Origin: Sphingomonas sp. J315
Lineage (GTDB): Bacteria; Pseudomonadota; Alphaproteobacteria; Sphingomonadales; Sphingomonadaceae
DNA length: 64,000 nucleotides
NCBI RefSeq assembly: GCF_024666595.1
Contig: NZ_CP088296.1
Location: 1,054,001-1,118,000, forward strand
Direction: 5' to 3'
In this document: piece after piece, positions 1 to 64,000 of the stretch
Position numbering within the stretch: position 1 is the first letter of the stretch
Layout of the letters: each line of letters starts with the position of its first letter
Notes under the pieces: generated by a model
What the model saw: only the letters and a program-made list of their open reading frames with translations
What the model was told of the DNA's origin: nothing
Database searches by the model: none
Position numbers and translations under genes: made by a program

Positions 1-58
1 CCTCGACACGGCCGTGGAAGCGGGCCTTGGGGCGGTCTTTGGGGGCTTCGCGCGACAC
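1..58 (-). CDS. DnaJ-like protein, N-terminal fragment
   Basis: Only the first 19 codons lie in the window, read leftward from a GTG at 58. The visible residues are basic and include 'ARFHGRVE', which resembles the start of the small DnaJ-domain proteins often found divergent from bolA in sphingomonads. No J-domain is visible, so the assignment rests on context and this short match. It would be transcribed divergently from the BolA gene, with about 35 bp between the two starts and a shared AT-rich 'tatata' stretch near 82-87. Confidence 0.4.
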   Translation of the reverse strand, partial: MSREAPKDRPKARFHGRVE

Positions 59-93
59 TCTGACTCCGGGAAAAAACGCCCTATATAGGCGCG

Positions 94-378
94 ATGATCG
101 ACACTTCTACCGGCCCCGTCGCCGCCGAAATCACCGCCCGCCTCACCACCCAGCTCGCCCCGTCGCAGCTCGACGTGATCAACGACAGCGCCAAGCATCG
201 CGGCCATATGGGCGACGACGGCAGCGGCGAATCGCACTTCACCGTGGTGATCGAAAGCGACGCCTTTGCCGGCAAGTCGCGGCTCGACCGCCAGCGCCTC
301 GTCAACCGCGCGCTCGGCGACCTGATGATCGAGCGGGTCCACGCCATGGCGATCAAGGCGACCGCGCCGGGCGAGTAA
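94..378 (+). CDS. bolA: BolA family protein
   Basis: This 94-residue protein has the size and pattern of the BolA/IbaG family: an N-terminal helix, the central 'DSAKHRGH' region, the 'ESHFTVVIESDAF' strand, and a C-terminal 'RLVNRALGDLM...VHAMAIKA' segment with the conserved 'R-VN-L' and 'HA-(S/A)' signatures. BolA proteins act in the cytoplasm, typically with monothiol glutaredoxins in iron-sulfur and redox regulation; stress-morphology roles are known in enterics. The ATG at 94 gives a full-length family member. It stands alone on the plus strand, with the pirin gene 75 bp downstream. No grx gene is visible nearby. Confidence 0.88.
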   Translation: MIDTSTGPVAAEITARLTTQLAPSQLDVINDSAKHRGHMGDDGSGESHFTVVIESDAFAGKSRLDRQRLVNRALGDLMIERVHAMAIKATAPGE

Positions 379-453
379 AGCCACCCGTTCGGGTGGATGG
401 CACATTCCCGCCCGCGCCCCTATCTGTGTTCCGACCCAATTCGGAGACGCGGC

Positions 454-1353
454 GTGACCGACGACCTGTTCATCCATACCATCCACCCCACCACCCATGA
501 TCTGGGCGGGTTCAAGGTGCACCGCACGCTGCCGTCGCGCCCGCGCACGATGGTGGGCCCCTTCATCTTCTTCGACCAGATGGGGCCGGCGCACCTCGAG
601 GTCGGCACGGGCATCGACGTGCGCCCGCATCCGCATATCAACCTCGCCACCGTCACCTATCTGTTCGCCGGGGCAATCGACCATCGCGACAGCCTGGGCA
701 CCTACGCGACGATCGAGCCCGGGGCGGTCAATCTGATGACCGCGGGCAACGGCATCGTCCATTCGGAGCGCTCCCCCGCCAGTGAGCGCGCCGCGGGCCC
801 CGAACTGTCGGGCATCCAGACCTGGCTCGCCCTGCCCGAGCGGCTCGAGGAGATGGACCCGGCGTTCGAGCATGTCGCCAAGGCGGATCTGCCGGTGCTC
901 GACGACGGCGGGGTAAAGGCGCGGATCATCATGGGCTCGCTCTGGGGCCAGACCGCGCCGACCACGACCTATGCCGGGACCATCTATGCCGACATCGTGC
1001 TCGACCAAGGGGCATGCATCCCGGTCTATGCCGAGGCCGAGGAGCGCGCCGTCTATCTGGCGATGGGGCAGGCGCGACTGGATGGCGTCGAACTGGAGCC
1101 GCAGACTCTGTACGTGCTGCGCCCGGGGATCTCGGCACGGCTGAGTTCGGTCGAGGGCGGGCGGGTGATGCTGTGTGGTGGCGACGCGTTCAGCACACCG
1201 CGCCATGTCTGGTGGAACTTCGTCTCGTCCGACCGCGACCGGATCAACCAGGCCAAGGAAGACTGGAAAGCCGGGCTGTTCCCCAAGGTGCCGGGCGACG
1301 ACAAGGAATTCATCCCGATCCCCGAAGTGCCCAAGACGGTCAGCTATCCCTGA
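454..1353 (+). CDS. Pirin family protein
   Basis: A bicupin protein of about 300 residues. The N-terminal cupin carries the pirin hallmarks: 'GPFIFFDQMGP', then 'RPHPHINLATVTYLFAGAIDHRDS', which holds the metal-binding histidines, and later 'GIVHSERSP'. The C-terminal half has 'YAEAEERAVYLAMGQ'. Pirins bind iron and some, such as YhhW, have quercetin dioxygenase activity; the true substrate here is unknown. The open frame extends upstream to 397, but homology begins at the GTG at 454, which has a 'ggag' a few bases before it. Cytoplasmic, probably its own unit. Confidence 0.88.
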   Translation: MTDDLFIHTIHPTTHDLGGFKVHRTLPSRPRTMVGPFIFFDQMGPAHLEVGTGIDVRPHPHINLATVTYLFAGAIDHRDSLGTYATIEPGAVNLMTAGNGIVHSERSPASERAAGPELSGIQTWLALPERLEEMDPAFEHVAKADLPVLDDGGVKARIIMGSLWGQTAPTTTYAGTIYADIVLDQGACIPVYAEAEERAVYLAMGQARLDGVELEPQTLYVLRPGISARLSSVEGGRVMLCGGDAFSTPRHVWWNFVSSDRDRINQAKEDWKAGLFPKVPGDDKEFIPIPEVPKTVSYP

Positions 1354-1414
1354 AGGCTTGCCAGCCCGGCCACGCACCCATACCCTGATTTCGAAAAAAT
1401 CGAGGGAGAGGGTC

Positions 1415-2303
1415 ATGGCCGGGTTTGAGCTTCAGCACATCGCATTGCCCACCGGGGTCGAACTCGACGTCGCCACCGCCGGCGACCCCGCGGCGCCCGC
1501 GATCATCCTGCTCCACGGCTTTCCCGAATCGCACCGCACCTGGCGGCACGTAATCCCCGAACTGGCGAAGACCCATTTCGTCATCGCCCCCGACCAGCGC
1601 GGCTTTGCGCGCTCGTCTCGGCCCGAGGGGGTCGAGAATTACACGCCGGACAAGCCGGTTGCCGACCTGCTCGCGCTCGCCACCCATTTCGGCAAGGACC
1701 AGTTCGTGCTGGTCGGCCATGACTGGGGCGGGGCGATTGCGTGGATGGCCGCGCTCCAGCATCCCGGCCGGGTCGAGCGGCTGGTGATCATCAACGCCCC
1801 CCATCCCTTTGTCTTTCAGAAGTCGCTCTACGATGACATGGGCCAGCGCGCGGCGAGCCAGTATATCCGTGCCTTCCGCGATCCGGCGCTGGAGGCCGCG
1901 ATCGAAACCAAGGGTGTCGCCTGGTTCTTCGACACGACCTTCGCCAAGCATGGCGATCCCGCCTTGCTTGCCGAAGAGCGCGACACCTATCTCGACCAAT
2001 GGGGCCAGCCGGGCGCGATCGGGTCGATGTTCAACTGGTACCGCGCCAGCGCGGTGGTCGTCCCGGCGATGGACGAGACCCCCCCGAGCGCCCCGCCTTC
2101 CTCGACGGGCCGTTTCCGCCGCTGCGGATGCCGGTGCTGGTGATCTGGGGCATGCGCGACACCGCGTTGCTCCCGGTGCAGCTCGAGGGGCTCGACGCGC
2201 TGATCCCCGACCTGACGCTGGTCGAAGTCGATGCCGGGCATTTCGTGCCCTGGGAAAAGCCGCAGCCGGTGACCGATGCGATCGGAAGTGGCTGGAGGAC
2301 TAA
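1415..2303 (+). pseudogene. Alpha/beta hydrolase (epoxide hydrolase-like), frameshifted
   Basis: The reading starts at the ATG at 1415, preceded by 'gggagagggt', and shows a classic alpha/beta hydrolase fold: 'LLHGFPESHRTW' (oxyanion HG), 'DQRGFARSSRP', and the nucleophile elbow 'GHDWGGAIAW' with Asp as nucleophile, as in epoxide hydrolases and haloalkane dehalogenases. The frame is lost at a run of seven Cs near 2081-2088. It resumes in another frame with 'MPVLVIWGMRDTALL' and 'DAGHFVPWEKP', which hold the acid and the catalytic His. A second shift near 2287 leads to the natural end 'KWLED' at 2303. Two single-base deletions would explain both. All catalytic elements survive when joined, so error is likelier than decay. 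The end overlaps the convergent protease gene by 3 bp. Confidence 0.8.
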
Positions 2304-3322
2304 TCCGCCGGGACCAGAGGTCGCCAGTCACCGGTAAGCGGCGCCTCCCGCTCTGCAACGAAAGGTGCGCCCGGCCCGCTGGTCGCGATTCGCGCCCGTT
2401 CCGCCTTCGCGATGCGCAGCCGGTCCTTCCAATGGGGGTGTGACCGCGCCTGGAACGCGCCCGACATGGCTTTCGCCGTGCGATGCATGCGGAACCGGAC
2501 CGCCAGATCCGCCGGATACCCCGCGCGCGCCAGCAGATGAACGGCAAGGATGTCCGCCTGTAATTCGGTCTGGCGAAACAGGTTGGCGTTGCGACCGAAC
2601 CCCGACAGCAACCCGAATTCGGCCCCCGCCGCCTTGAGCCGATCGCGATGGCGAAGGACGTTGTGCGCCAGTTCGTGCGCGATCACGACCGGCACAAGGT
2701 CGGCATCGAACCTGTCATAATAGCCCGAACTGATCCGCACCATCTCGCCATTGGCGCTTGCCTCGAGCGCAGGCGTGATCGCCAGCTCATACCGCGTCCG
2801 GCACGCGGGGACTGGCGTGAGGGTCAGCGCCAGATGCGATCCTGCGCGAAGAAGCTCCACGTGCATCGGCGCGGCAGCCGGGAGCCGTGCGATCTGCGTC
2901 CACAGATTGACCAGCCGATCGGTCGATGCGGGACCATCGCCCTGCGGCTCGACCGCGATACCGCCGATCGACAGGATCGTGTCATCGGCGCGCACCCCGG
3001 CGCGGTCGGCCGGGCTGCCAGGAACGACGCCCTCCACCGCGACCGGACCCGCGAACCTGAAATGCGCGCGCACCGCCGCACGTTGCGGCCGCGCATATTG
3101 ATCCAGCGTATGGATCTGGATGCCGTGACCCGGCTCCAGTCGATCGCATAGCGCCGCATTCGCCGTGCTGAGCCGGAAGCCGTCGATCGCCAACCGCAGG
3201 TCTGCCGCGCGAATCGCCTCCAGCGTCTGTGGGTCGAGCGACTGGGCGCTGGCCGGACCCGCCAGCAGCGCGCCCAGCCACATCGCAATCGTCAGGACAG
3301 TGAAACGCATCCGGTCGAACAT
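2300..3322 (-). CDS. M48 family zinc metalloprotease with PDZ domain
   Basis: The 340-residue precursor begins with a signal peptide (hydrophobic stretch ending 'AGPASAQS' near residue 28). A PDZ domain follows at about 95-170 ('VVPGSPADRAGVRADDTILSIGG'), then the zinc site 'HELAHN' at 216-221, the HExxH motif of the M48 peptidases. It is probably periplasmic or outer-membrane associated, with an envelope quality-control role like BepA/LoiP. That role is inferred from the family; the PDZ placed before the catalytic site is a sphingomonad-style arrangement. The gene is convergent with the hydrolase and divergent from the phosphatase at 3400. Confidence 0.82.
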   Translation of the reverse strand: MFDRMRFTVLTIAMWLGALLAGPASAQSLDPQTLEAIRAADLRLAIDGFRLSTANAALCDRLEPGHGIQIHTLDQYARPQRAAVRAHFRFAGPVAVEGVVPGSPADRAGVRADDTILSIGGIAVEPQGDGPASTDRLVNLWTQIARLPAAAPMHVELLRAGSHLALTLTPVPACRTRYELAITPALEASANGEMVRISSGYYDRFDADLVPVVIAHELAHNVLRHRDRLKAAGAEFGLLSGFGRNANLFRQTELQADILAVHLLARAGYPADLAVRFRMHRTAKAMSGAFQARSHPHWKDRLRIAKAERARIATSGPGAPFVAEREAPLTGDWRPLVPAD

Positions 3323-3399
3323 CGTGCGCGGTCTATGCCGCGTTGGCGTTGCGCCGGGAAGCCAGTCTGGCCTAAGGGGCGGCAGACAGGTATATTTTA

Positions 3400-4170
3400 A
3401 TGCTGCGGCGGCTTCTTTCTTCTTTCATGCCCCAACGGGCGCAGGTTGCGCCGGATGGGTCGATCCCTCCGGGGCAGCGCGTCTATGCGATCGGCGATAT
3501 TCACGGGCGGCTCGACCTGCTCGATGACCTGCTCGCGCGAATCGAGCAGGACCGGCTTGCGCGCGGCCCGGCAGAGACGACGATCATTTTTCTGGGCGAT
3601 CTGGTCGACCGCGGTCCCGATTCTGCACAGGTGGTGGAACGACTCAGGCAATTTCGTCCCGGCGACGCGACCGTCCGCTTCCTGCTCGGTAATCACGAGG
3701 AGGTGTTCCTGAAGGCGCTGGCGGGCGAAAAGAATGCGCTGCCCTTCTTCATCCGAATCGGAGGCAAATCCACCGTCCTGAGCTACGACATTACCGAAGC
3801 CGAATATCTCGAAGCGGATTACGTGGCATTGCAGGAGCTGCTCCAGGCGCGCGTCCCACGCGAGCATGTCGATTTTCTGTCCAGTTTCGAAGATCTTATC
3901 GTGATCGGGGACTATGCGTTCGCCCATGCTGGCGTCGATCCGACCAGCCCGTTTGCCGACCAGAAGTCCGCCACGCTCCGGTGGATTCGCGACGAGTTTA
4001 TCAATCATCGCGGGTCGCTTGAAAAGATCGTCGTGCATGGACACACTATCAGCGATTCCGTCGAGGAACGATCGCATCGGATCGGCATCGACACAGGGGC
4101 CTATGCCTCGGGTCGCCTTACCGCGCTGGGACTTGAGGGTTCGACCCGCTGGTATCTTGAGACCAGTTGA
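3400..4170 (+). CDS. Metallophosphoesterase (serine/threonine phosphatase type)
   Basis: A calcineurin-like phosphatase of 256 residues with the whole metal-site series: 'GDIHG' at 32-36, 'GDLVDRG' at 66-72, 'GNHE' at 97-100, then 'FAHAGVDP' and 'VVHGHT' toward the C-terminus. This set is typical of the PrpA/ApaH-like bacterial Ser/Thr phosphatases, which use two metal ions to cleave phosphomonoesters in the cytoplasm. No partner kinase is visible beside it. The ATG at 3400 follows an AT-rich 'aggtatattttaa' stretch that may hold the -10 element. Similar phosphatases sit near polysaccharide genes in other sphingomonads, but a link is not shown here. Confidence 0.87.
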   Translation: MLRRLLSSFMPQRAQVAPDGSIPPGQRVYAIGDIHGRLDLLDDLLARIEQDRLARGPAETTIIFLGDLVDRGPDSAQVVERLRQFRPGDATVRFLLGNHEEVFLKALAGEKNALPFFIRIGGKSTVLSYDITEAEYLEADYVALQELLQARVPREHVDFLSSFEDLIVIGDYAFAHAGVDPTSPFADQKSATLRWIRDEFINHRGSLEKIVVHGHTISDSVEERSHRIGIDTGAYASGRLTALGLEGSTRWYLETS

Positions 4171-4394
4171 CGCCGCCATAAAAATTTAACACTCTTCGCT
4201 CAGGAGGCGGCGTGCTGTCTCTTGTCACGAACATTTAGCCGCAATCGGCGGATTTCGTGGGAACAGAGTAGCATAGTAGATGTTCAGGGAGCACTGGGCG
4301 GCGCTCTTTTGGTTGTTTGCGGGTTGAGATCGACGCGCGAATCTGCCATAGCCCCCAGGCAACTAAGGTTGTTTGATAAGAGGGAGCAGAAATA

Positions 4395-4637
4395 ATGCGG
4401 TTCGCAAAGTTGATGATGGCCGTGGCGGCCTGTTCGCTTGCAACGACTCCGGCGCTCGCTTCGTCGGCATCGGCAAAGCTGTCCGTCTCGAAGGCCGCTG
4501 CTGCGCGGACTGCGACGCCGGCGGGTGAAGCCAACGAGCAGGCGGGTTTTCCCTTCCTGATCGTGTTCGTGGTGATTGCAGTCGGCCTCGGCATCTATGC
4601 CGCGACCAGCGGTGACGATACGCCCGACAGCACGTAA
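4395..4637 (+). CDS. Small secreted/membrane protein of unknown function
   Basis: An 80-residue protein with an N-terminal signal peptide ('MRFAKLMMAVAACSLATTPALAS'), an Ala/Lys-rich middle and one C-terminal transmembrane helix ('FPFLIVFVVIAVGLGIYAA'), ending in an acidic tail. The start at 4395 has a good ribosome site, 'gagggagcagaaata', and the gene is followed 23 bp later by a strong terminator, so it looks like a real monocistronic gene. No function is recognised. Similar tiny proteins are common in sphingomonads. Confidence 0.65.
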   Translation: MRFAKLMMAVAACSLATTPALASSASAKLSVSKAAAARTATPAGEANEQAGFPFLIVFVVIAVGLGIYAATSGDDTPDST

Positions 4638-4660
4638 TTCGGTCTGCCGATGGCAATTAG

Positions 4661-4690
4661 AATGGCGGCCCCGGTGGCCGCCATTTTTTT
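4661..4690 (+). terminator. Rho-independent terminator
   Basis: A perfect 10-bp stem (4661-4670 pairing with 4676-4685) with a five-base loop is followed directly by seven Ts. It lies 23 bp after the small membrane protein gene and would end its transcript. Confidence 0.9.
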
Positions 4691-4922
4691 GTTCGAACGA
4701 TTCGCACCGGCCTACGGCGGGATCACCACCTATTCGCGAATCTCGCAGAGATCGACCACCGGGTGATCCGGCGCGGTTCCTGCCGAAACTAATCAGCGGA
4801 GGATGTCCCGAATCGGGATCAAACCGCCCATGTCGGGCAGGGCAGCAGCACGCCCACGCATTCCGGACACGGCCGCAGCGCCGACCAGAACCTCGTCCTA
4901 AGTGCTGAAGCTCCCGACGCGC

Positions 4923-5793
4923 CTAGCCAATGAGCGTGCGTGCAAACTCACGGACGGCCGGGCCAATGTCGTCGCGCTTGAGCGCGAGCGCGAAATTGGC
5001 CTGAGCGTATCCGGCCTTGTCGCCGCAATCATAGCGCATCCCCTGGAATGTCACCCCCGTGGAACGGCTGGTCGCCGATCATCCGCGCCATGGCGTCGGT
5101 CAGCTGGATCTCGCCACCTGCGCCGGCCTCCTGCGTCTCCAGAACCCGCATCACTTCAGGCTGAAGAATATATCGTCCAATCACCGCGAGATTCTGACGG
5201 CGCGGTACCGGGCTTCGGCTTTTCCACGAGACCGCGCACCTGAGTCAGCACGCCGTCGCGTTCGCCCGGGGTGATGACGCCATATTTGTCGGTCTGCGAG
5301 TCGGGCACTTCCTGCGCGCAAATGAGGTTACCCCCACTTTATTATAGGCCGCGACCATCTGCTTGAGGCAGCCCGGCTGGCCCACCATAAAATCGTCGGC
5401 GAGCAGCACGGCGAACGGCTCATCGCCGACGATGTCGCGCGCGCACCAGACCGCGTGACCCAGGCCCATTGGCTCCTGCTGGCGCACATAGGCAATCGCG
5501 CCGGGCTTGAGCCGCGTCGGCTCAAGAACGTCCAGCGACTTGCCGCGCGACGCCATGGTCGCCTCAAGCTCATAAGCGATATCGAAATGATCCTCGATCG
5601 CGCTCTTGCCGCGACCGGTGACAAAGATCATCTGCTCGATTCCCGCCTCGATCGCCTCGTCCACCGCATATTGGATCAGCGGGCGATCGACGACCGGAAG
5701 CATTTCCTTGGGCATTGCCTTGGTCGCGGGCAGAAAGCGCGTTCCAAGCCCCCCAACCGGGAAAACGGCCTTGCGAAGCGGTTTGAACGTCAT
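4923..5793 (-). pseudogene. galU: UTP-glucose-1-phosphate uridylyltransferase, frameshifted
   Basis: GalU makes UDP-glucose from UTP and glucose-1-phosphate. The N-terminal 170 residues are clear from the ATG at 5793: '[23 protein letters not shown]' (nucleotide-binding signature), '[17 protein letters not shown]' and 'VLLADD'. After 'AAYNKVG' the frame breaks at a G run near 5335. The rest of GalU is readable in other frames: '[12 protein letters not shown]', '[12 protein letters not shown]', '[10 protein letters not shown]', '[13 protein letters not shown]', '[14 protein letters not shown]', ending 'REFARTLIG' and a stop at 4923-4925. Breaks near 5335, 5200 and 5055 all need one-base changes and the total is almost exactly the usual 290 codons, so the true gene is probably intact. 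It is divergent from the epimerase gene at 5893. Confidence 0.88.
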
Positions 5794-5892
5794 TCCGGTG
5801 TCTCCTGGCAGCGCGCATAGCTGAAGTGGGACATAGAACAAGGGGCGGAATTAGGTTAGGGGCGCGGCAAGCCAAAAGGGAAATCCTGCGCA

Positions 5893-6915
5893 ATGAATGA
5901 CCTGACCCAACGCCGCGTTCTTGTCACCGGGTCGGCGGGGTTTGTCGGATTTCACACTGCGAGCTTGCTTCTTCAGTCCGGAGCCAAGGTGCTCGGGATC
6001 GACAATTTTACACCCTATTACGATGTCTCGCTCAAGGAGCGGCGCAACGCGATCCTCGCCAACCACCCCAATTTCGAGCTGGCCCGCATCTCGATCGAGG
6101 ACGCACCGGCACTTGAGCAGGCGTGGCGCGATTTCGCGCCGGACGCGTTGATCCACCTCGCGGCTCAGGCCGGTGTCCGCTACAGCATCGAGCAGCCGGC
6201 GGGGTATGTCGGCACCAATATTCTTGGCACGTTCAACTTGTTCGAACTGGCGCGGCACAATCCGGTCCGCCACTTTCTCGCCGCGTCGACCAGCTCGGTC
6301 TATGGCTCGAATACCGCGATGCCGTTCGACGAGCTGCAACGCACCCAAACACCGATTAGCCTCTACGCGGCGACCAAGGGCGCGACCGAACTGATCGGTC
6401 ACAGCTATGCCCATTTGTTCGGCATCCCGATGACCTTCTTCCGCTTCTTCACGGTCTATGGACCTTGGGGTCGGCCCGACATGGCGCTGTTCAAATTCGC
6501 CGATGCGATGCTGCGCGACGCCCCGATCGACGTATTCAACAATGGCGAGATGAAGCGTGATTTCACCTATATCGACGATCTGGTGCGTTCGATTGTCGAT
6601 TTGCTCACCGTGGTGCCCGGCAAGGAGCCTGTAATGCATGACAGCCTGTCCCCTGTCGCGCCCTTTCGGGTCGTCAATATCGGCGGCGGCAAGTCGACCT
6701 CGCTGACAGAGTATATCGCCGCTCTCGAAGCAGCGATGGGCAAGGCCGCGCGCAAGAATTTCCTGCCGATACAGGCAGGCGATGTTCCCGCGACCGAGGC
6801 CTCGCCCGAATTGTTGCGCGCCCTGATTGGCCGCGTGCCGGAGACTACGGTGCGTGCGGGCGTCGCTGCGTTCGTGCGCTGGTATCTGGATGAGATGGCA
6901 GGATCCGCGTCGTAA
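5893..6915 (+). CDS. NAD-dependent epimerase, UDP-glucuronate 4-epimerase type
   Basis: A 340-residue short-chain dehydrogenase/reductase with 'GSAGFVG' (residues 13-19) binding NAD and the catalytic Tyr158/Lys162 pair in 'YAATK'. The stretch 'IDNFTPYYDVSLKERR' after the dinucleotide fold, plus 'FFTVYGPWGRPDMA', are hallmarks of the GAE group that interconverts UDP-glucuronate and UDP-galacturonate. It would take UDP-glucuronate from Ugd (50178-51484). The gene leads a plus-strand run with wecB (51 bp later) and wecC, and the divergent galU lies just upstream. Cytoplasmic; complete. Confidence 0.87.
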   Translation: MNDLTQRRVLVTGSAGFVGFHTASLLLQSGAKVLGIDNFTPYYDVSLKERRNAILANHPNFELARISIEDAPALEQAWRDFAPDALIHLAAQAGVRYSIEQPAGYVGTNILGTFNLFELARHNPVRHFLAASTSSVYGSNTAMPFDELQRTQTPISLYAATKGATELIGHSYAHLFGIPMTFFRFFTVYGPWGRPDMALFKFADAMLRDAPIDVFNNGEMKRDFTYIDDLVRSIVDLLTVVPGKEPVMHDSLSPVAPFRVVNIGGGKSTSLTEYIAALEAAMGKAARKNFLPIQAGDVPATEASPELLRALIGRVPETTVRAGVAAFVRWYLDEMAGSAS

Positions 6916-6966
6916 CTGCCTAAAGATGTATCGGCCCGTTAACGTCGTTCCGCTAAGGACCCGTTC

Positions 6967-8106
6967 ATGAGGAATCCAGCAAAGATTTTGACGATTTTCG
7001 GCACCCGACCGGAGGCGATCAAGCTGTTCCCCGTCGTTCATGCGATGCAGCGCGTATCGGGCCTGGACGTCCGAACCTGTGTCACGGCACAGCACCGTTC
7101 GCTGCTCGATCAGGTTCTGGCGATCGCCGGAATTACCCCCGATATCGACCTCAACGTCATGGAACCGGGGCAGACGCTCGATCGCCTCACCGCCCGGCTG
7201 CTGACCGGGCTCGGGGAGGTCATGGATGCCGAACGCCCCGACCGCGTCGTCGTTCAGGGCGATACCGCGACGGCGATGGCCGGCGCGCTGGCCGCCTATT
7301 TTCGCAAGATACCGGTCAGCCATGTCGAGGCGGGCCTGCGTTCGGGCGACATCTGGCAGCCCTGGCCGGAAGAGGTGAACCGTCGCATCGTCGCGACCAT
7401 GGCGGACCAGCATTTCGCACCGACCCAGACCGCTGCGGATGCGCTGCTGCGTGAAAATGTGGATCCCGCCAGCGTCTTCGTCACCGGAAATACGGTGATC
7501 GATGCGCTGTTGGCGACCCGTGAGCGCATCGCAGCGCACCCTGACCTCGCGACTGCGCTCGACCCCATTCGCGAACGGCTCTCAGGCAAGCACGTCGTCC
7601 TGGTCACAACGCACCGCCGCGAGAATTTCGGAGACGGGATGGAGTCGATCGCGCGGGCAATATCGCGCATCGCCGAACGCCCCGACGTGGTGGTGCTGTT
7701 TCCGATGCATCCCAATCCCAATGTGGTCGCGGTGATGGATCGGGTGATCGGCGGTCGGCCGAACATATTGCGGATCGACCCACTCGACTATCCCAACTTC
7801 ATCCGTGCGCTGGAGCTGTGCCATCTCGTTCTGACCGACTCGGGCGGCGTGCAGGAGGAAGCACCTGCATTCGGAAAGCCGGTGCTGGTCATGCGCGAGA
7901 CGACCGAGCGCCCCGAAGGCGTTTCGGCGTGGACCGCCAAGCTGGTCGGCACCGACACCGACCGGATCGTTTCCGAAATCTCAACCCTGTTGGACGACAA
8001 GGACGCGTATCAGGCAATGGCGCGCGCGCACAATCCGTTCGGCGACGGCCATGCCTCGGCAAGAATTGCGAAGGTCGTCGCGCATGGATTCGGATACTCA
8101 GCTTAA
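6967..8106 (+). CDS. wecB: UDP-N-acetylglucosamine 2-epimerase (non-hydrolysing)
   Basis: The 379-residue protein is a full-length WecB: 'TIFGTRPEAIKLFPVVHAM' at the N-terminus, 'VVQGDTATAMAGALAA', 'VSHVEAGLRSGD', 'PEEVNRR', 'VTTHRRENFG' and 'LTDSGGVQEEAPAFGKPVLVMRETTERPEG'. It equilibrates UDP-GlcNAc and UDP-ManNAc in the cytoplasm. Its stop lies inside the start region of wecC (23-bp overlap), which indicates translational coupling and supply of UDP-ManNAc to the dehydrogenase. This is a different subfamily from the FnlC epimerase at 18262-19395. Confidence 0.93.
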   Translation: MRNPAKILTIFGTRPEAIKLFPVVHAMQRVSGLDVRTCVTAQHRSLLDQVLAIAGITPDIDLNVMEPGQTLDRLTARLLTGLGEVMDAERPDRVVVQGDTATAMAGALAAYFRKIPVSHVEAGLRSGDIWQPWPEEVNRRIVATMADQHFAPTQTAADALLRENVDPASVFVTGNTVIDALLATRERIAAHPDLATALDPIRERLSGKHVVLVTTHRRENFGDGMESIARAISRIAERPDVVVLFPMHPNPNVVAVMDRVIGGRPNILRIDPLDYPNFIRALELCHLVLTDSGGVQEEAPAFGKPVLVMRETTERPEGVSAWTAKLVGTDTDRIVSEISTLLDDKDAYQAMARAHNPFGDGHASARIAKVVAHGFGYSA

Positions 8107-9384
8107 AGTTGCCGTCCTCGGTCTGGGCTATATCGGCCTCCCGACCGCCGCAGTGATCGCGCGGACGGGCGCGATGGTGCTGGGCATCGATGTATCCCAG
8201 CGCGTCGTCGACACCGTCAATTCCGGCCGCGTCCATATCGAGGAGGTCGACCTCGACGGCCTTGTCTCCGGCGTTATCGCACGGGGGACGTTGCGCGCAT
8301 CGATCCAGATCGAACCCGCCGATGTCTTCGTGATCGCGGTTCCGACCCCGTTCGCGGAGAATCACGCGCCCGATATCGGCTACGTCCTGAAAGCGGCCAC
8401 CACGGTCGCGACGGTGGTGAAGCCGGGCGATACGGTTATCCTCGAATCGACATCCCCGGTCGGCACGACCGAGAAGGTCGCCGAATTGCTCAGCCAGCTC
8501 CGCCCCGACCTAAAAATTCCAGGACATTGCAGCGGCACTTCCGACATCGCGATCGCCTATTGCCCCGAGCGTGTTTTGCCGGGCCGGATTCTGGTCGAAC
8601 TGATCGATAATGATCGTGTCATCGGCGGCGTCACGCCCCGTTGCGCCCGCAAGGCACTTCAATTCTATCGCCGCTTCGTACGGGGCGCGTGCGTCACCAC
8701 CAGCGCGCGCGGGCAGAAATGACCAAGCTGACCGAGAATGCATTTCGCGACGTGAACATCGCCTTTGCAAACGAACTCTCGATCGTCGCCGACGGGATGG
8801 GGATCGATGTGTGGGAGGTGATTCGCCTCGCCAATCGCCATCCGCGGGTCAACATCCTCTCGCCCGGTCCCGGAGTCGGCGGCCATTGCATCGCCGTCGA
8901 CCCCTGGTTTCTGGTCGCCGCAGACCCACAGAATACACCGCTCATTCGCACGGCACGCGAGGTAAATGACGGCAAGGTCGCCTTTACGGTCGCGCGCGCC
9001 GAAACGCTGATCGCGCAACTCTCCGACGCCCCCATCGCGTGCCTCGGCCTGGCGTTCAAGGCGAACATCGACGATTTCCGCGAAAGCCCGGCGCTGCATG
9101 TCGCGGAAGCGATCGCAGCGCGTCACGGGTCGCGCGTGCGGATCGTCGAGCCTTACGCCTCGCGACTCCCCGCCGCGCTCGCCGAAAGCGGCGCGAAGCT
9201 TACCGACATCGATACCGCGCTTGAAACCTGTCCGATTCTAATCGTGCTGGTCGATCACGACGTCTTCAAGTCGATCCCCCTCGAAGAGCGGGCCAACAAG
9301 CTCGTGTATGACACGCGCGGGATCTGGCCGGATCAGCCGTCGGCCGACAAGAGCTTTCGATTGCGCTCTGTCCGAGCAGGCTAA
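8084..9384 (+). pseudogene. wecC: UDP-N-acetyl-D-mannosamine dehydrogenase, one frameshift
   Basis: WecC oxidises UDP-ManNAc at C-6 to UDP-ManNAc uronate with two NAD. From ATG 8084 the NAD domain reads 'VAVLGLGYIGLPTAAVIA', 'VAVPTPF'-like 'VIAVPTPFAENHAPD', 'ESTSPVGTTEKVAE' and 'IAYCPERVLPG'. The frame is lost near 8710-8715 in 'gcgcgcgggcag'. Exactly there a second frame takes over with 'AEMTKLTENAFRDVNIAF', 'GPGVGGHCIAVDPWF' (catalytic Cys) and 'GLAFKANIDDFRESPA'. One missing base accounts for the break and the joined length (about 433 residues) is normal. The start overlaps wecB, and the end overlaps the convergent cysQ by 4 bp. Confidence 0.9.
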
Positions 9385-10160
9385 GTACGTCGGCTTCCGC
9401 GTGAGCGACGTAACCCATGCTGAAACGCTTTGATCGTGGCGAGCACCCCGTCCGCCAGTTGCTTGCGGCAAATCAGCAGGTCGGGGAGTTCACGCGCAGG
9501 ACGGTTGTAAACGATCGGGGTGCCGTCAATCCGCGAGACGTGGAGACCCGCCGCCAGCGCCACCGCCGCCGGGGCACAGTTATCCCATTGATATTGTCCG
9601 CCCGAATGGAGATAGATTTCCGCCTCACCCATCACGACTGCCATCGCCTTCGCTCCTGCCGAGCCCATCGGGATCAACGACGCTCCCAACATATCGGCGA
9701 CTGCACCGCATAGGCGGCTCGGCCGCGTGCGACTCACGAGCATCCGCGGAACTCCGCTCGCCGGACGCAAGGCCGGAGGCGCATCGGTCGCGAGCGTCAC
9801 GCCCCGACGGGGCAACGCGACCGCGCCGACCGCCGCCACGCCATCAATCGCCAGACCGATATGGACCGCCCAATCGTCCCGCCCTTCGGCAAACTCACGC
9901 GTCCCATCGAGCGGGTCGACGATCCAGACGCGCGGCGCACCAAGCCTCAATGGATCGTCCGCCGATTCTTCCGAAAGGATCGGATCATCGGGTCGCTTGG
10001 AAAGCAGCATGTCATGGATCAGACGGTTGGCGTCGCGATCCCCTCGTGCGCCATCGGCCCCATCGTCCTGAATTTTCAGCAGCAGCGCCGCCGCCGCGTC
10101 TGCGACAGAGCGGGCGAGTGATGCGTCATCCATAGACGTCGGCGTCTGGATATCGATCAC
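9381..10160 (-). CDS. cysQ: 3'(2'),5'-bisphosphate nucleotidase CysQ family
   Basis: An inositol-monophosphatase-fold protein of 259 residues. Metal-binding motifs are 'ILSEES' (Glu of the first motif), 'VWIVDPLDGTREFAEG' (DPLDGT) and the C-terminal 'QYQWDNCAPAAV' (WD). This subgroup hydrolyses 3'-phosphoadenosine 5'-phosphate, the by-product of PAPS use. Its position just after cysD-cysNC on the same strand supports that role rather than inositol phosphate cleavage. A small membrane protein gene (10164-10361) separates it from cysNC by 3 bp on one side and 200 bp on the other, so all four may be one operon. Confidence 0.85.
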   Translation of the reverse strand: MIDIQTPTSMDDASLARSVADAAAALLLKIQDDGADGARGDRDANRLIHDMLLSKRPDDPILSEESADDPLRLGAPRVWIVDPLDGTREFAEGRDDWAVHIGLAIDGVAAVGAVALPRRGVTLATDAPPALRPASGVPRMLVSRTRPSRLCGAVADMLGASLIPMGSAGAKAMAVVMGEAEIYLHSGGQYQWDNCAPAAVALAAGLHVSRIDGTPIVYNRPARELPDLLICRKQLADGVLATIKAFQHGLRRSRGSRRT

Positions 10161-10163
10161 GGA

Positions 10164-10361
10164 TCAGTATTTTCGGATTTCGCGCCGTTTCGCCTCCGAG
10201 TGGCCCGACATCCGGCGCTTTTTCCAGTAGCGCCGTCGGCGTGCCATGATCGCCCAACCCGCGACCAACGCGACCCCGATCGCGATCAGAGCATAAGCTA
10301 TAAATTCCCGGCCTTCCACTTCGACCAACACCGACACTCCATGAACTCGTACCGTGGCCAA
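10164..10361 (-). CDS. Small basic membrane protein in the cys cluster
   Basis: A 65-residue open frame lies between cysNC and cysQ on their strand. It has one transmembrane helix ('FIAYALIAIGVALVAGWAIM') followed by a strongly basic cytoplasmic tail ('RRRRYWKKRR', 'KRREIRKY'). The gene begins 1 bp after the cysNC stop, which fits an operon. An alternative GTG start lies at 10337. No family is recognised and the function is unknown; the clear helix/charge pattern is why it is kept. Confidence 0.5.
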   Translation of the reverse strand: MATVRVHGVSVLVEVEGREFIAYALIAIGVALVAGWAIMARRRRYWKKRRMSGHSEAKRREIRKY

Positions 10362-12275
10362 TCACAGCACTGGAGCCCAGATACCGACGACCTGTTCGAT
10401 GATCAATTCGGCGGCTGCCTCCGGTGTCACAATCTGTGTATCGATTCGAATCTCCGGATTGATCGGCGGCTCATACGGGCTTGAAATACCGGTGAAATTC
10501 GCAATTTCCCCGGCCCGCGCTTTTTTATAGAGTCCTTTCACGTCGCGGCGTTCGGCATCCTCCAGCGGCGTATCGACAAAGATTTCCAGAAACTCGCCCT
10601 CAGGCAGCATCCGCCGCACCAGCTCCCGCTCGGCGCGGAACGGCGAGATGAAGGCGGTGAGGACGATCAGCCCCGCGTCGCACATCAGCTTCGCGACCTC
10701 GCCCACGCGGCGGATATTCTCGATCCGGTCGGCATCGCTGAAGCCCAGATCCTTGTTGAGCCCGTGGCGGACATTGTCGCCGTCGAGCAGGAAGCTGTGC
10801 TTGCCCATCGCGTGCAGCTTCTTTTCGACCAGATTGGCGATGGTCGATTTGCCCGATCCCGACAGGCCGGTGAACCACAACAGGCGCGGGTGCTGCCCCT
10901 TTTGCGCGGCATGCGCTTCGCGGGTGATCTCCAGCGCCTGCCAATGGACATTCTGCGCCCGGCGCAGCGAGAAGTTGAGCATCCCCGCCGCCACGGTCGC
11001 ATTGGTCAGCTTGTCGATCAGGATGAAGCCGCCAAGGTCGTGGCTTTCGGCATAGGGTTCGAACACGATCCCGCGGTCGGTATAGACCTCCGCGACGCCG
11101 ATATCGTTGAGGCTCAGCGTCTTCGCGCTCAACTCGGCCATGGTGTTGACGCAGATCACGTGGCGCGGCGGCTGGACCGTTGCGCTGACCGTCTGGGTGC
11201 CGAGCTTGAGCCAATAGGCGCGGCCGGGGAGCAGTTCTTCCTGATCCAGCCACACGATCGTCGCCTGGAACTGGTCGGCAACCTCGGGCGGGGCATCGGC
11301 CGCGACGATCACGTCGCCGCGCGAGCAATCGACCTCGTCCGCCAGTGTCAGCGTCACGGACTGGTCGCGCCCCGCCTCCGTCAGGTCACCGTCATAGGTG
11401 ACGATCCGCGCCACGGTGCTGGTGCGGCCCGAGGGGAGAATTCGCACCGCGTCGCCCGGCTTGATCGATCCGCTGGCAATCGTGCCGGCGAACCCGCGGA
11501 AATCGAGATTGGGGCGGTTGACCCACTGCACCGGCATGCGGAACAGGCGCGCCTCGCCCTCCCCGCCGACCGGCACGGTTTCGAGATGCTCGATCAGCGC
11601 GGGGCCGCCGTACCAGGGCGTATTGCCGCTGGGGCCGGTGATGTTGTCGCCCTTAAACCCCGAAATCGGGATCGCGGTGAAGTCGGTAATCCCGATGCTG
11701 TCGGCAAAGACGCGATAGTCGGCGACGATGCCGTCGAAAATCGCCTGATCGTATCCGACCAGATCCATCTTGTTCACCGCCAGCACGATGTGACGGATGC
11801 CGATCAGATGCGCGAGGAAGCTGTGCCGCCGCGTCTGCGTGAGCACGCCCTTGCGCGCGTCGATCAGGATGACGGCTAGGTCGGCGGTCGACGCGCCGGT
11901 GACCATGTTGCGCGTGTACTGCTCATGCCCCGGCGTATCGGCGACGATGAACTTGCGCTTCTCGGTTGCGAAGAAGCGATAGGCGACGTCGATCGTGATC
12001 CCCTGCTCGCGCTCGGCGGCGAGGCCATCGACGAGGAGGGCGAAGTCGATCTCCTGCCCTTGCGTTCCCACCCGCTTGCTGTCGGCCTCAAGCGCGGCGA
12101 GCTGATCCTCGAAGATCATCTTCGAATCATAGAGCAGCCGCCCGATCAGCGTCGATTTGCCGTCGTCCACCGAGCCACAGGTGATGAAGCGCAACAGCGA
12201 TTTCGACTGGTGCTGTTCGAGATAGGCGGAAATGTCGGACGCGATCAGCGCGTCGGGGCGGTAGCTGGAGGACAT
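10362..12275 (-). CDS. cysN: Sulfate adenylyltransferase large subunit fused to APS kinase
   Basis: A bifunctional CysN-CysC (NodQ-like) protein of 637 residues. The N-terminal GTPase of ATP sulfurylase has 'GSVDDGKST' near 34-42, '[17 protein letters not shown]' and 'NKMDLVG', followed by EF-Tu-type beta-barrel domains. The C-terminal APS kinase starts with the P-loop 'GLSGSGKST' at about 470 and has '[16 protein letters not shown]' and '[10 protein letters not shown]'. Together with CysD it turns sulfate and ATP into APS and then PAPS. It overlaps cysD by 1 bp (12275). Intact, with no frame break, unlike many genes in this window. Confidence 0.95.
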
Positions 12276-13171
12276 CAGAAATAGCCCTCCTGCTTCTTCT
12301 TCTCCATCGACGCCGCCTGATCGTGATCGATCGCCCGCCCCTGTCGCTCGCTGGTTGTCGTCAGCAGCATCTCTTGGATCACATCGTCGAGCGTCGCGGC
12401 CTCGCTCTCGACCGCGCCGGTCAGCGGATAGCAGCCGAGCGTGCGGAAGCGGATCGAGCGCATCACCGGTTTCTCACCATCGAGCGGGAAACGGTTGTCA
12501 TCGACCATCAGCGTGAGCCCCCCGCGAACTACGGTCGGGCGCAGCGCGGCGAAATAGAGCGGGACGATCTCGATCCCCTCGGCGCGGATATATTGCCAGA
12601 TATCCAGCTCGGTCCAGTTGGACAGCGGGAAGACGCGGATGCTTTCGCCCTTGGCCTTCTTCGCATTGTACAGCCGCCAGAGTTCGGGCCGCTGCGCCTT
12701 GGGGTCCCAGCGGTGGCTGGCCGAGCGGAAGCTGAACACGCGCTCCTTGGCGCGGCTCTTTTCCTCGTCGCGCCGCGCGCCGCCGAACGCCGCGTCGAAG
12801 CCATATTTGTCGAGCGCCTGCTTCAGCCCCTCGGTCTTCCACATGTCGGTGTGGAGGCCGCCATGGTCGAACGGGTTGATCCCGCGCGCCACCGCCTCGG
12901 GATTGTGATGGACCAGCAGCTCCATTCCGGCATCGCGCGCCGCCTTGTCGCGCAGATCGTACATCGCGCGGAATTTCCAGGTCGTGTCGACATGGAGCAG
13001 CGGGAACGGCGGCGGCGCGGGGAAGAACGCCTTCTTGGCCAGGTGCAGCATTACCGCGCTGTCCTTGCCCACCGAATAGAGCATCACCGGCCGTTCGGCT
13101 TCGGCCACCACTTCGCGCAGGATGTAAATGCTCTCGGCCTCAAGCCGGGCGAGATGTGTGAGGGATTCCAT
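12275..13171 (-). CDS. cysD: Sulfate adenylyltransferase small subunit
   Basis: CysD is the catalytic PP-loop subunit of ATP sulfurylase. The protein starts '[24 protein letters not shown]' at 13171 and has '[16 protein letters not shown]' (PP-loop), '[12 protein letters not shown]', '[17 protein letters not shown]', '[16 protein letters not shown]' and the C-terminal '[23 protein letters not shown]' tail. An upstream ATG at 13192 is in frame but lies before the family start. The gene is first in the cysD-cysNC-small protein-cysQ run. Its upstream side abuts the IS701-type remnant, so its native promoter region is short (about 76 bp to the end of the remnant frame). Confidence 0.94.
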
Positions 13172-13247
13172 AGGCGGCCATCTATGGACCATGCCCGCGC
13201 TCCGCGATCTAGTATTTGTTTACGCTCCCGTATGCGCGACATCTTGA

Positions 13248-13811
13248 TCAGCCGCCACCGAGCGCGCCCAGCGCGCCATCGCCGGTCGCCAGGTTCTTAG
13301 TGCGGCATTCCTGCAAAGGGGCAGGCACGCCCGCCTTGTCCATCCGCGCGGTATCGCTCGCCCAGCTTTCCGGCAGGAACAACCGCAAGCTCAGCATGAG
13401 CGGAACTTCGCCCGAAGCCAGCGTCACCGGCACCAACGTCTGACAGTTGGCATTCTTGCCGAACGCCGTAGCATCTTGCGGCGCGACGCCAACCGAGGCC
13501 TTCCCCTTCTTAGGCAAGGCAGTGTCGTCGATGATCAGCCAAGCTTCATCGCCACCAACCAATTTTCAGCTTGATCCCACAAGGTCGCGTCCAGCGGCGC
13601 GCTGTCCCACAAACCGGCCCCGATGAAATGATGTAGCCGGCATAGGAACTGGCGTCTGACCGGGCCGCTATGGGCTGGATGCTTTTGCGATCACCTGGCC
13701 CAATCAAGCCGGCAATATAGGCCGGACACATCCGTCGCCGCGTCTTGTGCTCAGACCTTCCAGATACGGGGCAAGCCACCGCTCCAGATCCGCCTTCCAG
13801 TCCTCGTCCAT
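13248..13811 (-). pseudogene. IS701-type transposase remnant
   Basis: The N-terminal part of a DDE transposase of the IS701 type. The start at 13811 reads 'MDEDWKADLERWLAPYLE'. After a one-base shift near 13750 come 'KTRRRMCPAYIAGLIGPGDRKS' and 'PIAARSD', and after another near 13560, 'DEAWLIIDDTALPKKGKASVGVA' (first catalytic Asp in 'IDDT'), 'FGKNANCQTLVPVTLASGEVP' and 'LFLPESWASD'. Family members run over 400 residues; this one ends after about 190 in unrelated sequence, so the catalytic core is lost. It is a dead fragment. It sits just upstream of cysD, and the IS481-type element lies on its other side. Confidence 0.8.
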
Positions 13812-13897
13812 CGCAAGCCTCCGTCAAGCTGGCTCCCCATGAATCACGCCAGCCGCACCATGGGAATTCCAAAAATCAGGTTTCTGCCAAAGTATTG

Positions 13898-14863
13898 CTA
13901 GGTGTTTAGTCCCGGCATTTGATGGTGCGGGTTTGATGTGAAGCGCTGGGGCTCTGATGTCCAGCATTTGCAGATGTATTCGTAGGGTGTGAGGCCGCGT
14001 AGCGTTTTGAGCCGACGCGCGTAATTGTAGGCGTTGATGAAGTCGTGGAGGTGGGCGGTCAGCTGGACGTGGCTGTCGTAATGGTAGCGCTTGACCGTCG
14101 CTTCCTTGATCGTCCGGTTCATCCGTTCGACCTGTCCATTGGTCCAGGGGTGCTTGATCTTGGTGAGGCGGTGCTCGATCCCGTTCTCGCGGCAGCGCAT
14201 GTCGAACATGTGGGTGATGTATTGGGCCGTTGGCCCCTCCGCGTAACGCGGCGGGAACGTGAACTGGATGCCGTTGTCGGTCAGCACGGTGTGTATCTTG
14301 TAGGGTACGGCTTCGATCAGGGCGACGAGGAAGGCCGAGGCTGATGTCCTGCCGGTCTTGGTGACGAGCTGGACGAACGCGAACTTCGAGGTGCGGTCGA
14401 TGGCGACGTAGAGGTAGAGCTTGCCTTCGGCGGTTCGCACCTCGGCGATGTCGATGTGGAAGTAGCCGATCGGGTAGGTCTTGAACTTGCGCTTGGGCTC
14501 CTTGTCGCCGGCCACCTCGGGCAATCGGCTGATTCCGTGTCGTTACAGGCAGCGGTGCAACGACGAGCGTGTCAGATGTGGGATTGTCGCCTGCAACGCA
14601 TAGAGGCAGTCGTCGAGCGGCAGCAGCGTGTGTTTGCGGAACGCGACGATGATCGCTTCCTCTTCGATGCTCAGCACGGTGGAATGAGGCGCCTTCGGCC
14701 CGGTTGGCAGATCCTTGACCGCCGTGCGTCGCTTCCACTTCGCCACGGTCTTCTGGTTGATGCCGTGACGCTTGGCGAGAGCCCTCAGGCTCTCTTGACT
14801 ATGTTGTATCGCTCGACGGACCGCCGCTGTCGTGCGGGCGCTCCCGTGTAGAATCTGTCCCAT
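13898..14863 (-). pseudogene. IS481-type transposase with internal stop
   Basis: From ATG 14863 the frame shows an N-terminal helix-turn-helix ('RALAKRHGINQKTVAKWKRR') and 'LDDCLYALQATIPHLTRSSLHRCL'. Then comes a TAA at 14543-14545, where related transposases carry a Gln codon. The same frame continues with 'RHGISRLPEVAGDKEPKRKFK' and the rve/DDE integrase core: 'IGYFHIDIAEV' (Asp), 'VLTDNGIQF' (Asp), 'HPWTNGQVERMNRTIKEATVKRYHY' (Glu). A single C-to-T change explains the stop. The natural stop TAG at 13898-13900 lies inside a CTAG that also occurs at the other end of the element. About 320 residues in all, normal for the family. Confidence 0.82.
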
Positions 14864-14966
14864 AGCGCATCCCTCCACTCGTACGCGGTCAAGACACTTC
14901 TCTCGTTCGAGAGCTTCCTCAACCTCGCCGCCACACGCCTATGATTGAAGTCTTTGTCAACAGGGC
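13902..14966 (-). mobile_element. IS481-family insertion sequence
   Basis: The transposase span is bounded on both sides by CTAG (13898-13901 and 14967-14970), the tetranucleotide target known for IS481-family elements. This puts the element at about 13902-14966. The ends share only a partial inverted match ('tgttta' against 'tgttga'), so the exact borders are uncertain. It lies against the upstream end of the IS701-type remnant, which makes a small insertion hot spot between the cys genes and the polysaccharide locus. Confidence 0.55.
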
Positions 14967-14970
14967 CTAG

Positions 14971-15151
14971 CAGACAATCGATCAGATGCGTGAGTTTGAC
15001 CATAAAAGCGCTGCTCGATGAATTCGAAGCAGCACGCTCACTCCAAGTAATCAAACTTCAAATCCGTCCTTCGCCTCACTCCGCGAGCTTCGATACTTTA
15101 TTCAGCGATGCGATCGCATCGGCGATAGCTCAAACCGCCTATTTCGATCCA
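14971..15151. other. Intergenic gap, no gene seen
   Basis: Between the insertion sequence and the last gene of the polysaccharide locus. The short open frames here have no family-like features. No clear terminator is visible for the large minus-strand locus that ends at 15152. Confidence 0.5.
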
Positions 15152-16430
15152 TTACTTTGACCCGTAGCCGGTAATGACAATATGGACTGTTTTCGCGACA
15201 ATCAGGGCGTCGAGCCAAGGTGAAAAGTGTTTAATATAGTAGAAGTCATATTCGAGCTTGCTCTTGACTTGGCCTAGATCCGCGACATGCCCCTGATTGA
15301 CTTGAGCCCAGCCGGTCACCCCCGGCGGCACGATATGGCGATAACGGTAGAAAGGCAGCTCTGTTTCATACCAGCGTGACAGCACCTCAGCCTCCGGACG
15401 CGGGCCGATCCAGCTCATCTCACCGCTAATAATGTTGAGGATCTGCGGCAGCTCGTCGATGCGGGACCGGCGAAGAAAGCGGCCGAGCCGGGTGATCCGC
15501 GCGTCATTTTCCTTGGTGATCGCGCCGTCTAGTGCCTCACCGCTAAGTTGCGCATGGGTCATGGTCCGAAATTTTGCGACCCGAAACGGCTGCCCGCGCG
15601 ATCCGATGCGCACCTGCCGGAACAAGGCCGGACCCGGTGAGTCGATCCGGATGGCGAGCGCGACCGCCAGAAGAAACGGAAGCAGCAGGATCCCGACCAG
15701 AACCGCAGCGATGAGGTCGATCACGCGGCGCAGACGGAGATAGGCGAGAAACGGAATCAGCGAACCAAAGCTGTTTTCCGACAAATGTTCGATCTCGACC
15801 CGCCCCGTCACCGATTCTTGGAGCTGCTTGACGTGGAACACGGGTACGCCGTCTAGAGCGCAATCGGCGAGAAACGATTCCCATTCGTCATCCAGATCAG
15901 CGCGGAAATCCGCGACGAGCAGATCGTAGCGCGAGGGCGCCTGGGGACGCTCAAGCCAGTCGATCCGGAAATGGTCGATATCGGCGAGCGCCGACACCTC
16001 ACCGGTCGGCACCACGCCGACGCGAAGCGGCGGGCCGCGCTCGATCATGATCTGCACCAAATACAGCCAGACCAGGGTCCCCATGCCGCTCGCGACGAAC
16101 AAGATGCGGCTGAAGTCGAGGCGCAGGAGCAGAAACATCGCGAACGTCATGCCGAAGCCGACCAATGTGATCGGCAATACGAAAAAGGCACCGCTGATCC
16201 GCGGATAGACGACGATATTGCGCAGCAGATAGAGCGTGAGCAGGCACGCGCATGCATTGCCCGCTGCGGTCAGCTGAACCAGTTCGGAGACGTCGCTATG
16301 GGGGAAGCGCCAGCAGCGCCATTGCCATCGGCAGCACCACCGCGATCAGCAACAGCCCGACGGACTGCGTGCGCAAGCGCGACCAGAACCGGACATCCGA
16401 ATGTTTGCTCGTCCGCCTCGGACTATGCAT
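15152..16430 (-). pseudogene. Initiating polyprenyl-phosphate sugar transferase, one frameshift
   Basis: A WbaP/WcaJ-type phosphoglycosyltransferase that starts repeat-unit assembly by loading a sugar-1-phosphate onto undecaprenyl phosphate. The C-terminal catalytic domain is clear: 'RRVIDLIAAVLVGILLLPFLL' (membrane hairpin), 'RQVRIGSRGQPFRVAKFRTM', 'RRSRIDELPQILNIISGEMSWIGPRPE' and 'PPGVTGWAQVNQGH'. The main frame opens at a TTG at 16177, but the same frame runs up to 'FPHSDVSELVQLTAAG', and the true start 'MHSPRRTSKHSD' (ATG 16430) lies in another frame. One extra C in a five-C run near 16300 accounts for this. The repaired protein has about 425 residues with four N-terminal membrane helices. 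It is the last gene of the locus. Confidence 0.87.
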
Positions 16431-16500
16431 GGTATACCGCCCCCAACCCGTGACGCCGCCTTACATCCCGGCCCACGATCAATAAATAGCCGATATGGAT

Positions 16501-17031
16501 TTAGTCTGAATTCAGAGACTTCTCAGACCGAGTCCCGCTATGGTCCAGCCCGCGGCGGGTGGCCGCGCGATGCAGCCATTCAAGATAGGCGACCGCCGCG
16601 CCGCTCCCCTCCTCGGGAGCCCAGGGTGCCAGATTCTTCGCCGCCAGCGGATCGAAAGGGCCCTGCTTCACCTCGAACAGGACTGATCCGGGCGCTTTCG
16701 CGATCACCGTATGCCACTGACCATGATCGAGTTCGACCCCGATGGAGAGGTCGGGTGCCGCCCCGAAATGCACGATCCGTTCGATCCCACCTTCCGCATC
16801 GAACGCGATGAGCGCAAACGCGCCGCGGACGCCGATCAGGCATTCGCGCTTGGGATCGCTCAGGTGTCGATGTGGCCGGATATAGCTGTCTGGCTCGATC
16901 CCGTTGAATAGCCGCTGGACGGGGTCTGCATACTCAGCATGGATATTGAAGTGCTGGCGCCGCCGTGCCGACCCGCGCGCGCGCGAAACCAGATCGGCGA
17001 CGAAGTTGGGCGAGAAATCGGCCAGCGCCAT
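16501..17031 (-). CDS. wbuC: WbuC family cupin protein
   Basis: A 176-residue cupin-fold metalloprotein. 'RQHFNIHAEYADPVQRLFNGIEPDSYIRPHRHLSDPKRE' contains the conserved N-terminal WbuC pattern and metal ligands (HRH, then Glu), and 'GQWHTVIA' supplies a further His. WbuC proteins accompany wbuB and fnlABC in L-FucNAc O-antigen clusters such as E. coli O26; their reaction is not known. The gene begins 1 bp after the wbuB stop, so the two are translationally coupled. Confidence 0.82.
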   Translation of the reverse strand: MALADFSPNFVADLVSRARGSARRRQHFNIHAEYADPVQRLFNGIEPDSYIRPHRHLSDPKRECLIGVRGAFALIAFDAEGGIERIVHFGAAPDLSIGVELDHGQWHTVIAKAPGSVLFEVKQGPFDPLAAKNLAPWAPEEGSGAAVAYLEWLHRAATRRGLDHSGTRSEKSLNSD

Positions 17032-17032
17032 G

Positions 17033-18256
17033 TCAGTTCCCCAGCTCCTCGATCCAGCCCTCGAGCTTGTTGACCAGTTGCGCCCGGTCGAACTCGCGCT
17101 GGCAATAGGCGCGCCCAGCCTGTCCTATTTCCGCGCGTCGTTCGACCGGCATCGCCATCAGGGTGCGCACATTCTCTGCCAGCGCGGCGGCATCGCCCGC
17201 CGGGCCCGCCACACCGCCGCCGGATTCGGCGATCACTCGCGCGCCCTCCCCGTTGAGCATCGCGACGACCGGCTTGCCCGATGCGAGGTAGCTTTGCACC
17301 TTGCCCGGAATTGTCAGGCTCCAGATCGGCTCGTCGCGCAACGACACGAGCAGCGCGTCGGCGGCGGCGAAGAAGGAAGGCATCCGCTCGATCGGATAGC
17401 GTCCGGCGAAGATCACTCGACCCTCCAGCCCCCGTCGTGCGACTTCCTCGCGCGCGTCGGCCCCGGCCCGCCCGTCCCCGACGATAATCCATCGAAGGTT
17501 CGGTTCGTCGCGAAGCAGGTCCGCAGCGGCGATGATGACCGGAATGTCCTGTGCTTGGCCCAAATTCCCGGCGAACATGACCTTGAACATCCCCTGCCAT
17601 GGGGCAAGCTCGCCTGCCGGTTCGGGTTCACCGCCGCTGGTCGAGAAGACGGGCTCGGGCCAGCCGGGAAAGTAAAGGATCTTCTCGTCGCCGCCTGCAT
17701 AGCGCGCGACATTGGCGTAAAAGGCGCGCGACTGGACCAGGATCCTGTCGCAGCGCTTGTAGATCATCCGCACCATTGCGCCGACCAGTGACAATAGGCA
17801 CCGCGACTTCACCACGCCGATCGCGGACAGCGTTTCCGGCCACAGGTCGAGCACCCACATCAGGACTGGTGCCCGCTTGCGCCAGCCGAGCCACAGCGCG
17901 GGAATTGCCGAGGTGATCGGCGATGTCTGGAACACGAAAATCGCGTCGAATTCCTGTCCTCGCAGGCGCGACCCGCCAAGCAGCAGGCCGCTGACCACGA
18001 AACTCAAATAGTTAAGAAGGAGCCGAAGACTGGAGCCACCGCGCGGGATGATCGGCACCCGGTAGACCGGCGCACCTTCGAACCGCGCAAACGCGGCCGG
18101 GTCCGCCGCATAGGCGGGGAAGATGCTGCCGTCGGGATAGTTGGGCTCTCCCGTCAGGACAGTCACCTCGTGCCCCCGGGCGATCAGCTCGGAAGAGAGG
18201 TCATTGACGCGGAAATTCTCAGGCCAGAAATATTGACTGAGGATCAGGATGCGCAT
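17033..18256 (-). CDS. wbuB: WbuB family glycosyltransferase (GT4)
   Basis: A 407-residue GT-B glycosyltransferase opening 'MRILILSQYFWPENFRVNDLSSELIARGHEVTVLTG', the usual WbuB start, with 'WVLDLWPETLSAIGVV' and the C-terminal donor-site part 'SLRDEPIWSLTIPGKVQSYLASGKPVVAML' of GT4 enzymes. In E. coli WbuB is assigned as the L-FucNAc transferase. The directly upstream fnlABC genes (5 bp from fnlC) strongly support transfer of L-FucNAc from UDP-L-FucNAc onto the lipid-linked repeat at the cytoplasmic face. That donor is inferred from context. Confidence 0.88.
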   Translation of the reverse strand: MRILILSQYFWPENFRVNDLSSELIARGHEVTVLTGEPNYPDGSIFPAYAADPAAFARFEGAPVYRVPIIPRGGSSLRLLLNYLSFVVSGLLLGGSRLRGQEFDAIFVFQTSPITSAIPALWLGWRKRAPVLMWVLDLWPETLSAIGVVKSRCLLSLVGAMVRMIYKRCDRILVQSRAFYANVARYAGGDEKILYFPGWPEPVFSTSGGEPEPAGELAPWQGMFKVMFAGNLGQAQDIPVIIAAADLLRDEPNLRWIIVGDGRAGADAREEVARRGLEGRVIFAGRYPIERMPSFFAAADALLVSLRDEPIWSLTIPGKVQSYLASGKPVVAMLNGEGARVIAESGGGVAGPAGDAAALAENVRTLMAMPVERRAEIGQAGRAYCQREFDRAQLVNKLEGWIEELGN

Positions 18257-18261
18257 CGGCG

Positions 18262-19395
18262 TCAGTCGTATTCGCGCCAGACCACCCGCTTCACATAGTC
18301 GGTGTAGCTGTGGATGATCCGAACCACCTTTTCGGAGACGTTCGGCATTGAATAGTCGGCAACTAGCCGCAACGCGCGATCCTCGCCCCGCGCCTGGCGG
18401 TCGATGAGTGCCAACGCCTGCTCCACGCGCTCGACGTTGAGCCCGGTCATGATGACGGACGCTTCCTCCATGCCCTCGGGCCGCTCATGTGCCTCGCGAA
18501 TGTTGAGCGCAGGAAAGTTGAGGATCGACGATTCCTCGGTGATCGTACCACTGTCCGACAGCACGGCGCGCGCCGATTTCTGCAGCCGGACATAATCGTG
18601 GAAGCCGAGTGGCTTGAGGAGCCGGACATTTTCATGAAAGGCGACGCCCGCTGCGGCGATCCGGTTGCTGGTGCGCGGATGCGTGGAGACGATCACGGGG
18701 GCGTCGCGGCTCTCGGCGATGCGGTTCAGGACCTCGACCAGCTTGAAGAAGGTGCGGTCGGACTCGATGTTCTCCTCGCGATGCGCGCTCACGACATAAT
18801 AGCCCCGCTCATCGAGGCCCAGCCGGTCGAGCACGTCCGATGCGTCGATCCGATCCATATAATGTTGCAGCACCTCGAACATCGGGCTGCCCGTCTTGAT
18901 CACCATGTCCGGCGAAAGCCCCTCGCGCAGGAGATAGTCGCGCGCGATGGTGCTGTAGGTCAGGTTGATGTCCGCGGTGTGGTCCACGATGCGCCGATTG
19001 GTCTCTTCGGGAACCCGCGCGTCGAAACAGCGGTTGCCCGCCTCCATGTGGAAGATCGGGATCCGGCGGCGCTTCGCTGGAATGACCGACAGACAGCTGT
19101 TCGTGTCGCCCAGCACCAGCAGCGCATCGGGGCGCACTACCTGGAGAAGCGAATCCATCGCGATCAGGATGTTGCCGATCGTCGCGGAGGGCGCGCCCGC
19201 CGCGCTGTTCAGGAAATGGTCCGGCTTGCGGATCCCCAGGTCGTCGAAGAAGACTTGGCTCAGCTCATAGTCGTAATTCTGGCCGGTATGGACCAGCACA
19301 TGCTCGCAATCGGAATCGAGCCGCGCAAGAACACGCGACAGCCGGATGATCTCCGGCCGCGTGCCGACGACGGTCATCACCTTCAGCTTCTTCAT
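18262..19395 (-). CDS. fnlC: UDP-L-FucNAc-forming 2-epimerase (FnlC/WbjD)
   Basis: This 377-residue protein belongs to the WecB-like 2-epimerase fold but to the Cap5G/WbjD/FnlC branch: 'VVGTRPEIIRLSRVLARLD', 'HTGQNYDYELSQVFFDDLGI', 'LVLGDTNSCLSVIPAKRRRIPIFHMEAGNRCFD', 'PEETNRRIVDH' and 'LSDSGTITEESSILNFPALNIREAHERPEGM'. It inverts C-2 of UDP-2-acetamido-2,6-dideoxy-L-talose to give UDP-N-acetyl-L-fucosamine, the last step of that pathway. It follows fnlB by 4 bp and precedes wbuB by 5 bp. Confidence 0.92.
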   Translation of the reverse strand: MKKLKVMTVVGTRPEIIRLSRVLARLDSDCEHVLVHTGQNYDYELSQVFFDDLGIRKPDHFLNSAAGAPSATIGNILIAMDSLLQVVRPDALLVLGDTNSCLSVIPAKRRRIPIFHMEAGNRCFDARVPEETNRRIVDHTADINLTYSTIARDYLLREGLSPDMVIKTGSPMFEVLQHYMDRIDASDVLDRLGLDERGYYVVSAHREENIESDRTFFKLVEVLNRIAESRDAPVIVSTHPRTSNRIAAAGVAFHENVRLLKPLGFHDYVRLQKSARAVLSDSGTITEESSILNFPALNIREAHERPEGMEEASVIMTGLNVERVEQALALIDRQARGEDRALRLVADYSMPNVSEKVVRIIHSYTDYVKRVVWREYD

Positions 19396-19399
19396 GCCG

Positions 19400-20512
19400 T
19401 CAGACCTTCAATGCGATGGTGTCGGGGCGGGCCCGGTCGAAAATCTCGTTCGCCCACAGCATGACGATCAGTTCGTCATCGCCGATATTGGTGATGTTGT
19501 GAGTCCAGCCCGGAATCGTCTCGACGATCCGCGCCTCGCCGCCCTTCACGACCACCTCGTGCCGCTCGCCGGACAGGATGTGGCGAAAGCCGAAATGCGC
19601 GGTGCCCGCGATGACCAAGAACTTCTCGGCCTTGGTGTGGTGATAGTGGTCGCCGCGGGTAATGCCGGGTCCGGCCGTGAAATAGGAGAACTGGCCGGCA
19701 TCGGGGGTCTTGAGCATTTCGACGAACACCCCGCGCGGATCGCCATGCACCGGCACAGTATAATCGAACGCTTCGGTCGGCAGATAGCTGAGATAAGTCG
19801 AATAAAGCGCGCGAATCAGGCCCGTACCCACGCGCGGCGACACCAGCGATCCGCGGCTCTCGGGAAAGCCGCAGATCGCATCCGCCACTGCACCCACCGT
19901 GGTCGCATAGGCCGGATCGACTTTGCGATAGCCGGTCGCGACGTCCGACCCGTTCAGCAGGGCAATGAAGTGATCAACGACGTCATCGATATAGACAAGG
20001 TTGAGCGGCGCCGACGGATCGTTGACGGCGATTGGCAGGCCGCGTGCCACATTGTTGCAAAAGGTTGCGACCGCTGAATTATAGTTGGGGCGCGCCCATT
20101 TGCCGAACACGTTGGTCAGGCGAAACACATACGAGGTCGCGCCGGTCGCCTGGGCGTGCGCGAACACGACATCCTCGGCCTCACGCTTGCTACGGCCATA
20201 AGGATTGTCGGCCGCCGCTTGGGTCGAGGAACTGAGCACGATCGGCGCGGTATTCCCGGCCTGTGCCAGCGCGTCGCACAGGTTGCGGGTGAGGCCCGGA
20301 TTACCCAGCGCAAACTCGCCCTCGTCGCTCGGGCGGTTCACCCCGGCGAGGTGGAACACAAAGTCCGCTTCCTGCGCTGCGGCGCGCAGCGCGTCGGCAC
20401 CGTCCTCTCGCCCGATCTGGATTACCCGAACCGCGTCGCCAAGCTCGCCCAGCCGAACGCACAGATTGCGGCCGACAAAACCACGCGCTCCGGTGACAAT
20501 GACCGTTTTCAT
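19400..20512 (-). CDS. fnlB: UDP-L-FucNAc pathway reductase/epimerase (FnlB/CapF)
   Basis: A bifunctional CapF/WbjC-type enzyme of 370 residues. The N-terminal SDR domain has 'VTGARGFVGRNLCVRLGELG' (NADPH site), 'FHLAGVNRP' and 'YGRSKREAED' (Tyr/Lys pair). The C-terminal cupin from about residue 245 has 'FSYFTAGPGITRGDHYHHTKAEKFLVIAGTAHFGF', the HYHHTK metal site of CapF. The cupin epimerises C-3 and the SDR domain reduces C-4 of the keto-sugar made by FnlA. The start overlaps the fnlA stop by 4 bp (ATGA). Confidence 0.93.
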   Translation of the reverse strand: MKTVIVTGARGFVGRNLCVRLGELGDAVRVIQIGREDGADALRAAAQEADFVFHLAGVNRPSDEGEFALGNPGLTRNLCDALAQAGNTAPIVLSSSTQAAADNPYGRSKREAEDVVFAHAQATGATSYVFRLTNVFGKWARPNYNSAVATFCNNVARGLPIAVNDPSAPLNLVYIDDVVDHFIALLNGSDVATGYRKVDPAYATTVGAVADAICGFPESRGSLVSPRVGTGLIRALYSTYLSYLPTEAFDYTVPVHGDPRGVFVEMLKTPDAGQFSYFTAGPGITRGDHYHHTKAEKFLVIAGTAHFGFRHILSGERHEVVVKGGEARIVETIPGWTHNITNIGDDELIVMLWANEIFDRARPDTIALKV

Positions 20513-21552
20513 ACCTGCGCTTCCATCGACACCCCCTCGCCCCGCTGCACGCGGACGATGAAGTCGAGCTTGAGCAGCAGGGCCTTCATGCCCTCGACAT
20601 CCAGCCGGTGGGTGTTGTGCGAATTATATTCCTCGCCGTGGCTCAGCCGCGCCTCGCCCTGATCGACGAACTTGTCGTAGTTGAGGTCGCGGGCATCGGG
20701 GGGAACGCGGAAATAATCCCCCAGGTCCTCGGCGACCGCACGCTCTTCCTTTGAGAGCAGCGATTCGTAGAGCTTCTCGCCATGCCGGGTGCCGATGACG
20801 CCAACCGGGTGGCTGGGCTTGTCGATCAGCTGCTTGAGCGCTTCGACCAGCGTCTCGACGGTCGCGGCGGGCGCCTTCTGGACGAAAATGTCGCCATTGT
20901 TACCGTGCTGAAACGCATAGAGGACAAGCTCTACCGCATCGTCCAGCGTCATCATGAACCGGGTCATTTGCGGATCGGTAATGGTGATGGGCCGATCGCT
21001 GACCATCTGGTCGATGAACAGCGGGATCACCGACCCGCGCGAGGCCATGACGTTGCCGTAGCGCGTTCCGCAAATCACAGTTCCCGTACCCTCCAGGTTG
21101 CGGGACGCGGCGACCATCACCTTCTCCATCATCGCCTTGCTGATACCCATGGCGTTGATGGGATAGACCGCCTTGTCGGTGGACAGGCAGATCACGCGTC
21201 GCACCCCAGCGGCAATCGCCGCCCCCAGCACGTTTTCGGTGCCCAGCACATTGGTGCGCACCGCCTGCATCGGATGGAACTCGCATGAGGGGACCTGCTT
21301 CAGCGCTGCGGCGTGGAAGCAATAATCGACTCCGCGCATCGCCGGCACCAGGCTGCGCTCGTCGCGGACATCGCCCAGATAGAATTTGAGCTTGTCGCTG
21401 CCATAGCGCTTGCGCATGTCGTCCTGCTTCTTCTCGTCGCGCGAGAAGACGCGAATTTCCTTGAGGTCGGAATCAAGGAAACGGCGAAGCACCGCATTCC
21501 CGAAGGAGCCGGTACCCCCGGTAATCAGCAAGGTCTTGTTGTCGAACATCAT
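20509..21552 (-). CDS. fnlA: UDP-GlcNAc 4,6-dehydratase (inverting, FnlA/CapE)
   Basis: A 347-residue SDR dehydratase beginning 'MMFDNKTLLITGGTGSFGNAVLRRFL', with 'RDEKKQDDMRKRYGSDKLKFYLGDVRD', 'FHAAALKQVPSCEFHPMQAVRTNVLGTENV', 'LSTDKAVYPINAMGISKAMMEKV' and 'RYGNVMASRGSVIPLF'. The Met-Gly-Ile-Ser-Lys in place of the usual Tyr-x-x-x-Lys is typical of the CapE/WbjB group. It converts UDP-GlcNAc to a 4-keto-6-deoxy sugar with C-5 inversion, the first step to UDP-L-FucNAc. It lies 30 bp after hisF in the same operon. Confidence 0.93.
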   Translation of the reverse strand: MMFDNKTLLITGGTGSFGNAVLRRFLDSDLKEIRVFSRDEKKQDDMRKRYGSDKLKFYLGDVRDERSLVPAMRGVDYCFHAAALKQVPSCEFHPMQAVRTNVLGTENVLGAAIAAGVRRVICLSTDKAVYPINAMGISKAMMEKVMVAASRNLEGTGTVICGTRYGNVMASRGSVIPLFIDQMVSDRPITITDPQMTRFMMTLDDAVELVLYAFQHGNNGDIFVQKAPAATVETLVEALKQLIDKPSHPVGVIGTRHGEKLYESLLSKEERAVAEDLGDYFRVPPDARDLNYDKFVDQGEARLSHGEEYNSHNTHRLDVEGMKALLLKLDFIVRVQRGEGVSMEAQV

Positions 21553-21582
21553 CCCCCCTCGGGCCGCGACCCGGAAAGCCTC

Positions 21583-22363
21583 TTACCCGCCCAGCGCCGA
21601 CCGGACGAGCCGTTCCTTCGCATCAGGCGACGGATAGTTGATCAAAACGGCGCGGTACTGCCCCTTGAACACGAACAGGCTGCCTGCGGCCGCCCCGACG
21701 ACGCCGACCTTCTCGACCAGGCGCCCGATATCGTCGAGTGAGCCGGCCCCGCCTAGGATCGAGATCGGAATGCGCACCGCGGCGCGCAGCTTCTCGGCCA
21801 GCGCGAGGTCATAGCCCTTCATCGTTCCGTCAAGGTCGATCACGTTTACGACGATCTCGCCAGCGCCCTGGCGCTCCATTTCGCGCGCGAACTCGATCGC
21901 CTCCAGCTTTCGATTCATCTTTGCGTTGTGCGTGTAGACGTCCCAGCCGGGGAGCAGGCGGCGCTTCTTCACGTCGATCACCACCACGACGCTCTGGCGC
22001 CCGACCGCCTCCGCGATCTCGGCGACCAGCGCCGGATTGTCGACCGCCGCAGCACTGATCGCGACTTTCTCGACGCCCAACCCGATGATCCGCTTCGCCT
22101 GCTCGGCGGTCTTCACGCCACCGCCATAGCAAAGCGGCATGCGACACTCCGCCGCCCAATGCGCGATGCGGGGATAGTCGGGCTCCGCGCCGGTCACCGT
22201 CGCGTCGATATCGACGATGATGAGCTCGTCGCTCTCTTTCTCGTTGAAGATTTTTACCGCGTTGACCGGATCGCCGACATACTTCGGGTCCTTGAACCCG
22301 ACGGTCTTTACCAGACCCCCCTTCGTGAACCAGCAGGCACGGGATGATACGCGGGCGCAGCAT
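21583..22363 (-). pseudogene. hisF: HisF-like cyclase subunit of the sugar amidotransferase set, frameshifted
   Basis: The start 'MLRPRIIPCLLVHEGG' at 22363 follows the hisH stop at once. After a six-G run near 22316-22321 the frame shifts: 'LVKTVGFKDPKYVGDPVNAVKIFNE', 'ELIIVDIDATVTG', 'CRMPLCYGGGVKTAEQAKRIIGLGVEKVAI', 'VVIDVKKR' and 'PISILGGAGSLDDIGRLV' continue in the other frame. Removing one G restores about 260 residues with the (beta/alpha)8 fold. In this context (beside the PP-loop amidotransferase) it is a HisF2-type paralogue used for polysaccharide amidation rather than histidine synthesis. That is inferred from gene order; no other his genes are here. Confidence 0.85.
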
Positions 22364-22365
22364 GG

Positions 22366-22968
22366 TCAGAGCGTCGCAAAATTGCGGAGAAGCGCGGCAC
22401 CGAAATGGTGGCTCTTCTCGGGGTGACATTGCACGCCCCACACATTGTCCCGCCGCACAACGCAGCCGAAATCGCCGCCATAGTTAGCGGTCGCCGCGAC
22501 ATCGGCCGGATCGGCACATTCGAAATAATAGCTGTGCAGGAAATAGAAGCGCGGTGCCTCTTCGAACCCGGCGAACAGCGGCTCGCCTTCGCGCGGCACG
22601 ACGTCGTTCCAGCCCATATGGGGCAGCGGCAGCGCGTTGGTCTGGAAACGGCGCACGCGCCCGGGGATAAAGCCGAGCCCCTCACCCTCGCCTTCCTCGC
22701 TCGAATTGGCCAGCATCTGCATGCCGACGCAGATGCCGACCACCGGCACCTTCTCCTCAAGTGCCTTGCGCTCGAGCACCGGCCGCATGCCCGATGCGTC
22801 AAGCAGCTCCATCGCATGGTCGAACGCGCCCACGCCGGGAAGAATAATCCGCTCCGCCTTCTCGAGCAAGGCGGCGCCAGAGACCGCGGTCGCGGGGATG
22901 TTCATCCGCTTGTACATATTGAGGAAGGCCCCGATATTGCCGAGGCCGTAGTCGACGATCGTGATCAA
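22366..22968 (-). CDS. hisH: HisH-like glutaminase subunit of the sugar amidotransferase set
   Basis: A 200-residue class I glutamine amidotransferase. The nucleophile is Cys80 in '[11 protein letters not shown]' and the His182/Glu184 pair lies in '[11 protein letters not shown]', so the triad is complete. It hydrolyses glutamine to pass ammonia to its partner. The start overlaps the amidotransferase stop by 4 bp and hisF begins within the next few bases, so the three proteins are made together. This matches the WbpG-HisH2-HisF2 arrangement known from Pseudomonas O-antigen clusters that make acetamidino sugars. Confidence 0.9.
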
Positions 22969-24119
22969 CGGATGATCGCCCTCTGGATCCCTGCGGCGCG
23001 CAGCACCTTTGCGCCCAGGTCGATCATCGTGATGTTGTTCTTGTAGTCGCGATAGGACTTGTTCGGGCCGTTGTGCAGCGTGCGCAGCTCGTCGACGGTG
23101 ATGCCAAGCTTGGTCGCGATATACTCGAAGTCCTCGGCGATTCGTTCCTCGTCATAAGCGGGCTTGGCGATCCTCTCGAGCGCCTCGGCACGGCTCAGCT
23201 GCCCGGTCAGGATCAGGCTGGAGAAATGCGCGCGGCGCTTGTCGAACCCGAACTTGGTCGGCAGCCAATAGCCCTCGTAGAAGCGGGTGAAGCGCGATTC
23301 ATAGTGCTTGTGCGCGTAGCGCTGCCAGCCGAAGCGGTCCACCAGCTCCTGCATCGCCGCTTCCTTATGATAGGGAACGTGGTTGAGCGGCTTGACGACC
23401 CGGACACCCTTCACAAAGCGATAGTAGAGCTTGAACTTGAAAATCCCGGCGAGCGGGAACTTCTTGAGCGGACGGGTCCCGAACTTGCTCTGGATATCGC
23501 GGATCTGGCGCAGGTCCGACGCGTGATAGTGCCACTCCAGCGGCTCGCGCACGCATTCGGTCGAGTAGTTCGCGCCGGTCAGGATGTACTTCACATCGTT
23601 CTTCGCGGCGAAATTGTAGAGGCCCGCGAAGAAAGCGTGGTCCTGCGGCGTGTCGAGATGCGCCACCTGCGACTTGAAGAACGCGAGCTGCAGATCCCGC
23701 ATCTCCGGCCAGTCGACCACCTCGGTGAAGAGGTCGAGGTCGAGGCCGTCGACCAGCTTCTCGATATTGTTGACCGCTTCCTGGGAGTTCCACCCGGCAT
23801 CAACGTGATAGAGCAGCGGACGGAGCCCGAACTTCTCCTTGGCGATGTAGGTGACATAGCTGCTGTCGACGCCGCCACTCAGGCCGATCAGGCAATCATG
23901 GTCCTTACCCTTGCCGTCCGCCTTGATCTTCTCGATCTGAGCCATGATCTCGCGTTCGCCGCGCGCATCGGTGTGCCAGTGCGGCAGAATATTCTCATGG
24001 TAATTATTGCAGTAATCGCACCAGCCACGTTCGTCGAACGTGATGTTCGAATCGCTCGTGTCCATGATGCAGTTCGCGCAAATCTGGTATTCGCGCGTCG
24101 AGGCAGGAGCGTGAAGCAT
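22965..24119 (-). CDS. N-acetyl sugar amidotransferase (WbuX/WbpG family)
   Basis: A 384-residue PP-loop enzyme. The N-terminus has a Cys4 cluster (Cys14, 17, 34, 37: 'CANC' and 'CDYC'). The ATP-binding PP-loop '[15 protein letters not shown]' spans about 79-93, followed by '[21 protein letters not shown]' and '[13 protein letters not shown]'. The family activates an N-acyl sugar with ATP and uses ammonia from HisH/HisF to form an amidine (for example acetamidino groups). The substrate here may be a 3-acylamino sugar made by the dehydrogenase, aminotransferase and formyltransferase upstream in the locus. Family call is firm; substrate is inference. Confidence 0.9.
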
Positions 24120-24201
24120 CGGTTTCCGTTCGCATTTCCGTGATACGCGCGCCTGATACAGGCGCGCGCCGAGTGCGCCAAGGGCTAAATGGTGCGTTGC
24201 A

Positions 24202-24927
24202 TCACACCGGTTCGAGACGATAGCTGTCCCGGCGGATCGCCTTGATCAACATCAAGCGCAGCGGCGGGGCAATGCGCTCGTCCTTGCCGATCGTCACGTC
24301 CGCGACTTTGTAGCCCGCCTCCGCGAACAGCTCGCGCCATTCCTCATGGGAGCGGAACCGCACGCCGACGCCGAAGGTGTTCGCCTTGAACGACGGGACG
24401 ATGCGCGAGACAAGGTTGCCGATCGCCGACAATAGCCGACTCGACGTGATCTCAAAGATCAGCCTGGGGCTGATTCGGCCGACGAACGACTGATAGATAT
24501 ACTCGTTCACGAACACGGCCGGCACCCGCCCGTGCCAGGCCTTGAGCGCGCGGACCTGGAGCGCGCGCGTCGCGCGCTCGTTCGGTCCAACCAGATGGTG
24601 GAGGATCAGGTTGAAACAGGCGATCCCCTCATCCCCCTCGATCTGCGGTGCGAGCGCATCGCCCAGCCGACCTTCGACGCCGTTGCGACCACATGCGTCG
24701 ATCGAGCCGGGATCCATGTCGATCACGCGCGTGAGGAGGTCGAGCCTGTCGTGCAGCGCACGGGCGAAGAAGCCGCAACCGCCACCCACGTCCACCACCA
24801 CGCCGCGCGCGGCCCCAGCCGGGACCAGCGTCCCGAAATCGCGCACCTGATCCTCGACGAACTCGTCGTGATAGAATGCCTGGATCTGGTCGACGGCTAG
24901 CGTCTTCTGTTCGGTCATCACGTTCAT
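24202..24927 (-). CDS. Class I SAM-dependent methyltransferase
   Basis: About 241 residues from ATG 24927, which has a strong purine-rich site ('gggggaagggg') just upstream; the longer frame from 25008 is arginine-rich noise. The SAM-binding glycine motif is 'VVVDVGGGCGFFARAL', followed by 'VIDMDPGSIDAC' and 'FNLILHHLVG' (motifs II/IV). The C-terminus has 'RFRSHEEWRELFAEAGYKVADV'. Inside a polysaccharide locus it may methylate a sugar or a lipid-linked intermediate, but the acceptor cannot be read from sequence. It lies between another methyltransferase and the amidotransferase gene. Confidence 0.78.
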   Translation of the reverse strand: MNVMTEQKTLAVDQIQAFYHDEFVEDQVRDFGTLVPAGAARGVVVDVGGGCGFFARALHDRLDLLTRVIDMDPGSIDACGRNGVEGRLGDALAPQIEGDEGIACFNLILHHLVGPNERATRALQVRALKAWHGRVPAVFVNEYIYQSFVGRISPRLIFEITSSRLLSAIGNLVSRIVPSFKANTFGVGVRFRSHEEWRELFAEAGYKVADVTIGKDERIAPPLRLMLIKAIRRDSYRLEPV

Positions 24928-25071
24928 GGCCCCTTCCCCCAGTCGCCGATACACGGAGGGGCGCGGAGAGTCACGCCGCCCACCGCACCGACCGTTTCGC
25001 AGCGGCACGACTGCGGCTTCGTGAGCACAAGTCTCGCAGACACCCGGCCAATCTCCAATATTGCCAGCCCC

Positions 25072-25932
25072 TTACGAAGCGAATTTGGCACGTATTAGAA
25101 GTGAGCGATAGGAAGAGGTGTAGGGCATCCTAAGAATAATGTTGCGGCCCAGTATCTTCTTCGCGACGCCTTTGACGAACGACTCGAGTGTGTCGAGTCG
25201 GCTTCTTCTGATATCCACGACAGAAAATCCGGCGCGCTCCAAGTATTGAGTGATTTGGGCTTCTCCAGCGAAAACAAGATGGTCTGGGACACCGAGCTCA
25301 TCTGGGAATTCATTCCTATTCTCGATATCTGCTAGATTACCAGTTTCGACGAAAACTTCCCCACCCGGCGCGAGCACCGCCCGCACATCTCCCAAAAAGG
25401 CGTCGAAATCAGGTATATGGGAAAATACATCGACGGTAGATACAACATCTACCTTCGGATGGTCAGCAGACAGATATTGCTGTTTGACGGCGAGACCGCG
25501 TGCCTTGGCGGCGTCAGCCTTGGGTTTCATGGGCTCTAGACCCTCGACGACGCTGCCTGGTGGCGCCAATCGGGATACAGCTTCGACAATCTCACCGTAG
25601 CCAGCGCCAACGTCTAGCCATCGAATGGGCTGTCCACCTGCCCATTTGTCAGCGAACAAATCTTTAAACTTATTGTAATATGCAGTGACCCGCCTCGGGC
25701 TACGACGGGACGTGACAATCAGCCCGCCCGCCTCTTCACCATGCGCGCCTGTTTGCACGGCTTTGTCTATCGCAGCCATTGGCAATCGAGGATTCACATA
25801 AAGAAGACGACAAGAGGCACACCGCACCACCCTGAAGCCTATTTCTTCCGCCCAAGGTTCGAATTGTGCACTCTTACAATTCGGGCAGGGAATCGTCTCT
25901 AGCTTCGCCGTTGCTTCGCCAACACTGGCCAT
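25072..25932 (-). CDS. Class I SAM methyltransferase with N-terminal zinc ribbon
   Basis: About 286 residues starting at ATG 25932, 1 bp past the stop of the glycosyltransferase gene. The N-terminal zinc ribbon is 'CPNCKSAQFE...VVRCASCRLLYVNPR' (four Cys), followed by a SAM domain with 'WLDVGAGYGEIVEAVSRL', 'VDVVSTVDVFSHIPDFDAFL' and 'LAPGGEVFVETGN'. The ribbon-plus-methyltransferase layout is common in nucleotide-sugar C- or O-methyltransferases of surface polysaccharide and antibiotic clusters. Its DNA is visibly less GC-rich than the housekeeping genes around the locus, hinting at transfer. Confidence 0.82.
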   Translation of the reverse strand: MASVGEATAKLETIPCPNCKSAQFEPWAEEIGFRVVRCASCRLLYVNPRLPMAAIDKAVQTGAHGEEAGGLIVTSRRSPRRVTAYYNKFKDLFADKWAGGQPIRWLDVGAGYGEIVEAVSRLAPPGSVVEGLEPMKPKADAAKARGLAVKQQYLSADHPKVDVVSTVDVFSHIPDFDAFLGDVRAVLAPGGEVFVETGNLADIENRNEFPDELGVPDHLVFAGEAQITQYLERAGFSVVDIRRSRLDTLESFVKGVAKKILGRNIILRMPYTSSYRSLLIRAKFAS

Positions 25933-25933
25933 T

Positions 25934-27157
25934 TTAACCCTCCCCCAACTTTCCATTCCCAGCACGGTTGAACCGGAGCGTTGTATCTATCAGCACGTTC
26001 CAGTCCAGCATCTCCGCCGCAGTGCGCCGCGCGCCTTCGCTCATCTCCGCCAGGCGAGCCCGATCATCGATCAGGTCGCGTAGCCACTGCTCGATCTGCT
26101 GCGACGTGGTTTCCGGATCGAGGATGACGACATTGCCGTGTCGGTTTAGATAGCGTGCGTCTTGGTGTCCGCGAATCTGCTCGGATCGGTCGACGAGCAG
26201 CAGCGGCAAGCCCATCCCGATCGCCTGCTGCCACAGCACGGACTGGCCGCCGGGGAATACCCCGACATCGCTCGCGTCCATATGTTCATACATCCCCTTC
26301 TTGTCCTGCCAGCCGACGAAGTGGACATTGGGCATACCCAGCGCCCGATCCTTGAGCATCTCGGCATATTCGACATGCTGGGGCGGGGGGGCTCCCGCGA
26401 TGATGACGTGAAGGTCGTCGCGGCAGATTCGGCGCACCGCGTCGATCAGATGCTCAGTCCGGCGGTTGCGGCTCAGCTTGCCGCCAGTGAACACGGTGAA
26501 TGCATCCGCCGGGATCCCCAGCCGCTTGCGCACTGCGGCCCCGCCGCCTGCCTCGGTGATCGCGACGCCATATTCGAGATCGGTGCCGAGCGGCAAAAGC
26601 TCCATCTCGTGCATCGGCACGCGATAGACCTGCTCCAGGAACTCGAAACCTGCCGGCACGATCGGAAATATCTTCTGAAGATAGGGCCGCGCGCGATCGA
26701 GATACCATTTGCGGATCACGCCGTGCAGAATCTTGAGCGAGACCCAGTTCTTGCCGCTGTTGCTGTAGTCGGCGTGGTAATCCATGATCATCCTCGTCTG
26801 CGGGTTCGCCTTCACATAGGCGATGCACTCCGGCAGGTTCGGCATGATGTCGTGGACGAAAATCAGGTCGGGCTTTGCCTCCTCCAGGATCGTTCGGATC
26901 GATACATAGGGCCGCACGCGGTTCAGCAGGTTAAACCTAAAGGGCAGCTTGATGATCCGTGCGCCCTCATGCTGGTATTCCCGATGCTCGCCGCCCTTCG
27001 GTGCGCGGTCCTCGTAATAGTCGAAGACCGATTCGAACAGAGAAGCAATCACGGTCACGTCGTGCCCATGGCGGCGGTAATATTTGACCAGTAAATTTTC
27101 TTGGAACTCGAGCTCTTCGTTGAAGAACTCGCAGAGCATCACGATTTTCATCTGCAT
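25934..27157 (-). CDS. Glycosyltransferase family 4 protein
   Basis: A 407-residue GT-B enzyme. The N-terminus 'MKIVMLCEFFNEELEFQENLLVKYYRRHGHDVTVIAS' is the acceptor-side Rossmann start. The donor half has 'FTVFTGGKLSRNRRTEHLIDAV', 'LHVIIAGAPP', 'FVGWQDKKGMYEHMDASDVGVFPGGQSVLWQQAIGMGLPLLL' with the E/Q-x7-type region of GT4 enzymes. It likely adds one sugar of the repeat at the cytoplasmic face. Donor and linkage are unknown. It begins 1 bp after the polymerase stop, so the two are coupled. Confidence 0.85.
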   Translation of the reverse strand: MQMKIVMLCEFFNEELEFQENLLVKYYRRHGHDVTVIASLFESVFDYYEDRAPKGGEHREYQHEGARIIKLPFRFNLLNRVRPYVSIRTILEEAKPDLIFVHDIMPNLPECIAYVKANPQTRMIMDYHADYSNSGKNWVSLKILHGVIRKWYLDRARPYLQKIFPIVPAGFEFLEQVYRVPMHEMELLPLGTDLEYGVAITEAGGGAAVRKRLGIPADAFTVFTGGKLSRNRRTEHLIDAVRRICRDDLHVIIAGAPPPQHVEYAEMLKDRALGMPNVHFVGWQDKKGMYEHMDASDVGVFPGGQSVLWQQAIGMGLPLLLVDRSEQIRGHQDARYLNRHGNVVILDPETTSQQIEQWLRDLIDDRARLAEMSEGARRTAAEMLDWNVLIDTTLRFNRAGNGKLGEG

Positions 27158-27158
27158 T

Positions 27159-28547
27159 CTACCGCCTTTGAAGTGCCAGATGCTGGCCCAGAAAAAGAAG
27201 GATGGTCAGCAATCCGCCACCAAAGGACACCATAGACGTTGAGAAATGAACGTTCGTGAGCGAAACGGCCAGCGGGACAGTAAGCAAGAGCACTAGCTTA
27301 TAATCCCAACCAATCGAGAACTGGTCAAAAAAACGCAGCCATATCGCGATAACGAACGCAATCACAAAGACGCCGAACGGCCCGGCGGCCGCGAGCCCTT
27401 CACCGGAAAAGGCATTGGCATTCATATTCACGTAGGCGAACGTTCCAGCGTAGTGACGCCCAACAATTTCGCCCAGCCTGGGCCAATCCGGATCGCCAAC
27501 ATACGCAGAGGGGGTGGGAACCACCATACCCAAGCCTGTGATGTTGGACCACCACGTATATCCGAACGTCCCGAAGAAGTCGCTGTATTGCGCTATGGTC
27601 AATCCCGGGATTGCGAGGCCACGCATAACTAGCTGAGATCCTATAACGGATCCTAGCCCCGTCCCCTGAAAGATAACGGCCAAAGATACAAGCAATGTCA
27701 ATCCAATTAGTATCAAGGCAGATGAGTTAAGGCGACCGCGCATCGTGGAAAATAAAAAATAGAAAGCCACAATAATAAACGGAGTGGCCAACGCAAATTT
27801 TTGCGCATCAACTAGATAAGCAATGACAGCTCCCGCGGAGCCAAGAAAGCATAAAAACACATTTCTACGAACAATGCCAATTGATAGCAATGCTGGAGAA
27901 ATCATTGCTGAGTAATACGTCTGTATATAACCGACAAAACTGATTGTTCCACGCTGAATTGAGAAGCGTTGATCATAAATCTCATCTAGCGACGCAAAAC
28001 GCATAATGCTGCCATAGGCGATGAAGAGGGTTACTGTTGCTATTATCCAAATTGCAACGAGTAGCATTGGAATCCAATCTGGTATTTGAACAGAAACGGT
28101 TCCAGTTTGCTTGCGCCCGAAGACGTCAGCCGAAATGGAAAGCGCCGAAATTGCGATCCCGATACATAGCAAAGTAACCCCATAGCGTTGGAGTGATTCG
28201 GACCCGAGCATCATGATAATTGCGACTGCGGGCAAATAAATTACGGAGTACATGAAAAATAGGATGAGGGACGATGGCCTCACGAACCGCAGGGCGATTG
28301 TAAACGATGGCAACAGTGCGAGGAATAGTGTCGCGGTCCCAGTGGTCAATGTGGGCGCGGCGTAGGTGAACCCAAGGTAGGCCCACGTGTCGCTCAGATA
28401 CTCCCGGTGCGCCATATGGAGGCTGAATACGAACGCGCAAACCGCCACTACCAGTGCCAGCCGAGTCTGCAGCAAATTAAGAAGGTCGAAATGATCCGCT
28501 CGGCCTGTCAGGGTCGCAAACCGGTGGCGAGAGCTGTATATGTTCAT
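27159..28547 (-). CDS. Oligosaccharide repeat-unit polymerase (Wzy-like)
   Basis: A 462-residue very hydrophobic protein with roughly eleven or twelve membrane helices and a large periplasmic loop near residues 300-370 ('YSDFFGTFGYTWWSNITG', 'NMNANAFSGEGLAAAGPFGVF'). The 'N-NA--GEGLA--G--G' stretch is the usual Wzy-type (O-antigen polymerase, EpsG/Wzy-like) late-loop feature. It would join repeat units at the periplasmic face. Sequence conservation in this family is low, so the call rests on topology and context between wzx and glycosyltransferase genes. GC content falls sharply here. Confidence 0.8.
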   Translation of the reverse strand: MNIYSSRHRFATLTGRADHFDLLNLLQTRLALVVAVCAFVFSLHMAHREYLSDTWAYLGFTYAAPTLTTGTATLFLALLPSFTIALRFVRPSSLILFFMYSVIYLPAVAIIMMLGSESLQRYGVTLLCIGIAISALSISADVFGRKQTGTVSVQIPDWIPMLLVAIWIIATVTLFIAYGSIMRFASLDEIYDQRFSIQRGTISFVGYIQTYYSAMISPALLSIGIVRRNVFLCFLGSAGAVIAYLVDAQKFALATPFIIVAFYFLFSTMRGRLNSSALILIGLTLLVSLAVIFQGTGLGSVIGSQLVMRGLAIPGLTIAQYSDFFGTFGYTWWSNITGLGMVVPTPSAYVGDPDWPRLGEIVGRHYAGTFAYVNMNANAFSGEGLAAAGPFGVFVIAFVIAIWLRFFDQFSIGWDYKLVLLLTVPLAVSLTNVHFSTSMVSFGGGLLTILLFLGQHLALQRR

Positions 28548-28641
28548 AGATTAGGGCCCATTGAAATTAGCGGCCATACAGCGCGGCACCACGACCGCGA
28601 CGCATTTAGCAAACAAGGGTGTCGGCGCAACCCGGCCACCT

Positions 28642-30165
28642 TTAGTCGGACGAGACGCGGTTCTGCATCAAGCCGTCGCCTTGAGGAGAGAAGGGTCGCA
28701 TCCGCATCGAGGTCGTTATGACATTGCCCCGCGGGGGTCTAGGGTCTGTCACTTGGCTCACTCCGGTGTCGATGATAACCGACGCCTTCCGCGTGTCCGC
28801 TCTGCCAACCTCTACCCGGTTATTGATCCCTCCCGTCAGTTGCCCTTCCAGATCATGGGCCGTCACGTCCGCGAACGCTATGACGTTGTCGTGCGGCGCA
28901 CCTTCGAGACCATAATAGGACAGGCCGAATGACTTGTCGTCTATGAGCCACGCCGCGTGGCCGTCGACCACCTGCCCAACGTCAACGCGATTGGCCTGTG
29001 AGCGGCCGAAAATCCAAACGCTACCACCCAGGCCGCGATCAGGACGTCCGCACCCAGAGATGCGGTTCAAACGCACGTTTGATTCCATCGCGCCAAAAGC
29101 GATGAAACCGCCATGACTACCTCCGGACAGGCTTCCCTGCCCTTCGACTGTGAAGCCGCGCGCTAGCGTGGCTGCGAGGCAGTGAAAACTGACAACGTCG
29201 CCACGCCCGCCGCCCCCGGCAATTTCGAAACGCCCTGAGAGTCCACCGCCGACGCTGCCAACGCGAAACGGCGCCCCGGCAAAGGAACGCGGCAGCGGCT
29301 TATTGAGATGCACCTCACGTGCAGTTACGCGCTCAACCGTGAAAATCGCCGAGCGAAGTGCGGAGATGGACACGCCGGCTCGGTGCGCTTTAGCCGAACT
29401 TCCAAGCGCGCCGCGCCCGTAAACTTCATCGGCCGTAAAAATGCCGCCGGACACGGTCCCATAGACGATCTCGTCCTCGATCAGAAGATGGATGGCGCCG
29501 CCCTCGATGCTTGCCGCAGTGTTTCCAACGATCGGAAATCTGCCCATAGCGGCGTCAATGGTCGTGCCCAGAGCGAGGAGAATCCCCGGATATGCCTCGA
29601 TTCCGAACACCGCGACTCGCGCTCCCGGTTCGAAATACACCGAATCGCCCGGATAATTTAGGCGAAGCGCCCGTTCCCCCGGTTACCGTCACAAGAGCCC
29701 GGGCCGACGAACGTTTCAACCATACCGTAGGCGACGGCATTGTCGCTCGCGATTCGGGTCGGCGGTCTAGAGGTCGCAATGCGCGTTCCTTCCATTTCCC
29801 ATCGTAGTCCGCCGGGCATTACCAGATTACCCGCACCTAGATCGCGAACAAAGGTAACGAGGCCAGTGCGGAGCGTGATCGGCCGCCGAGGCAAGCGGAA
29901 AAAAATCCTCCTCGAGCGCGATCGTGCCTCGCAGCATTGAGCAATCAAGGATCGAGCCATCGGGGCAGTCGGAAATCGCAGTGCCGAGACGGGATGCGAT
30001 CCGGGGAACTTTGAACCCATCGGCAATCCGGCCGCGCTCAGCGGGAGTGAGCCATTCCAACAGCGAGCGCCGTTCTCGCGCCCGGGCGCAGATCGCACCG
30101 CATGCCCCAACGCTCACCGCGGCCGCTCCGCTGGCAGCACTTAGCAAGAACCCGCGCCTTCTCAT
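28642..30165 (-). pseudogene. Exported right-handed beta-helix protein, frameshifted
   Basis: The start 'MRRRGFLLSAASGAAAVSVGACG' at 30165 is a twin-arginine-like signal with a possible lipobox (GACG). Three frames follow: one to near 29890, one to about 29680 ('PITLRTGLVTFVRDLGAGNLVMPGGLRWEM', 'TRIASDNAVAYGMVETFVGPG'), and one from there ('LRLNYPGDSVYFEPGARVAVFG'). The last runs through Gly-rich short strands such as 'GGGLSGRFEIAGGGGRGDVV', 'GFIAFGAMESNVRLNRISGCG' and 'GGINNRVEVGRADT', typical of parallel beta-helix polysaccharide-active proteins. Two one-base changes give about 507 residues. Located between wzx and wzy, it may trim or bind the polymer; no catalytic residues are assigned. 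Confidence 0.68.
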
Positions 30166-30174
30166 CGACCCGTC

Positions 30175-31587
30175 CTATCCTGCGGCGAATATCGCTTCAG
30201 TGAGCGCGGACGCCAACACAGCCGACACAATTCCAACCGCCGTCCATGCCGCCAGCAGCGGCACCGCGCCGCTAAACTGGCCGATCAGCGACCGCAACTG
30301 GATATCCCCGCTATGCACGACGGCACTGAGGTAGACGAGATAGAAGAGCGCGCTCGAGACCGCGAACGCTTCGGACATGTAGACCGGGGCGGTCGCGCCC
30401 ACCAGCGCAACGGTGCCGACGCGCAGGGTTAACCCGAACACCTGCAGGCCGAGCGCCATCCGCTGATGGCCCGTCACCTGCATCACATAGCCGACCGGCG
30501 TGGTCAGCAGCTGCAATGCGAACCAGGGGGCCATCCACGCGATCAGCACACCCGCGCGCTCCCATTCCCAGCCGAACACAAAGCCAAAGGCAAAGGGCGC
30601 GACGAAGCCCAGCGCGATCAGCGGCCCGACACCGGTCTTTGCCAGCGCGACGAGGATGTTCTGGAGCAGCGGCGCGAGGGTCCCGTCGCGATGCCGGGTC
30701 GGCGCCTCCGAGAGGAACACCTGCCCGAGGGCGTTGCCGAGCAGGGACATCGGCGCTTGGATCACGAACAGCGCGAGCATCAGCTGCCCTGCCTCGCCAT
30801 GGCCCGCCATCGCCGCGACGAGGATCACCGGCAACTGGACGGCGACCGCCACGACCACTCCGTCCAGCGCGGAGTAGCGCGGATAGTTGACGTTGGCCCC
30901 GAACGCGGCGCGAAGCCGCGCGCGCGAGACATGGCGCCACAGCGCCCGGTCGTGCCGCAGGAAGCGCGCGCCGAGCAGCAGCGCACCCGCGCCGCTGTTC
31001 AGCACCGTTCCCACGACCAGCCCGATCGGCCCGGTGCCTGCAGCTCCGAGACTGATCTGTGCAGCGACGCTTGCCCCCGACTGGCTGATCCGGCTGCGTG
31101 CGATCGGTCCGAAAGCGCGGCGCCGTACGAACCAGAACTGCAACAGGCTGTAGAAGCCGGCCACCATGACGGTTGGAGGCAGGATCCACGCATAGGCCGC
31201 GAAGGCGCGCGATCCGAGTGTTTCCCACGCGCGGTCGGGCACCGCTAGCATCGCCAGCGCGAGGAGCGCGGACAGCAGGACGGCGCTGATTCCGCCGAGC
31301 GCCAGCAAATTGACCGCTTCGTCGTCCCGCTCGGCGATCGACAGCGCCAGGTCGAAGCGGAGGCAGATCGAGATGTAGAGGATCGCCAGCATGCTGGCGA
31401 ACACCGCCAGAATTCCCATGTCCTCGGGCGTGTAGAGACGGGTCAACACTGGCATCGCCGCAGCCGTGACCAGGTTGGCGATCACCGTACCGCCGACCAG
31501 CACCCCAGTCGCACGCACGAAGCCGTTCTGAAGGGTCTGCGCGACGCGCCGTCTTGCCCGGTCGATCACGGTGTGGTGCTCACGCAC
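30175..31587 (-). CDS. Repeat-unit flippase (Wzx-like, MOP superfamily)
   Basis: About 470 residues with twelve or more membrane helices. The frame stays open up to 32073, but upstream sequence is an arginine/serine-rich shadow of the aminotransferase gene. The likely start is the GTG at 31587 ('VREHHTVIDRARRRVAQ'), 22 bp after that gene's stop. Helices begin with 'GVLVGGTVIANLVTAAAMPVLTRLYTPEDMGILAVFASM', the classical Wzx N-terminus ('TR-YTPEDMG'). It would flip undecaprenyl-linked repeats to the periplasm. The beta-helix gene starts 9 bp downstream. Confidence 0.87.
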   Translation of the reverse strand: MREHHTVIDRARRRVAQTLQNGFVRATGVLVGGTVIANLVTAAAMPVLTRLYTPEDMGILAVFASMLAILYISICLRFDLALSIAERDDEAVNLLALGGISAVLLSALLALAMLAVPDRAWETLGSRAFAAYAWILPPTVMVAGFYSLLQFWFVRRRAFGPIARSRISQSGASVAAQISLGAAGTGPIGLVVGTVLNSGAGALLLGARFLRHDRALWRHVSRARLRAAFGANVNYPRYSALDGVVVAVAVQLPVILVAAMAGHGEAGQLMLALFVIQAPMSLLGNALGQVFLSEAPTRHRDGTLAPLLQNILVALAKTGVGPLIALGFVAPFAFGFVFGWEWERAGVLIAWMAPWFALQLLTTPVGYVMQVTGHQRMALGLQVFGLTLRVGTVALVGATAPVYMSEAFAVSSALFYLVYLSAVVHSGDIQLRSLIGQFSGAVPLLAAWTAVGIVSAVLASALTEAIFAAG

Positions 31588-31609
31588 GGCACGGCCTTCC
31601 CGCAGGCCG

Positions 31610-32710
31610 TCAGCCCGCGAAGAATGCCCGGACCGATGCGATGACGCGCTCGACCTCGGCCTCCTCCAGATGCTCGCCCATCGGCAGGCTGAGCAACGTG
31701 GGCGCGATCGCGCTCGCGCGCACCGGCGCGTCAGCCGAACGCAGATAAGCATAGGCCTCCAGATCGTTGAGCGCGATCGGATAGTGGATGCCGCTTTCGA
31801 TCCCCTCCGTCTTGAGGTGCGCGGCAAGCGCGTCGCGGCGATCGGTCCGAACGACGAACAGGTGGTAGGCGTGGCGAACGTTCGCGGACACGGTCGGAAG
31901 GGTAAGGCCCTCGATCCCCGCCAAGCCAGCGTGATAGGCGGCGGCGACCGCGTTGCGGCGATCCACCCACCCGTCGAGGTGTGGCAACTTCGCGCGCAGA
32001 ATCGCCGCCTGCATACCGTCAAGGCGGCTGTTTCGGCCCTCGAACTTGTGGTCGTATTTGTCGATACGGCCATGATTGGCGATCATCCGACACTTCATCG
32101 CCAGATCGGCGTCGCTGGTCACGATCGCCCCGCCATCGCCATAGGCCCCGAGGTTCTTGCCAGGATAGAAGCTGAACGTGCCGACGTCGCCGATCGCACC
32201 GACGCGACGGCCGCGATGCTCGGCGCCATGAGCCTGCGCCGAATCCTCGATGATCTTGAGGCCGTGCGCGTCGGCGAGCGAGTTGATCCCGTCCATGTCG
32301 CAAGGCTGCCCATAGAGATGGACGCACATGATCGCCTTGGTCTTCGGCGTGATCCGCTTCGCTGCGTCGGCCACATCGATCAGCATCGTTTCCGGATCGG
32401 GCTCGCAGAACACGACGCGGTGGCCGGACCGGGTGACCGCCTCCGAGCTGGCGATAAAACTGTTAGCGGGAACCAGAATTTCGGACCCGGGCGGCAGGTC
32501 CAATGCCTCAAGGGCAATCTCGATCGCGTCGGTGCCGTTCCCCACCGCGATGCAGTGCGCGGCTTGCTGGAACTCCGCAAACGGATCCTCGAAGGGCTTC
32601 AGGTCGGGTCCGCCGATGAAGCTGGTGCGTTCGATCGTCCGTGCGATCGCGGCGTCGATGTCCCCCTTGATCGATTCATATTGAGCCGTGAGATCGAGAA
32701 ACTTAACCAT
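31610..32710 (-). CDS. DegT/DnrJ/EryC1/StrS sugar aminotransferase
   Basis: A 366-residue PLP enzyme from ATG 32710. It shows 'FIGGPDLKPFEDPFAEF', 'VGNGTDAIEIALEAL', 'IIEDSAQAHGAEHRGRRVGAIGDVGTFSFYPGKNLGAYGDGGAI' with Lys185 as the PLP lysine, and 'NSRLDGMQAAILRAKLPHLDGW'. The 'SFYPGKNLGAYGDGG' form is common in enzymes aminating C-3 keto nucleotide sugars (WbpE, FdtB, QdtB). Immediately upstream are a formyltransferase and a WbpB-like dehydrogenase, which supports amination at C-3 of a uronic acid or deoxy sugar. Family firm; position inferred. Confidence 0.88.
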   Translation of the reverse strand: MVKFLDLTAQYESIKGDIDAAIARTIERTSFIGGPDLKPFEDPFAEFQQAAHCIAVGNGTDAIEIALEALDLPPGSEILVPANSFIASSEAVTRSGHRVVFCEPDPETMLIDVADAAKRITPKTKAIMCVHLYGQPCDMDGINSLADAHGLKIIEDSAQAHGAEHRGRRVGAIGDVGTFSFYPGKNLGAYGDGGAIVTSDADLAMKCRMIANHGRIDKYDHKFEGRNSRLDGMQAAILRAKLPHLDGWVDRRNAVAAAYHAGLAGIEGLTLPTVSANVRHAYHLFVVRTDRRDALAAHLKTEGIESGIHYPIALNDLEAYAYLRSADAPVRASAIAPTLLSLPMGEHLEEAEVERVIASVRAFFAG

Positions 32711-32740
32711 GTGTCTTCCTATCAATTCCGTCGGCGCAGA

Positions 32741-33449
32741 TCAGCGCACAAACCGTTCCTTATACGCCTCGAACGCACTTCGAAGCGTGGATTGCTTCTC
32801 GGCGGGCATGCGCATGCGTGCCGGCCGCACCAAGTTTTCGTCGATGACGGGTCGCTCGGGCGCTGCCATGAGATGATCGAAGGCGAGCATCATCAGGATT
32901 TCGCTCTCGTAATGGCGACGCGCGAAGGACTCGAGATCGTCGTCCTTGAACAATGGGGTCGGCGCGACGGCGATCAGATCGCCGGCATCCGCCTGTTCGT
33001 CGATCAGGTGCAGCGTGTTTCCGATCGGCATCTGATCGAAGATCGCCCATTTAAACAGAATCGAGCCCGCGCACCAGCGGGATAATGCCCGGATGGCAGT
33101 TCAGCACCCGGCCACGGGTCGCGCGGACGAACGCTTCAGGCAGAATTCCCGCGCCAGCGATGAGGAACAGGTCGGCCCCGTCTGCAGGAATATCCTGCGC
33201 CCCACTCACCGCGACGAACTCCGCCCCAAGATACTCCGCCATCGCGGGGGTGGCGGAGCCGCCCAGCATGTCCGGCCGATGCGCGAACAGAATCTCACGC
33301 GACGGCCGGCTGACGAAGGGCAGTGCGTAAAAGACAAGGTTCCGATAGCCCGCCTGGTCCAGGCCGATCGCGAGTTGCTCGGTCTTCAGGTGACGCGCAT
33401 CATAGGTGATGATGGCGATGCGCCGGTCGGCGCGATTGCGGTCCTGCAC
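32741..33449 (-). pseudogene. Sugar N-formyltransferase-like protein, one frameshift
   Basis: The GTG at 33449 opens 'VQDRNRADRRIAIITYDARH'. The formyltransferase core follows with 'LFLIAGAGILPEAFV' and 'GRVLNCHPGIIPLVRGLDS', which holds the Asn117 and His119 of the Asn-His-Asp triad. The frame breaks at about 33058 and resumes as 'FKWAIFDQMPIGNTLHLIDEQADAGDLIA', giving the triad Asp. The protein ends at 32741, about 236 residues in all. Enzymes of this fold transfer formyl from N10-formyltetrahydrofolate to an amino sugar. The neighbouring aminotransferase (31 bp downstream) would supply that amine. A one-base change repairs the gene. Confidence 0.83.
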
Positions 33450-33471
33450 CCTCTGTCTCCGCCTGCTTGCT

Positions 33472-34531
33472 TCAGACGCGGCCCAGCCGGGCCATCTTCG
33501 GCTTGAAGCGCAGGTTCACCTCACGGCCGGTCTCGATGGATTCATAGATCGCCGAGATCAGCTCGAGGCTGCGGCGGCCCTTCATCCCGTCGACCAGTTG
33601 CGGCCCACCATTCTCGATCACATCGACGACATGCTCGTAATAAGCTTGGTGCCCGAAGCCATAGACGCTCGGCGGGTTGACCGAGTAATTCTGCACGACC
33701 TGCTCGTCGCCCGGCTGAGTCTCGACGAACGACCAGGTCTCCAGCTTGTTGACGGCGAAACCGCCGATCACCACCGATCCGCCCTCGCCTAGGATCGACA
33801 ATGATCCCCTCGAGGTCCTTGGGGCGGGTGCCGCCGGTCGCCTCGATGACGCCGAGCGCGCCGCTTGCAAAGGTGAGGATCACCGCCGCGGTATCCTCGG
33901 CCTCCATCTCGACCAGGCGCGTAGCACTCATCGCGGACACCTTGACGACATCGCCCATCATCCATTCGAGCAGATCGACATGGTGGCTAGCCTGGTTGGT
34001 CAAGATGCCGCCATCCAGCGCCCAGGTGCCGCGCCATGAATCCTGGTCGTAATAGGATTGCGGACGGCACCAACGAACGCGGACCGTGCCCATCACCAGC
34101 TTACCGAAACGGCCCGCCTCAAGCGCTTCGCGCAGCTTCACCACGGGCACGTTGAAACGGTTCTGCTTGACCACGAACAGCTTCACGCCGGCCTTGTCGC
34201 ACGCCTCGATCATCGCGTCGGCATCGGACAGAGTGAGCGCCATAGGCTTTTCGACGACGATGTGCGCGCCATAGGGCGCCAGCTCGATCACGTGGCGCGC
34301 ATGGTTGCCGCTTTCGGTCAGCACAACGACGACATCCGGCCGGACCGTCTTCATCATCTCGTGCATGTCGGTGAACGCGGGAATGTCGAATTGTGCGCCG
34401 ATCTTCTCAGCCTTCGCCGCAACCAAATCGCAGACGCCGGCGAGCTCGGCGCCCTTGATAACCTTTTCGCCGAGCAACTCGCTATGGCGCTTAGCGATCC
34501 GGCCGCACCCGACCAGGCAGAACTTGAGCAT
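33472..34531 (-). pseudogene. Gfo/Idh/MocA oxidoreductase (WbpB/WlbA-like), one frameshift
   Basis: From ATG 34531: 'MLKFCLVGCGRIAKRHSELL' (NAD site), 'VVVVLTESGNHARHVIEL', 'HIVVEKPMALTLSDADAMIEA' (EKP motif), 'VVKQNRFNVPVVKLREAL' and 'DGGILTNQASHHVDLLEWMMGDV' with the catalytic His region. The frame breaks near 33805 ('LEGIIVD'), and the end 'LSILGEGGSVVIGGFAVNKLETWSF' to 'RFKPKMARLGRV' is in another frame. The repaired protein has about 353 residues. WbpB/WlbA enzymes oxidise UDP-GlcNAc uronate at C-3 before transamination, which fits the downstream aminotransferase. The specific substrate is inferred. Confidence 0.85.
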
Positions 34532-34612
34532 TTTCCCCCCACTACACTTCCCCACGGACACGCGGGTCTCTCACCCGCAAGTCGCTGTAGCTAAACATTC
34601 GCTTGACCAGCG

Positions 34613-36835
34613 TCAGACCTTCGAATCCGATCGCCGACCGTAGCCATAGCCATAGTCGTAGCCATAGCCATAGTCGGCGCGCTTCGCTTCGAACTTGGTC
34701 AGTAGTGCGCCCAGCACATGAGCGCGCGCGTCAGACAGGCGGGCAATCGCGATGTCAGCTGCGCCGGTCCGCGTCGCGTGCGACTGGACGACGAACACCG
34801 TGCCTTCGACGCGGCTGGCAATCAGCGGCGCGTCGGCCAGACCCATCACCGGCGGCGCGTCAATGATAACGTGATCGTAGCGCGCGGCTAGCTCGTCGAT
34901 GAGGCGCCCGAGCCTGGGCCCGGTCAACAGTTCGGCGGCGTTCGGCGGCTGCGGGCCGGTCGATAGGAAATCGACGCCGTCGAAGTTGCGCTGGATAAGA
35001 TCCTCGTCCAGCCCGGTCCCCGCGAGATAGTTGCTGAGCCCGCGGCGGTTCTCGGTCCCGAAGATGTGGTGAAGCGACGGGGAGCGCATATCCCCGTCGA
35101 TCAGCAGGACGCGTTTGCTCGTGCGCCCAAGCGACCGCGCCAGCGCGTAGCTGCTGGTGGTCTTGCCTTCCGCAGGCCGCGTGCTAGTGATCATCAACGA
35201 GCGCGGGACGCCGTGATCGGTGGTGAAGGCCAGGCTGGTCTGCATCGACAGATAGGCCTCGACCAGCGACGACTTGGGATCACTCAACTCCCCGCGAGGA
35301 TCGTCGGTATCGACCTTCGGGATCGTGCCAAGCAGCGGCACGCGGAGCAGGCGCTCCACATCCGTGGGCGAGGAGATCACATCCTCGATCTGGTCTAGGG
35401 CGAACGCGGCCGCGACGCCAACCATGCCGCCCAGGATGAGCGCAAGCAGCAGGTTGCGAATCAGATTCGGGCTCGACGGCCGCTCGGGGATCAGCGCCGG
35501 ATCGACGACTGAAATATTGTTGACGCCGACACCGCCAGCGACGCCGATCTCCTTGTAGCGTTGGAGCAGCCCGTCGTAGAGCTGGCGGTTGGTGTCCACC
35601 TCGCGCTGGTAGATATTGTATTGGATCGTCCGGCTGCGCAGGTCGAGCATCTCGCTGCGCAGCACCGACACACGCGATGCCAGATCGGCTTCGCGAGCAC
35701 GCGCCGCCTTGTATACATCCTGCAGCGTCGTGCGAACGCGCTGCTCCTCGCGCGCAATCGCGGCGTCGAGCTGGCTGACCTGTGCGGTCAGAGCCTGCAC
35801 CTGCGGATAGTCGGAGGTGAACTGCGAAAGCAGCTTGGCGCGCTCGGCGGCCGCCTCGGCCCGCTTCTGGCGCATGCCGGTGATCCCTTGGTTCTGCAAC
35901 GCCTCCGCAGTTGCATCGGCGGAATTGCGCAGACGCGCTTCGGCAGCGACGCGCGCCCCAGTCGCCTCGTTCAGCTCCTGGTTGAGCGCCGCGAGAGTCT
36001 CGGCGACGAGCGGACGTTCCGTGACCGCGCCCTGCGGCCCGTTCATCGAGCTTGTCGACGTGGGCAGATTCACGATGTTCTGCGCGGACGCATAGCGCAC
36101 CAGTTCGCGCTCAGACTGCTCGAGCCGCTCACGCAGCTGTCCGAGCCGCTGCTCGAGGAAGTTGCGTGCGTAGGAGGTCGCCTCGAACCGCCGCGCCAGC
36201 GTCGTCTCGACGAACTGGCGTGTCCAGGCGTTGGCGATCTTGGCTGAGAAGATAGCGCTGGGAGTCGTCACGTCGATACGGACGAGGCGCGAAGCGCGCT
36301 CCGGCGCGACATTCACGATACCGAGCAATAACTCGCCTGCGGTACGGACCCGCTCCGCGCGCGCCGGCGCCGACCGCGCGCCGACGCCACCGGCACGGAT
36401 CTTGTCCGCCGTCTCTAGCGCGCCGAACATCTCGAAAAATGCTGGATCGTCCTGAAGCCGCAGGCTAAGCACCACGCGCTGCGCGAGCGACTCGGACTTT
36501 AGGAGACCATATTGGGTCTGATAGAATTCTGCGTCGGCCGCCTGCGACTTGGGCTCTACACCCTCGACATTGACGATCTGGAAGCTGTCGCGCTGAATCT
36601 CGACCGTCGCCGATGCGGTATATTTGGGAGTGGTCAATAGGGTGGTGACGAGGCCTGCGATGAGGCTCGCCGCTATCGCGCCGATTATCACCCAGCGCCA
36701 GCGCTTCAGGATCCGCAGATAGGTGACGAGAGAGGGCAGGCGCGAGGGAGGCCCCCGGTCCGCCACTGGTGCCGTGTCCGAAATCAGGTGCCCACCCCCA
36801 TTCGGAAGGTGACGGCTCAGCACGGCATCATTCAT
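34613..36835 (-). CDS. Polysaccharide co-polymerase/tyrosine autokinase (Wzc/GumC-like)
   Basis: A 740-residue inner-membrane protein. A first helix lies near residue 55 ('WVIIGAIAASLIAGLVTTLL') and starts the Wzz domain. A long coiled-coil periplasmic region follows at about 200-440, then a second helix ('LLLALILGGMVGVAAAF'). The cytoplasmic BY-kinase has Walker A 'RPAEGKTTSS' at 553-562, 'VLLIDGDMRSP' (Walker A') and 'HVIIDAPP' (Walker B). The C-terminus ends in a Tyr/Gly cluster at about 722-733 (seven Tyr), the autophosphorylation tail. It sets chain length and drives export together with the Wza-like protein 28 bp upstream. Intact. Confidence 0.93.
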   Translation of the reverse strand: MNDAVLSRHLPNGGGHLISDTAPVADRGPPSRLPSLVTYLRILKRWRWVIIGAIAASLIAGLVTTLLTTPKYTASATVEIQRDSFQIVNVEGVEPKSQAADAEFYQTQYGLLKSESLAQRVVLSLRLQDDPAFFEMFGALETADKIRAGGVGARSAPARAERVRTAGELLLGIVNVAPERASRLVRIDVTTPSAIFSAKIANAWTRQFVETTLARRFEATSYARNFLEQRLGQLRERLEQSERELVRYASAQNIVNLPTSTSSMNGPQGAVTERPLVAETLAALNQELNEATGARVAAEARLRNSADATAEALQNQGITGMRQKRAEAAAERAKLLSQFTSDYPQVQALTAQVSQLDAAIAREEQRVRTTLQDVYKAARAREADLASRVSVLRSEMLDLRSRTIQYNIYQREVDTNRQLYDGLLQRYKEIGVAGGVGVNNISVVDPALIPERPSSPNLIRNLLLALILGGMVGVAAAFALDQIEDVISSPTDVERLLRVPLLGTIPKVDTDDPRGELSDPKSSLVEAYLSMQTSLAFTTDHGVPRSLMITSTRPAEGKTTSSYALARSLGRTSKRVLLIDGDMRSPSLHHIFGTENRRGLSNYLAGTGLDEDLIQRNFDGVDFLSTGPQPPNAAELLTGPRLGRLIDELAARYDHVIIDAPPVMGLADAPLIASRVEGTVFVVQSHATRTGAADIAIARLSDARAHVLGALLTKFEAKRADYGYGYDYGYGYGRRSDSKV

Positions 36836-36863
36836 CGAAACATCCAGATCAAGACGGCGCAGA

Positions 36864-37565
36864 TCAGCGCAGGAGATATACGAGTGGGGTCAGCAACACG
36901 CTAGCGCCCTGCACGATCACGGGCAGAAGGCGCCTGCTCGCCGACTCGCCCACGACGATAACATCGTTGGGATAGACTTCGGGATCCTGATAGGCGCCGA
37001 TCCGAATCGCGCGGAGATCGTAAAGCGCGGCCATGCGCTGCTGCCCCACGGTGCGGAAGATTACGACTCGCTTTGCGTCGGCGAACTCGTTCGTCCCCTC
37101 GGCGCGCGCGACCGCACGCAGTAGCGTCGCGCGACCGACCAGCGGGTAGTTACCGGGCCGGCGCACTTCCCCATCAACGGTGACCACCTGGCTCAACATC
37201 TCCTTGATGTTGACGGTTACTTTCGGATCGCGGACCCCCCCCTTGCGCAGCTGCTCGGTAATGACCGCCGTCAGCTCGATCGGGGACTTTCCCGCTGCTT
37301 CGACCACGCCAGCGAGCGGGATCGAGACATAGCCGCCGCTATCGACGCGCACCTCGTCTCGGCTCAAGTCGGGAAGTCCAAATACCTCGATGGAAAGCTG
37401 ATCGGACGGGCCGATGATATAGTCGCGCCGACCGGCCGCCTGATCGTCGCGTCGCGGCGCGGGAAGATCGCTCGCGCCGACGACCCGAACCACCCCGGTA
37501 TCAACTAGCCCCGGGCCGGTCGAGCAGGCACCGAGTAGAAGCAGAGCGCTCACAGCCAAACGCAT
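36864..37565 (-). CDS. Polysaccharide export lipoprotein (Wza/GumB-like)
   Basis: A 233-residue outer-membrane auxiliary protein from ATG 37565 (a farther ATG at 37580 is possible). The signal peptide ends in a lipobox 'LLLGACS' with Cys14. The Poly_export domain reads 'YIIGPSDQLSIEVFGLPDLSRDEVRVDSGGYVSIPLAG', and the following SLBB-type domain 'SQVVTVDGEVRRPGNYPLVGRATLLRAVARAEG'. It forms the export channel. It lacks the long C-terminus of E. coli Wza and is nearer GumB in size. The kinase/co-polymerase follows after 28 bp. Confidence 0.92.
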   Translation of the reverse strand: MRLAVSALLLLGACSTGPGLVDTGVVRVVGASDLPAPRRDDQAAGRRDYIIGPSDQLSIEVFGLPDLSRDEVRVDSGGYVSIPLAGVVEAAGKSPIELTAVITEQLRKGGVRDPKVTVNIKEMLSQVVTVDGEVRRPGNYPLVGRATLLRAVARAEGTNEFADAKRVVIFRTVGQQRMAALYDLRAIRIGAYQDPEVYPNDVIVVGESASRRLLPVIVQGASVLLTPLVYLLR

Positions 37566-37625
37566 CAAAACTGGCCCCAATTCACAAAGTTAAGAATACA
37601 ACCGTCTCGCATCGAGGCCAGCTCG

Positions 37626-39053
37626 TCACGAGCGCTCTAGTTCAATTACCGGCGGCGGTAAAGTGCGCCCCGCCACCCTTGCGGCGCGTTTCGGCACGCT
37701 CGGAATTCCCCAGGGAACCGCCAACGCAACAGCCAAGGCGGCCAGAGCCGCCAGGGCAGGCGTGCGTAACGGATAATCGACCAGGCTGGCAGCAAACAGG
37801 ATGGCGACAATCGAAAGTCCAGCCAGCGCGGCGGCGCGCCTGCGGCTTCCGGCTGCGCCCCGTACGCTGTACATCACGCGAATCGCGAGCCAGGACAGAA
37901 ACCCGGCCAGAATCGCGATTGCGGGCAGCCCGCCGGTGATCACGAGCTCGATCAGGTCATTATGCGCGTTGTTGAGATAGGTGGGGCGGAGCATGACCAG
38001 CGGCTCGTGCACGCGGAACACCAGGTCGAATGTTCCGAACCCGGTTCCGAGCGGATAGACCTGCTTGAGCAGCTCGACCAGATGCGGATAGGCCATCGCG
38101 CGCACATTCGCCGCGTCGCCGCCGAACAGCCTGCGGACCGCCGCCGTGTCCGAAATCAGATAGGCCGCGAGCGCAAGCGCAAGAATTGCAACCGATGCGA
38201 TCGCGAGATGTCGGCCGCTCCATACCCGCTTTTTCCCGGCATCGGGACGGCCACAGGCAAAGACAAGCAGTGCGCCCGCCAGGCCCAGCGGCGCGAGCAA
38301 CAGCGCGGCACGCGAACCGATGACCCCGATATTGGCGATCAGCAGCAGCATCCCTGCCGCCGCGACCGTATAAAGAGCGCGACGGCTGGGAGCGCGCTCC
38401 CAAGTCGCGGCGAGTAGCGCCACGACCGGCATCAAAGAGACCATGAACGCACCCTGATGGTTGCGGTTGGCGAAGAACCCCGACGCCGAAGTCTCGCTGA
38501 CCACGCGATAGAGATAAAAGGCGCTCTTGTCCCCGCCGAGCAGCTGCGCCAGCCCGACCAAGACCGAAAGCAACGCGATCCCCAGAAGGTAGGGGAGCGT
38601 CGCGATCACTCGTTCGCCGGGCAACGAAGCCGACAGCACCAGAACCGAAGCGGGCACCGCAAGCCATGCAAGCGAAGAAAGGGTTAGATCGGGCGCGACG
38701 CTGATCGGGCGAGCACCCAATGGCAGCCCCGCAGCCTCGATGATCCGCACGAACGGCTCGCGACCCGGGACGGCGGTCCAGATCCCGGCGGGAAACGGAA
38801 TTACCTGGGTAATCATCAGCATGGCCAGCGCCAGCAGCAACAGCATCGGCGCGCGGAACTCGCGCCAGCGCACCGGGCCGGGCACGAGCAGGCCGATCGT
38901 CGCGAACAGTATCGCAAGGGGTTGAACGACCGGTGCGCCGAACGCATCTCCGCGCGACGATCCGCCCATAACGGCTGCCAGCCCAATCAGCGCGATCAAC
39001 AGGGAGAAGCGCAAGTGCTGGGGCCAGCTGCGCAGCATCGTCACCGGCTCCAT
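37626..39053 (-). CDS. O-antigen ligase/polymerase-like membrane protein
   Basis: A 475-residue protein with ten to twelve membrane helices. The Wzy_C/O-antigen ligase signature appears as 'SASGFFANRNHQGAFMVSLMPVVALLA' and the large periplasmic loop with 'PLGTGFGTFDLVFRVHEP' and 'YLNNAHNDLIELVITGGLPAIAIL' (the H-D/E pattern before the next helix). It may ligate finished glycan to an acceptor or help polymerise it. Since a separate Wzy-like gene exists at 27159, the precise role is open. It lies 60 bp upstream of the Wza-like gene in the same direction. Confidence 0.86.
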   Translation of the reverse strand: MEPVTMLRSWPQHLRFSLLIALIGLAAVMGGSSRGDAFGAPVVQPLAILFATIGLLVPGPVRWREFRAPMLLLLALAMLMITQVIPFPAGIWTAVPGREPFVRIIEAAGLPLGARPISVAPDLTLSSLAWLAVPASVLVLSASLPGERVIATLPYLLGIALLSVLVGLAQLLGGDKSAFYLYRVVSETSASGFFANRNHQGAFMVSLMPVVALLAATWERAPSRRALYTVAAAGMLLLIANIGVIGSRAALLLAPLGLAGALLVFACGRPDAGKKRVWSGRHLAIASVAILALALAAYLISDTAAVRRLFGGDAANVRAMAYPHLVELLKQVYPLGTGFGTFDLVFRVHEPLVMLRPTYLNNAHNDLIELVITGGLPAIAILAGFLSWLAIRVMYSVRGAAGSRRRAAALAGLSIVAILFAASLVDYPLRTPALAALAALAVALAVPWGIPSVPKRAARVAGRTLPPPVIELERS

Positions 39054-39096
39054 GCGCGCCGCTCCTGTCCATCGGCGCTCGGCGCGACCGCCCCCC

Positions 39097-40330
39097 TCAT
39101 TTCACGCGCTCCACGTTGATCGAGTCGATCCACGGCATCGATTCCTGCGATGGTGCACGCGAGGAAGCATTGACGATCAGCCACGCCCAGTCGCAACCGG
39201 CGGGTACGGCGAAGGCCGCCGGCGCCGAGCGCACGGTGGCTTCCCCGCGCGGCACGCGAACGACCACCCGATCGCGGCCCGGCTCGACCTTGTTGCATAC
39301 GATCCGCACCTCGACATCGGGCGCGGTCGCGCCGAACCCTCCCGATTCGAGCGACAGCCGATACCGGCCGCCGCCCATCTTCAGGATCTGGCGAGCCACC
39401 TCGCCCGACCGGCCGCCATAGGCGGTGAGCGCGAGCGCGCGTCCGCCCTTGTCGTCCGGGCGGGCGACGACCGCGCTGCCGAGATCGATGTCGCCGACCA
39501 GCGCCCATTCGAAGACCGGCAAACGGCTTTCGCGCTCGAACCCGCCGTCCCGCAGGATCGAAGGCTTCAAGCCGGCCTGGTGATATGCCGAACTATAGAC
39601 CCGCCAACCAAGGTCGATCGGCGCTTCCGACTTTGTCCGGAACGCCTCGCCATTCAGTCGGTTGAGGAACAGCTCGACCATCGGCCGATCCTCCTGCTTG
39701 CGCACGTCGAGCAGGCCATCGGCGATTTCGACTGCGGCCATTGGATCGCCGTCCGAAATGAGTTCAATCAGATAGTCGCGCCACCAATATTCGGGCTTCG
39801 TCACCATCAACTCGCAGAATCGCCACGCGCACTTCCGGATCGGCTGCGGCCGAGACCAGAATCGGGAAAAGCAGGGTGCGCGTCGTCCTGCTAGACCGCA
39901 TGGCGAGGTTGTAGTGATGGAGCGTGCCGCGCAGATTGCCGGTGCGGCTGTTATATTCGAGCAGCCACAACTGGGTCAGGATGTCGCGGCGCGATATCCG
40001 TTCGGCCTGCCGCATGATCCGAAGCGCCCCCGCGGGATCGCCGGCAAGCTCGCGCTCGAACCCAAGCACGCGCAGGGCGGCGACATTGACGGGGCTGCGT
40101 AAGAAGGCTTCGCGCGCATCGTCGCGCGCCTTCATCCGCTGCTTCGCGTCCAGTCGAGTCGTCATCGCCATGGCCGCGACCGTCGCGCGCGACTGCGCGT
40201 CATAAGGAGAGACCTTTAGAGCGGCTTCTGGCGAGCGCTCGCGCAGGAAGTCGGTCACCGTTACCCGCGCCACGAATACCGTGAGCAACAGGCCGACGAT
40301 CGCGACGATCAAACGGGTACGAAATTGCAT
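39097..40330 (-). pseudogene. TPR-like membrane-anchored protein, one frameshift
   Basis: From ATG 40330, 'MQFRTRLIVAIVGLLLTVFVARVTVTDFL' is an N-terminal membrane anchor. Helical repeats of TPR type follow ('VNVAALRVLGFERELAGDPAGALRIMRQAERI', 'WLLEYNSRTGNLRGTLHHYNLAM'). The first frame ends at 39764. The continuation 'MVTKPEYWWRDYLIELISDGDPMAAVEIADGLL' lies in another frame from about 39810 and ends with a Gly-rich beta-domain at 39097. One base restores about 410 residues. Such proteins often open sphingomonad exopolysaccharide loci, but the function is unknown. It is the first gene of the minus-strand locus. Confidence 0.7.
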
Positions 40331-40557
40331 CGCGGCGTCAGCGGCTCGGACGTCGGACGCAATCGGTATCGACAGCCATGCCACACGCCCCTTCACGTCG
40401 GTTCAAATCACTGACCGCACACCGAAACCGGCTGCCGTTCGCTGTGACCCTCTATGCCACGAAGCGATCTGGTTGCAAGGTGCCGGGTGACGTAAGGCCG
40501 TGGCTGCGAGCGGGGCGATCGCGGCATCGCGATTCGGGCGCGGGTTGAAATCCGACA

Positions 40558-42666
40558 TTGCGGGGGGACGGGTTGAGCTTCGGGTCACAGGAGGAAGGAC
40601 TTGCCTATCGGCCCGAGATCGACGGGCTGCGCGCGCTCGCCGTCCTGGGCGTGATGCTGTTCCACGGCAAGCTCGCCGGCGCGGAGGGCGGGTTCACCGG
40701 GGTCGATGTCTTTCTCGTCATCTCCGGTTATCTCATCACGGGCATCATCCTTCGAGATATGATGTCAGGCCGGTTTCGGTTTCGGGACTTCCTTCTGCGC
40801 CGCGCCCGCCGCATCTTTCCGGCACTCTTCACTGTGATTTTGGCAACCGCTCTGGCCGGCCTGCTGCTACCCACCGCAGAGCAGCTCGAGTCGCTCGGCC
40901 GGAGCGGGGTTGCCGCGCTCCTATTCCTCGCCAATGTCCATTTCTGGCGGGAGGGTCAGGGCTATTTCGACGATGCGGCGGAACTCAACCCGCTAATGCA
41001 CCTGTGGAGCCTGTCTCTGGAGGAGCAGTTCTACCTGGTCCTGCCCCCCGCGCTGCTGCTCCTGCTCCTCCCGCGTTTTCGGCGCTATGCTACCCCGCTT
41101 TTGCTCGCCGCCGCGCTCGTCTCTTTCGCGCTCGCCGAACTTCTGTCCACCCGCATGCCCGCAGCAGCCTATTATCTGCTCCCGACCCGGGCGTCGGAGT
41201 TCCTCGCCGGATCGCTGCTCGCGATGGCGCCATCGGCAAAGGGCGCGGTCGAGACTCGACTTCATAAACTGCCCTTGGCCAGCATTGGAGTGGCGATGCT
41301 GCTGGCCCCCTATTTCCTGCTCGATGCGGACACGCCGTTCCCCGGGGTGGCCACGCTGCCCACCGTGATCGGGACGCTACTCGTACTGCGCTATGCGAAC
41401 CCCGTCAGCGGAGTCGGGAGGCTGCTGGCTTCCCCACCCCTGGTCGCGCTCGGGCTTGTGTCCTACAGCACCTTCCTCTGGCACCAGCCGGTTCTTGCAT
41501 TCGGTCGCGTGCTTCCCATGAATGCGCTAGGACCATTGGCGACATGCGCGCTGCTTCTGCTCGCAATCGCCCTCGGTGCGCTGACGTGGCGGATCGTCGA
41601 ACAGCCGCTGCGTCGACCGGGGCGCGTGGGAACCAGGAGCTTCGTGATTGGATGCGGCCTGTTCTGGGCCGCCTGCGTCGCGCTGAGCGGATGGTTCGTC
41701 CTCGCAAATGGCGTTCCCGCGCGTCTCGGCGCGACGGCGCTGCGGCTCGGCGCCACGGCGCAGCAGGCCCGTGTCGCACAGAGTGCCTGCTACGTCGGCT
41801 TGCCTCCGGCGCGGAGTGTGGAACAGGCTTGCCGGACCGAACCCGCGGCCGCAGACGGCCCAAATGTAGCGATCATCGGCGACTCCCACGCCGCCGCGAT
41901 CGCCCCGGCGATCGTCGATGCGGCGCGGCGCAACGGTGCAGGCACGCTCCTTCTCGCCAACTCCAGTTGCCCGCCGATCCGGGCATTTCGGCCGTTCCAG
42001 CCCGATCAGACACCCTGCCCCACGATGCTTCGATCTGCGTTCGCGCGAATCGCGGACGAAGCGTCGATCCGCACGGTCGTCCTAGCCGCGCGCTGGACGC
42101 TCTATTTCGAGCGCAGTTATCCCGACAACGGTGAGGGTGGGATGGAGACGGGCACACCGCTCCCTCCCGCTTCCGACGCCGATCTGGAGGCACTGGCCGC
42201 GTCGATCCGCGATACAGTGCGCTGGCTGATCAAACGGGGAAAGCGGGTGGTGATCGTCTATCCCGTTCCAGAGGCGGGATGGGATGTGCCACGATGGATG
42301 GCCAAGGCCCATCGGTATGGCGTCGGCGATCCCCAGCGGCTGTCGGTCTCGACCGCTTGGGTCGAGAACCGTTCGAGAGCGGCTCGACGGGCGCTCGATT
42401 CGCTGCCTGATCACCCGCGGCTGTTCAGGGTCGATCCCGCCAAGGGTCTGTGCGATCCCCAATCGGGTCGCTGCGCTCTCGTCCTCGATGGCGTCCCGCT
42501 TTATTTCGACGATGACCACCTGAGCGCGACGGGCGCGCGGGCAGCACTGTCGGCGGCTGCACCGGCGCTGGACTCCGCCATCGGGGATTCGGTTGCCAAG
42601 TGCGCGGACAGACAGCAAGAGCGCGGTGTGCGCAGCGCGGGGCGCGATCAAGTATGTCGGAACTGA
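40558..42666 (+). CDS. OafA/YrhL-type acyltransferase with SGNH domain
   Basis: A 702-residue protein. The N-terminal acyltransferase-3 domain (about ten helices) opens 'YRPEIDGLRALAVLGVMLFHGKL' with the catalytic-type His, then 'GVDVFLVISGYLITGIIL' and 'LMHLWSLSLEEQFYLVLPP'. The C-terminal periplasmic SGNH domain has 'AIIGDSHAAAIAPAI' (Ser) and 'DDDHLSATGARAA' (Asp-x-x-His). It O-acetylates surface glycans, moving acetyl groups across the membrane. The start is a TTG (40558 or 40573), preceded by a G-rich stretch. It is divergent from the polysaccharide locus and probably decorates its product. Confidence 0.88.
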   Translation: MRGDGLSFGSQEEGLAYRPEIDGLRALAVLGVMLFHGKLAGAEGGFTGVDVFLVISGYLITGIILRDMMSGRFRFRDFLLRRARRIFPALFTVILATALAGLLLPTAEQLESLGRSGVAALLFLANVHFWREGQGYFDDAAELNPLMHLWSLSLEEQFYLVLPPALLLLLLPRFRRYATPLLLAAALVSFALAELLSTRMPAAAYYLLPTRASEFLAGSLLAMAPSAKGAVETRLHKLPLASIGVAMLLAPYFLLDADTPFPGVATLPTVIGTLLVLRYANPVSGVGRLLASPPLVALGLVSYSTFLWHQPVLAFGRVLPMNALGPLATCALLLLAIALGALTWRIVEQPLRRPGRVGTRSFVIGCGLFWAACVALSGWFVLANGVPARLGATALRLGATAQQARVAQSACYVGLPPARSVEQACRTEPAAADGPNVAIIGDSHAAAIAPAIVDAARRNGAGTLLLANSSCPPIRAFRPFQPDQTPCPTMLRSAFARIADEASIRTVVLAARWTLYFERSYPDNGEGGMETGTPLPPASDADLEALAASIRDTVRWLIKRGKRVVIVYPVPEAGWDVPRWMAKAHRYGVGDPQRLSVSTAWVENRSRAARRALDSLPDHPRLFRVDPAKGLCDPQSGRCALVLDGVPLYFDDDHLSATGARAALSAAAPALDSAIGDSVAKCADRQQERGVRSAGRDQVCRN

Positions 42667-42689
42667 TCCAAGGCCGACACGGGGGAACA

Positions 42690-44225
42690 ATGCAGCCTGA
42701 CTATGATTTGGTCGTTGCCGGTGGCGGCATCAACGGCGTTGCGATCGCGCGCGATGCGGCCGGGCGCGGGGCGCGGGTGCTGCTGGTCGAACAGGACGAC
42801 CTTGCGGCGCACACCTCGTCGGCCAGCACTAAGCTGATTCATGGCGGGCTTCGCTATCTCGAACATTATCAGTTCAGGCTGGTGGCGGAGGCACTGGCGG
42901 AGCGCGAGCGGCTGATGGGCGCGGCGCCCCACCTGATCCGCCCGCTGCGCTTTGCGCTGCCGCACGACCGCGCGATGCGGCCGGGCTGGATGATGCGGAT
43001 CGGCCTCTTCCTCTACGACAGGCTCGGTGGACGCTCGAGCCTTCCCCGCTCGCGGGCGATCCCGTTTCGCGACACCCCCTATGGCACGCCGCTGAAGGCG
43101 GACGCCGCGCGTGGCTATCTCTATTCCGATTGCTGGGGAGACGATAGCCGCCTCACCCTCAGCTGCGCGCTCGATGCAGCGGCGCACGGCGCCCGAATCC
43201 GGGCGCGCACCCGACTGCGACAGGCACGCCGCATCGACGGTTACTGGCAGGTCGCGCTGGAGCGCAAGGACGGCGACACGGAGACGGTCACCGCGCGCTC
43301 ACTCGTCAACGCGACGGGCGCCTGGGCCCAGCGTTTCCTGACCGAGCAGGCGGGCCTCGCTCCATCCGGCCGACTCCGGCTGGTCAAGGGAAGTCATATC
43401 GTGACGCCGCGCCTGTTCGACGGCGATCATGCTTATATGCTGCAGAACACCGATCGGCGGATCGTCTTCGTTATTCCATACGAGAGCCGCTTCACCTTGG
43501 TCGGCACGACGGACATCCCAGTGGACGGACCGATCGGCAAGGTCGCGATCGACGCCGGCGAGATCGACTATCTGTGCAGCTCGGTGAACCGCTGGTTCAA
43601 CGCTCAAATCGGGCCGACGGACGTGGTCTCTGCTTATTCGGGGGTGCGCCCGCTCTATGACAACAATGCCGCCAGCCCGTCCGAGGTGAGCCGCGACTAT
43701 GTCCTCGCGCTCGATACCGAGGCGGGCGCGCCGATCCTCTCCGTGTTCGGTGGCAAGATCACGACCCATCGCGCGCTGGCGGAGCATGCCATGGACAAGC
43801 TGTCGACGGCACTGCCGGACCTCGGCCCGGCCTGGACCGGCACCGCCATCCTTCCCGGCGGCGACCTCGGCTCCGAAGGGCTGGACGGACTGATGCGCGC
43901 GCTAGGCGAGACAGCGCCATTTCTCGACCCCTTCACCGTTCGACGCCTTGCCGAAAGCTATGGCACCATTGCGTTCGACATCGTCGGTAACGCACGAACG
44001 CTCACCGACCTTGGTGCCGCATTCGGCGCGGGCCTGACCGAGGCCGAGCTGAACCACCTGGTTGCCAACGAATGGGCATTGACTGCGGAGGACATCCTGT
44101 GGCGCCGATCCAAGCTCGGCCTGCATCTGACCGGCTCGGAGGTCGAAGCAGTCAGCGAATGGGTCGCGGCCCGGGTAAGGCCGCACGACGTCGCGCCTGC
44201 GCAGCCCAGCCTCTCGGCCCCCTAG
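42690..44225 (+). CDS. glpD: Aerobic glycerol-3-phosphate dehydrogenase
   Basis: A 511-residue FAD enzyme from ATG 42690 with a 'gggggaaca' site (the frame runs back to 42600). The FAD fold reads 'DLVVAGGGINGVAIARDAAGRGARVLLVEQDDLA', followed by 'SSASTKLIHGGLRYLEHYQFRLV' and 'SALIHG'-type substrate contacts, 'LVNATGAWAQRF', 'GSHIVTPRLF' and the C-terminal DAO_C domain ending near 'TAEDILWRRSKLGLHLT'. It oxidises glycerol-3-phosphate to DHAP at the inner membrane and passes electrons to quinone. No glpK or glpR is seen nearby. The acyltransferase stop is 23 bp upstream. Confidence 0.93.
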   Translation: MQPDYDLVVAGGGINGVAIARDAAGRGARVLLVEQDDLAAHTSSASTKLIHGGLRYLEHYQFRLVAEALAERERLMGAAPHLIRPLRFALPHDRAMRPGWMMRIGLFLYDRLGGRSSLPRSRAIPFRDTPYGTPLKADAARGYLYSDCWGDDSRLTLSCALDAAAHGARIRARTRLRQARRIDGYWQVALERKDGDTETVTARSLVNATGAWAQRFLTEQAGLAPSGRLRLVKGSHIVTPRLFDGDHAYMLQNTDRRIVFVIPYESRFTLVGTTDIPVDGPIGKVAIDAGEIDYLCSSVNRWFNAQIGPTDVVSAYSGVRPLYDNNAASPSEVSRDYVLALDTEAGAPILSVFGGKITTHRALAEHAMDKLSTALPDLGPAWTGTAILPGGDLGSEGLDGLMRALGETAPFLDPFTVRRLAESYGTIAFDIVGNARTLTDLGAAFGAGLTEAELNHLVANEWALTAEDILWRRSKLGLHLTGSEVEAVSEWVAARVRPHDVAPAQPSLSAP

Positions 44226-44237
44226 AAAAGCCTTCGA

Positions 44238-44855
44238 TCAGCGGCCCCTGGACTCGCCGTCCGGAGCGGGCGGAGCGCCGCCAGTTGCACCGCCCATCTG
44301 CTGCTGCATCATCTGCTGATAGACGCTCATCGGCAGGAATTCGAGCAGCTCGACCTCGAAGATCAGCAGTGAATCGGCCGGGATGATCTCACGCCCGGTG
44401 CGCGGATCGGCCTTGGTTTCGCTGCCATAGCCCAGCTCCGGTTTGATCCAGATGCGGTACTTTCCGCCCTTTTTCATCAGCTTGAGCGCTTCGGTGAAGC
44501 CCGGGATCATGCCAGCGACGGGGAGCGGGGTCGGCTGCTGGCTGGCGTCGAATTCCTCGCCGTTGCGCAGGCTGCCCTTGTAGTTGACCAGCGCGACGTC
44601 GCTGTCGGTCGGGCTGGCGCCGGTGCCCTCGGTGATCGTCTGGATCTGCAGGCCCGACGCGGTCTGCGTCACCCCCGCCTGCGATGCATTGCGGGCAAGG
44701 AAGGTCGCATTGTCGGCGCGCTCGGCGACGACCTTGTCCGTTCCGACCCAGGCAAGCGCCACCGCGCCCGCAATCGCCACGACGATCCCCAGCCAGAGCC
44801 AGACGAGATAGCTGCGCCTGGTCGGCGGAATCGGCACGGCGGTGACGGACGACAT
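44238..44855 (-). CDS. FKBP-type peptidyl-prolyl isomerase, membrane-anchored
   Basis: A 205-residue protein with an N-terminal membrane anchor ('YLVWLWLGIVVAIAGAVALAWVG') and a periplasmic FKBP domain: 'GTGASPTDSDVALVNYKGSLRNGEEFDASQQPTPLPVAGMIPGFTEALKLMKKGGKYRIWIKPELGYG' with the usual substrate-pocket residues (Y, F, D, V, I), and 'IPADSLLIFEVELLEFL'. It ends in a Gln/Met-rich tail. It catalyses prolyl isomerisation and acts as a chaperone. It lies downstream of rpsU on the same strand, separated by a probable terminator, and converges with glpD. Confidence 0.9.
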   Translation of the reverse strand: MSSVTAVPIPPTRRSYLVWLWLGIVVAIAGAVALAWVGTDKVVAERADNATFLARNASQAGVTQTASGLQIQTITEGTGASPTDSDVALVNYKGSLRNGEEFDASQQPTPLPVAGMIPGFTEALKLMKKGGKYRIWIKPELGYGSETKADPRTGREIIPADSLLIFEVELLEFLPMSVYQQMMQQQMGGATGGAPPAPDGESRGR

Positions 44856-44901
44856 GAGTCAGCTATCCTGAAGCGGCCGGCCCGCGGCGCGGCGAAAGGT
44901 C

Positions 44902-44940
44902 ACAAAAGTCGCACTGTCGGCACGCATCGCGCGCCGACAG
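44902..44940 (-). terminator. Probable terminator downstream of rpsU
   Basis: An eight-base inverted repeat (44914-44921 with 44933-44940) lies just past the rpsU stop on its strand and is followed within a few bases by 'cttttgt'. The T run is short, so termination may be partial and allow read-through into the FKBP gene. Confidence 0.5.
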
Positions 44941-44951
44941 CAGATCGGGCC

Positions 44952-45158
44952 TTAACGGGCGCCGTCGCGCTCCATGCGCTTGCGCTCCAGCTTGCGCGCA
45001 CGGCGCACAGCTGCGGCACGCTCACGCGCGCGCTTTTCGCTGGGCTTCTCGTAATGACGGCGCAGCTTCATCTCGCGATAGACGCCCTCACGCTGCAGCT
45101 TCTTCTTGAGCGCCCGCAGCGCCTGGTCGACATTATTGTCGCGAACGATGATTTGCAT
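44952..45158 (-). CDS. rpsU: 30S ribosomal protein S21
   Basis: A 68-residue, very basic protein starting '[43 protein letters not shown]', which is S21 of alphaproteobacteria. It binds the platform of the small subunit and takes part in initiation. The C-terminal extension is rich in Arg/Lys, as usual in this class. It is divergent from the S41 protease gene with 235 bp in between. Confidence 0.96.
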
Positions 45159-45393
45159 AAGTCCGTCTCAACTCCAGAATCTTATTCAATAGAACAGGGG
45201 TCGCCGAAGCTCCTGCCCCGGGCGTTGGGACGCGCCCCTAGCAAAGGGCTAATGAAAAGACAAGGCAAAGCGTCGCATTCGACGCCTTTTAGCGACACCG
45301 ATGGATTCTCGGCAGTCGCCTGACCGGGGCAGCCTTCCTATAGCGCATTTATCGCATGACGCAGCTAGGCGCTTACGATAATCTGGAGCCGTC

Positions 45394-46842
45394 ATGCGCC
45401 TGTTTCACTTTCGTTCGCAACGCCTTACGGCGACCGCCGCAACCCTGGCCCTGTTGTCCGCATGCGGCGGCGGCAGTGGGTCGATCAGCACGGGCGGAGG
45501 CGGAACGGGTTCCGCGCCCACCCCGACGCCGTCCGGTACATGCTCGCTGAGTTCACGCCAGTCCTGGGCGGCGCAGCAGCTCAACGAATGGTACCTCTTC
45601 CCCGAGACATTGCCCGCGAGTCTCAGCGCGACGCCCTATACCACGGTGCAGGGCTATATCGACGCGCTGACGGCCACCGCGCGATCCCAGAACAAGGACC
45701 GGTATTTCACCTACATAACGTCGATCGCCGAGGAGAATGCCTATTACAATTCCGGCTCCAACGCCGGTTTCGGCTTTCGCCTGATCCTCGATTCGACGGC
45801 ACGGCGGCTGTTCATCGCCGAAGCGTTCGAGGGCGCGCCAGCGTTTGCGGGCGGCATCGACCGGGGGACTGAAATCACCGCAATCGGTGCGGATACGGGG
45901 TCTTTACGCAATGTCAGCGACATCCTCGCGAGCGAGGGCACAGCCGGACTCAACGCGGCGCTCGATCCGATGACGCGAACGTTCCGATTCTTCACACGTG
46001 GTTCCGCGACGCCGCAGACGGTTACGATCACCAAGGCAGACTATACGCTGACCCCGGTTTCGGCGCGCTATGGTGCCAAGGTCATCGACGATGGCGGCAA
46101 GAAGGTCGGGTACATCAACCTGCGTACCTTCATCAACACCGCCGAATCGCCCCTGCGCGCCGCCTTTGCCAATTTCAGGTCGCAGGGGATCACCGAAGTA
46201 ATCATCGACCTGCGCTACAATGGCGGCGGCCTCGTCTCGATCGCCACGCTGATCAATAATCTGCTGGCGCGCGACAAGACGACCACCCAGGTCGCGAACT
46301 ACACGACATTTCGCGCGTCGAAGGCTTCGAACAATGAAACCGCCTTCTTCAGCCCGCAGCCCGAATCGATCGCACCCACACGGATCGCCTTTATCGGCAC
46401 GAGTGGTAGCGCGTCGGCGAGCGAGCTGGTGATGAACACCTTCATCCCCTATCTGGGCAACCGCGCAGCGCTGGTCGGAACCAACACATATGGCAAGCCT
46501 GTCGGCCAGATCGCAATCGACCGCAGCGCGTGCGACGACCGGCTGCGCGTGGTCGCCTTCGCCACCGAAAACAGCGCGCGCCAGGGTGCATATTATACCG
46601 GCCTCGCCGGGTTCATGGGCGCGACCTGCCAGGCGGGCGACGACATCACCCGACCGCTGGGCGATCCCCAGGAAGCTTCGGTAAAGGCTGCACTCGACTT
46701 CCTCGGCGGACGGGCATGTACCCCGATCGGAGCGGTCGCGACGATGTCGATTGACCGTACGCCGGTTCAGTCGATCCGCTTCGACCTGCTCAGCCCGGAG
46801 CGCCCGAACACGGCCCAGCGCGAGTTGCCCGGATCCTTCTGA
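45394..46842 (+). CDS. S41 family (C-terminal processing-type) peptidase lipoprotein
   Basis: A 482-residue exported protein. The signal ends in a lipobox 'LLSACGG' (Cys24), followed by a Gly/Ser/Pro linker. An N-terminal helical domain and a PDZ-like region ('AFEGAPAFAGGIDRGTEITAIGADTG') come next. The S41 catalytic domain follows: 'VGYINLRTF', 'IIDLRYNGGGL', 'FIGTSGSASASELVMNTF' with Ser339 and 'YGKPVGQ' with Lys368, the Ser-Lys dyad. It likely cleaves envelope proteins in the periplasm. Its substrate is unknown. Complete. Confidence 0.9.
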   Translation: MRLFHFRSQRLTATAATLALLSACGGGSGSISTGGGGTGSAPTPTPSGTCSLSSRQSWAAQQLNEWYLFPETLPASLSATPYTTVQGYIDALTATARSQNKDRYFTYITSIAEENAYYNSGSNAGFGFRLILDSTARRLFIAEAFEGAPAFAGGIDRGTEITAIGADTGSLRNVSDILASEGTAGLNAALDPMTRTFRFFTRGSATPQTVTITKADYTLTPVSARYGAKVIDDGGKKVGYINLRTFINTAESPLRAAFANFRSQGITEVIIDLRYNGGGLVSIATLINNLLARDKTTTQVANYTTFRASKASNNETAFFSPQPESIAPTRIAFIGTSGSASASELVMNTFIPYLGNRAALVGTNTYGKPVGQIAIDRSACDDRLRVVAFATENSARQGAYYTGLAGFMGATCQAGDDITRPLGDPQEASVKAALDFLGGRACTPIGAVATMSIDRTPVQSIRFDLLSPERPNTAQRELPGSF

Positions 46843-46941
46843 CCCTCGCGCGGGGGCGTTTCCGTCGCCCGCGAACCGATCCGCTCTTGTCTGCTACGCG
46901 CAAATTGGGTTCACCATTGTGAGCCTGGGGAGGAACTGCGC

Positions 46942-48234
46942 ATGAAGCCGAACAATGCGATCGACACGCGCCAGCGGTTCAAGTCGATCTTTGGCGGGTC
47001 GGCGGGCAATCTGGTCGAATGGTATGACTGGTACGCCTATGCCGCGTTCAGCAGCTTCCTCGCCCCGCATTTCTTTCCCAAGGGCGATCCACTGGCACAG
47101 GCGCTCAACGTCTGGGCGATCTTTGCGGTCGGCTTTTTCATGCGGCCGATCGGCGCGTGGCTGATGGGCATTTACGGCGACCGGCGCGGGCGCAAGGCGG
47201 GGCTGACGCTGTCGGTGACGCTGATGTGCGGCGGATCGATGCTGATCGCGGTGACCCCCGGCTATGACAGTATCGGCGCGTGGGCAACCGTATCGCTGGT
47301 CGTCGCGCGGCTGATGCAGGGACTGTCGGTCGGCGGCGAATATGGCGCGAGCGCGACCTATCTGTCGGAAATGGCGGGGCGCGAGCGGCGCGGTTTCTAT
47401 TCCAGCTTTCAATATGTGACCTTGATCTCTGGCCACCTGGTCGCGCTCGCGGTGCTGTTGCTGCTGCAATGGTCGATGGCGGAGAGCGCGCTGGCCGAAT
47501 GGGGCTGGCGCATCCCATTCTTCATCGGCGGGGTGCTCGCGGTCGGCGTGTTCTGGCTCCGCCGCAATCTCCCCGAGACCGAAAGCTTCGCCAATCGCAG
47601 CACGGCGGCGGAGGACAGGTCCAGCTTCGGCGGCCTGTTCCTGCGCCACCCGCGCGAGGCGGCGCTGGTGATGCTGCTGACCGCCGGCGGTACGCTCGCC
47701 TTCTATGCCTATTCGGTCTACCTGCTCACCTTCCTCAGCGGCACCGGCGCCTTTACCAAGCAGGTCTCGACCCAGATCAGCGCCGCCGCTTTGTTCGTGT
47801 TCATGTGTATCCAGCCGCTGGCGGGCGCCCTTTCCGACCGGATCGGGCGCAAGCCGCTGATGGTCGGCTTCGGCGTGCTCGGCGTCCTCTTCACTTGGCC
47901 GATCTTCACCACGATCGAAACCGTCCAGACTCCGCTCACCGCCTTCCTGATCATGTCGGGCGCGCTGGTGATCGTCACCGGCTACACGTCGATCAACGCG
48001 GTGGTAAAGGCGGAGCTGTTCCCCGCGCATATCCGCACGCTCGGGGTGGCCCTGCCCTATGCGCTCGCCAATGCGATCTTCGGCGGCACCGCGCCCTATG
48101 TCGCCCTGTGGTTCAAGGATCAGGGGATGGAGCGCGGCTTCTACTGGTATGTCACCGCGATGATCGGCGTATCGCTGGTCACCTATCTGATGATGCGCGA
48201 CACGCGGGTGCATTCGAAGATATTGGAGGACTGA
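46942..48234 (+). CDS. MFS metabolite:H+ symporter (MHS family, KgtP/ProP-like)
   Basis: A 430-residue transporter with twelve membrane helices. MHS hallmarks: 'IFGGSAGNLVEWYDWYAYAAFS' at the first helix, 'GIYGDRRGRKAGLTLSV' (MFS motif A), 'ARLMQGLSVGGEYGASATYLSEMA', and the second motif A 'GALSDRIGRKPLMVGF'. Closest by pattern to dicarboxylate (alpha-ketoglutarate) or shikimate-type symporters; the substrate cannot be fixed. The start ATG 46942 follows 'ggggaggaactgcgc'. It is followed by a palindromic repeat. Confidence 0.88.
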   Translation: MKPNNAIDTRQRFKSIFGGSAGNLVEWYDWYAYAAFSSFLAPHFFPKGDPLAQALNVWAIFAVGFFMRPIGAWLMGIYGDRRGRKAGLTLSVTLMCGGSMLIAVTPGYDSIGAWATVSLVVARLMQGLSVGGEYGASATYLSEMAGRERRGFYSSFQYVTLISGHLVALAVLLLLQWSMAESALAEWGWRIPFFIGGVLAVGVFWLRRNLPETESFANRSTAAEDRSSFGGLFLRHPREAALVMLLTAGGTLAFYAYSVYLLTFLSGTGAFTKQVSTQISAAALFVFMCIQPLAGALSDRIGRKPLMVGFGVLGVLFTWPIFTTIETVQTPLTAFLIMSGALVIVTGYTSINAVVKAELFPAHIRTLGVALPYALANAIFGGTAPYVALWFKDQGMERGFYWYVTAMIGVSLVTYLMMRDTRVHSKILED

Positions 48235-48247
48235 CCCCGCCCCTCTT

Positions 48248-48341
48248 CCGTCATGCTGAACTTGTTTCAGCATCCACCATTCCCCACGCGACTGAGCCGC
48301 TGGTGGCGCTGTGGATCCTGAAACAAGTTCAGGATGACGAT
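48248..48341. repeat. REP-like palindromic intergenic element
   Basis: The left arm 48249-48277 ('tcatgctgaacttgtttcag') and the right arm 48311-48338 ('cctgaaacaagttcaggatg') are near-perfect inverted copies; each arm is itself partly palindromic. This form is widespread between genes of sphingomonads. It lies between the transporter and recJ and may act as a bidirectional stem-loop. Confidence 0.78.
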
Positions 48342-48393
48342 GGAAAAGGGACGAGCGATTCCCCTATCTCTCAAACAACGCTAAAGCCCCCCG

Positions 48394-50148
48394 ATGACTC
48401 CCGTGCTCAACGTCCATCGTTCGATCCTCGGCCAAGCATGGCGCTGGCGGGGGTTGGCGGCGGATGCGCGCGACCCCAGCTTCGCGCCCGACGATCTGGT
48501 CACCCAGCTGCTGCTGACGCGCGGCTGCCCGCGCGAGGAGCTGGAGGCGCATCGCAACCCCAGCATCCGCGCCTTCATGCCCGACCCATCGATCTTCCGC
48601 GACATGGACCGCGCCGCCGAACGCGTCGCCGATGCGGTGCAGCGCGGCGAGCAGGTCACGGTGTTCGGCGATTACGACGTCGACGGCGCGACCTCCGCCG
48701 CGCTGCTGATCCGCCTGCTCCGCGATCTCGGCCTCGATCCCAAAGCCTATATCCCCGACCGGCTGATGGAGGGCTATGGCCCTTCGGGCGAGGCGCTGGT
48801 GCAACTGAAGCGCGACGGCGCCGACCTGATCGTGACCGTCGATTGCGGTGCGATGGCCTATGACGCGCTGGCCGAGGCCAAGGCGGTCGGCGCGGAGGTG
48901 ATCGTCGTCGACCACCATAAATGCGCCTCCGAACTCCCGGTCGCACTGGCGCTGGTCAACCCCAACCGGCTCGACGAGGATGAGGGGGCAGCGCACGGCC
49001 ATCTCGCCGCGGTCGGCGTCGCCTGGCTGCTCGGCGCGGCTTTGGTCCGCGTGCTGCGCGGGCGCGGCTTCTTCGCTAACCGGGCCGAGCCGCGCCTGCT
49101 CGACCTGCTCGACCTGGTCGCGCTCGGCACCGTCGCCGATGTCGCGCAGCTGAAGGGCCTCAACCGCGCCTTCGTCGCGCAGGGGCTCAAGGTGATGGGC
49201 CAGCGCCGCAATATCGGCATGAACGCGCTGATCGAGGCGAGCCGCCTGACCCGCGCGCCGACCTGCACCGATCTCGGCTTCGCGCTCGGCCCGCGCATCA
49301 ACGCCGGCGGACGCGTCGGCAAGTCGGACCTGGGCGTGCGCCTGCTGACCACCGAGGATGCCGACGAAGCGCGCACCATCGCCGAAGAGCTGAACCGCCT
49401 CAACGAGGAACGCCGCGCGATCGAGGCTGAGGTCCAGCAATCCGCCGAAGCGATGGAGCCCGAAGGTGCGGTCGCGGTCGTCGCCGCACGCGGCTGGCAC
49501 CCCGGGGTGATCGGCATCGTCGCCGGCCGGCTCAAGGAAAAGCATGGTCGCCCGGCAATCGTCATCGCGATCGGCGAGGACGGGATCGGCAAGGGCTCCG
49601 GCCGCTCGATTTCGGGCGTCGATCTCGGCGCGGCGATCATCGCGGCCAAGGAGGCCGGGCTGCTGATCGCTGGCGGCGGCCATGCGATGGCGGCGGGCGT
49701 CACCGTTGCCGAGGACCAGATTCCGGCATTCGTCGCCTTCCTCAACGCCAAGCTCGCCGATGCGGTCGAGCGGGCATCGGGCGATCGCGCGCTATTGCTC
49801 GATGCAGTGCTGGCACCGGGCGGGGTCAATCCCGACCTCGTCACCGCGATGGAGGCGGGCGGCCCCTATGGCATGGGCTGGCCCGCGCCGCGCGTCGTCG
49901 CCGGGCCGGTGCGCCTGATCAAGTGCGACGTGGTCGGCAACGGCCATGTCCGTGCGATCGTCGCGGGAGATGACGGACGCAGCATCAAGGCGATGGCCTT
50001 CCGCGCCGCCGACACCCCGCTCGGCCTCGCCCTGCTCGGCGCACCGCGCGATCGCAGGCTTTGGATCGCGGGCCGCGCGAAGATCGACGACTGGGGTCCG
50101 CGTCCGGCCGCCGAAATCCATCTCGACGATGCAGCCTGGGCGGAGTGA
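48394..50148 (+). CDS. recJ: Single-stranded-DNA-specific exonuclease RecJ
   Basis: A 584-residue DHH-family 5'-3' exonuclease. Motifs: 'FGDYDVDGATSAALL' (93-98 DYDVDG), 'VTVDCG', 'VVDHHK' (DHH at 173-175), 'ALGTVADV', 'GPRINAGGRVG', and the DHHA1 domain 'GWHPGVIGIVAGRLKEKHGRPA', 'SGRSISGVDLG', 'GGGHAMAAG'. The C-terminal OB-like region is present ('VRAIVAGDDGRSIKAMAFR'). It acts in recombination and mismatch repair. Complete, without frame breaks; it ends 29 bp before the convergent ugd stop. Confidence 0.95.
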   Translation: MTPVLNVHRSILGQAWRWRGLAADARDPSFAPDDLVTQLLLTRGCPREELEAHRNPSIRAFMPDPSIFRDMDRAAERVADAVQRGEQVTVFGDYDVDGATSAALLIRLLRDLGLDPKAYIPDRLMEGYGPSGEALVQLKRDGADLIVTVDCGAMAYDALAEAKAVGAEVIVVDHHKCASELPVALALVNPNRLDEDEGAAHGHLAAVGVAWLLGAALVRVLRGRGFFANRAEPRLLDLLDLVALGTVADVAQLKGLNRAFVAQGLKVMGQRRNIGMNALIEASRLTRAPTCTDLGFALGPRINAGGRVGKSDLGVRLLTTEDADEARTIAEELNRLNEERRAIEAEVQQSAEAMEPEGAVAVVAARGWHPGVIGIVAGRLKEKHGRPAIVIAIGEDGIGKGSGRSISGVDLGAAIIAAKEAGLLIAGGGHAMAAGVTVAEDQIPAFVAFLNAKLADAVERASGDRALLLDAVLAPGGVNPDLVTAMEAGGPYGMGWPAPRVVAGPVRLIKCDVVGNGHVRAIVAGDDGRSIKAMAFRAADTPLGLALLGAPRDRRLWIAGRAKIDDWGPRPAAEIHLDDAAWAE

Positions 50149-50177
50149 AGCGCGAAGCCATCAGCTTCGCCCGCGCC

Positions 50178-51484
50178 TCAGCCCTTGCCGACGCCAACGA
50201 GCGTAAAGCCCGCAGCCTCCGCTTCCTTGGCTGGATAGATGTTGCGCAGGTCGACCAACAGCGGCTGGCTTAGCTCGCTCTTCATCCGCTTGAGGTCGAG
50301 CGCCCGGAACTCGTCCCATTCGGTCACGATGACCAGCGCATCGGCACCCTGCGCCGCCGCATAGGGGCCGTCGGTGAACTCGACATCCTTGAGCAGCGGC
50401 CGGGCCTGTTCGACGCCCTCAGGGTCATAGGCGCGGATCGTGGCCCCCGCGTCCTGCAACGTCTGGATCACCGCGATCGACGGCGCATCGCGCATATCGT
50501 CGGTATTCGGCTTGAAGGTCAGGCCAAGGATCGCGACCGTCTTGCCGCGCACGTCGCCCCCATTGCCTTGATCACCTTGCGGCCCATCGCCCGCTTGCGA
50601 TGATCGTTGACCTGGACCGTCGCCTCGACGATCCGCAGCGGCGTCTCGTTATCGTCGGCGGTCTTGAGCAGCGCCAGCGTGTCCTTGGGGAAGCACGACC
50701 CGCCATAGCCCGGACCGGCATTCAGGAACTTGCGCCCGATGCGATTGTCCATGCCGATGCCGCGCGACACCTCCTGCACGTCCGCGCCGACCTGTTCGCA
50801 CAGGTCCGCGATTTCGTTGATGAAGGTGATCTTGACCGCCAGAAAGGCGTTGGCGGCGTATTTGATCAACTCGGCGGTGCGGCGGCCGGTGAACATGACA
50901 GGTGCCGACTGGTTGAGCGAAAGCGGACGATAAATGCCGCGCATCACATCGCTGGCGCTCTCGTCTTCGCTGCCGACCACGACGCGATCGGGACGCTTGA
51001 AGTCCTCGATCGCGGCGCCTTCGCGCAGAAATTCCGGGTTGGATACGACGCGGATCCCCTTGTCGGGGGCGATGCGCGCGACGATCCGCTCGATCTCGTC
51101 GCCGGTACCGACCGGCACGGTCGACTTTGTGACGATCACGGTCGGGCCATCGGCGGCGGCGGCGATCTCCTCGGCCGCTGCATAGACATAGGACAGGTCG
51201 GCATGGCCATCGCCGCGCCGGCTCGGCGTGCCGACCGCAATGAACACCGCGTCCGCGCCCTTGACGCCCTCCGCGATATCGGTGGTGAAGGACAGCCGCC
51301 CGCCCTTGACGTTCGACGCGACCAGTTCGGCCAGCCCCGGCTCATAGATCGGCATCACATTCTGATGCAGCAGCCCGATCTTGCGCGCGTCCTTGTCGAC
51401 GCAGACGACATCATGACCGAAGTCGGAAAAGCAGGCGCCCGACACCAAGCCAACATACCCCGTGCCGATCATCGCGATGCGCAT
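50178..51484 (-). pseudogene. ugd: UDP-glucose 6-dehydrogenase, one frameshift
   Basis: The ATG at 51484 gives 'MRIAMIGTGYVGLVSGACFSDFGHDVVCVDKD', 'PIYEPGLAELVA', 'VFIAVGTPSRRGDGHADLSYV', 'TKSTVPVGTGDEI', 'NPEFLREGAAIEDFKRPDRVVVG', 'AANAFLAVKITFINEIADLCE' and 'AGPGYGGSCFPKDTLALL' (catalytic Cys). The frame is lost near 50560 after 'KVIKAMG'. 'RGKTVAILGLTFKPNTDDMRDAPSIAVI' and the end 'FTLVGVGKG' follow in another frame. One base restores about 435 residues. It makes UDP-glucuronate for the GAE-type epimerase and the glycan. Confidence 0.92.
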
Positions 51485-51685
51485 CGAACAAACCTCCGAA
51501 ACGATTTTCAATCCGCGCACGAACAGCGCGACAGGGCACAATTGCCGCCATCGCGCTATGGCCGTTTTGCGGGTCCGTCTACCGGAATTTCGCCAGATCA
51601 GGCGAGGTTGACGTCGAGTCTGCGGCCGCGACGCGCCGACCAGACACGGCTCCAGCGATAAACTTGAAACCCGTCGCTTACCCTC

Positions 51686-51714
51686 TTGACCCGGCAAAGC
51701 ACTGCGCCTAACGG
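51686..51714 (+). promoter_or_regulatory. Probable tRNA-Glu promoter
   Basis: A TTGACC box at 51686-51691 and a TAACGG box at 51709-51714 with a 17-bp spacer lie 16 bp before the mature tRNA. The -35 is good and the -10 weak, which is acceptable for a GC-rich alphaproteobacterium. Confidence 0.4.
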
Positions 51715-51729
51715 ACGCCCTCGCCTCAC

Positions 51730-51804
51730 GGCCCCTTCGTCTAGCGGTTAGGACGCGGCCCTTTCACGGCTGAAACACGGGTTCGATTCCCGTAGGGGTC
51801 ACCA
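51730..51804 (+). tRNA. tRNA-Glu (anticodon TTC)
   Basis: A full cloverleaf is visible. The acceptor stem ggcccct (51730-51736) pairs with aggggtc (51794-51800), including one G-U pair. The anticodon stem is 51756-51760/51768-51772 with loop 'ctttcac' and TTC at 51763-51765. The T-arm has the 'gttcgattcc' loop. CCA is encoded at 51802-51804. Isolated between ugd and the autotransporter, with no repeat of its 3' end noticed in the window. Confidence 0.95.
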
Positions 51805-51992
51805 TCCGCAGGCTTTGCGGATTTCAGGCTTTCCGCCAATTTGGCGCATACCCCGACAGCAGCTCGATTTAGCCCCGGTGACGTGAACCGGCGCGCTCTC
51901 TGGCGACATGCCGAGCACTCATCACCTCACTATTCGTCAGACGGTATTCCAGCGGACGGTGGAGCCGCCAGAGCGGGCGTGGGTCGGCGCCG

Positions 51993-54900
51993 TCAAAAGC
52001 GCCATCCCAGCTTTGCCGACGCGCTCTGTTCCTCCACGCCCTCAGCGAAGCGTCCGGTATATTCGAGACGCAGGATCGCACCCAACATCCCCGTCACCTC
52101 CACGCCTCCGCTAAAATTATAGAGCGGGCCATTTAACTCTGCGGATGCGGCGAATGGAGCGATTCCGCCGGGAGCGCCCGCAAGCGCGGCGGAAATGCTC
52201 AGTTGGGCCTTTTCGAAGAGGGTGGCACCGACCGAAATGAGGGGACGAATGCGCGCCTTGCCGATGTCGAGCGTCATACCCGCCTCTATTGCCGGGGTGA
52301 AGGCGAAGAGCGATTCCGATTGTCTCGGCAGGACCAGCGACAGCGCCCCGGAACCTGCCTCAGTAATCGGGCCATTGCGGACCAAGCTCAGGTCGAAGTC
52401 GGCGCGTGGCGCGATCGTCACGCTGCCGAACGAGAGGCCATAGGCGACCCTGGCCCGGAGAGTATAGGTATCGAACTTGCCCGAGCTCGAAGAGATGGCG
52501 GGAACTGTCGCCGACACGATCCTGGCAGTGGTCGCCTGACCCAGCGCTGCGGCGACGGTGAAGGAGCCGACAAAGCGGCCGGTCATGTATTTTGCCGTTC
52601 CCGCGAGCAGTGTCCGCTCAATCGCGCCAGTGGCCCGGTTGGGCTGAACGAAGTCCCCGGTCTCGTACCCGCCCGCTGCGCCGAGCACCCAATTGTCACC
52701 CAGCTTGAACTGGACGCCCCCACTCACGCTCTGCGCGTCTTCGCGAAAGCCGACGGTGGCGGGCGTTGCGTCCGCGGCAAAGTTGCGGTCGTTGCCGAGG
52801 ATCCAGGCGCAACTCGCCTCGCGCAGCGGCGTGTCATTGGAGCTGTCACGACAACTCAGCACCGCGTCGGCGAACTGTGCGGTTGCGCGCACACCCAGCC
52901 AGCGCTGGGCAGCATAAGGCTCGGGCGTCAGGGTCTCGAGGGCGGCCTTGTAGTCGGCTGGCACGGTCATGTTGGCGAGCGGCGTCAGCAGCATGCTGAG
53001 ACCTGCGCCATTGGTGATCGCGGCGGCGTCAAGGTGCCCGCCCAATGCCTGTTCATCGGCGTTGAGCCCGGCCGGGTTGGTGCCGCGCAACCCGAAATCG
53101 AATCGCGCGTCGAGAACCACATTCTGTCCTATGGCGCTCGCCGACCAGTCGACTGCCAGCGTATCGCGGACCGACACGCCGGCGACGCTTGCGCTTGATC
53201 CAGTGAGGATCGTCACGGGTGCCCAGGCACCGGCAAAGGCGTCGACCGTCGGGCGAACCTGGCCCGATATCGCCACCGCCCCCGTCGCGGCGATTCGGTC
53301 CGATGCCCCGCCGATCCGGATATCCAGATCGAGCGCGCCGCCCGTTGTCTGCGTATATCCGCCGGTGAGCGTGGTGGTCTGGATCAGGCCATAGCCACCC
53401 GGCGCAATCGTCCCGGCATTGGAGAGCGTGCCGCCCCTGAGCGTCACGTGGCTGCCGGGGAGAAAAAGCCCGCCCATCAGATTGGCGAAATCGCTGCGCA
53501 CGCCCTCGCCTGCCAGCACATTGCCGATGACAGTACCAGCGTTTGAGATCGTCGTCCGCGCAAAGCCGGCATCGTCGGTCACGCGGATCGCAACGCCGCT
53601 CTGGGCCGAAACGCTGGCACCCGGGCCGATGGTGATCGTGTTGAGATTGCCATTGGCGACCCGGATCCCTGCCCCGTCTCCGCCGCCACCGCGATAGTCG
53701 CCACCGGCGACCCTGACCGAAACATCGCCGCCAGCCTGGCGCTTTCCAGCGTCGGGCATGCCTGCGACGCTCTGCGCCCAGATCGCGCTGGCATTGTTGC
53801 CGGTCGCGCTGATCCCGCCGCTGTGCGTTACATCGACGATGCCGGCAGTCCCGAAGTTGCCGACGCTGCCAAAGATCAGATCGGCAACGCCGGAGATTTG
53901 CGGGTTCTCGCCGGGCGGCACGCCCGTGAAATCGGCGAGCAGAATCGAGCCGTGGATGCCGCCCCCGCCGCCAACGCTCTGGGCAAATATGCCGTGCGCG
54001 CCGGCGCCAGTCGTGACGATCGCGCCCATGCCGTCGACGATCACGTCACCGCCATTGCCACCCTTGCCGTTCATCCCGTCGACCTGGACGAAGCCCGCCC
54101 ACACTGCGGGCACCAGTTGCTGGCCGAGCACGCTGAGCGGCAGCGTGGTGACATCGCCGCCGATGCCGCCGCCTCCGCCCACGCTTTGCGCAAGCACGCC
54201 ATAGGCGCCTGCGCCCGAGGTCATGATCGTGCCGTTAAAGGCAACCAGGACCGCGCCTCCATCGCCCTCGCCCGTGCCGTCGCCCGCGACGCTGATCTTG
54301 CCCATGATGTTGTTGCTGGCATCGCCGCCAAAGCCGCCGCCGCCGCCCACGCTCTGTGCGAAGATCGCATGCGCGGTCTTGCCGTGCGTGACGAGGGTGC
54401 CTGCATGATCGACCATCACCGCATTGCCGTCGCCATTGGCACCGCCCGTGCCGCCGATGCTGAGGTTGATCGAACCGAAGCCGCCGACCCCCGAGCCGTC
54501 GCCGCCCTGACCGCCAGTCAGGTCCGCTCCCCGTATCGGCAAAGCCGCCGCCCCCACCGACGCTTTGCGCCATGATCGCGAACGCGTTGCCACCATAGGT
54601 GACGATGCTGCCGGTGTTGATCACCGTGACCGCGCCGCCGTTGCCCGACGCGCCGCCCTCACCGCCGACCCCGACCGAAGCGCCGAACGCGGCGGTCAGC
54701 GGAATTCCGGTCGCATCCGAAAAGCCGAGGCCCCCCGATCCGCCGCCACCGCCTACACTCTGCGCGAGAATGCCGTGCGAACCATAGAGATCGGTCATCA
54801 GCGCACCGCTGTTGACCACTTCCACGGTGCCGCCATTCCCGGCCGCACCGCCCGCGCCGCCGACGCCGACCGCGATCTGGATTGCCCGCCCCTTGGCGAA

Positions 54901-57900
54901 GGTGGGCGTGGCGGTCTTGAAGACTCTGGCACCGGTCTTGAGCGCGAACTTGGCCAGCATCCCGGCGCGCGCATTGAGCTGGGTCGCCGATGCGTCGCCC
55001 AGCCCCCTTCGCCGCCGCCGCCACCCACACTCTGGGCGAAGATCGCATGCGCGCGCGCGCCCAGCGTGGTGACCGCCGCCGTGTTGGTCACGTCAACCGA
55101 TCCGCCATGGCCACCGGCACCGCCGCTACCCCCGACGGCCACGGTCAGCGCGATGCTGCTGCCGGTCACCGTGATCGCTGTCGCCGACGCCGAGGCATCG
55201 CCGCCCACGCCACCGCCTCCGCCCACGCTTTGTGCCTGAATGCCGTGACCCGCATCGCCATAGGCGTTGATCCGGCCATGGTTGCCGACCGTCACCAGCG
55301 ACCCATTGCCGCCGCTACCGCCCGCACCGCCAACGGCGACCGAGGCGGAGAAGGATATTTTGGGACCACCACTGAGCGTATAGGCGACGGCCGATCCGCC
55401 CATACCGCCGCCGCCGCCGATGCTTTGTGCAAAAATGCCGCGGCTGTCGTCGCCGGCGACCGAGATCGCGCCCCAATTTTCGACCTCGACGCGCCCGCCG
55501 CTGCCGCCGCCATCGCCGCGACCGCCGACGGCAATGCCGATATCGACCACCGGAAACACAGTCGCGGTATAGCCCGAGCCGCCGGTGCCGCCGCCGCGAC
55601 CGATGCTCTGCGCCACAATGCCGCTAGACCGGTCGAGATCGCCGGCGAGTGCGCCACGATTGCGCACGGTTACCAGTCCGCCATCCCCACCCGCCGATCC
55701 CGATCCGCCGACCGCGACCGTGAACAGGGCAAGTCCCTCGGTCGTGGCGTCGCCGCCATTGCCGCCGCCGCCGCCAATGCTCTGCGCCTGGATGATCGGC
55801 GAGTCATAACCTTTGGTCGCCAATGCGGCATGGTTGACGATCTCTACCCGGCCGCCATTGCCGCCATTGCCGCCGTCGCCGCCGATCGCGGCAGTCACCC
55901 CAACCGCGATACTGTCGGCATTGCCTGCGAAACCGCCACCGCCGCCGACGCTCTGCGCAAGCATCGCCGGCGCCTGATCGCCGGTCGTGACAATCGTACC
56001 GGTCGACTCGTTGGTGATCGTCACCGCACGCCCGTCGCCGCCTTCGCCGCCAAATCCCCCGATCGTCAGCCAGCCGGCCTGCGAACTTCCCGCGCCGCCG
56101 CCGCCGCCGATGCTCTGGGCGAGGATGCCGAGCGCGAGATCGCCGCCGGTGCGGATCGCCCCGCGATTGATGACCGTGACGGTGCCGCCATTGTTGCATC
56201 CCGCTGGCTGCAACAGACAGGCGAGCGTGCCATCGCCACCGCCACGCGCGCCGAACGCGACCAGTCCCGCCGCTCCGGCCGCCAGACCACCATCTCCCCC
56301 GATGCTTGACGCGAAGATGCCGTGGCCGCCATCGCCACCGGTGGTGATGGTGCCGCCATGAACGACGTCGATCCGCCCGCCGTCGCTGCCGCCCCCGCCA
56401 CTGCCCCCGATAGCGATCACGCCGCCGCTGCTTCCACCATAGCCGCCGGAGCCGCCGACGCTCAGCGCCGAAATCCCCATCGCGTCCCTTCCGCTGGTGA
56501 CGAGGGTGCCAAGGCTTTCAATGTCGATCGCGCCGCCGTCGCCCCCGGCACCGCCGCCCGCAGCATCGCCGAAAAAGCCGCTGGCGTTGCCACCAACGCC
56601 ACCGCGAGCGCCGCGACTGAGCGCCGCGACTGCATGCGCCTCGATCCCCGCTGTAGTGATGCGTCCCCCGGTGCCGATCACTATTTCGATCGCGCCTCCG
56701 ACACCGCCAGCACCCCCGGTGCCGCCAGTCGCAGCAGCGCCGGCACCAGCGCCCGCATTGCCGCCATCGCCGCCGATGCTCATGACCGCCAGCCCCGTCG
56801 CGCGGTTCCTGCAGTGACGATCGTGCCATTGATCGCCGCCGTCGCGCTGCCGCCGTCGCCGCCCCGGCCACCGTCACCGCCACGACCTTCGCCGAACACC
56901 GCGCTGCCGGTGCCCCCGGCACCCCCGCGGCCGCCCTGACTGGCGACGCGGCCGCCGGTCGCGTCGTTGCCGAGGGTCGTGATCGTACCCGAAAGCACAA
57001 CGTCCACTGCCGCGCCGCCGCCGCCGGTGCCACCCGGCCCCGCTGCAGTCGAGAAAGCGCTGGACGTGTCGGAACCGTCGCCCCCTGCACCACCCCCGAA
57101 AAGGCATCGACACCATGCGCAAAGGCACCGGCGGTCTGAAGCGAACCGCTACTCGTGACCGACACCGCGCCGCCGGCGCCACCGCGCCCTCCGCCACGCG
57201 ACGCCGCGACCCAGTCCGCGCCCGTCCCGCCGATGCTGATCGCATGGATCGCACGCGATTCAGCGCCCAGGGTCGTCACCGCGCCGGTGTTGACGATCGT
57301 GATGCGTCCGCCCGCTCCCGACAGCGGACCGAGGCCGCCGCCGCGCGCCGATTGAGCTCCACTCATGCCGCCAAGGCTCTCGACGAAGATACCCGACGTC
57401 GCGAACCCGTCGGTCGAGACCCTCGCGCCGGTCAAGAGGAGGACGTCGCCGCCCGCACCGCCACGCCCCGGATCCAGCGACGCCAGCAGTCCGGTCACAC
57501 CGCTGTCGCCACCGCGCCCGCCATAGCTGCCGAGATGAACCCCGGCACCCAGATCGCCAATGGTCGTGAAACTGCCGGACAGGTTGATCGCGACCGAGCC
57601 GCCGTCGCCGCCGGCACCTCCGCGGCCACCGATCAGCGTGCCGGTCCCGCCCTTGCCCCCGCGCCCGCCACGACTGATCACATCGAGTGCCGGGGTGCCA
57701 CCTGATGTCGAAATGTTCGCGGATATCGTTTCATCGACCGTCAGTCCCGCCGTACCGCCACCGCCCGGCACACCGGCGTCCGGGAAAGGTCCGGTCGTCG
57801 GTCCGTCCATCCCGTCAGCACTCGCGCCGCCACAGCTGAGTCCCACGCCGGCACGCACTGGGCAGCCGCACCCGCCGGCCCCAGCAGGACGAGAGCGGTC

Positions 57901-57950
57901 GCCGTACTTCCGAGAAGCGTCGCGATTCGACGAGTCATATATCCGTTCAT
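51993..57950 (-). pseudogene. Giant glycine-rich autotransporter, frameshifted
   Basis: The protein starts 'MNGYMTRRIATLLGSTATALVLLGPAGAAAQC' (signal peptide; the inner ATG at 57938 is also possible) and runs about 1985 residues. The passenger is built of repeats of roughly 50-90 residues, each with Gly-rich loops and a short strand block such as 'HAIFAQSVGGGGG'. The form AQS(V/I)GGGGG occurs eleven times and looser variants several more times. A pertactin-like junction ('GTLSNAGTIAPGGYG') and a C-terminal beta-barrel of about 280 residues ending in Phe ('AKLGWRF') make it a type V secretion protein. Frame breaks near 57855, 57090, 56805, 55000 and 54530 divide it into overlapping frames that keep the repeat pattern. 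It is divergent from the AraC gene. Confidence 0.87.
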
Positions 57951-58219
57951 TCTGTCCCCCGGATCTGCGGCGAATCCTGTCCGCGACTGATCCCGGCAAG
58001 GGTAGTCGGCGCAAAAGCGTGGCGGTTAGGCCACACGTCTCCGAGAATGTGCCCGACGTCTCACAGCCGTCGCGATGTCCGGAACCGGCACAGGAGGCAA
58101 ATTAGCTCGTCTGGACAAGTTGTTACGATATCCCAACGACATTATCTGGTTTCTTTGCATGCGGGAGCGTTGCGCGCCGGGGCGGGACACGCGCGGCAAC
58201 TTGTGACATCGTCTCACGC
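57951..58219. promoter_or_regulatory. Divergent control region, autotransporter/AraC
   Basis: A 269-bp region between the autotransporter start and the AraC-family gene. It includes an AT-rich patch near 58118-58160 and must hold both promoters. A role of the AraC protein in controlling the autotransporter is a guess from the divergent layout; no operator repeat is clear. Confidence 0.4.
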
Positions 58220-59164
58220 ATGGCCTCAGTTGTTCATGCCGAACTGTCGACCGATGCCGTCCCGGAAGCGCAGCGGCTCGACTATTGGTTCTCGAATACG
58301 GGCGGTCGCATGGCTTGCACGCGCGCGAGCGCCGACGCGCCTGTCCATGCTCGTGTCACCGCGCTCGCCGCACCCGGCATCGAGTTCATGAACTATGAAT
58401 CCCGCGGCTTCATCATGGACCGCACCAAACGGATGTGCGCGGCCGACGACCGGGATGAGATCAGCATCGGCCTGGTCGCGAGCCCGACCACCGGGGCAGT
58501 TCAGCATGGCCGCGAAATGAAGCTGCAGCGCGGCCAGCTCTACGTCATAGATTTCGGCCATCCGGTGAGCAGCGTCCTTCCCGATCATCAGGAAATGGCG
58601 ATTTTTCTACCGAGAGCGGCGGTTCGCGCGGCGATTGGCGACGCCGTCGATGACCTTGGCGGGCATGCGCTGCGGACCAGCGGCATCGGCGGCCTGCTCG
58701 CCTCGCATATGCGCGCGCTCGCAGCCGAGGCGGCACGCCTCAGCGATGCGGAACGGGACGTTGCGATGCGGGTGATGGGTGAGCTCGCGCTTGCGGCGCT
58801 GAGCGCGCCCAAGGAGGTCGAGGACGAGCCCGAACCGTTCGCAAACGGGCTCTACGCCGCAGCACTTCGCGCCATTGAGCAGCATTGCGCGGATCACGAG
58901 TTCGATCCCGCGCGCCTTGCGCAGCTACTCGGCCTGTCGCGCGCTTCGCTTTACCGATTGTTCGGGCGGTATGAGGAAGGCGTCGCCGAAGCGATCTGGG
59001 CAGCCCGGCTGGAACACTCGCGCGCGCTCCTGCTGCATGACGCGACACTCTCGGTCACCGACGCGGCCTATCGCTCCGGATTTCTCGATCTGTCCAGCTT
59101 TGCCCGGATGTACCGTCGCCGCTTCGGCCATTCGCCACGCGAGGCGCGCGACGCGGCCAGGTGA
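58220..59164 (+). CDS. AraC family transcriptional regulator
   Basis: A 314-residue regulator. The N-terminal half is an AraC-type ligand/cupin region of the AraC_binding_2 sort ('GLVASPTTGAVQHGREMKLQRGQLYVIDFGHPV'). The C-terminal two-helix-turn-helix domain is at about 220-310: 'FDPARLAQLLGLSRASLYRLFGRY' and 'SVTDAAYRSGFLDLSSFARMYRRRFGHSPREAR', the second being the family signature. The inducer is unknown. Its last 245 bp are repeated at 60810-61054. It is divergent from the autotransporter. Confidence 0.88.
   Translation: MASVVHAELSTDAVPEAQRLDYWFSNTGGRMACTRASADAPVHARVTALAAPGIEFMNYESRGFIMDRTKRMCAADDRDEISIGLVASPTTGAVQHGREMKLQRGQLYVIDFGHPVSSVLPDHQEMAIFLPRAAVRAAIGDAVDDLGGHALRTSGIGGLLASHMRALAAEAARLSDAERDVAMRVMGELALAALSAPKEVEDEPEPFANGLYAAALRAIEQHCADHEFDPARLAQLLGLSRASLYRLFGRYEEGVAEAIWAARLEHSRALLLHDATLSVTDAAYRSGFLDLSSFARMYRRRFGHSPREARDAAR
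58911..59155 (+). repeat. Direct repeat, copy 1 (AraC 3' end)
   Basis: About 245 bp inside the AraC gene that recur at 60810-61054, with only a few mismatches (seen at 58927, 58973 and 58998, then divergence near the stop). The two copies bracket 1.65 kb that holds the excisionase-like and the nucleotidyltransferase-HEPN genes. Confidence 0.85.
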
Positions 59165-59207
59165 GCAGTGCTCACCTTACGAATACGCTTAGCGCTTCGA
59201 CCTGCTC

Positions 59208-59408
59208 GTGATAGACGTCGATCACACTTTCTCTCGACAGGTATTATTTATCGAACCCCGCTTGATGTTGGCTTATGGTCTTATTGTTCTGATGGTACTG
59301 GCCGTTTTAGCGGTGGCGCTTCACCTGCGGCGCAACACCTACACCAATCGAACTGCACGCGACCGTAAGCGTGACAAGATCCGCCGTGAGAAGAGGGGTG
59401 CCGAATAG
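59208..59408 (+). CDS. Small membrane protein, unknown
   Basis: A 66-residue frame from a GTG with one strong transmembrane helix ('LMLAYGLIVLMVLAVLAVALHL') followed by a very basic tail ('RDRKRDKIRREKR'). The helix/charge layout looks like a real single-pass protein. No family or ribosome site is convincing. It lies in the interval between the AraC gene and the repeat copy. Confidence 0.4.
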   Translation: MIDVDHTFSRQVLFIEPRLMLAYGLIVLMVLAVLAVALHLRRNTYTNRTARDRKRDKIRREKRGAE

Positions 59409-59451
59409 CCGCAGAGAGCGAACTGAATGCAGCACCCAGCAGCGCGCGCCG

Positions 59452-59700
59452 CTACAGCAGGCCATCTTTTGCCCGAGTTCTATTTCTCTGCATAAAGCTT
59501 CGCAGTTCGGCAAGCGGTATCAAGTTCAGTCGGCCCACTTTCACTGCATTGATGTCGCCCTGCCTTATTAGCCGATAGAGCAGGGACGGCGCCATGCCGG
59601 TAAGCGTGGACGCTTCGTCGACACGGATACTGATCGGTTGCATTTTTTGGTCGATCATGAGGCCAATTCCTTTGGTCATGGGTGAACTGATACTCCACAT
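59452..59700 (-). CDS. Excisionase/AlpA-type DNA-binding protein
   Basis: A small HTH_17-type protein. The core 'ISIRVDEASTLTGMAPSLLYRLIRQGDINAVKVGRLNLIPLAELRSFMQR' has the winged-helix pattern of the excisionase family ('L-R-G-I-A-KVGR---I---EL--F'). The best start is one of the ATGs near 59658-59677 ('MIDQKMQPISI'); the longest frame begins at 59700. Such proteins regulate excision or transcription in mobile elements. No integrase is in the window, so this may be a remnant of an integrated element. Confidence 0.72.
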   Translation of the reverse strand: MWSISSPMTKGIGLMIDQKMQPISIRVDEASTLTGMAPSLLYRLIRQGDINAVKVGRLNLIPLAELRSFMQRNRTRAKDGLL

Positions 59701-59863
59701 TTAATCTCATCTGGTTTGCCCGGGCACCAGTATCTCGCGAGGGCACCAGAGGGCCTCCTGGAGGCATCTCAGGCGGCTCGGGTCGATTCTTGCAGCAAGG
59801 CAGATTATTCGTTTCGGCGCGCGCGGATCGACGATGTGAGAGCAGGCAGTGTTTGTTTGGCTG

Positions 59864-60769
59864 TCAGCCTGCCTCGGCTGCACTCAGAGCAGCAAGGCGC
59901 TCCGTGCAAAGCGCGCCTACAAGATTGCTCAGTTTCCCGACCGAGCGTGCCAGCGCATCGAGATCTTCGCGCGTAATCGCGTAGCTCGCCGAATAGCGCG
60001 CCTCGACATAGGCGCGTTTCAACCGCTCGAACCGCGCGCGGTCGGCCTTCGTTGCGCGCGGCCAAGCATCGACCAAACGCGGGTCCTTGTCCTCGGCGAG
60101 CGAGCGCAGAAACTTGATGTTGTGCGAGCGCGGGAAATACAGCGTCTGCACAAGCAGGAAGCAGATGTAATAGTGCTCGGTGGCCTGATGCAGCAGGAAC
60201 GCCGCTTTGTTAGCTAACCCCTCCTGCTGGGCGTATCGCGCAAGCTTTAGAAATTCGTCGGCGCTCTCGTGCCATCGTTCACAATACTCGCTCGCCATGC
60301 GATGCGCGTCGGCAGCGGTAAGCGGCTTGGGCATTGCCAGTGAATGGCCCGGCAGCTCGTAAAGCGCGATGCCGTCGCGCGCGATGTCGATCCAGAAATA
60401 CTCGCCGCGCGAGAGGCTGCGGTTCACCTCGTCTAGCGCATGGACGATGATGTTCACCGGGCGTGCGATGCTGGAATCGCGCGCGATCCTGTCCTCGGCG
60501 ACGTACCAATAGTCCGCGATATCGGTGAGGTCAGCATGGCTGACGACGATCAGCAGATCGAAGTCGGACTGATAGCCATTGTCGGGTTCGTCGACCCAAT
60601 CCTCGCGGGCATAGCTGCCGAACAGGATGATCTTGAGCACTTTGCCATTGCGTTTGTGCGCGGCGGTTGCAGAACCGATCGCCCTGTCGAATTCCTCGAG
60701 CAGGATAGCGCGCACGCGCTCGAGTTCGCGCTGCTGGCGCTCTGGAAGATGATCGGTCTCGGACCTCAT
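59864..60769 (-). CDS. Nucleotidyltransferase-HEPN fusion protein
   Basis: A 301-residue protein joining two domains normally encoded as separate toxin and antitoxin genes. The N-terminal minimal nucleotidyltransferase has 'IILFGSYAREDW' (GS motif at 51-52) and 'DFDLLIVV' (Asp69, Asp71), the catalytic pattern of MNT enzymes. The C-terminal HEPN helical bundle (about 160-280) has 'AAFLLHQATEHYYICFLLV' and later 'RARFERLKRAYVEARYS'. HEPN domains are often RNases and MNT partners modify them with AMP. Fused versions occur in alphaproteobacteria with unknown roles. It reads away from the AraC repeat copy. Confidence 0.83.
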   Translation of the reverse strand: MRSETDHLPERQQRELERVRAILLEEFDRAIGSATAAHKRNGKVLKIILFGSYAREDWVDEPDNGYQSDFDLLIVVSHADLTDIADYWYVAEDRIARDSSIARPVNIIVHALDEVNRSLSRGEYFWIDIARDGIALYELPGHSLAMPKPLTAADAHRMASEYCERWHESADEFLKLARYAQQEGLANKAAFLLHQATEHYYICFLLVQTLYFPRSHNIKFLRSLAEDKDPRLVDAWPRATKADRARFERLKRAYVEARYSASYAITREDLDALARSVGKLSNLVGALCTERLAALSAAEAG

Positions 60770-60805
60770 TTTAGGTGCCTATCACATCAGTGATTCGGCT
60801 GCGAG

Positions 60806-61063
60806 ATGGCGCGCCTTGCGCAGCTGCTCGGCCTGTCGCGCGCTTCGCTTTACCGATTGTTCGGGCGGTATCAGGAAGGCGTCGCCGAAGCGATCCGGGC
60901 AGCCCGGCTGGAACACTCGCGCGCGCTCCTGCTGCATGACGCGACACTCTCGGTCACCGACGCGGCCTATCGCTCCGGATTTCTCGATCTGTCCAGCTTT
61001 GCCCGGATGTACCGTCGCCGCTTCGGCCATTCGCCACGCGAGGCGCGCAACGCGGTTCGCTGA
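60806..61063 (+). pseudogene. Truncated duplicate of AraC DNA-binding domain
   Basis: An 85-codon frame encoding only the C-terminal HTH part of the AraC regulator ('ARLAQLLGLSRASLYRLFGRYQEG' to 'SPREARNAVR'), nearly identical to residues of the gene at 58220. The N-terminal ligand domain is missing. The ATG at 60806 is the junction and its downstream part may still be translated as a DNA-binding fragment, but no promoter is evident. Probably non-functional. Confidence 0.75.
60810..61054 (+). repeat. Direct repeat, copy 2 (AraC 3' end)
   Basis: Second copy of the 245-bp segment at 58911-59155, in the same orientation, offset by exactly 1899 bp throughout, so no indels are seen between copies. 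Confidence 0.85.
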
Positions 61064-61117
61064 CCCGGGTTCGCCCAACGGCGGCGGCGGACCTGCAGAC
61101 GCGCCGCCGCGCGGCCC

Positions 61118-62437
61118 TCACACGAAGCGATTGATGAGATTCTCGAGCCGCTCCTGCTTGCCCGACTTGTGCTTGGGATCGAGGTTGGCGCTCACCGCAT
61201 GGTCGGCGATGTCGGACAGGCTGGTGCCGTCGCGGTGGATCATCTGGCCCAGCTCACCGTCCCAACCGGCATAGCGCTGCTTCTTGAACGCATCGATGCG
61301 CCCGTCGGCGATGATCCGCTCGGCATTGAGCAGCGCCGCCGCGACGACATCGACCCCGCCGATATGGCCGTGCAACAGATCCTCGGCATCGACCGACTGG
61401 CGACGCACCTTGGCGTCGAAGTTGAACCCGCCGGTGGTGAACCCGCCCGCGCGCACGATCTCCAGCATCGCCAGTGTCGTTTCCTCGACCGAATTGGGGA
61501 ATTGGTCGGTGTCCCAGCCATTCTGATGGTCGCCGCGATTGGCGTCGATCGACCCGAATATGCCGAACGCCGCCGCCGTCGCGATCTCATGCTCGAACGT
61601 GTGGCCCGACAGCGTGGCGTGGTTCGCCTCGATGTTCACGCACACTTCCTTCTCCAGGCCGTAGCGCTTGAGGAAGCCGTACACGGTCGCCGAATCAAAG
61701 TCGTACTGATGCTTGGTCGGCTCGTGCGGCTTCGGCTCGATCAGGATCGTGCCGGTGAAGCCGATCTTGTGCTTGTGCTCGACGACGAGGGCGAGGAACC
61801 GCCCGAAATTGTCGAGTTCGCGCTTGAGATCGGTGTTGGTCAGCGTCTCATAGCCCTCGCGACCGCCCCACAGCACATAGTTGGCGCCACCCAGCCGCTT
61901 GGTCGCATCGAGCGCCGAGCGGACCTGCAGCGCGGCCCAAGCATAGACTTCCGGATCGGGGCTGGTCGCCGCACCCGCCGCATAGCGCGGGTCGGAGAAC
62001 AGGTTTGCAGTACCCCACAGCAGCTTGCGCCCGGTCTGGCCCTGCAACGTTTCGAGATGATCGACCGCAGTGGCGAAATTGCGCTGATAGGACGCAACGT
62101 CGGTCGCGGGCTCCATCACATCGACATCGTGGAAACAGTAAAAGGGCAGGTCGAGCTTCTGGACGAAGCCCAGCGCCGTCTCACGCTTCTGCGCCGCCGC
62201 CTGCGTCGGATCGGGATTGGCGAGCCAGGGGCGCTGAAACGTGCCCGCGCCGAACACGTCGGAACCCGGCCAGCAGAAGGTGTGCCACATGCACACGGCG
62301 AAGCGGAGATACTCCTCCATCGTCTTGCCGAACACGACGCGATTCTTGTCGTAGAAGCGGTAGGCGAGCTCATTGTCGCTCTCCGGCCCCTCGAACGCGA
62401 TCGTGGGGAAGTCGGCGAAATAGTCGGCGGCGGACAT
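61118..62437 (-). CDS. xylA: Xylose isomerase
   Basis: A 439-residue enzyme from ATG 62437, 1 bp after the xylB stop. It shows '[14 protein letters not shown]' (catalytic His/Asp), '[17 protein letters not shown]', '[16 protein letters not shown]' (metal Glu), '[18 protein letters not shown]' and '[19 protein letters not shown]' (metal ligands). It converts D-xylose to D-xylulose in the cytoplasm. The longer frame to 62503 only covers the end of xylB. It is last in the GH43-xylB-xylA run and converges with the AraC remnant; a GC-rich 9-bp inverted repeat at 61081-61110 lies just downstream. Confidence 0.96.
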
Positions 62438-62438
62438 T

Positions 62439-63890
62439 TTAGTGACCTTTCTTGGGCGTGATGCGGGGATAGGCTTGGCGGAACAGCGTTTTGCGCGCGG
62501 CAAGACGCTCGATCAGATCGGCTTCGGGTTCGATGCGCTGCGACACCGGCGGCGCGGCGCAGACGCTGGCGGGATCGCCGCCGTCGACGGCGAGCTGGGC
62601 GAGCCGCGCGGCCCCCAGCGCTGGGCCGACCTCGCCACCCTTCAGATAGACCAGCGGCACTTCGAACGCGGCGGCGATGATCCGGCCCCAATAGCCCGAG
62701 CGCGCACCGCCGCCGATCACCGACAGCTGCGACACCTGCGTCCCCGCATCGCGCAGCGCGTCGAGCCCGTCGGCGAGCGCAAAGGCGACGCCCTCCAGCA
62801 CCGCCTGCGCCAGCCGGTTCGGATCGGTGTCATTGTCGAGGCCGAGGAACGCGCCGCGCACCCGCGCATCGTTATGCGGCGTCCGCTCGCCCGAGAGATA
62901 GGGCAGGAAGAGCTCTTCCCCCGTCCCCGGCCCGGCGGCCTCGGCGCGCGCGAACAGGTCGGCGGCCCCCGCAGCACCCGTCAGCCGCGCCACCCAGTCG
63001 ATGCACGACGCGGCGGACAGGTGCACGCTCATCTGGTGCCACATGCCCGGCAGGCAGTGGCAAAAGGCGTGGACGGCGCGCGCCGGATTGGGGCGGAACT
63101 GGTCGGTCGCGACAAAGATCACGCCCGATGTGCCGAGCGACAGCAGCGCATCGCCGTCGCGCACCACGCCGACCCCGACCGCGCCTGCGGCATTGTCGCC
63201 GCCGCCCGCGACCACCGGCACCTGCGGCATGCCCCATAGTTCGGCGACTTCGGGACGCAGCGATCCGGTGACCTCGCTCCCCTCGTACAACTTCGGCATC
63301 GCCGCCTGCGACAGGCCGGTGGCGGACAGGATTTCGTCGCTCCAGTCGCGCCGGGCGACATCGACCCACAAGGTTCCCGCCGAATCCGACAGGTCCGACG
63401 CCTTGTCGCCGGTCATCATCAATCGGACATAGTCCTTGGGCAGCAGCACGGCGCGGACCTGCGCGAACAACTCCGGCTCATGCTTGCGCACCCACAGCAG
63501 TTTCGGCGCGGTGAAGCCGGGCATTGCGATATTGCCAGTGATCGCGCGCAGATCGGGGACCGCCGCCTCCAGCTCGTCGCACTCCAGGTCGCAGCGGCCG
63601 TCATTCCACAGGATCGCGGGGCGCAGCGGCTTGTCATCGCCGTCGAGCAGGGTCGCGCCGTGCATCTGCCCGGCAATCCCAACGCCACGGATCGACCGCC
63701 GGACCGCAGGATCGATCGCCTGCACCGCAGCGGTGGTCGCCAGCCACCAGGCGGCCGGATCCTGTTCCGACCAGCCCGGTTGCGGCCGCTGAACGGTGAG
63801 CGCGGCGGTGCCCTGCCCCGCGACGGCGCCGGTCTCGTCCAGCGCCACCGCCTTCACGCCCGACGTGCCGATATCGATGCCGAGGAACAT
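62439..63890 (-). CDS. xylB: Xylulokinase
   Basis: A 483-residue FGGY kinase beginning '[21 protein letters not shown]' (phosphate 1 motif), with '[13 protein letters not shown]', 'LWNDGRC', '[18 protein letters not shown]', '[13 protein letters not shown]', '[21 protein letters not shown]' and '[18 protein letters not shown]'. It phosphorylates D-xylulose to xylulose-5-phosphate for the pentose phosphate pathway. Its ATG overlaps the stop of the GH43 gene by 1 bp (TGATG), so translation is coupled. Confidence 0.95.
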
Positions 63891-64000
63891 CAGGGCAGGA
63901 ACGGGTCGATGGTGGGGATCGTGCCGTCGGGATTGAACTTGAGTTCGGTCACCTTGGCGCTGCGCAGATGGTTTTTCCCGCTGAGCTGGGTGTCATGGTA
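63890..64000 (-). CDS. Glycoside hydrolase family 43 protein, C-terminal fragment
   Basis: The final 36 residues of a gene running off the window: 'YHDTQLSGKNHLRSAKVTEL' and 'NPDGTIPTIDPFLP'. The 'Y-H---LSG--YLR----EL---DGTI' pattern is the usual end of GH43 beta-xylosidase/arabinofuranosidase enzymes. It would release xylose or arabinose from xylan oligomers for XylA and XylB. Confidence 0.72.
   Translation of the reverse strand, partial: YHDTQLSGKNHLRSAKVTELKFNPDGTIPTIDPFLP

Follow-up and report, generated by a model that had tools for sequence, protein, structure and literature searches.

The closest described system is the WbpA-B-E-D-I (Wlb) pathway of Pseudomonas and Bordetella, which leads to UDP-2,3-diacetamido uronic acids. 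The window analysed here, by which we mean the whole stretch of 64,000 nucleotides (bases 1054001-1118000 of a genome of 3.93 Mb in one contig, the assembly being 96% complete), resembles this system in that it contains a WlbA-like 3-dehydrogenase, a C3-type DegT aminotransferase, an acyl-transfer gene between the two and a flippase gene behind them. It differs from it in that a formyltransferase replaces the WbpD-type hexapeptide acetyltransferase, in that a search of the genome gave neither a WbpA-type UDP-GlcNAc 6-dehydrogenase nor a WbpI-type epimerase, and in that neither its WlbA nor its DegT falls within the clade of its solved counterpart. We suggest that the triad could be a formyl variant of the known 3-acylamino uronic acid pathway, the exact sugar being a prediction. 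If this is true, a formyl branch is added to the 3-acylamino uronic acid pathways, and an unusual surface sugar is predicted.

The triad lies on the minus strand at 31610-34561 and runs from the Gfo/Idh dehydrogenase through the formyltransferase to the DegT aminotransferase, the genes being 22 and 15 bp apart, and is followed by the flippase gene:

33472-34561, minus strand: predicted Gfo/Idh (WlbA-like) NDP-sugar 3-dehydrogenase, in two frames (33542-34561 and 33472-33870), matching PF01408, PF22725 and PF02894
32741-33449, minus strand: predicted sugar N-formyltransferase, its family uncharacterised, split between 33051-33449 in one frame and 32741-33031 in another, matching PF00551 in pieces
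31610-32725, minus strand: DegT/DnrJ/EryC1 aminotransferase, C3-type, intact (PF01041, 371 bits)
30175-31610, minus strand: Wzx-type flippase after DegT (PF13440)

The original prediction had described a Gfo/Idh enzyme, a DegT aminotransferase and a formyltransferase as consecutive, and all three families are confirmed, the actual order having the formyltransferase in the middle. At the flippase position a 26% match is also present behind DegT in a related genome of the genus (G055), and in a second relative (G892) the ORF found there was judged flippase-like by eye. The ORF listed for the flippase in the window, 30175-32073, over-extends into DegT.

As comparative genomics, the apparent exchange of acetyl for formyl transfer is solid. 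The dehydrogenase is found in seven of 295 genomes of the genus, the window's own genome (G000) included (E 1e-40 or better; for most of the listed genomes the scoring covered seven first-look candidates, and rarer copies may be missed). In all six of the others, an acyltransferase matching the hexapeptide protein of G055 (84% identity in G892, 27-32% in the other four) sits between dehydrogenase and DegT, and the Pfam Hexapep family was found in both of those scanned (G055 and G892). Among the seven, only the window has a formyltransferase in this slot, which agrees with the earlier proposal that a formyltransferase replaces the usual acetyltransferase. The WlbA-acyltransferase-DegT clusters of G055 and G892 have the same gene order as the window and differ from it in carrying the acyltransferase where the window carries the formyltransferase; their WlbA proteins are 63-64% and their DegT proteins 48-51% identical to those of the window. 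The WlbA proteins of the other four genomes (G855, G878, G1031 and G044) are 43-46% identical to that of the window and group with solved WlbA (97/100), their DegT proteins group with WbpE (95/100), and a UDP-sugar 6-dehydrogenase, 36-45% identical to that of a locus from our formyltransferase search (L028), adjoins WlbA in each. The swap would, if true, be a natural acetyl/formyl exchange between close relatives in which changes of surface sugars could be studied.

The dehydrogenase has its best PDB matches in 3q2k (213 bits) and 3q2i (204 bits), with the next row at 92 bits. The PDB titles of these two entries read merely oxidoreductase and dehydrogenase, and we take them to be the WlbA proteins of Bordetella and Chromobacterium; WlbA is a uronate enzyme. 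The conserved WlbA motifs EKP, KQNR, WRGTW and NQASH are all kept, and the two pieces share 63% and 68% identity with the unbroken gene of G055. In a tree with long branches, built on the first 265 residues with no row dropped for length, the window groups with G055 and G892 at a support of just 83/90, and the clade that holds solved WlbA (97/100) does not include it.

DesV (367 bits), QdtB (301 bits) and WbpE (267 bits) are among the best five PDB rows for the aminotransferase. All three act on C3; DesV and QdtB are 6-deoxy-hexose enzymes, and the substrate of WbpE is 3-keto UDP-GlcNAcA. The DegT of the window again groups with those of G055 and G892 (89/94) and lies outside both the solved-WbpE clade (95/100) and the QdtB/DesV clade (96/95). 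Because the WlbA and DegT of the window thus both fall outside the clades of solved WlbA and WbpE, transfer of the substrate by homology is weak. This DegT is the sole full-length member in the genome: the three other PF01041 matches score 22-34 bits over about one fifth to one third of the profile, which passes the low Pfam cut-off, and when the window protein was used as a query against the genome its own gene was the one match.

The two pieces of the formyltransferase match different parts of PF00551 with E values of 1.1e-4 and 2.8e-4, under the curated cut-off, and an intact relative passes it (40.7 bits against a cut-off of 26.1). Aligned with the family, the pieces read N-C-H-P-G and D-A-G at the expected Asn, His and Asp (N117 and H119 in the first piece, D15 in the second), which we take to be the Asn-x-His...Asp catalytic triad of the formyltransferase fold. 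The predicted fold of the relative in L028 (pLDDT 91) is likewise a formyltransferase fold, with sugar N-formyltransferases at the top of the Foldseek list. In VIA-align, purine, tRNA and sugar formyltransferases were tied for this model, so the acceptor cannot be read from the fold. The family shares with VioF, WbkC, QdtF, FdtF and WlaRD the fold, the N-x-H and D residues and amino sugars as likely acceptors, but its nearest solved sequence is 6v2t at only 56 bits. These named enzymes act on 4- or 3-amino-6-deoxy sugars. We considered a separate 4-amino-6-deoxy sugar as the acceptor and rejected it as unlikely, because the genome has one full-length DegT.

The formyltransferase keeps similar company elsewhere. 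Twelve loci were recruited by this gene, with a query that included the formyltransferase of G216, whose locus is itself one of them (L030); DegT is present in eight of these, Gfo in eight, both in six and a UDP-sugar 6-dehydrogenase in five, compared with none of 20 for each in control stretches drawn from two genomes, which are not polysaccharide loci. In six loci DegT adjoins the formyltransferase or lies one gene off and a Gfo/Idh gene is in the locus; in the other six, DegT and Gfo were not both matched at the limit used. Five of the eight DegT proteins from formyltransferase loci in the tree, which has no rows for L014 and L016-L019, fall in the solved-WbpE clade (95/100), the three outside it being those of L032, L034 and L035. 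The formyltransferase tree includes the window by its first piece alone. The family is present in five phyla and has no close solved member; the triad would, if our reading is true, offer it a testable substrate. Among 385 genomes of the class the gene was found in its own genome and G216 only (E 1e-8), and among 398 genomes of the phylum in its own genome only (E 1e-10), both sets being draws from larger groups; a search with a piece of the gene gave no match to plasmids and phages at E 1e-5. The enzyme would act on an NDP-amino sugar, and the 3-formamido assignment is well supported.

The sequences themselves show which families are present, how the genes are ordered, how the window departs from its relatives in the acyl-transfer slot and that the neighbourhood recurs elsewhere; the substrate, product and order of steps that follow are what we infer. 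The WlbA-like enzyme would oxidise C3 of a UDP-linked uronic acid to a ketone, DegT would transaminate this ketone to the 3-amine, and the formyltransferase would pass a formyl group from N10-formyl-tetrahydrofolate to the amine, giving a UDP-3-formamido uronic acid that could feed a Wzx-exported polysaccharide. That the triad makes a UDP-3-formamido uronic acid, whatever its backbone, we hold to be somewhat more probable than its opposite. For the backbone, the following genes of the window have to be considered:

6967-8106, plus strand: WecB, UDP-GlcNAc 2-epimerase (TIGR00236, 460 bits, cut-off 210)
8051-9384, plus strand: WecC, UDP-ManNAc 6-dehydrogenase, in two frames (NF008286, 285 and 277 bits)
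50178-51697, minus strand: Ugd/TuaD-like UDP-glucose 6-dehydrogenase, in two frames (NF047673 the best match of both pieces, under cut-off)

When PF03721 matches under the cut-off (about 20-24 bits) are excluded, Ugd and WecC are the only such dehydrogenases in G000 and in G055, and G892 has two at the same score levels. PF02350 2-epimerases number two in G000 (WecB and FnlC), one in G055 and one in G892. A dedicated UDP-GlcNAc 6-dehydrogenase (WbpA) was thus not found in G000 (by Pfam, in the 96% complete assembly), G055 or G892, nor was a WbpI-type epimerase in the PF02350 search of the same three genomes. The two PF02350 matches of G855 likewise lie at the WecB and FnlC positions, so a WbpI-type epimerase is not universal. 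As the clade of the window is without a dedicated 6-dehydrogenase, the C6 carboxylate, if any, would come from WecC or Ugd. UDP-ManNAcA is our first choice because the intact WecC orthologue of G055 meets the UDP-ManNAc dehydrogenase equivalog (566 bits, cut-off 459). WecB and WecC would then supply UDP-ManNAcA, to be turned into UDP-2-acetamido-3-formamido-2,3-dideoxy-mannuronic acid (UDP-ManNAc3NFoA), with C2 epimerised first and not last. We put forward this backbone and product tentatively. A shade more tentative still is the fuller proposal that UDP-ManNAc3NFoA arises by this epimerise-first route, with WlbA and DegT divergent and the formyltransferase from a new family, and that in several phyla this family turns amines made by WbpE into 3-formamido uronic acids.

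The original prediction derived a UDP-2-acetamido-3-formamido uronic acid from wecB-wecC; the unit for oxidation, amination and formylation at C3 holds up, but the backbone does not follow, as wecBC is near-core in the genus. We rejected the presence of wecBC as evidence for the backbone, since 66 of 81 genomes of the genus have a match to the WecC piece. We also rejected a single operon of wecBC and the triad: wecB-wecC (6967-9384) lies about 22 kb from the triad on the opposite strand. In G892, WecC and WlbA are on different contigs.

Two other uronic acid substrates have to be weighed against UDP-ManNAcA, and we consider each of them unlikely. The first is UDP-GlcA supplied by Ugd, for which the product would be UDP-3-formamido-3-deoxy-glucuronic acid, with no amino group at C2. 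Ugd is one of the just two UDP-sugar 6-dehydrogenases over the cut-off in G000, its gene stands directly before WlbA in G055, and the DegT and WlbA of the window are both outside the clades of the solved UDP-GlcNAcA enzymes. Yet conservation of Ugd between G000 and G055 reaches 94%, as a housekeeping gene would show, and in the window some 16 kb separate it from the triad; to our knowledge, no comparable enzyme set acts on UDP-GlcA, which we also count against this substrate. The second is the classical route, in which the WecC of this lineage would also oxidise UDP-GlcNAc and the product would be UDP-GlcNAc3NFoA, with formyl for acetyl. The pairing of a WbpE-clade DegT with the formyltransferase in five of the 12 loci is in its favor, but the match of the intact G055 WecC to the UDP-ManNAc dehydrogenase equivalog and the position of the window DegT outside the WbpE clade both argue against it, and we still favor UDP-ManNAcA over either substrate.

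The frame breaks could alternatively mean that the triad genes have decayed and give no product in this strain. The Gfo/Idh and formyltransferase genes are each split over two frames, and DegT is intact. When ORFs of G055 with a length of 200 aa or more were compared with 264 kb of the window's genome (match at 60% identity and 85% coverage), five of 16 comparable ORFs, overlapping ones counted, needed two frames. With overlaps removed, four of nine compared genes are broken and all four lie inside the window, which speaks for decay; they are the dehydrogenase of the triad, WecC at 87-88% identity, Ugd at 94% and a gene located at about 1403-2283. The reverse control gave none of nine broken, or none of three without overlaps, a weak control as two of these three are WecC pieces. 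Against decay, the strongly conserved Ugd and WecC are among the broken genes, which makes sequence error the simpler reading; a distant gene of the formyltransferase family, at 285 kb and outside the window, likewise matches in two pieces; and both pieces of each broken gene match their relatives about equally well. The hisF gene of the window is frame-broken as well. On these small counts we consider sequence error likelier than decay, and loss of the product in this strain improbable.

A little less probable still is that the triad uses UDP-GlcNAc itself with no oxidation at C6, so that the product would be UDP-GlcNAc3NFo. GnnA/GnnB is a precedent for such use, the genome search gave no dedicated UDP-GlcNAc 6-dehydrogenase, and the NCBIfam model for UDP-GlcNAc 3-dehydrogenase is among the matches of the Gfo/Idh protein, though its 108 bits fall far short of the cut-off of 450. 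Among solved proteins, however, the closest is WlbA, a uronate enzyme, and a 6-dehydrogenase adjoins the gene in four of four genomes of the genus with the sister WlbA clade, so a uronic acid remains our preferred substrate.

The window also encodes an amidotransferase module, which continues directly into the fnl genes:

22965-24119, minus strand: WbuX/WbpG-type amidotransferase (TIGR03573, 301 bits, cut-off 203)
22366-22968, minus strand: HisH-type glutaminase (TIGR01855, 221 bits, cut-off 105)
21583-22441, minus strand: HisF2/WbuZ-type subunit, broken frame (NF038364, 254 bits, cut-off 310, for the piece 21583-22197)
20509-21552, minus strand: FnlA-like 4,6-dehydratase/5-epimerase (TIGR04130, 625 bits, cut-off 730)
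19400-20512, minus strand: FnlB/WbcJ reductase (NF047837, 561 bits, cut-off 500)
18262-19395, minus strand: FnlC-like 2-epimerase (PF02350; 83% identity with the copy in the corresponding block of G855)

It had been proposed that the WbpG-type amidotransferase could turn the acyl amide into an amidine, a step that we consider quite improbable for the formamide: WbuX, HisH and HisF lie 7.5 to 10 kb from DegT, and the WbuX of G055 (41% identical) shares a locus with WlbA-acyltransferase-DegT, where there is no separate fnl match, an instance of such a pairing within the genus, but in the window the module is joined to fnlABC, G855 has a matching set (68-84% identity), and the WlbA set of G855 carries an acyltransferase. 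Because WbuX/HisH/HisF accompanies fnlABC in G855 as well as in the window, the amidotransferase most likely acts on L-FucNAc, which would leave the formamide unchanged. The genes at 18262-24119 resemble the L-FucNAm set of FnlABC with an amidotransferase of LfnA/WbuX type, the amidotransferase of the window presumably making L-FucNAm, and would form a neighbouring pathway outside the triad. This set is complete, the FnlA and the HisF piece scoring under their curated cut-offs, and in G855 it is found in identical order at 82, 72, 71, 84, 68 and 83% identity, with about 1.8 kb between HisH and HisF.

In the genus genome G055, the wecB, wecC, ugd, WlbA, acyltransferase, DegT, flippase, HisH, HisF and WbuX genes stand in a single row (3680–14543 of locus L022), and we regard this row as a candidate acetamidino-uronate locus. 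In the Gfo-formyltransferase-DegT triads of L030 and L038, two of the loci recruited by the formyltransferase, the Gfo belongs to a type other than WlbA, the two Gfo proteins being 42% identical; these triads perhaps provide an alternative route to the same amine. In the window itself, wecC (8051–9384), hisF (21583–22441), ugd (50178–51697) and one further gene at about 1403–2283 are also frame-broken. Further features of the window are:

9381–13192, minus strand: inositol monophosphatase-family, GTPase/APS kinase fusion and PAPS-reductase-family genes
13898–14524, minus strand: integrase-core (rve) transposase-like ORF
16501–17031, minus strand: DUF6016 protein
27159–28547, minus strand: ORF, no match in Pfam scan
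28642–29640, minus strand: ORF, no match in Pfam scan
40558–42666, plus strand: Acyltransferase_3 and SGNH protein

The two ORFs lacking a Pfam match are flanked by glycosyltransferase and flippase genes. The first, which is perhaps a polymerase, shows 41% identity over 279 residues to a stretch adjoining WbuX in G855, another genome of the genus.

The genes at 9381–13192, which we take to be CysQ-like, CysN/C-like and CysD-like, respectively, adjoin polysaccharide genes and could possibly be tied to a sulfated polymer. Acyltransferase_3 with an SGNH protein is a frequent combination in polysaccharide O-acetylation. The DUF6016 protein, which is similar to WbuC-type cupins, is encoded next to a glycosyltransferase gene and fnlC, and the transposase-like ORF adjoins the sugar-phosphate transferase gene.
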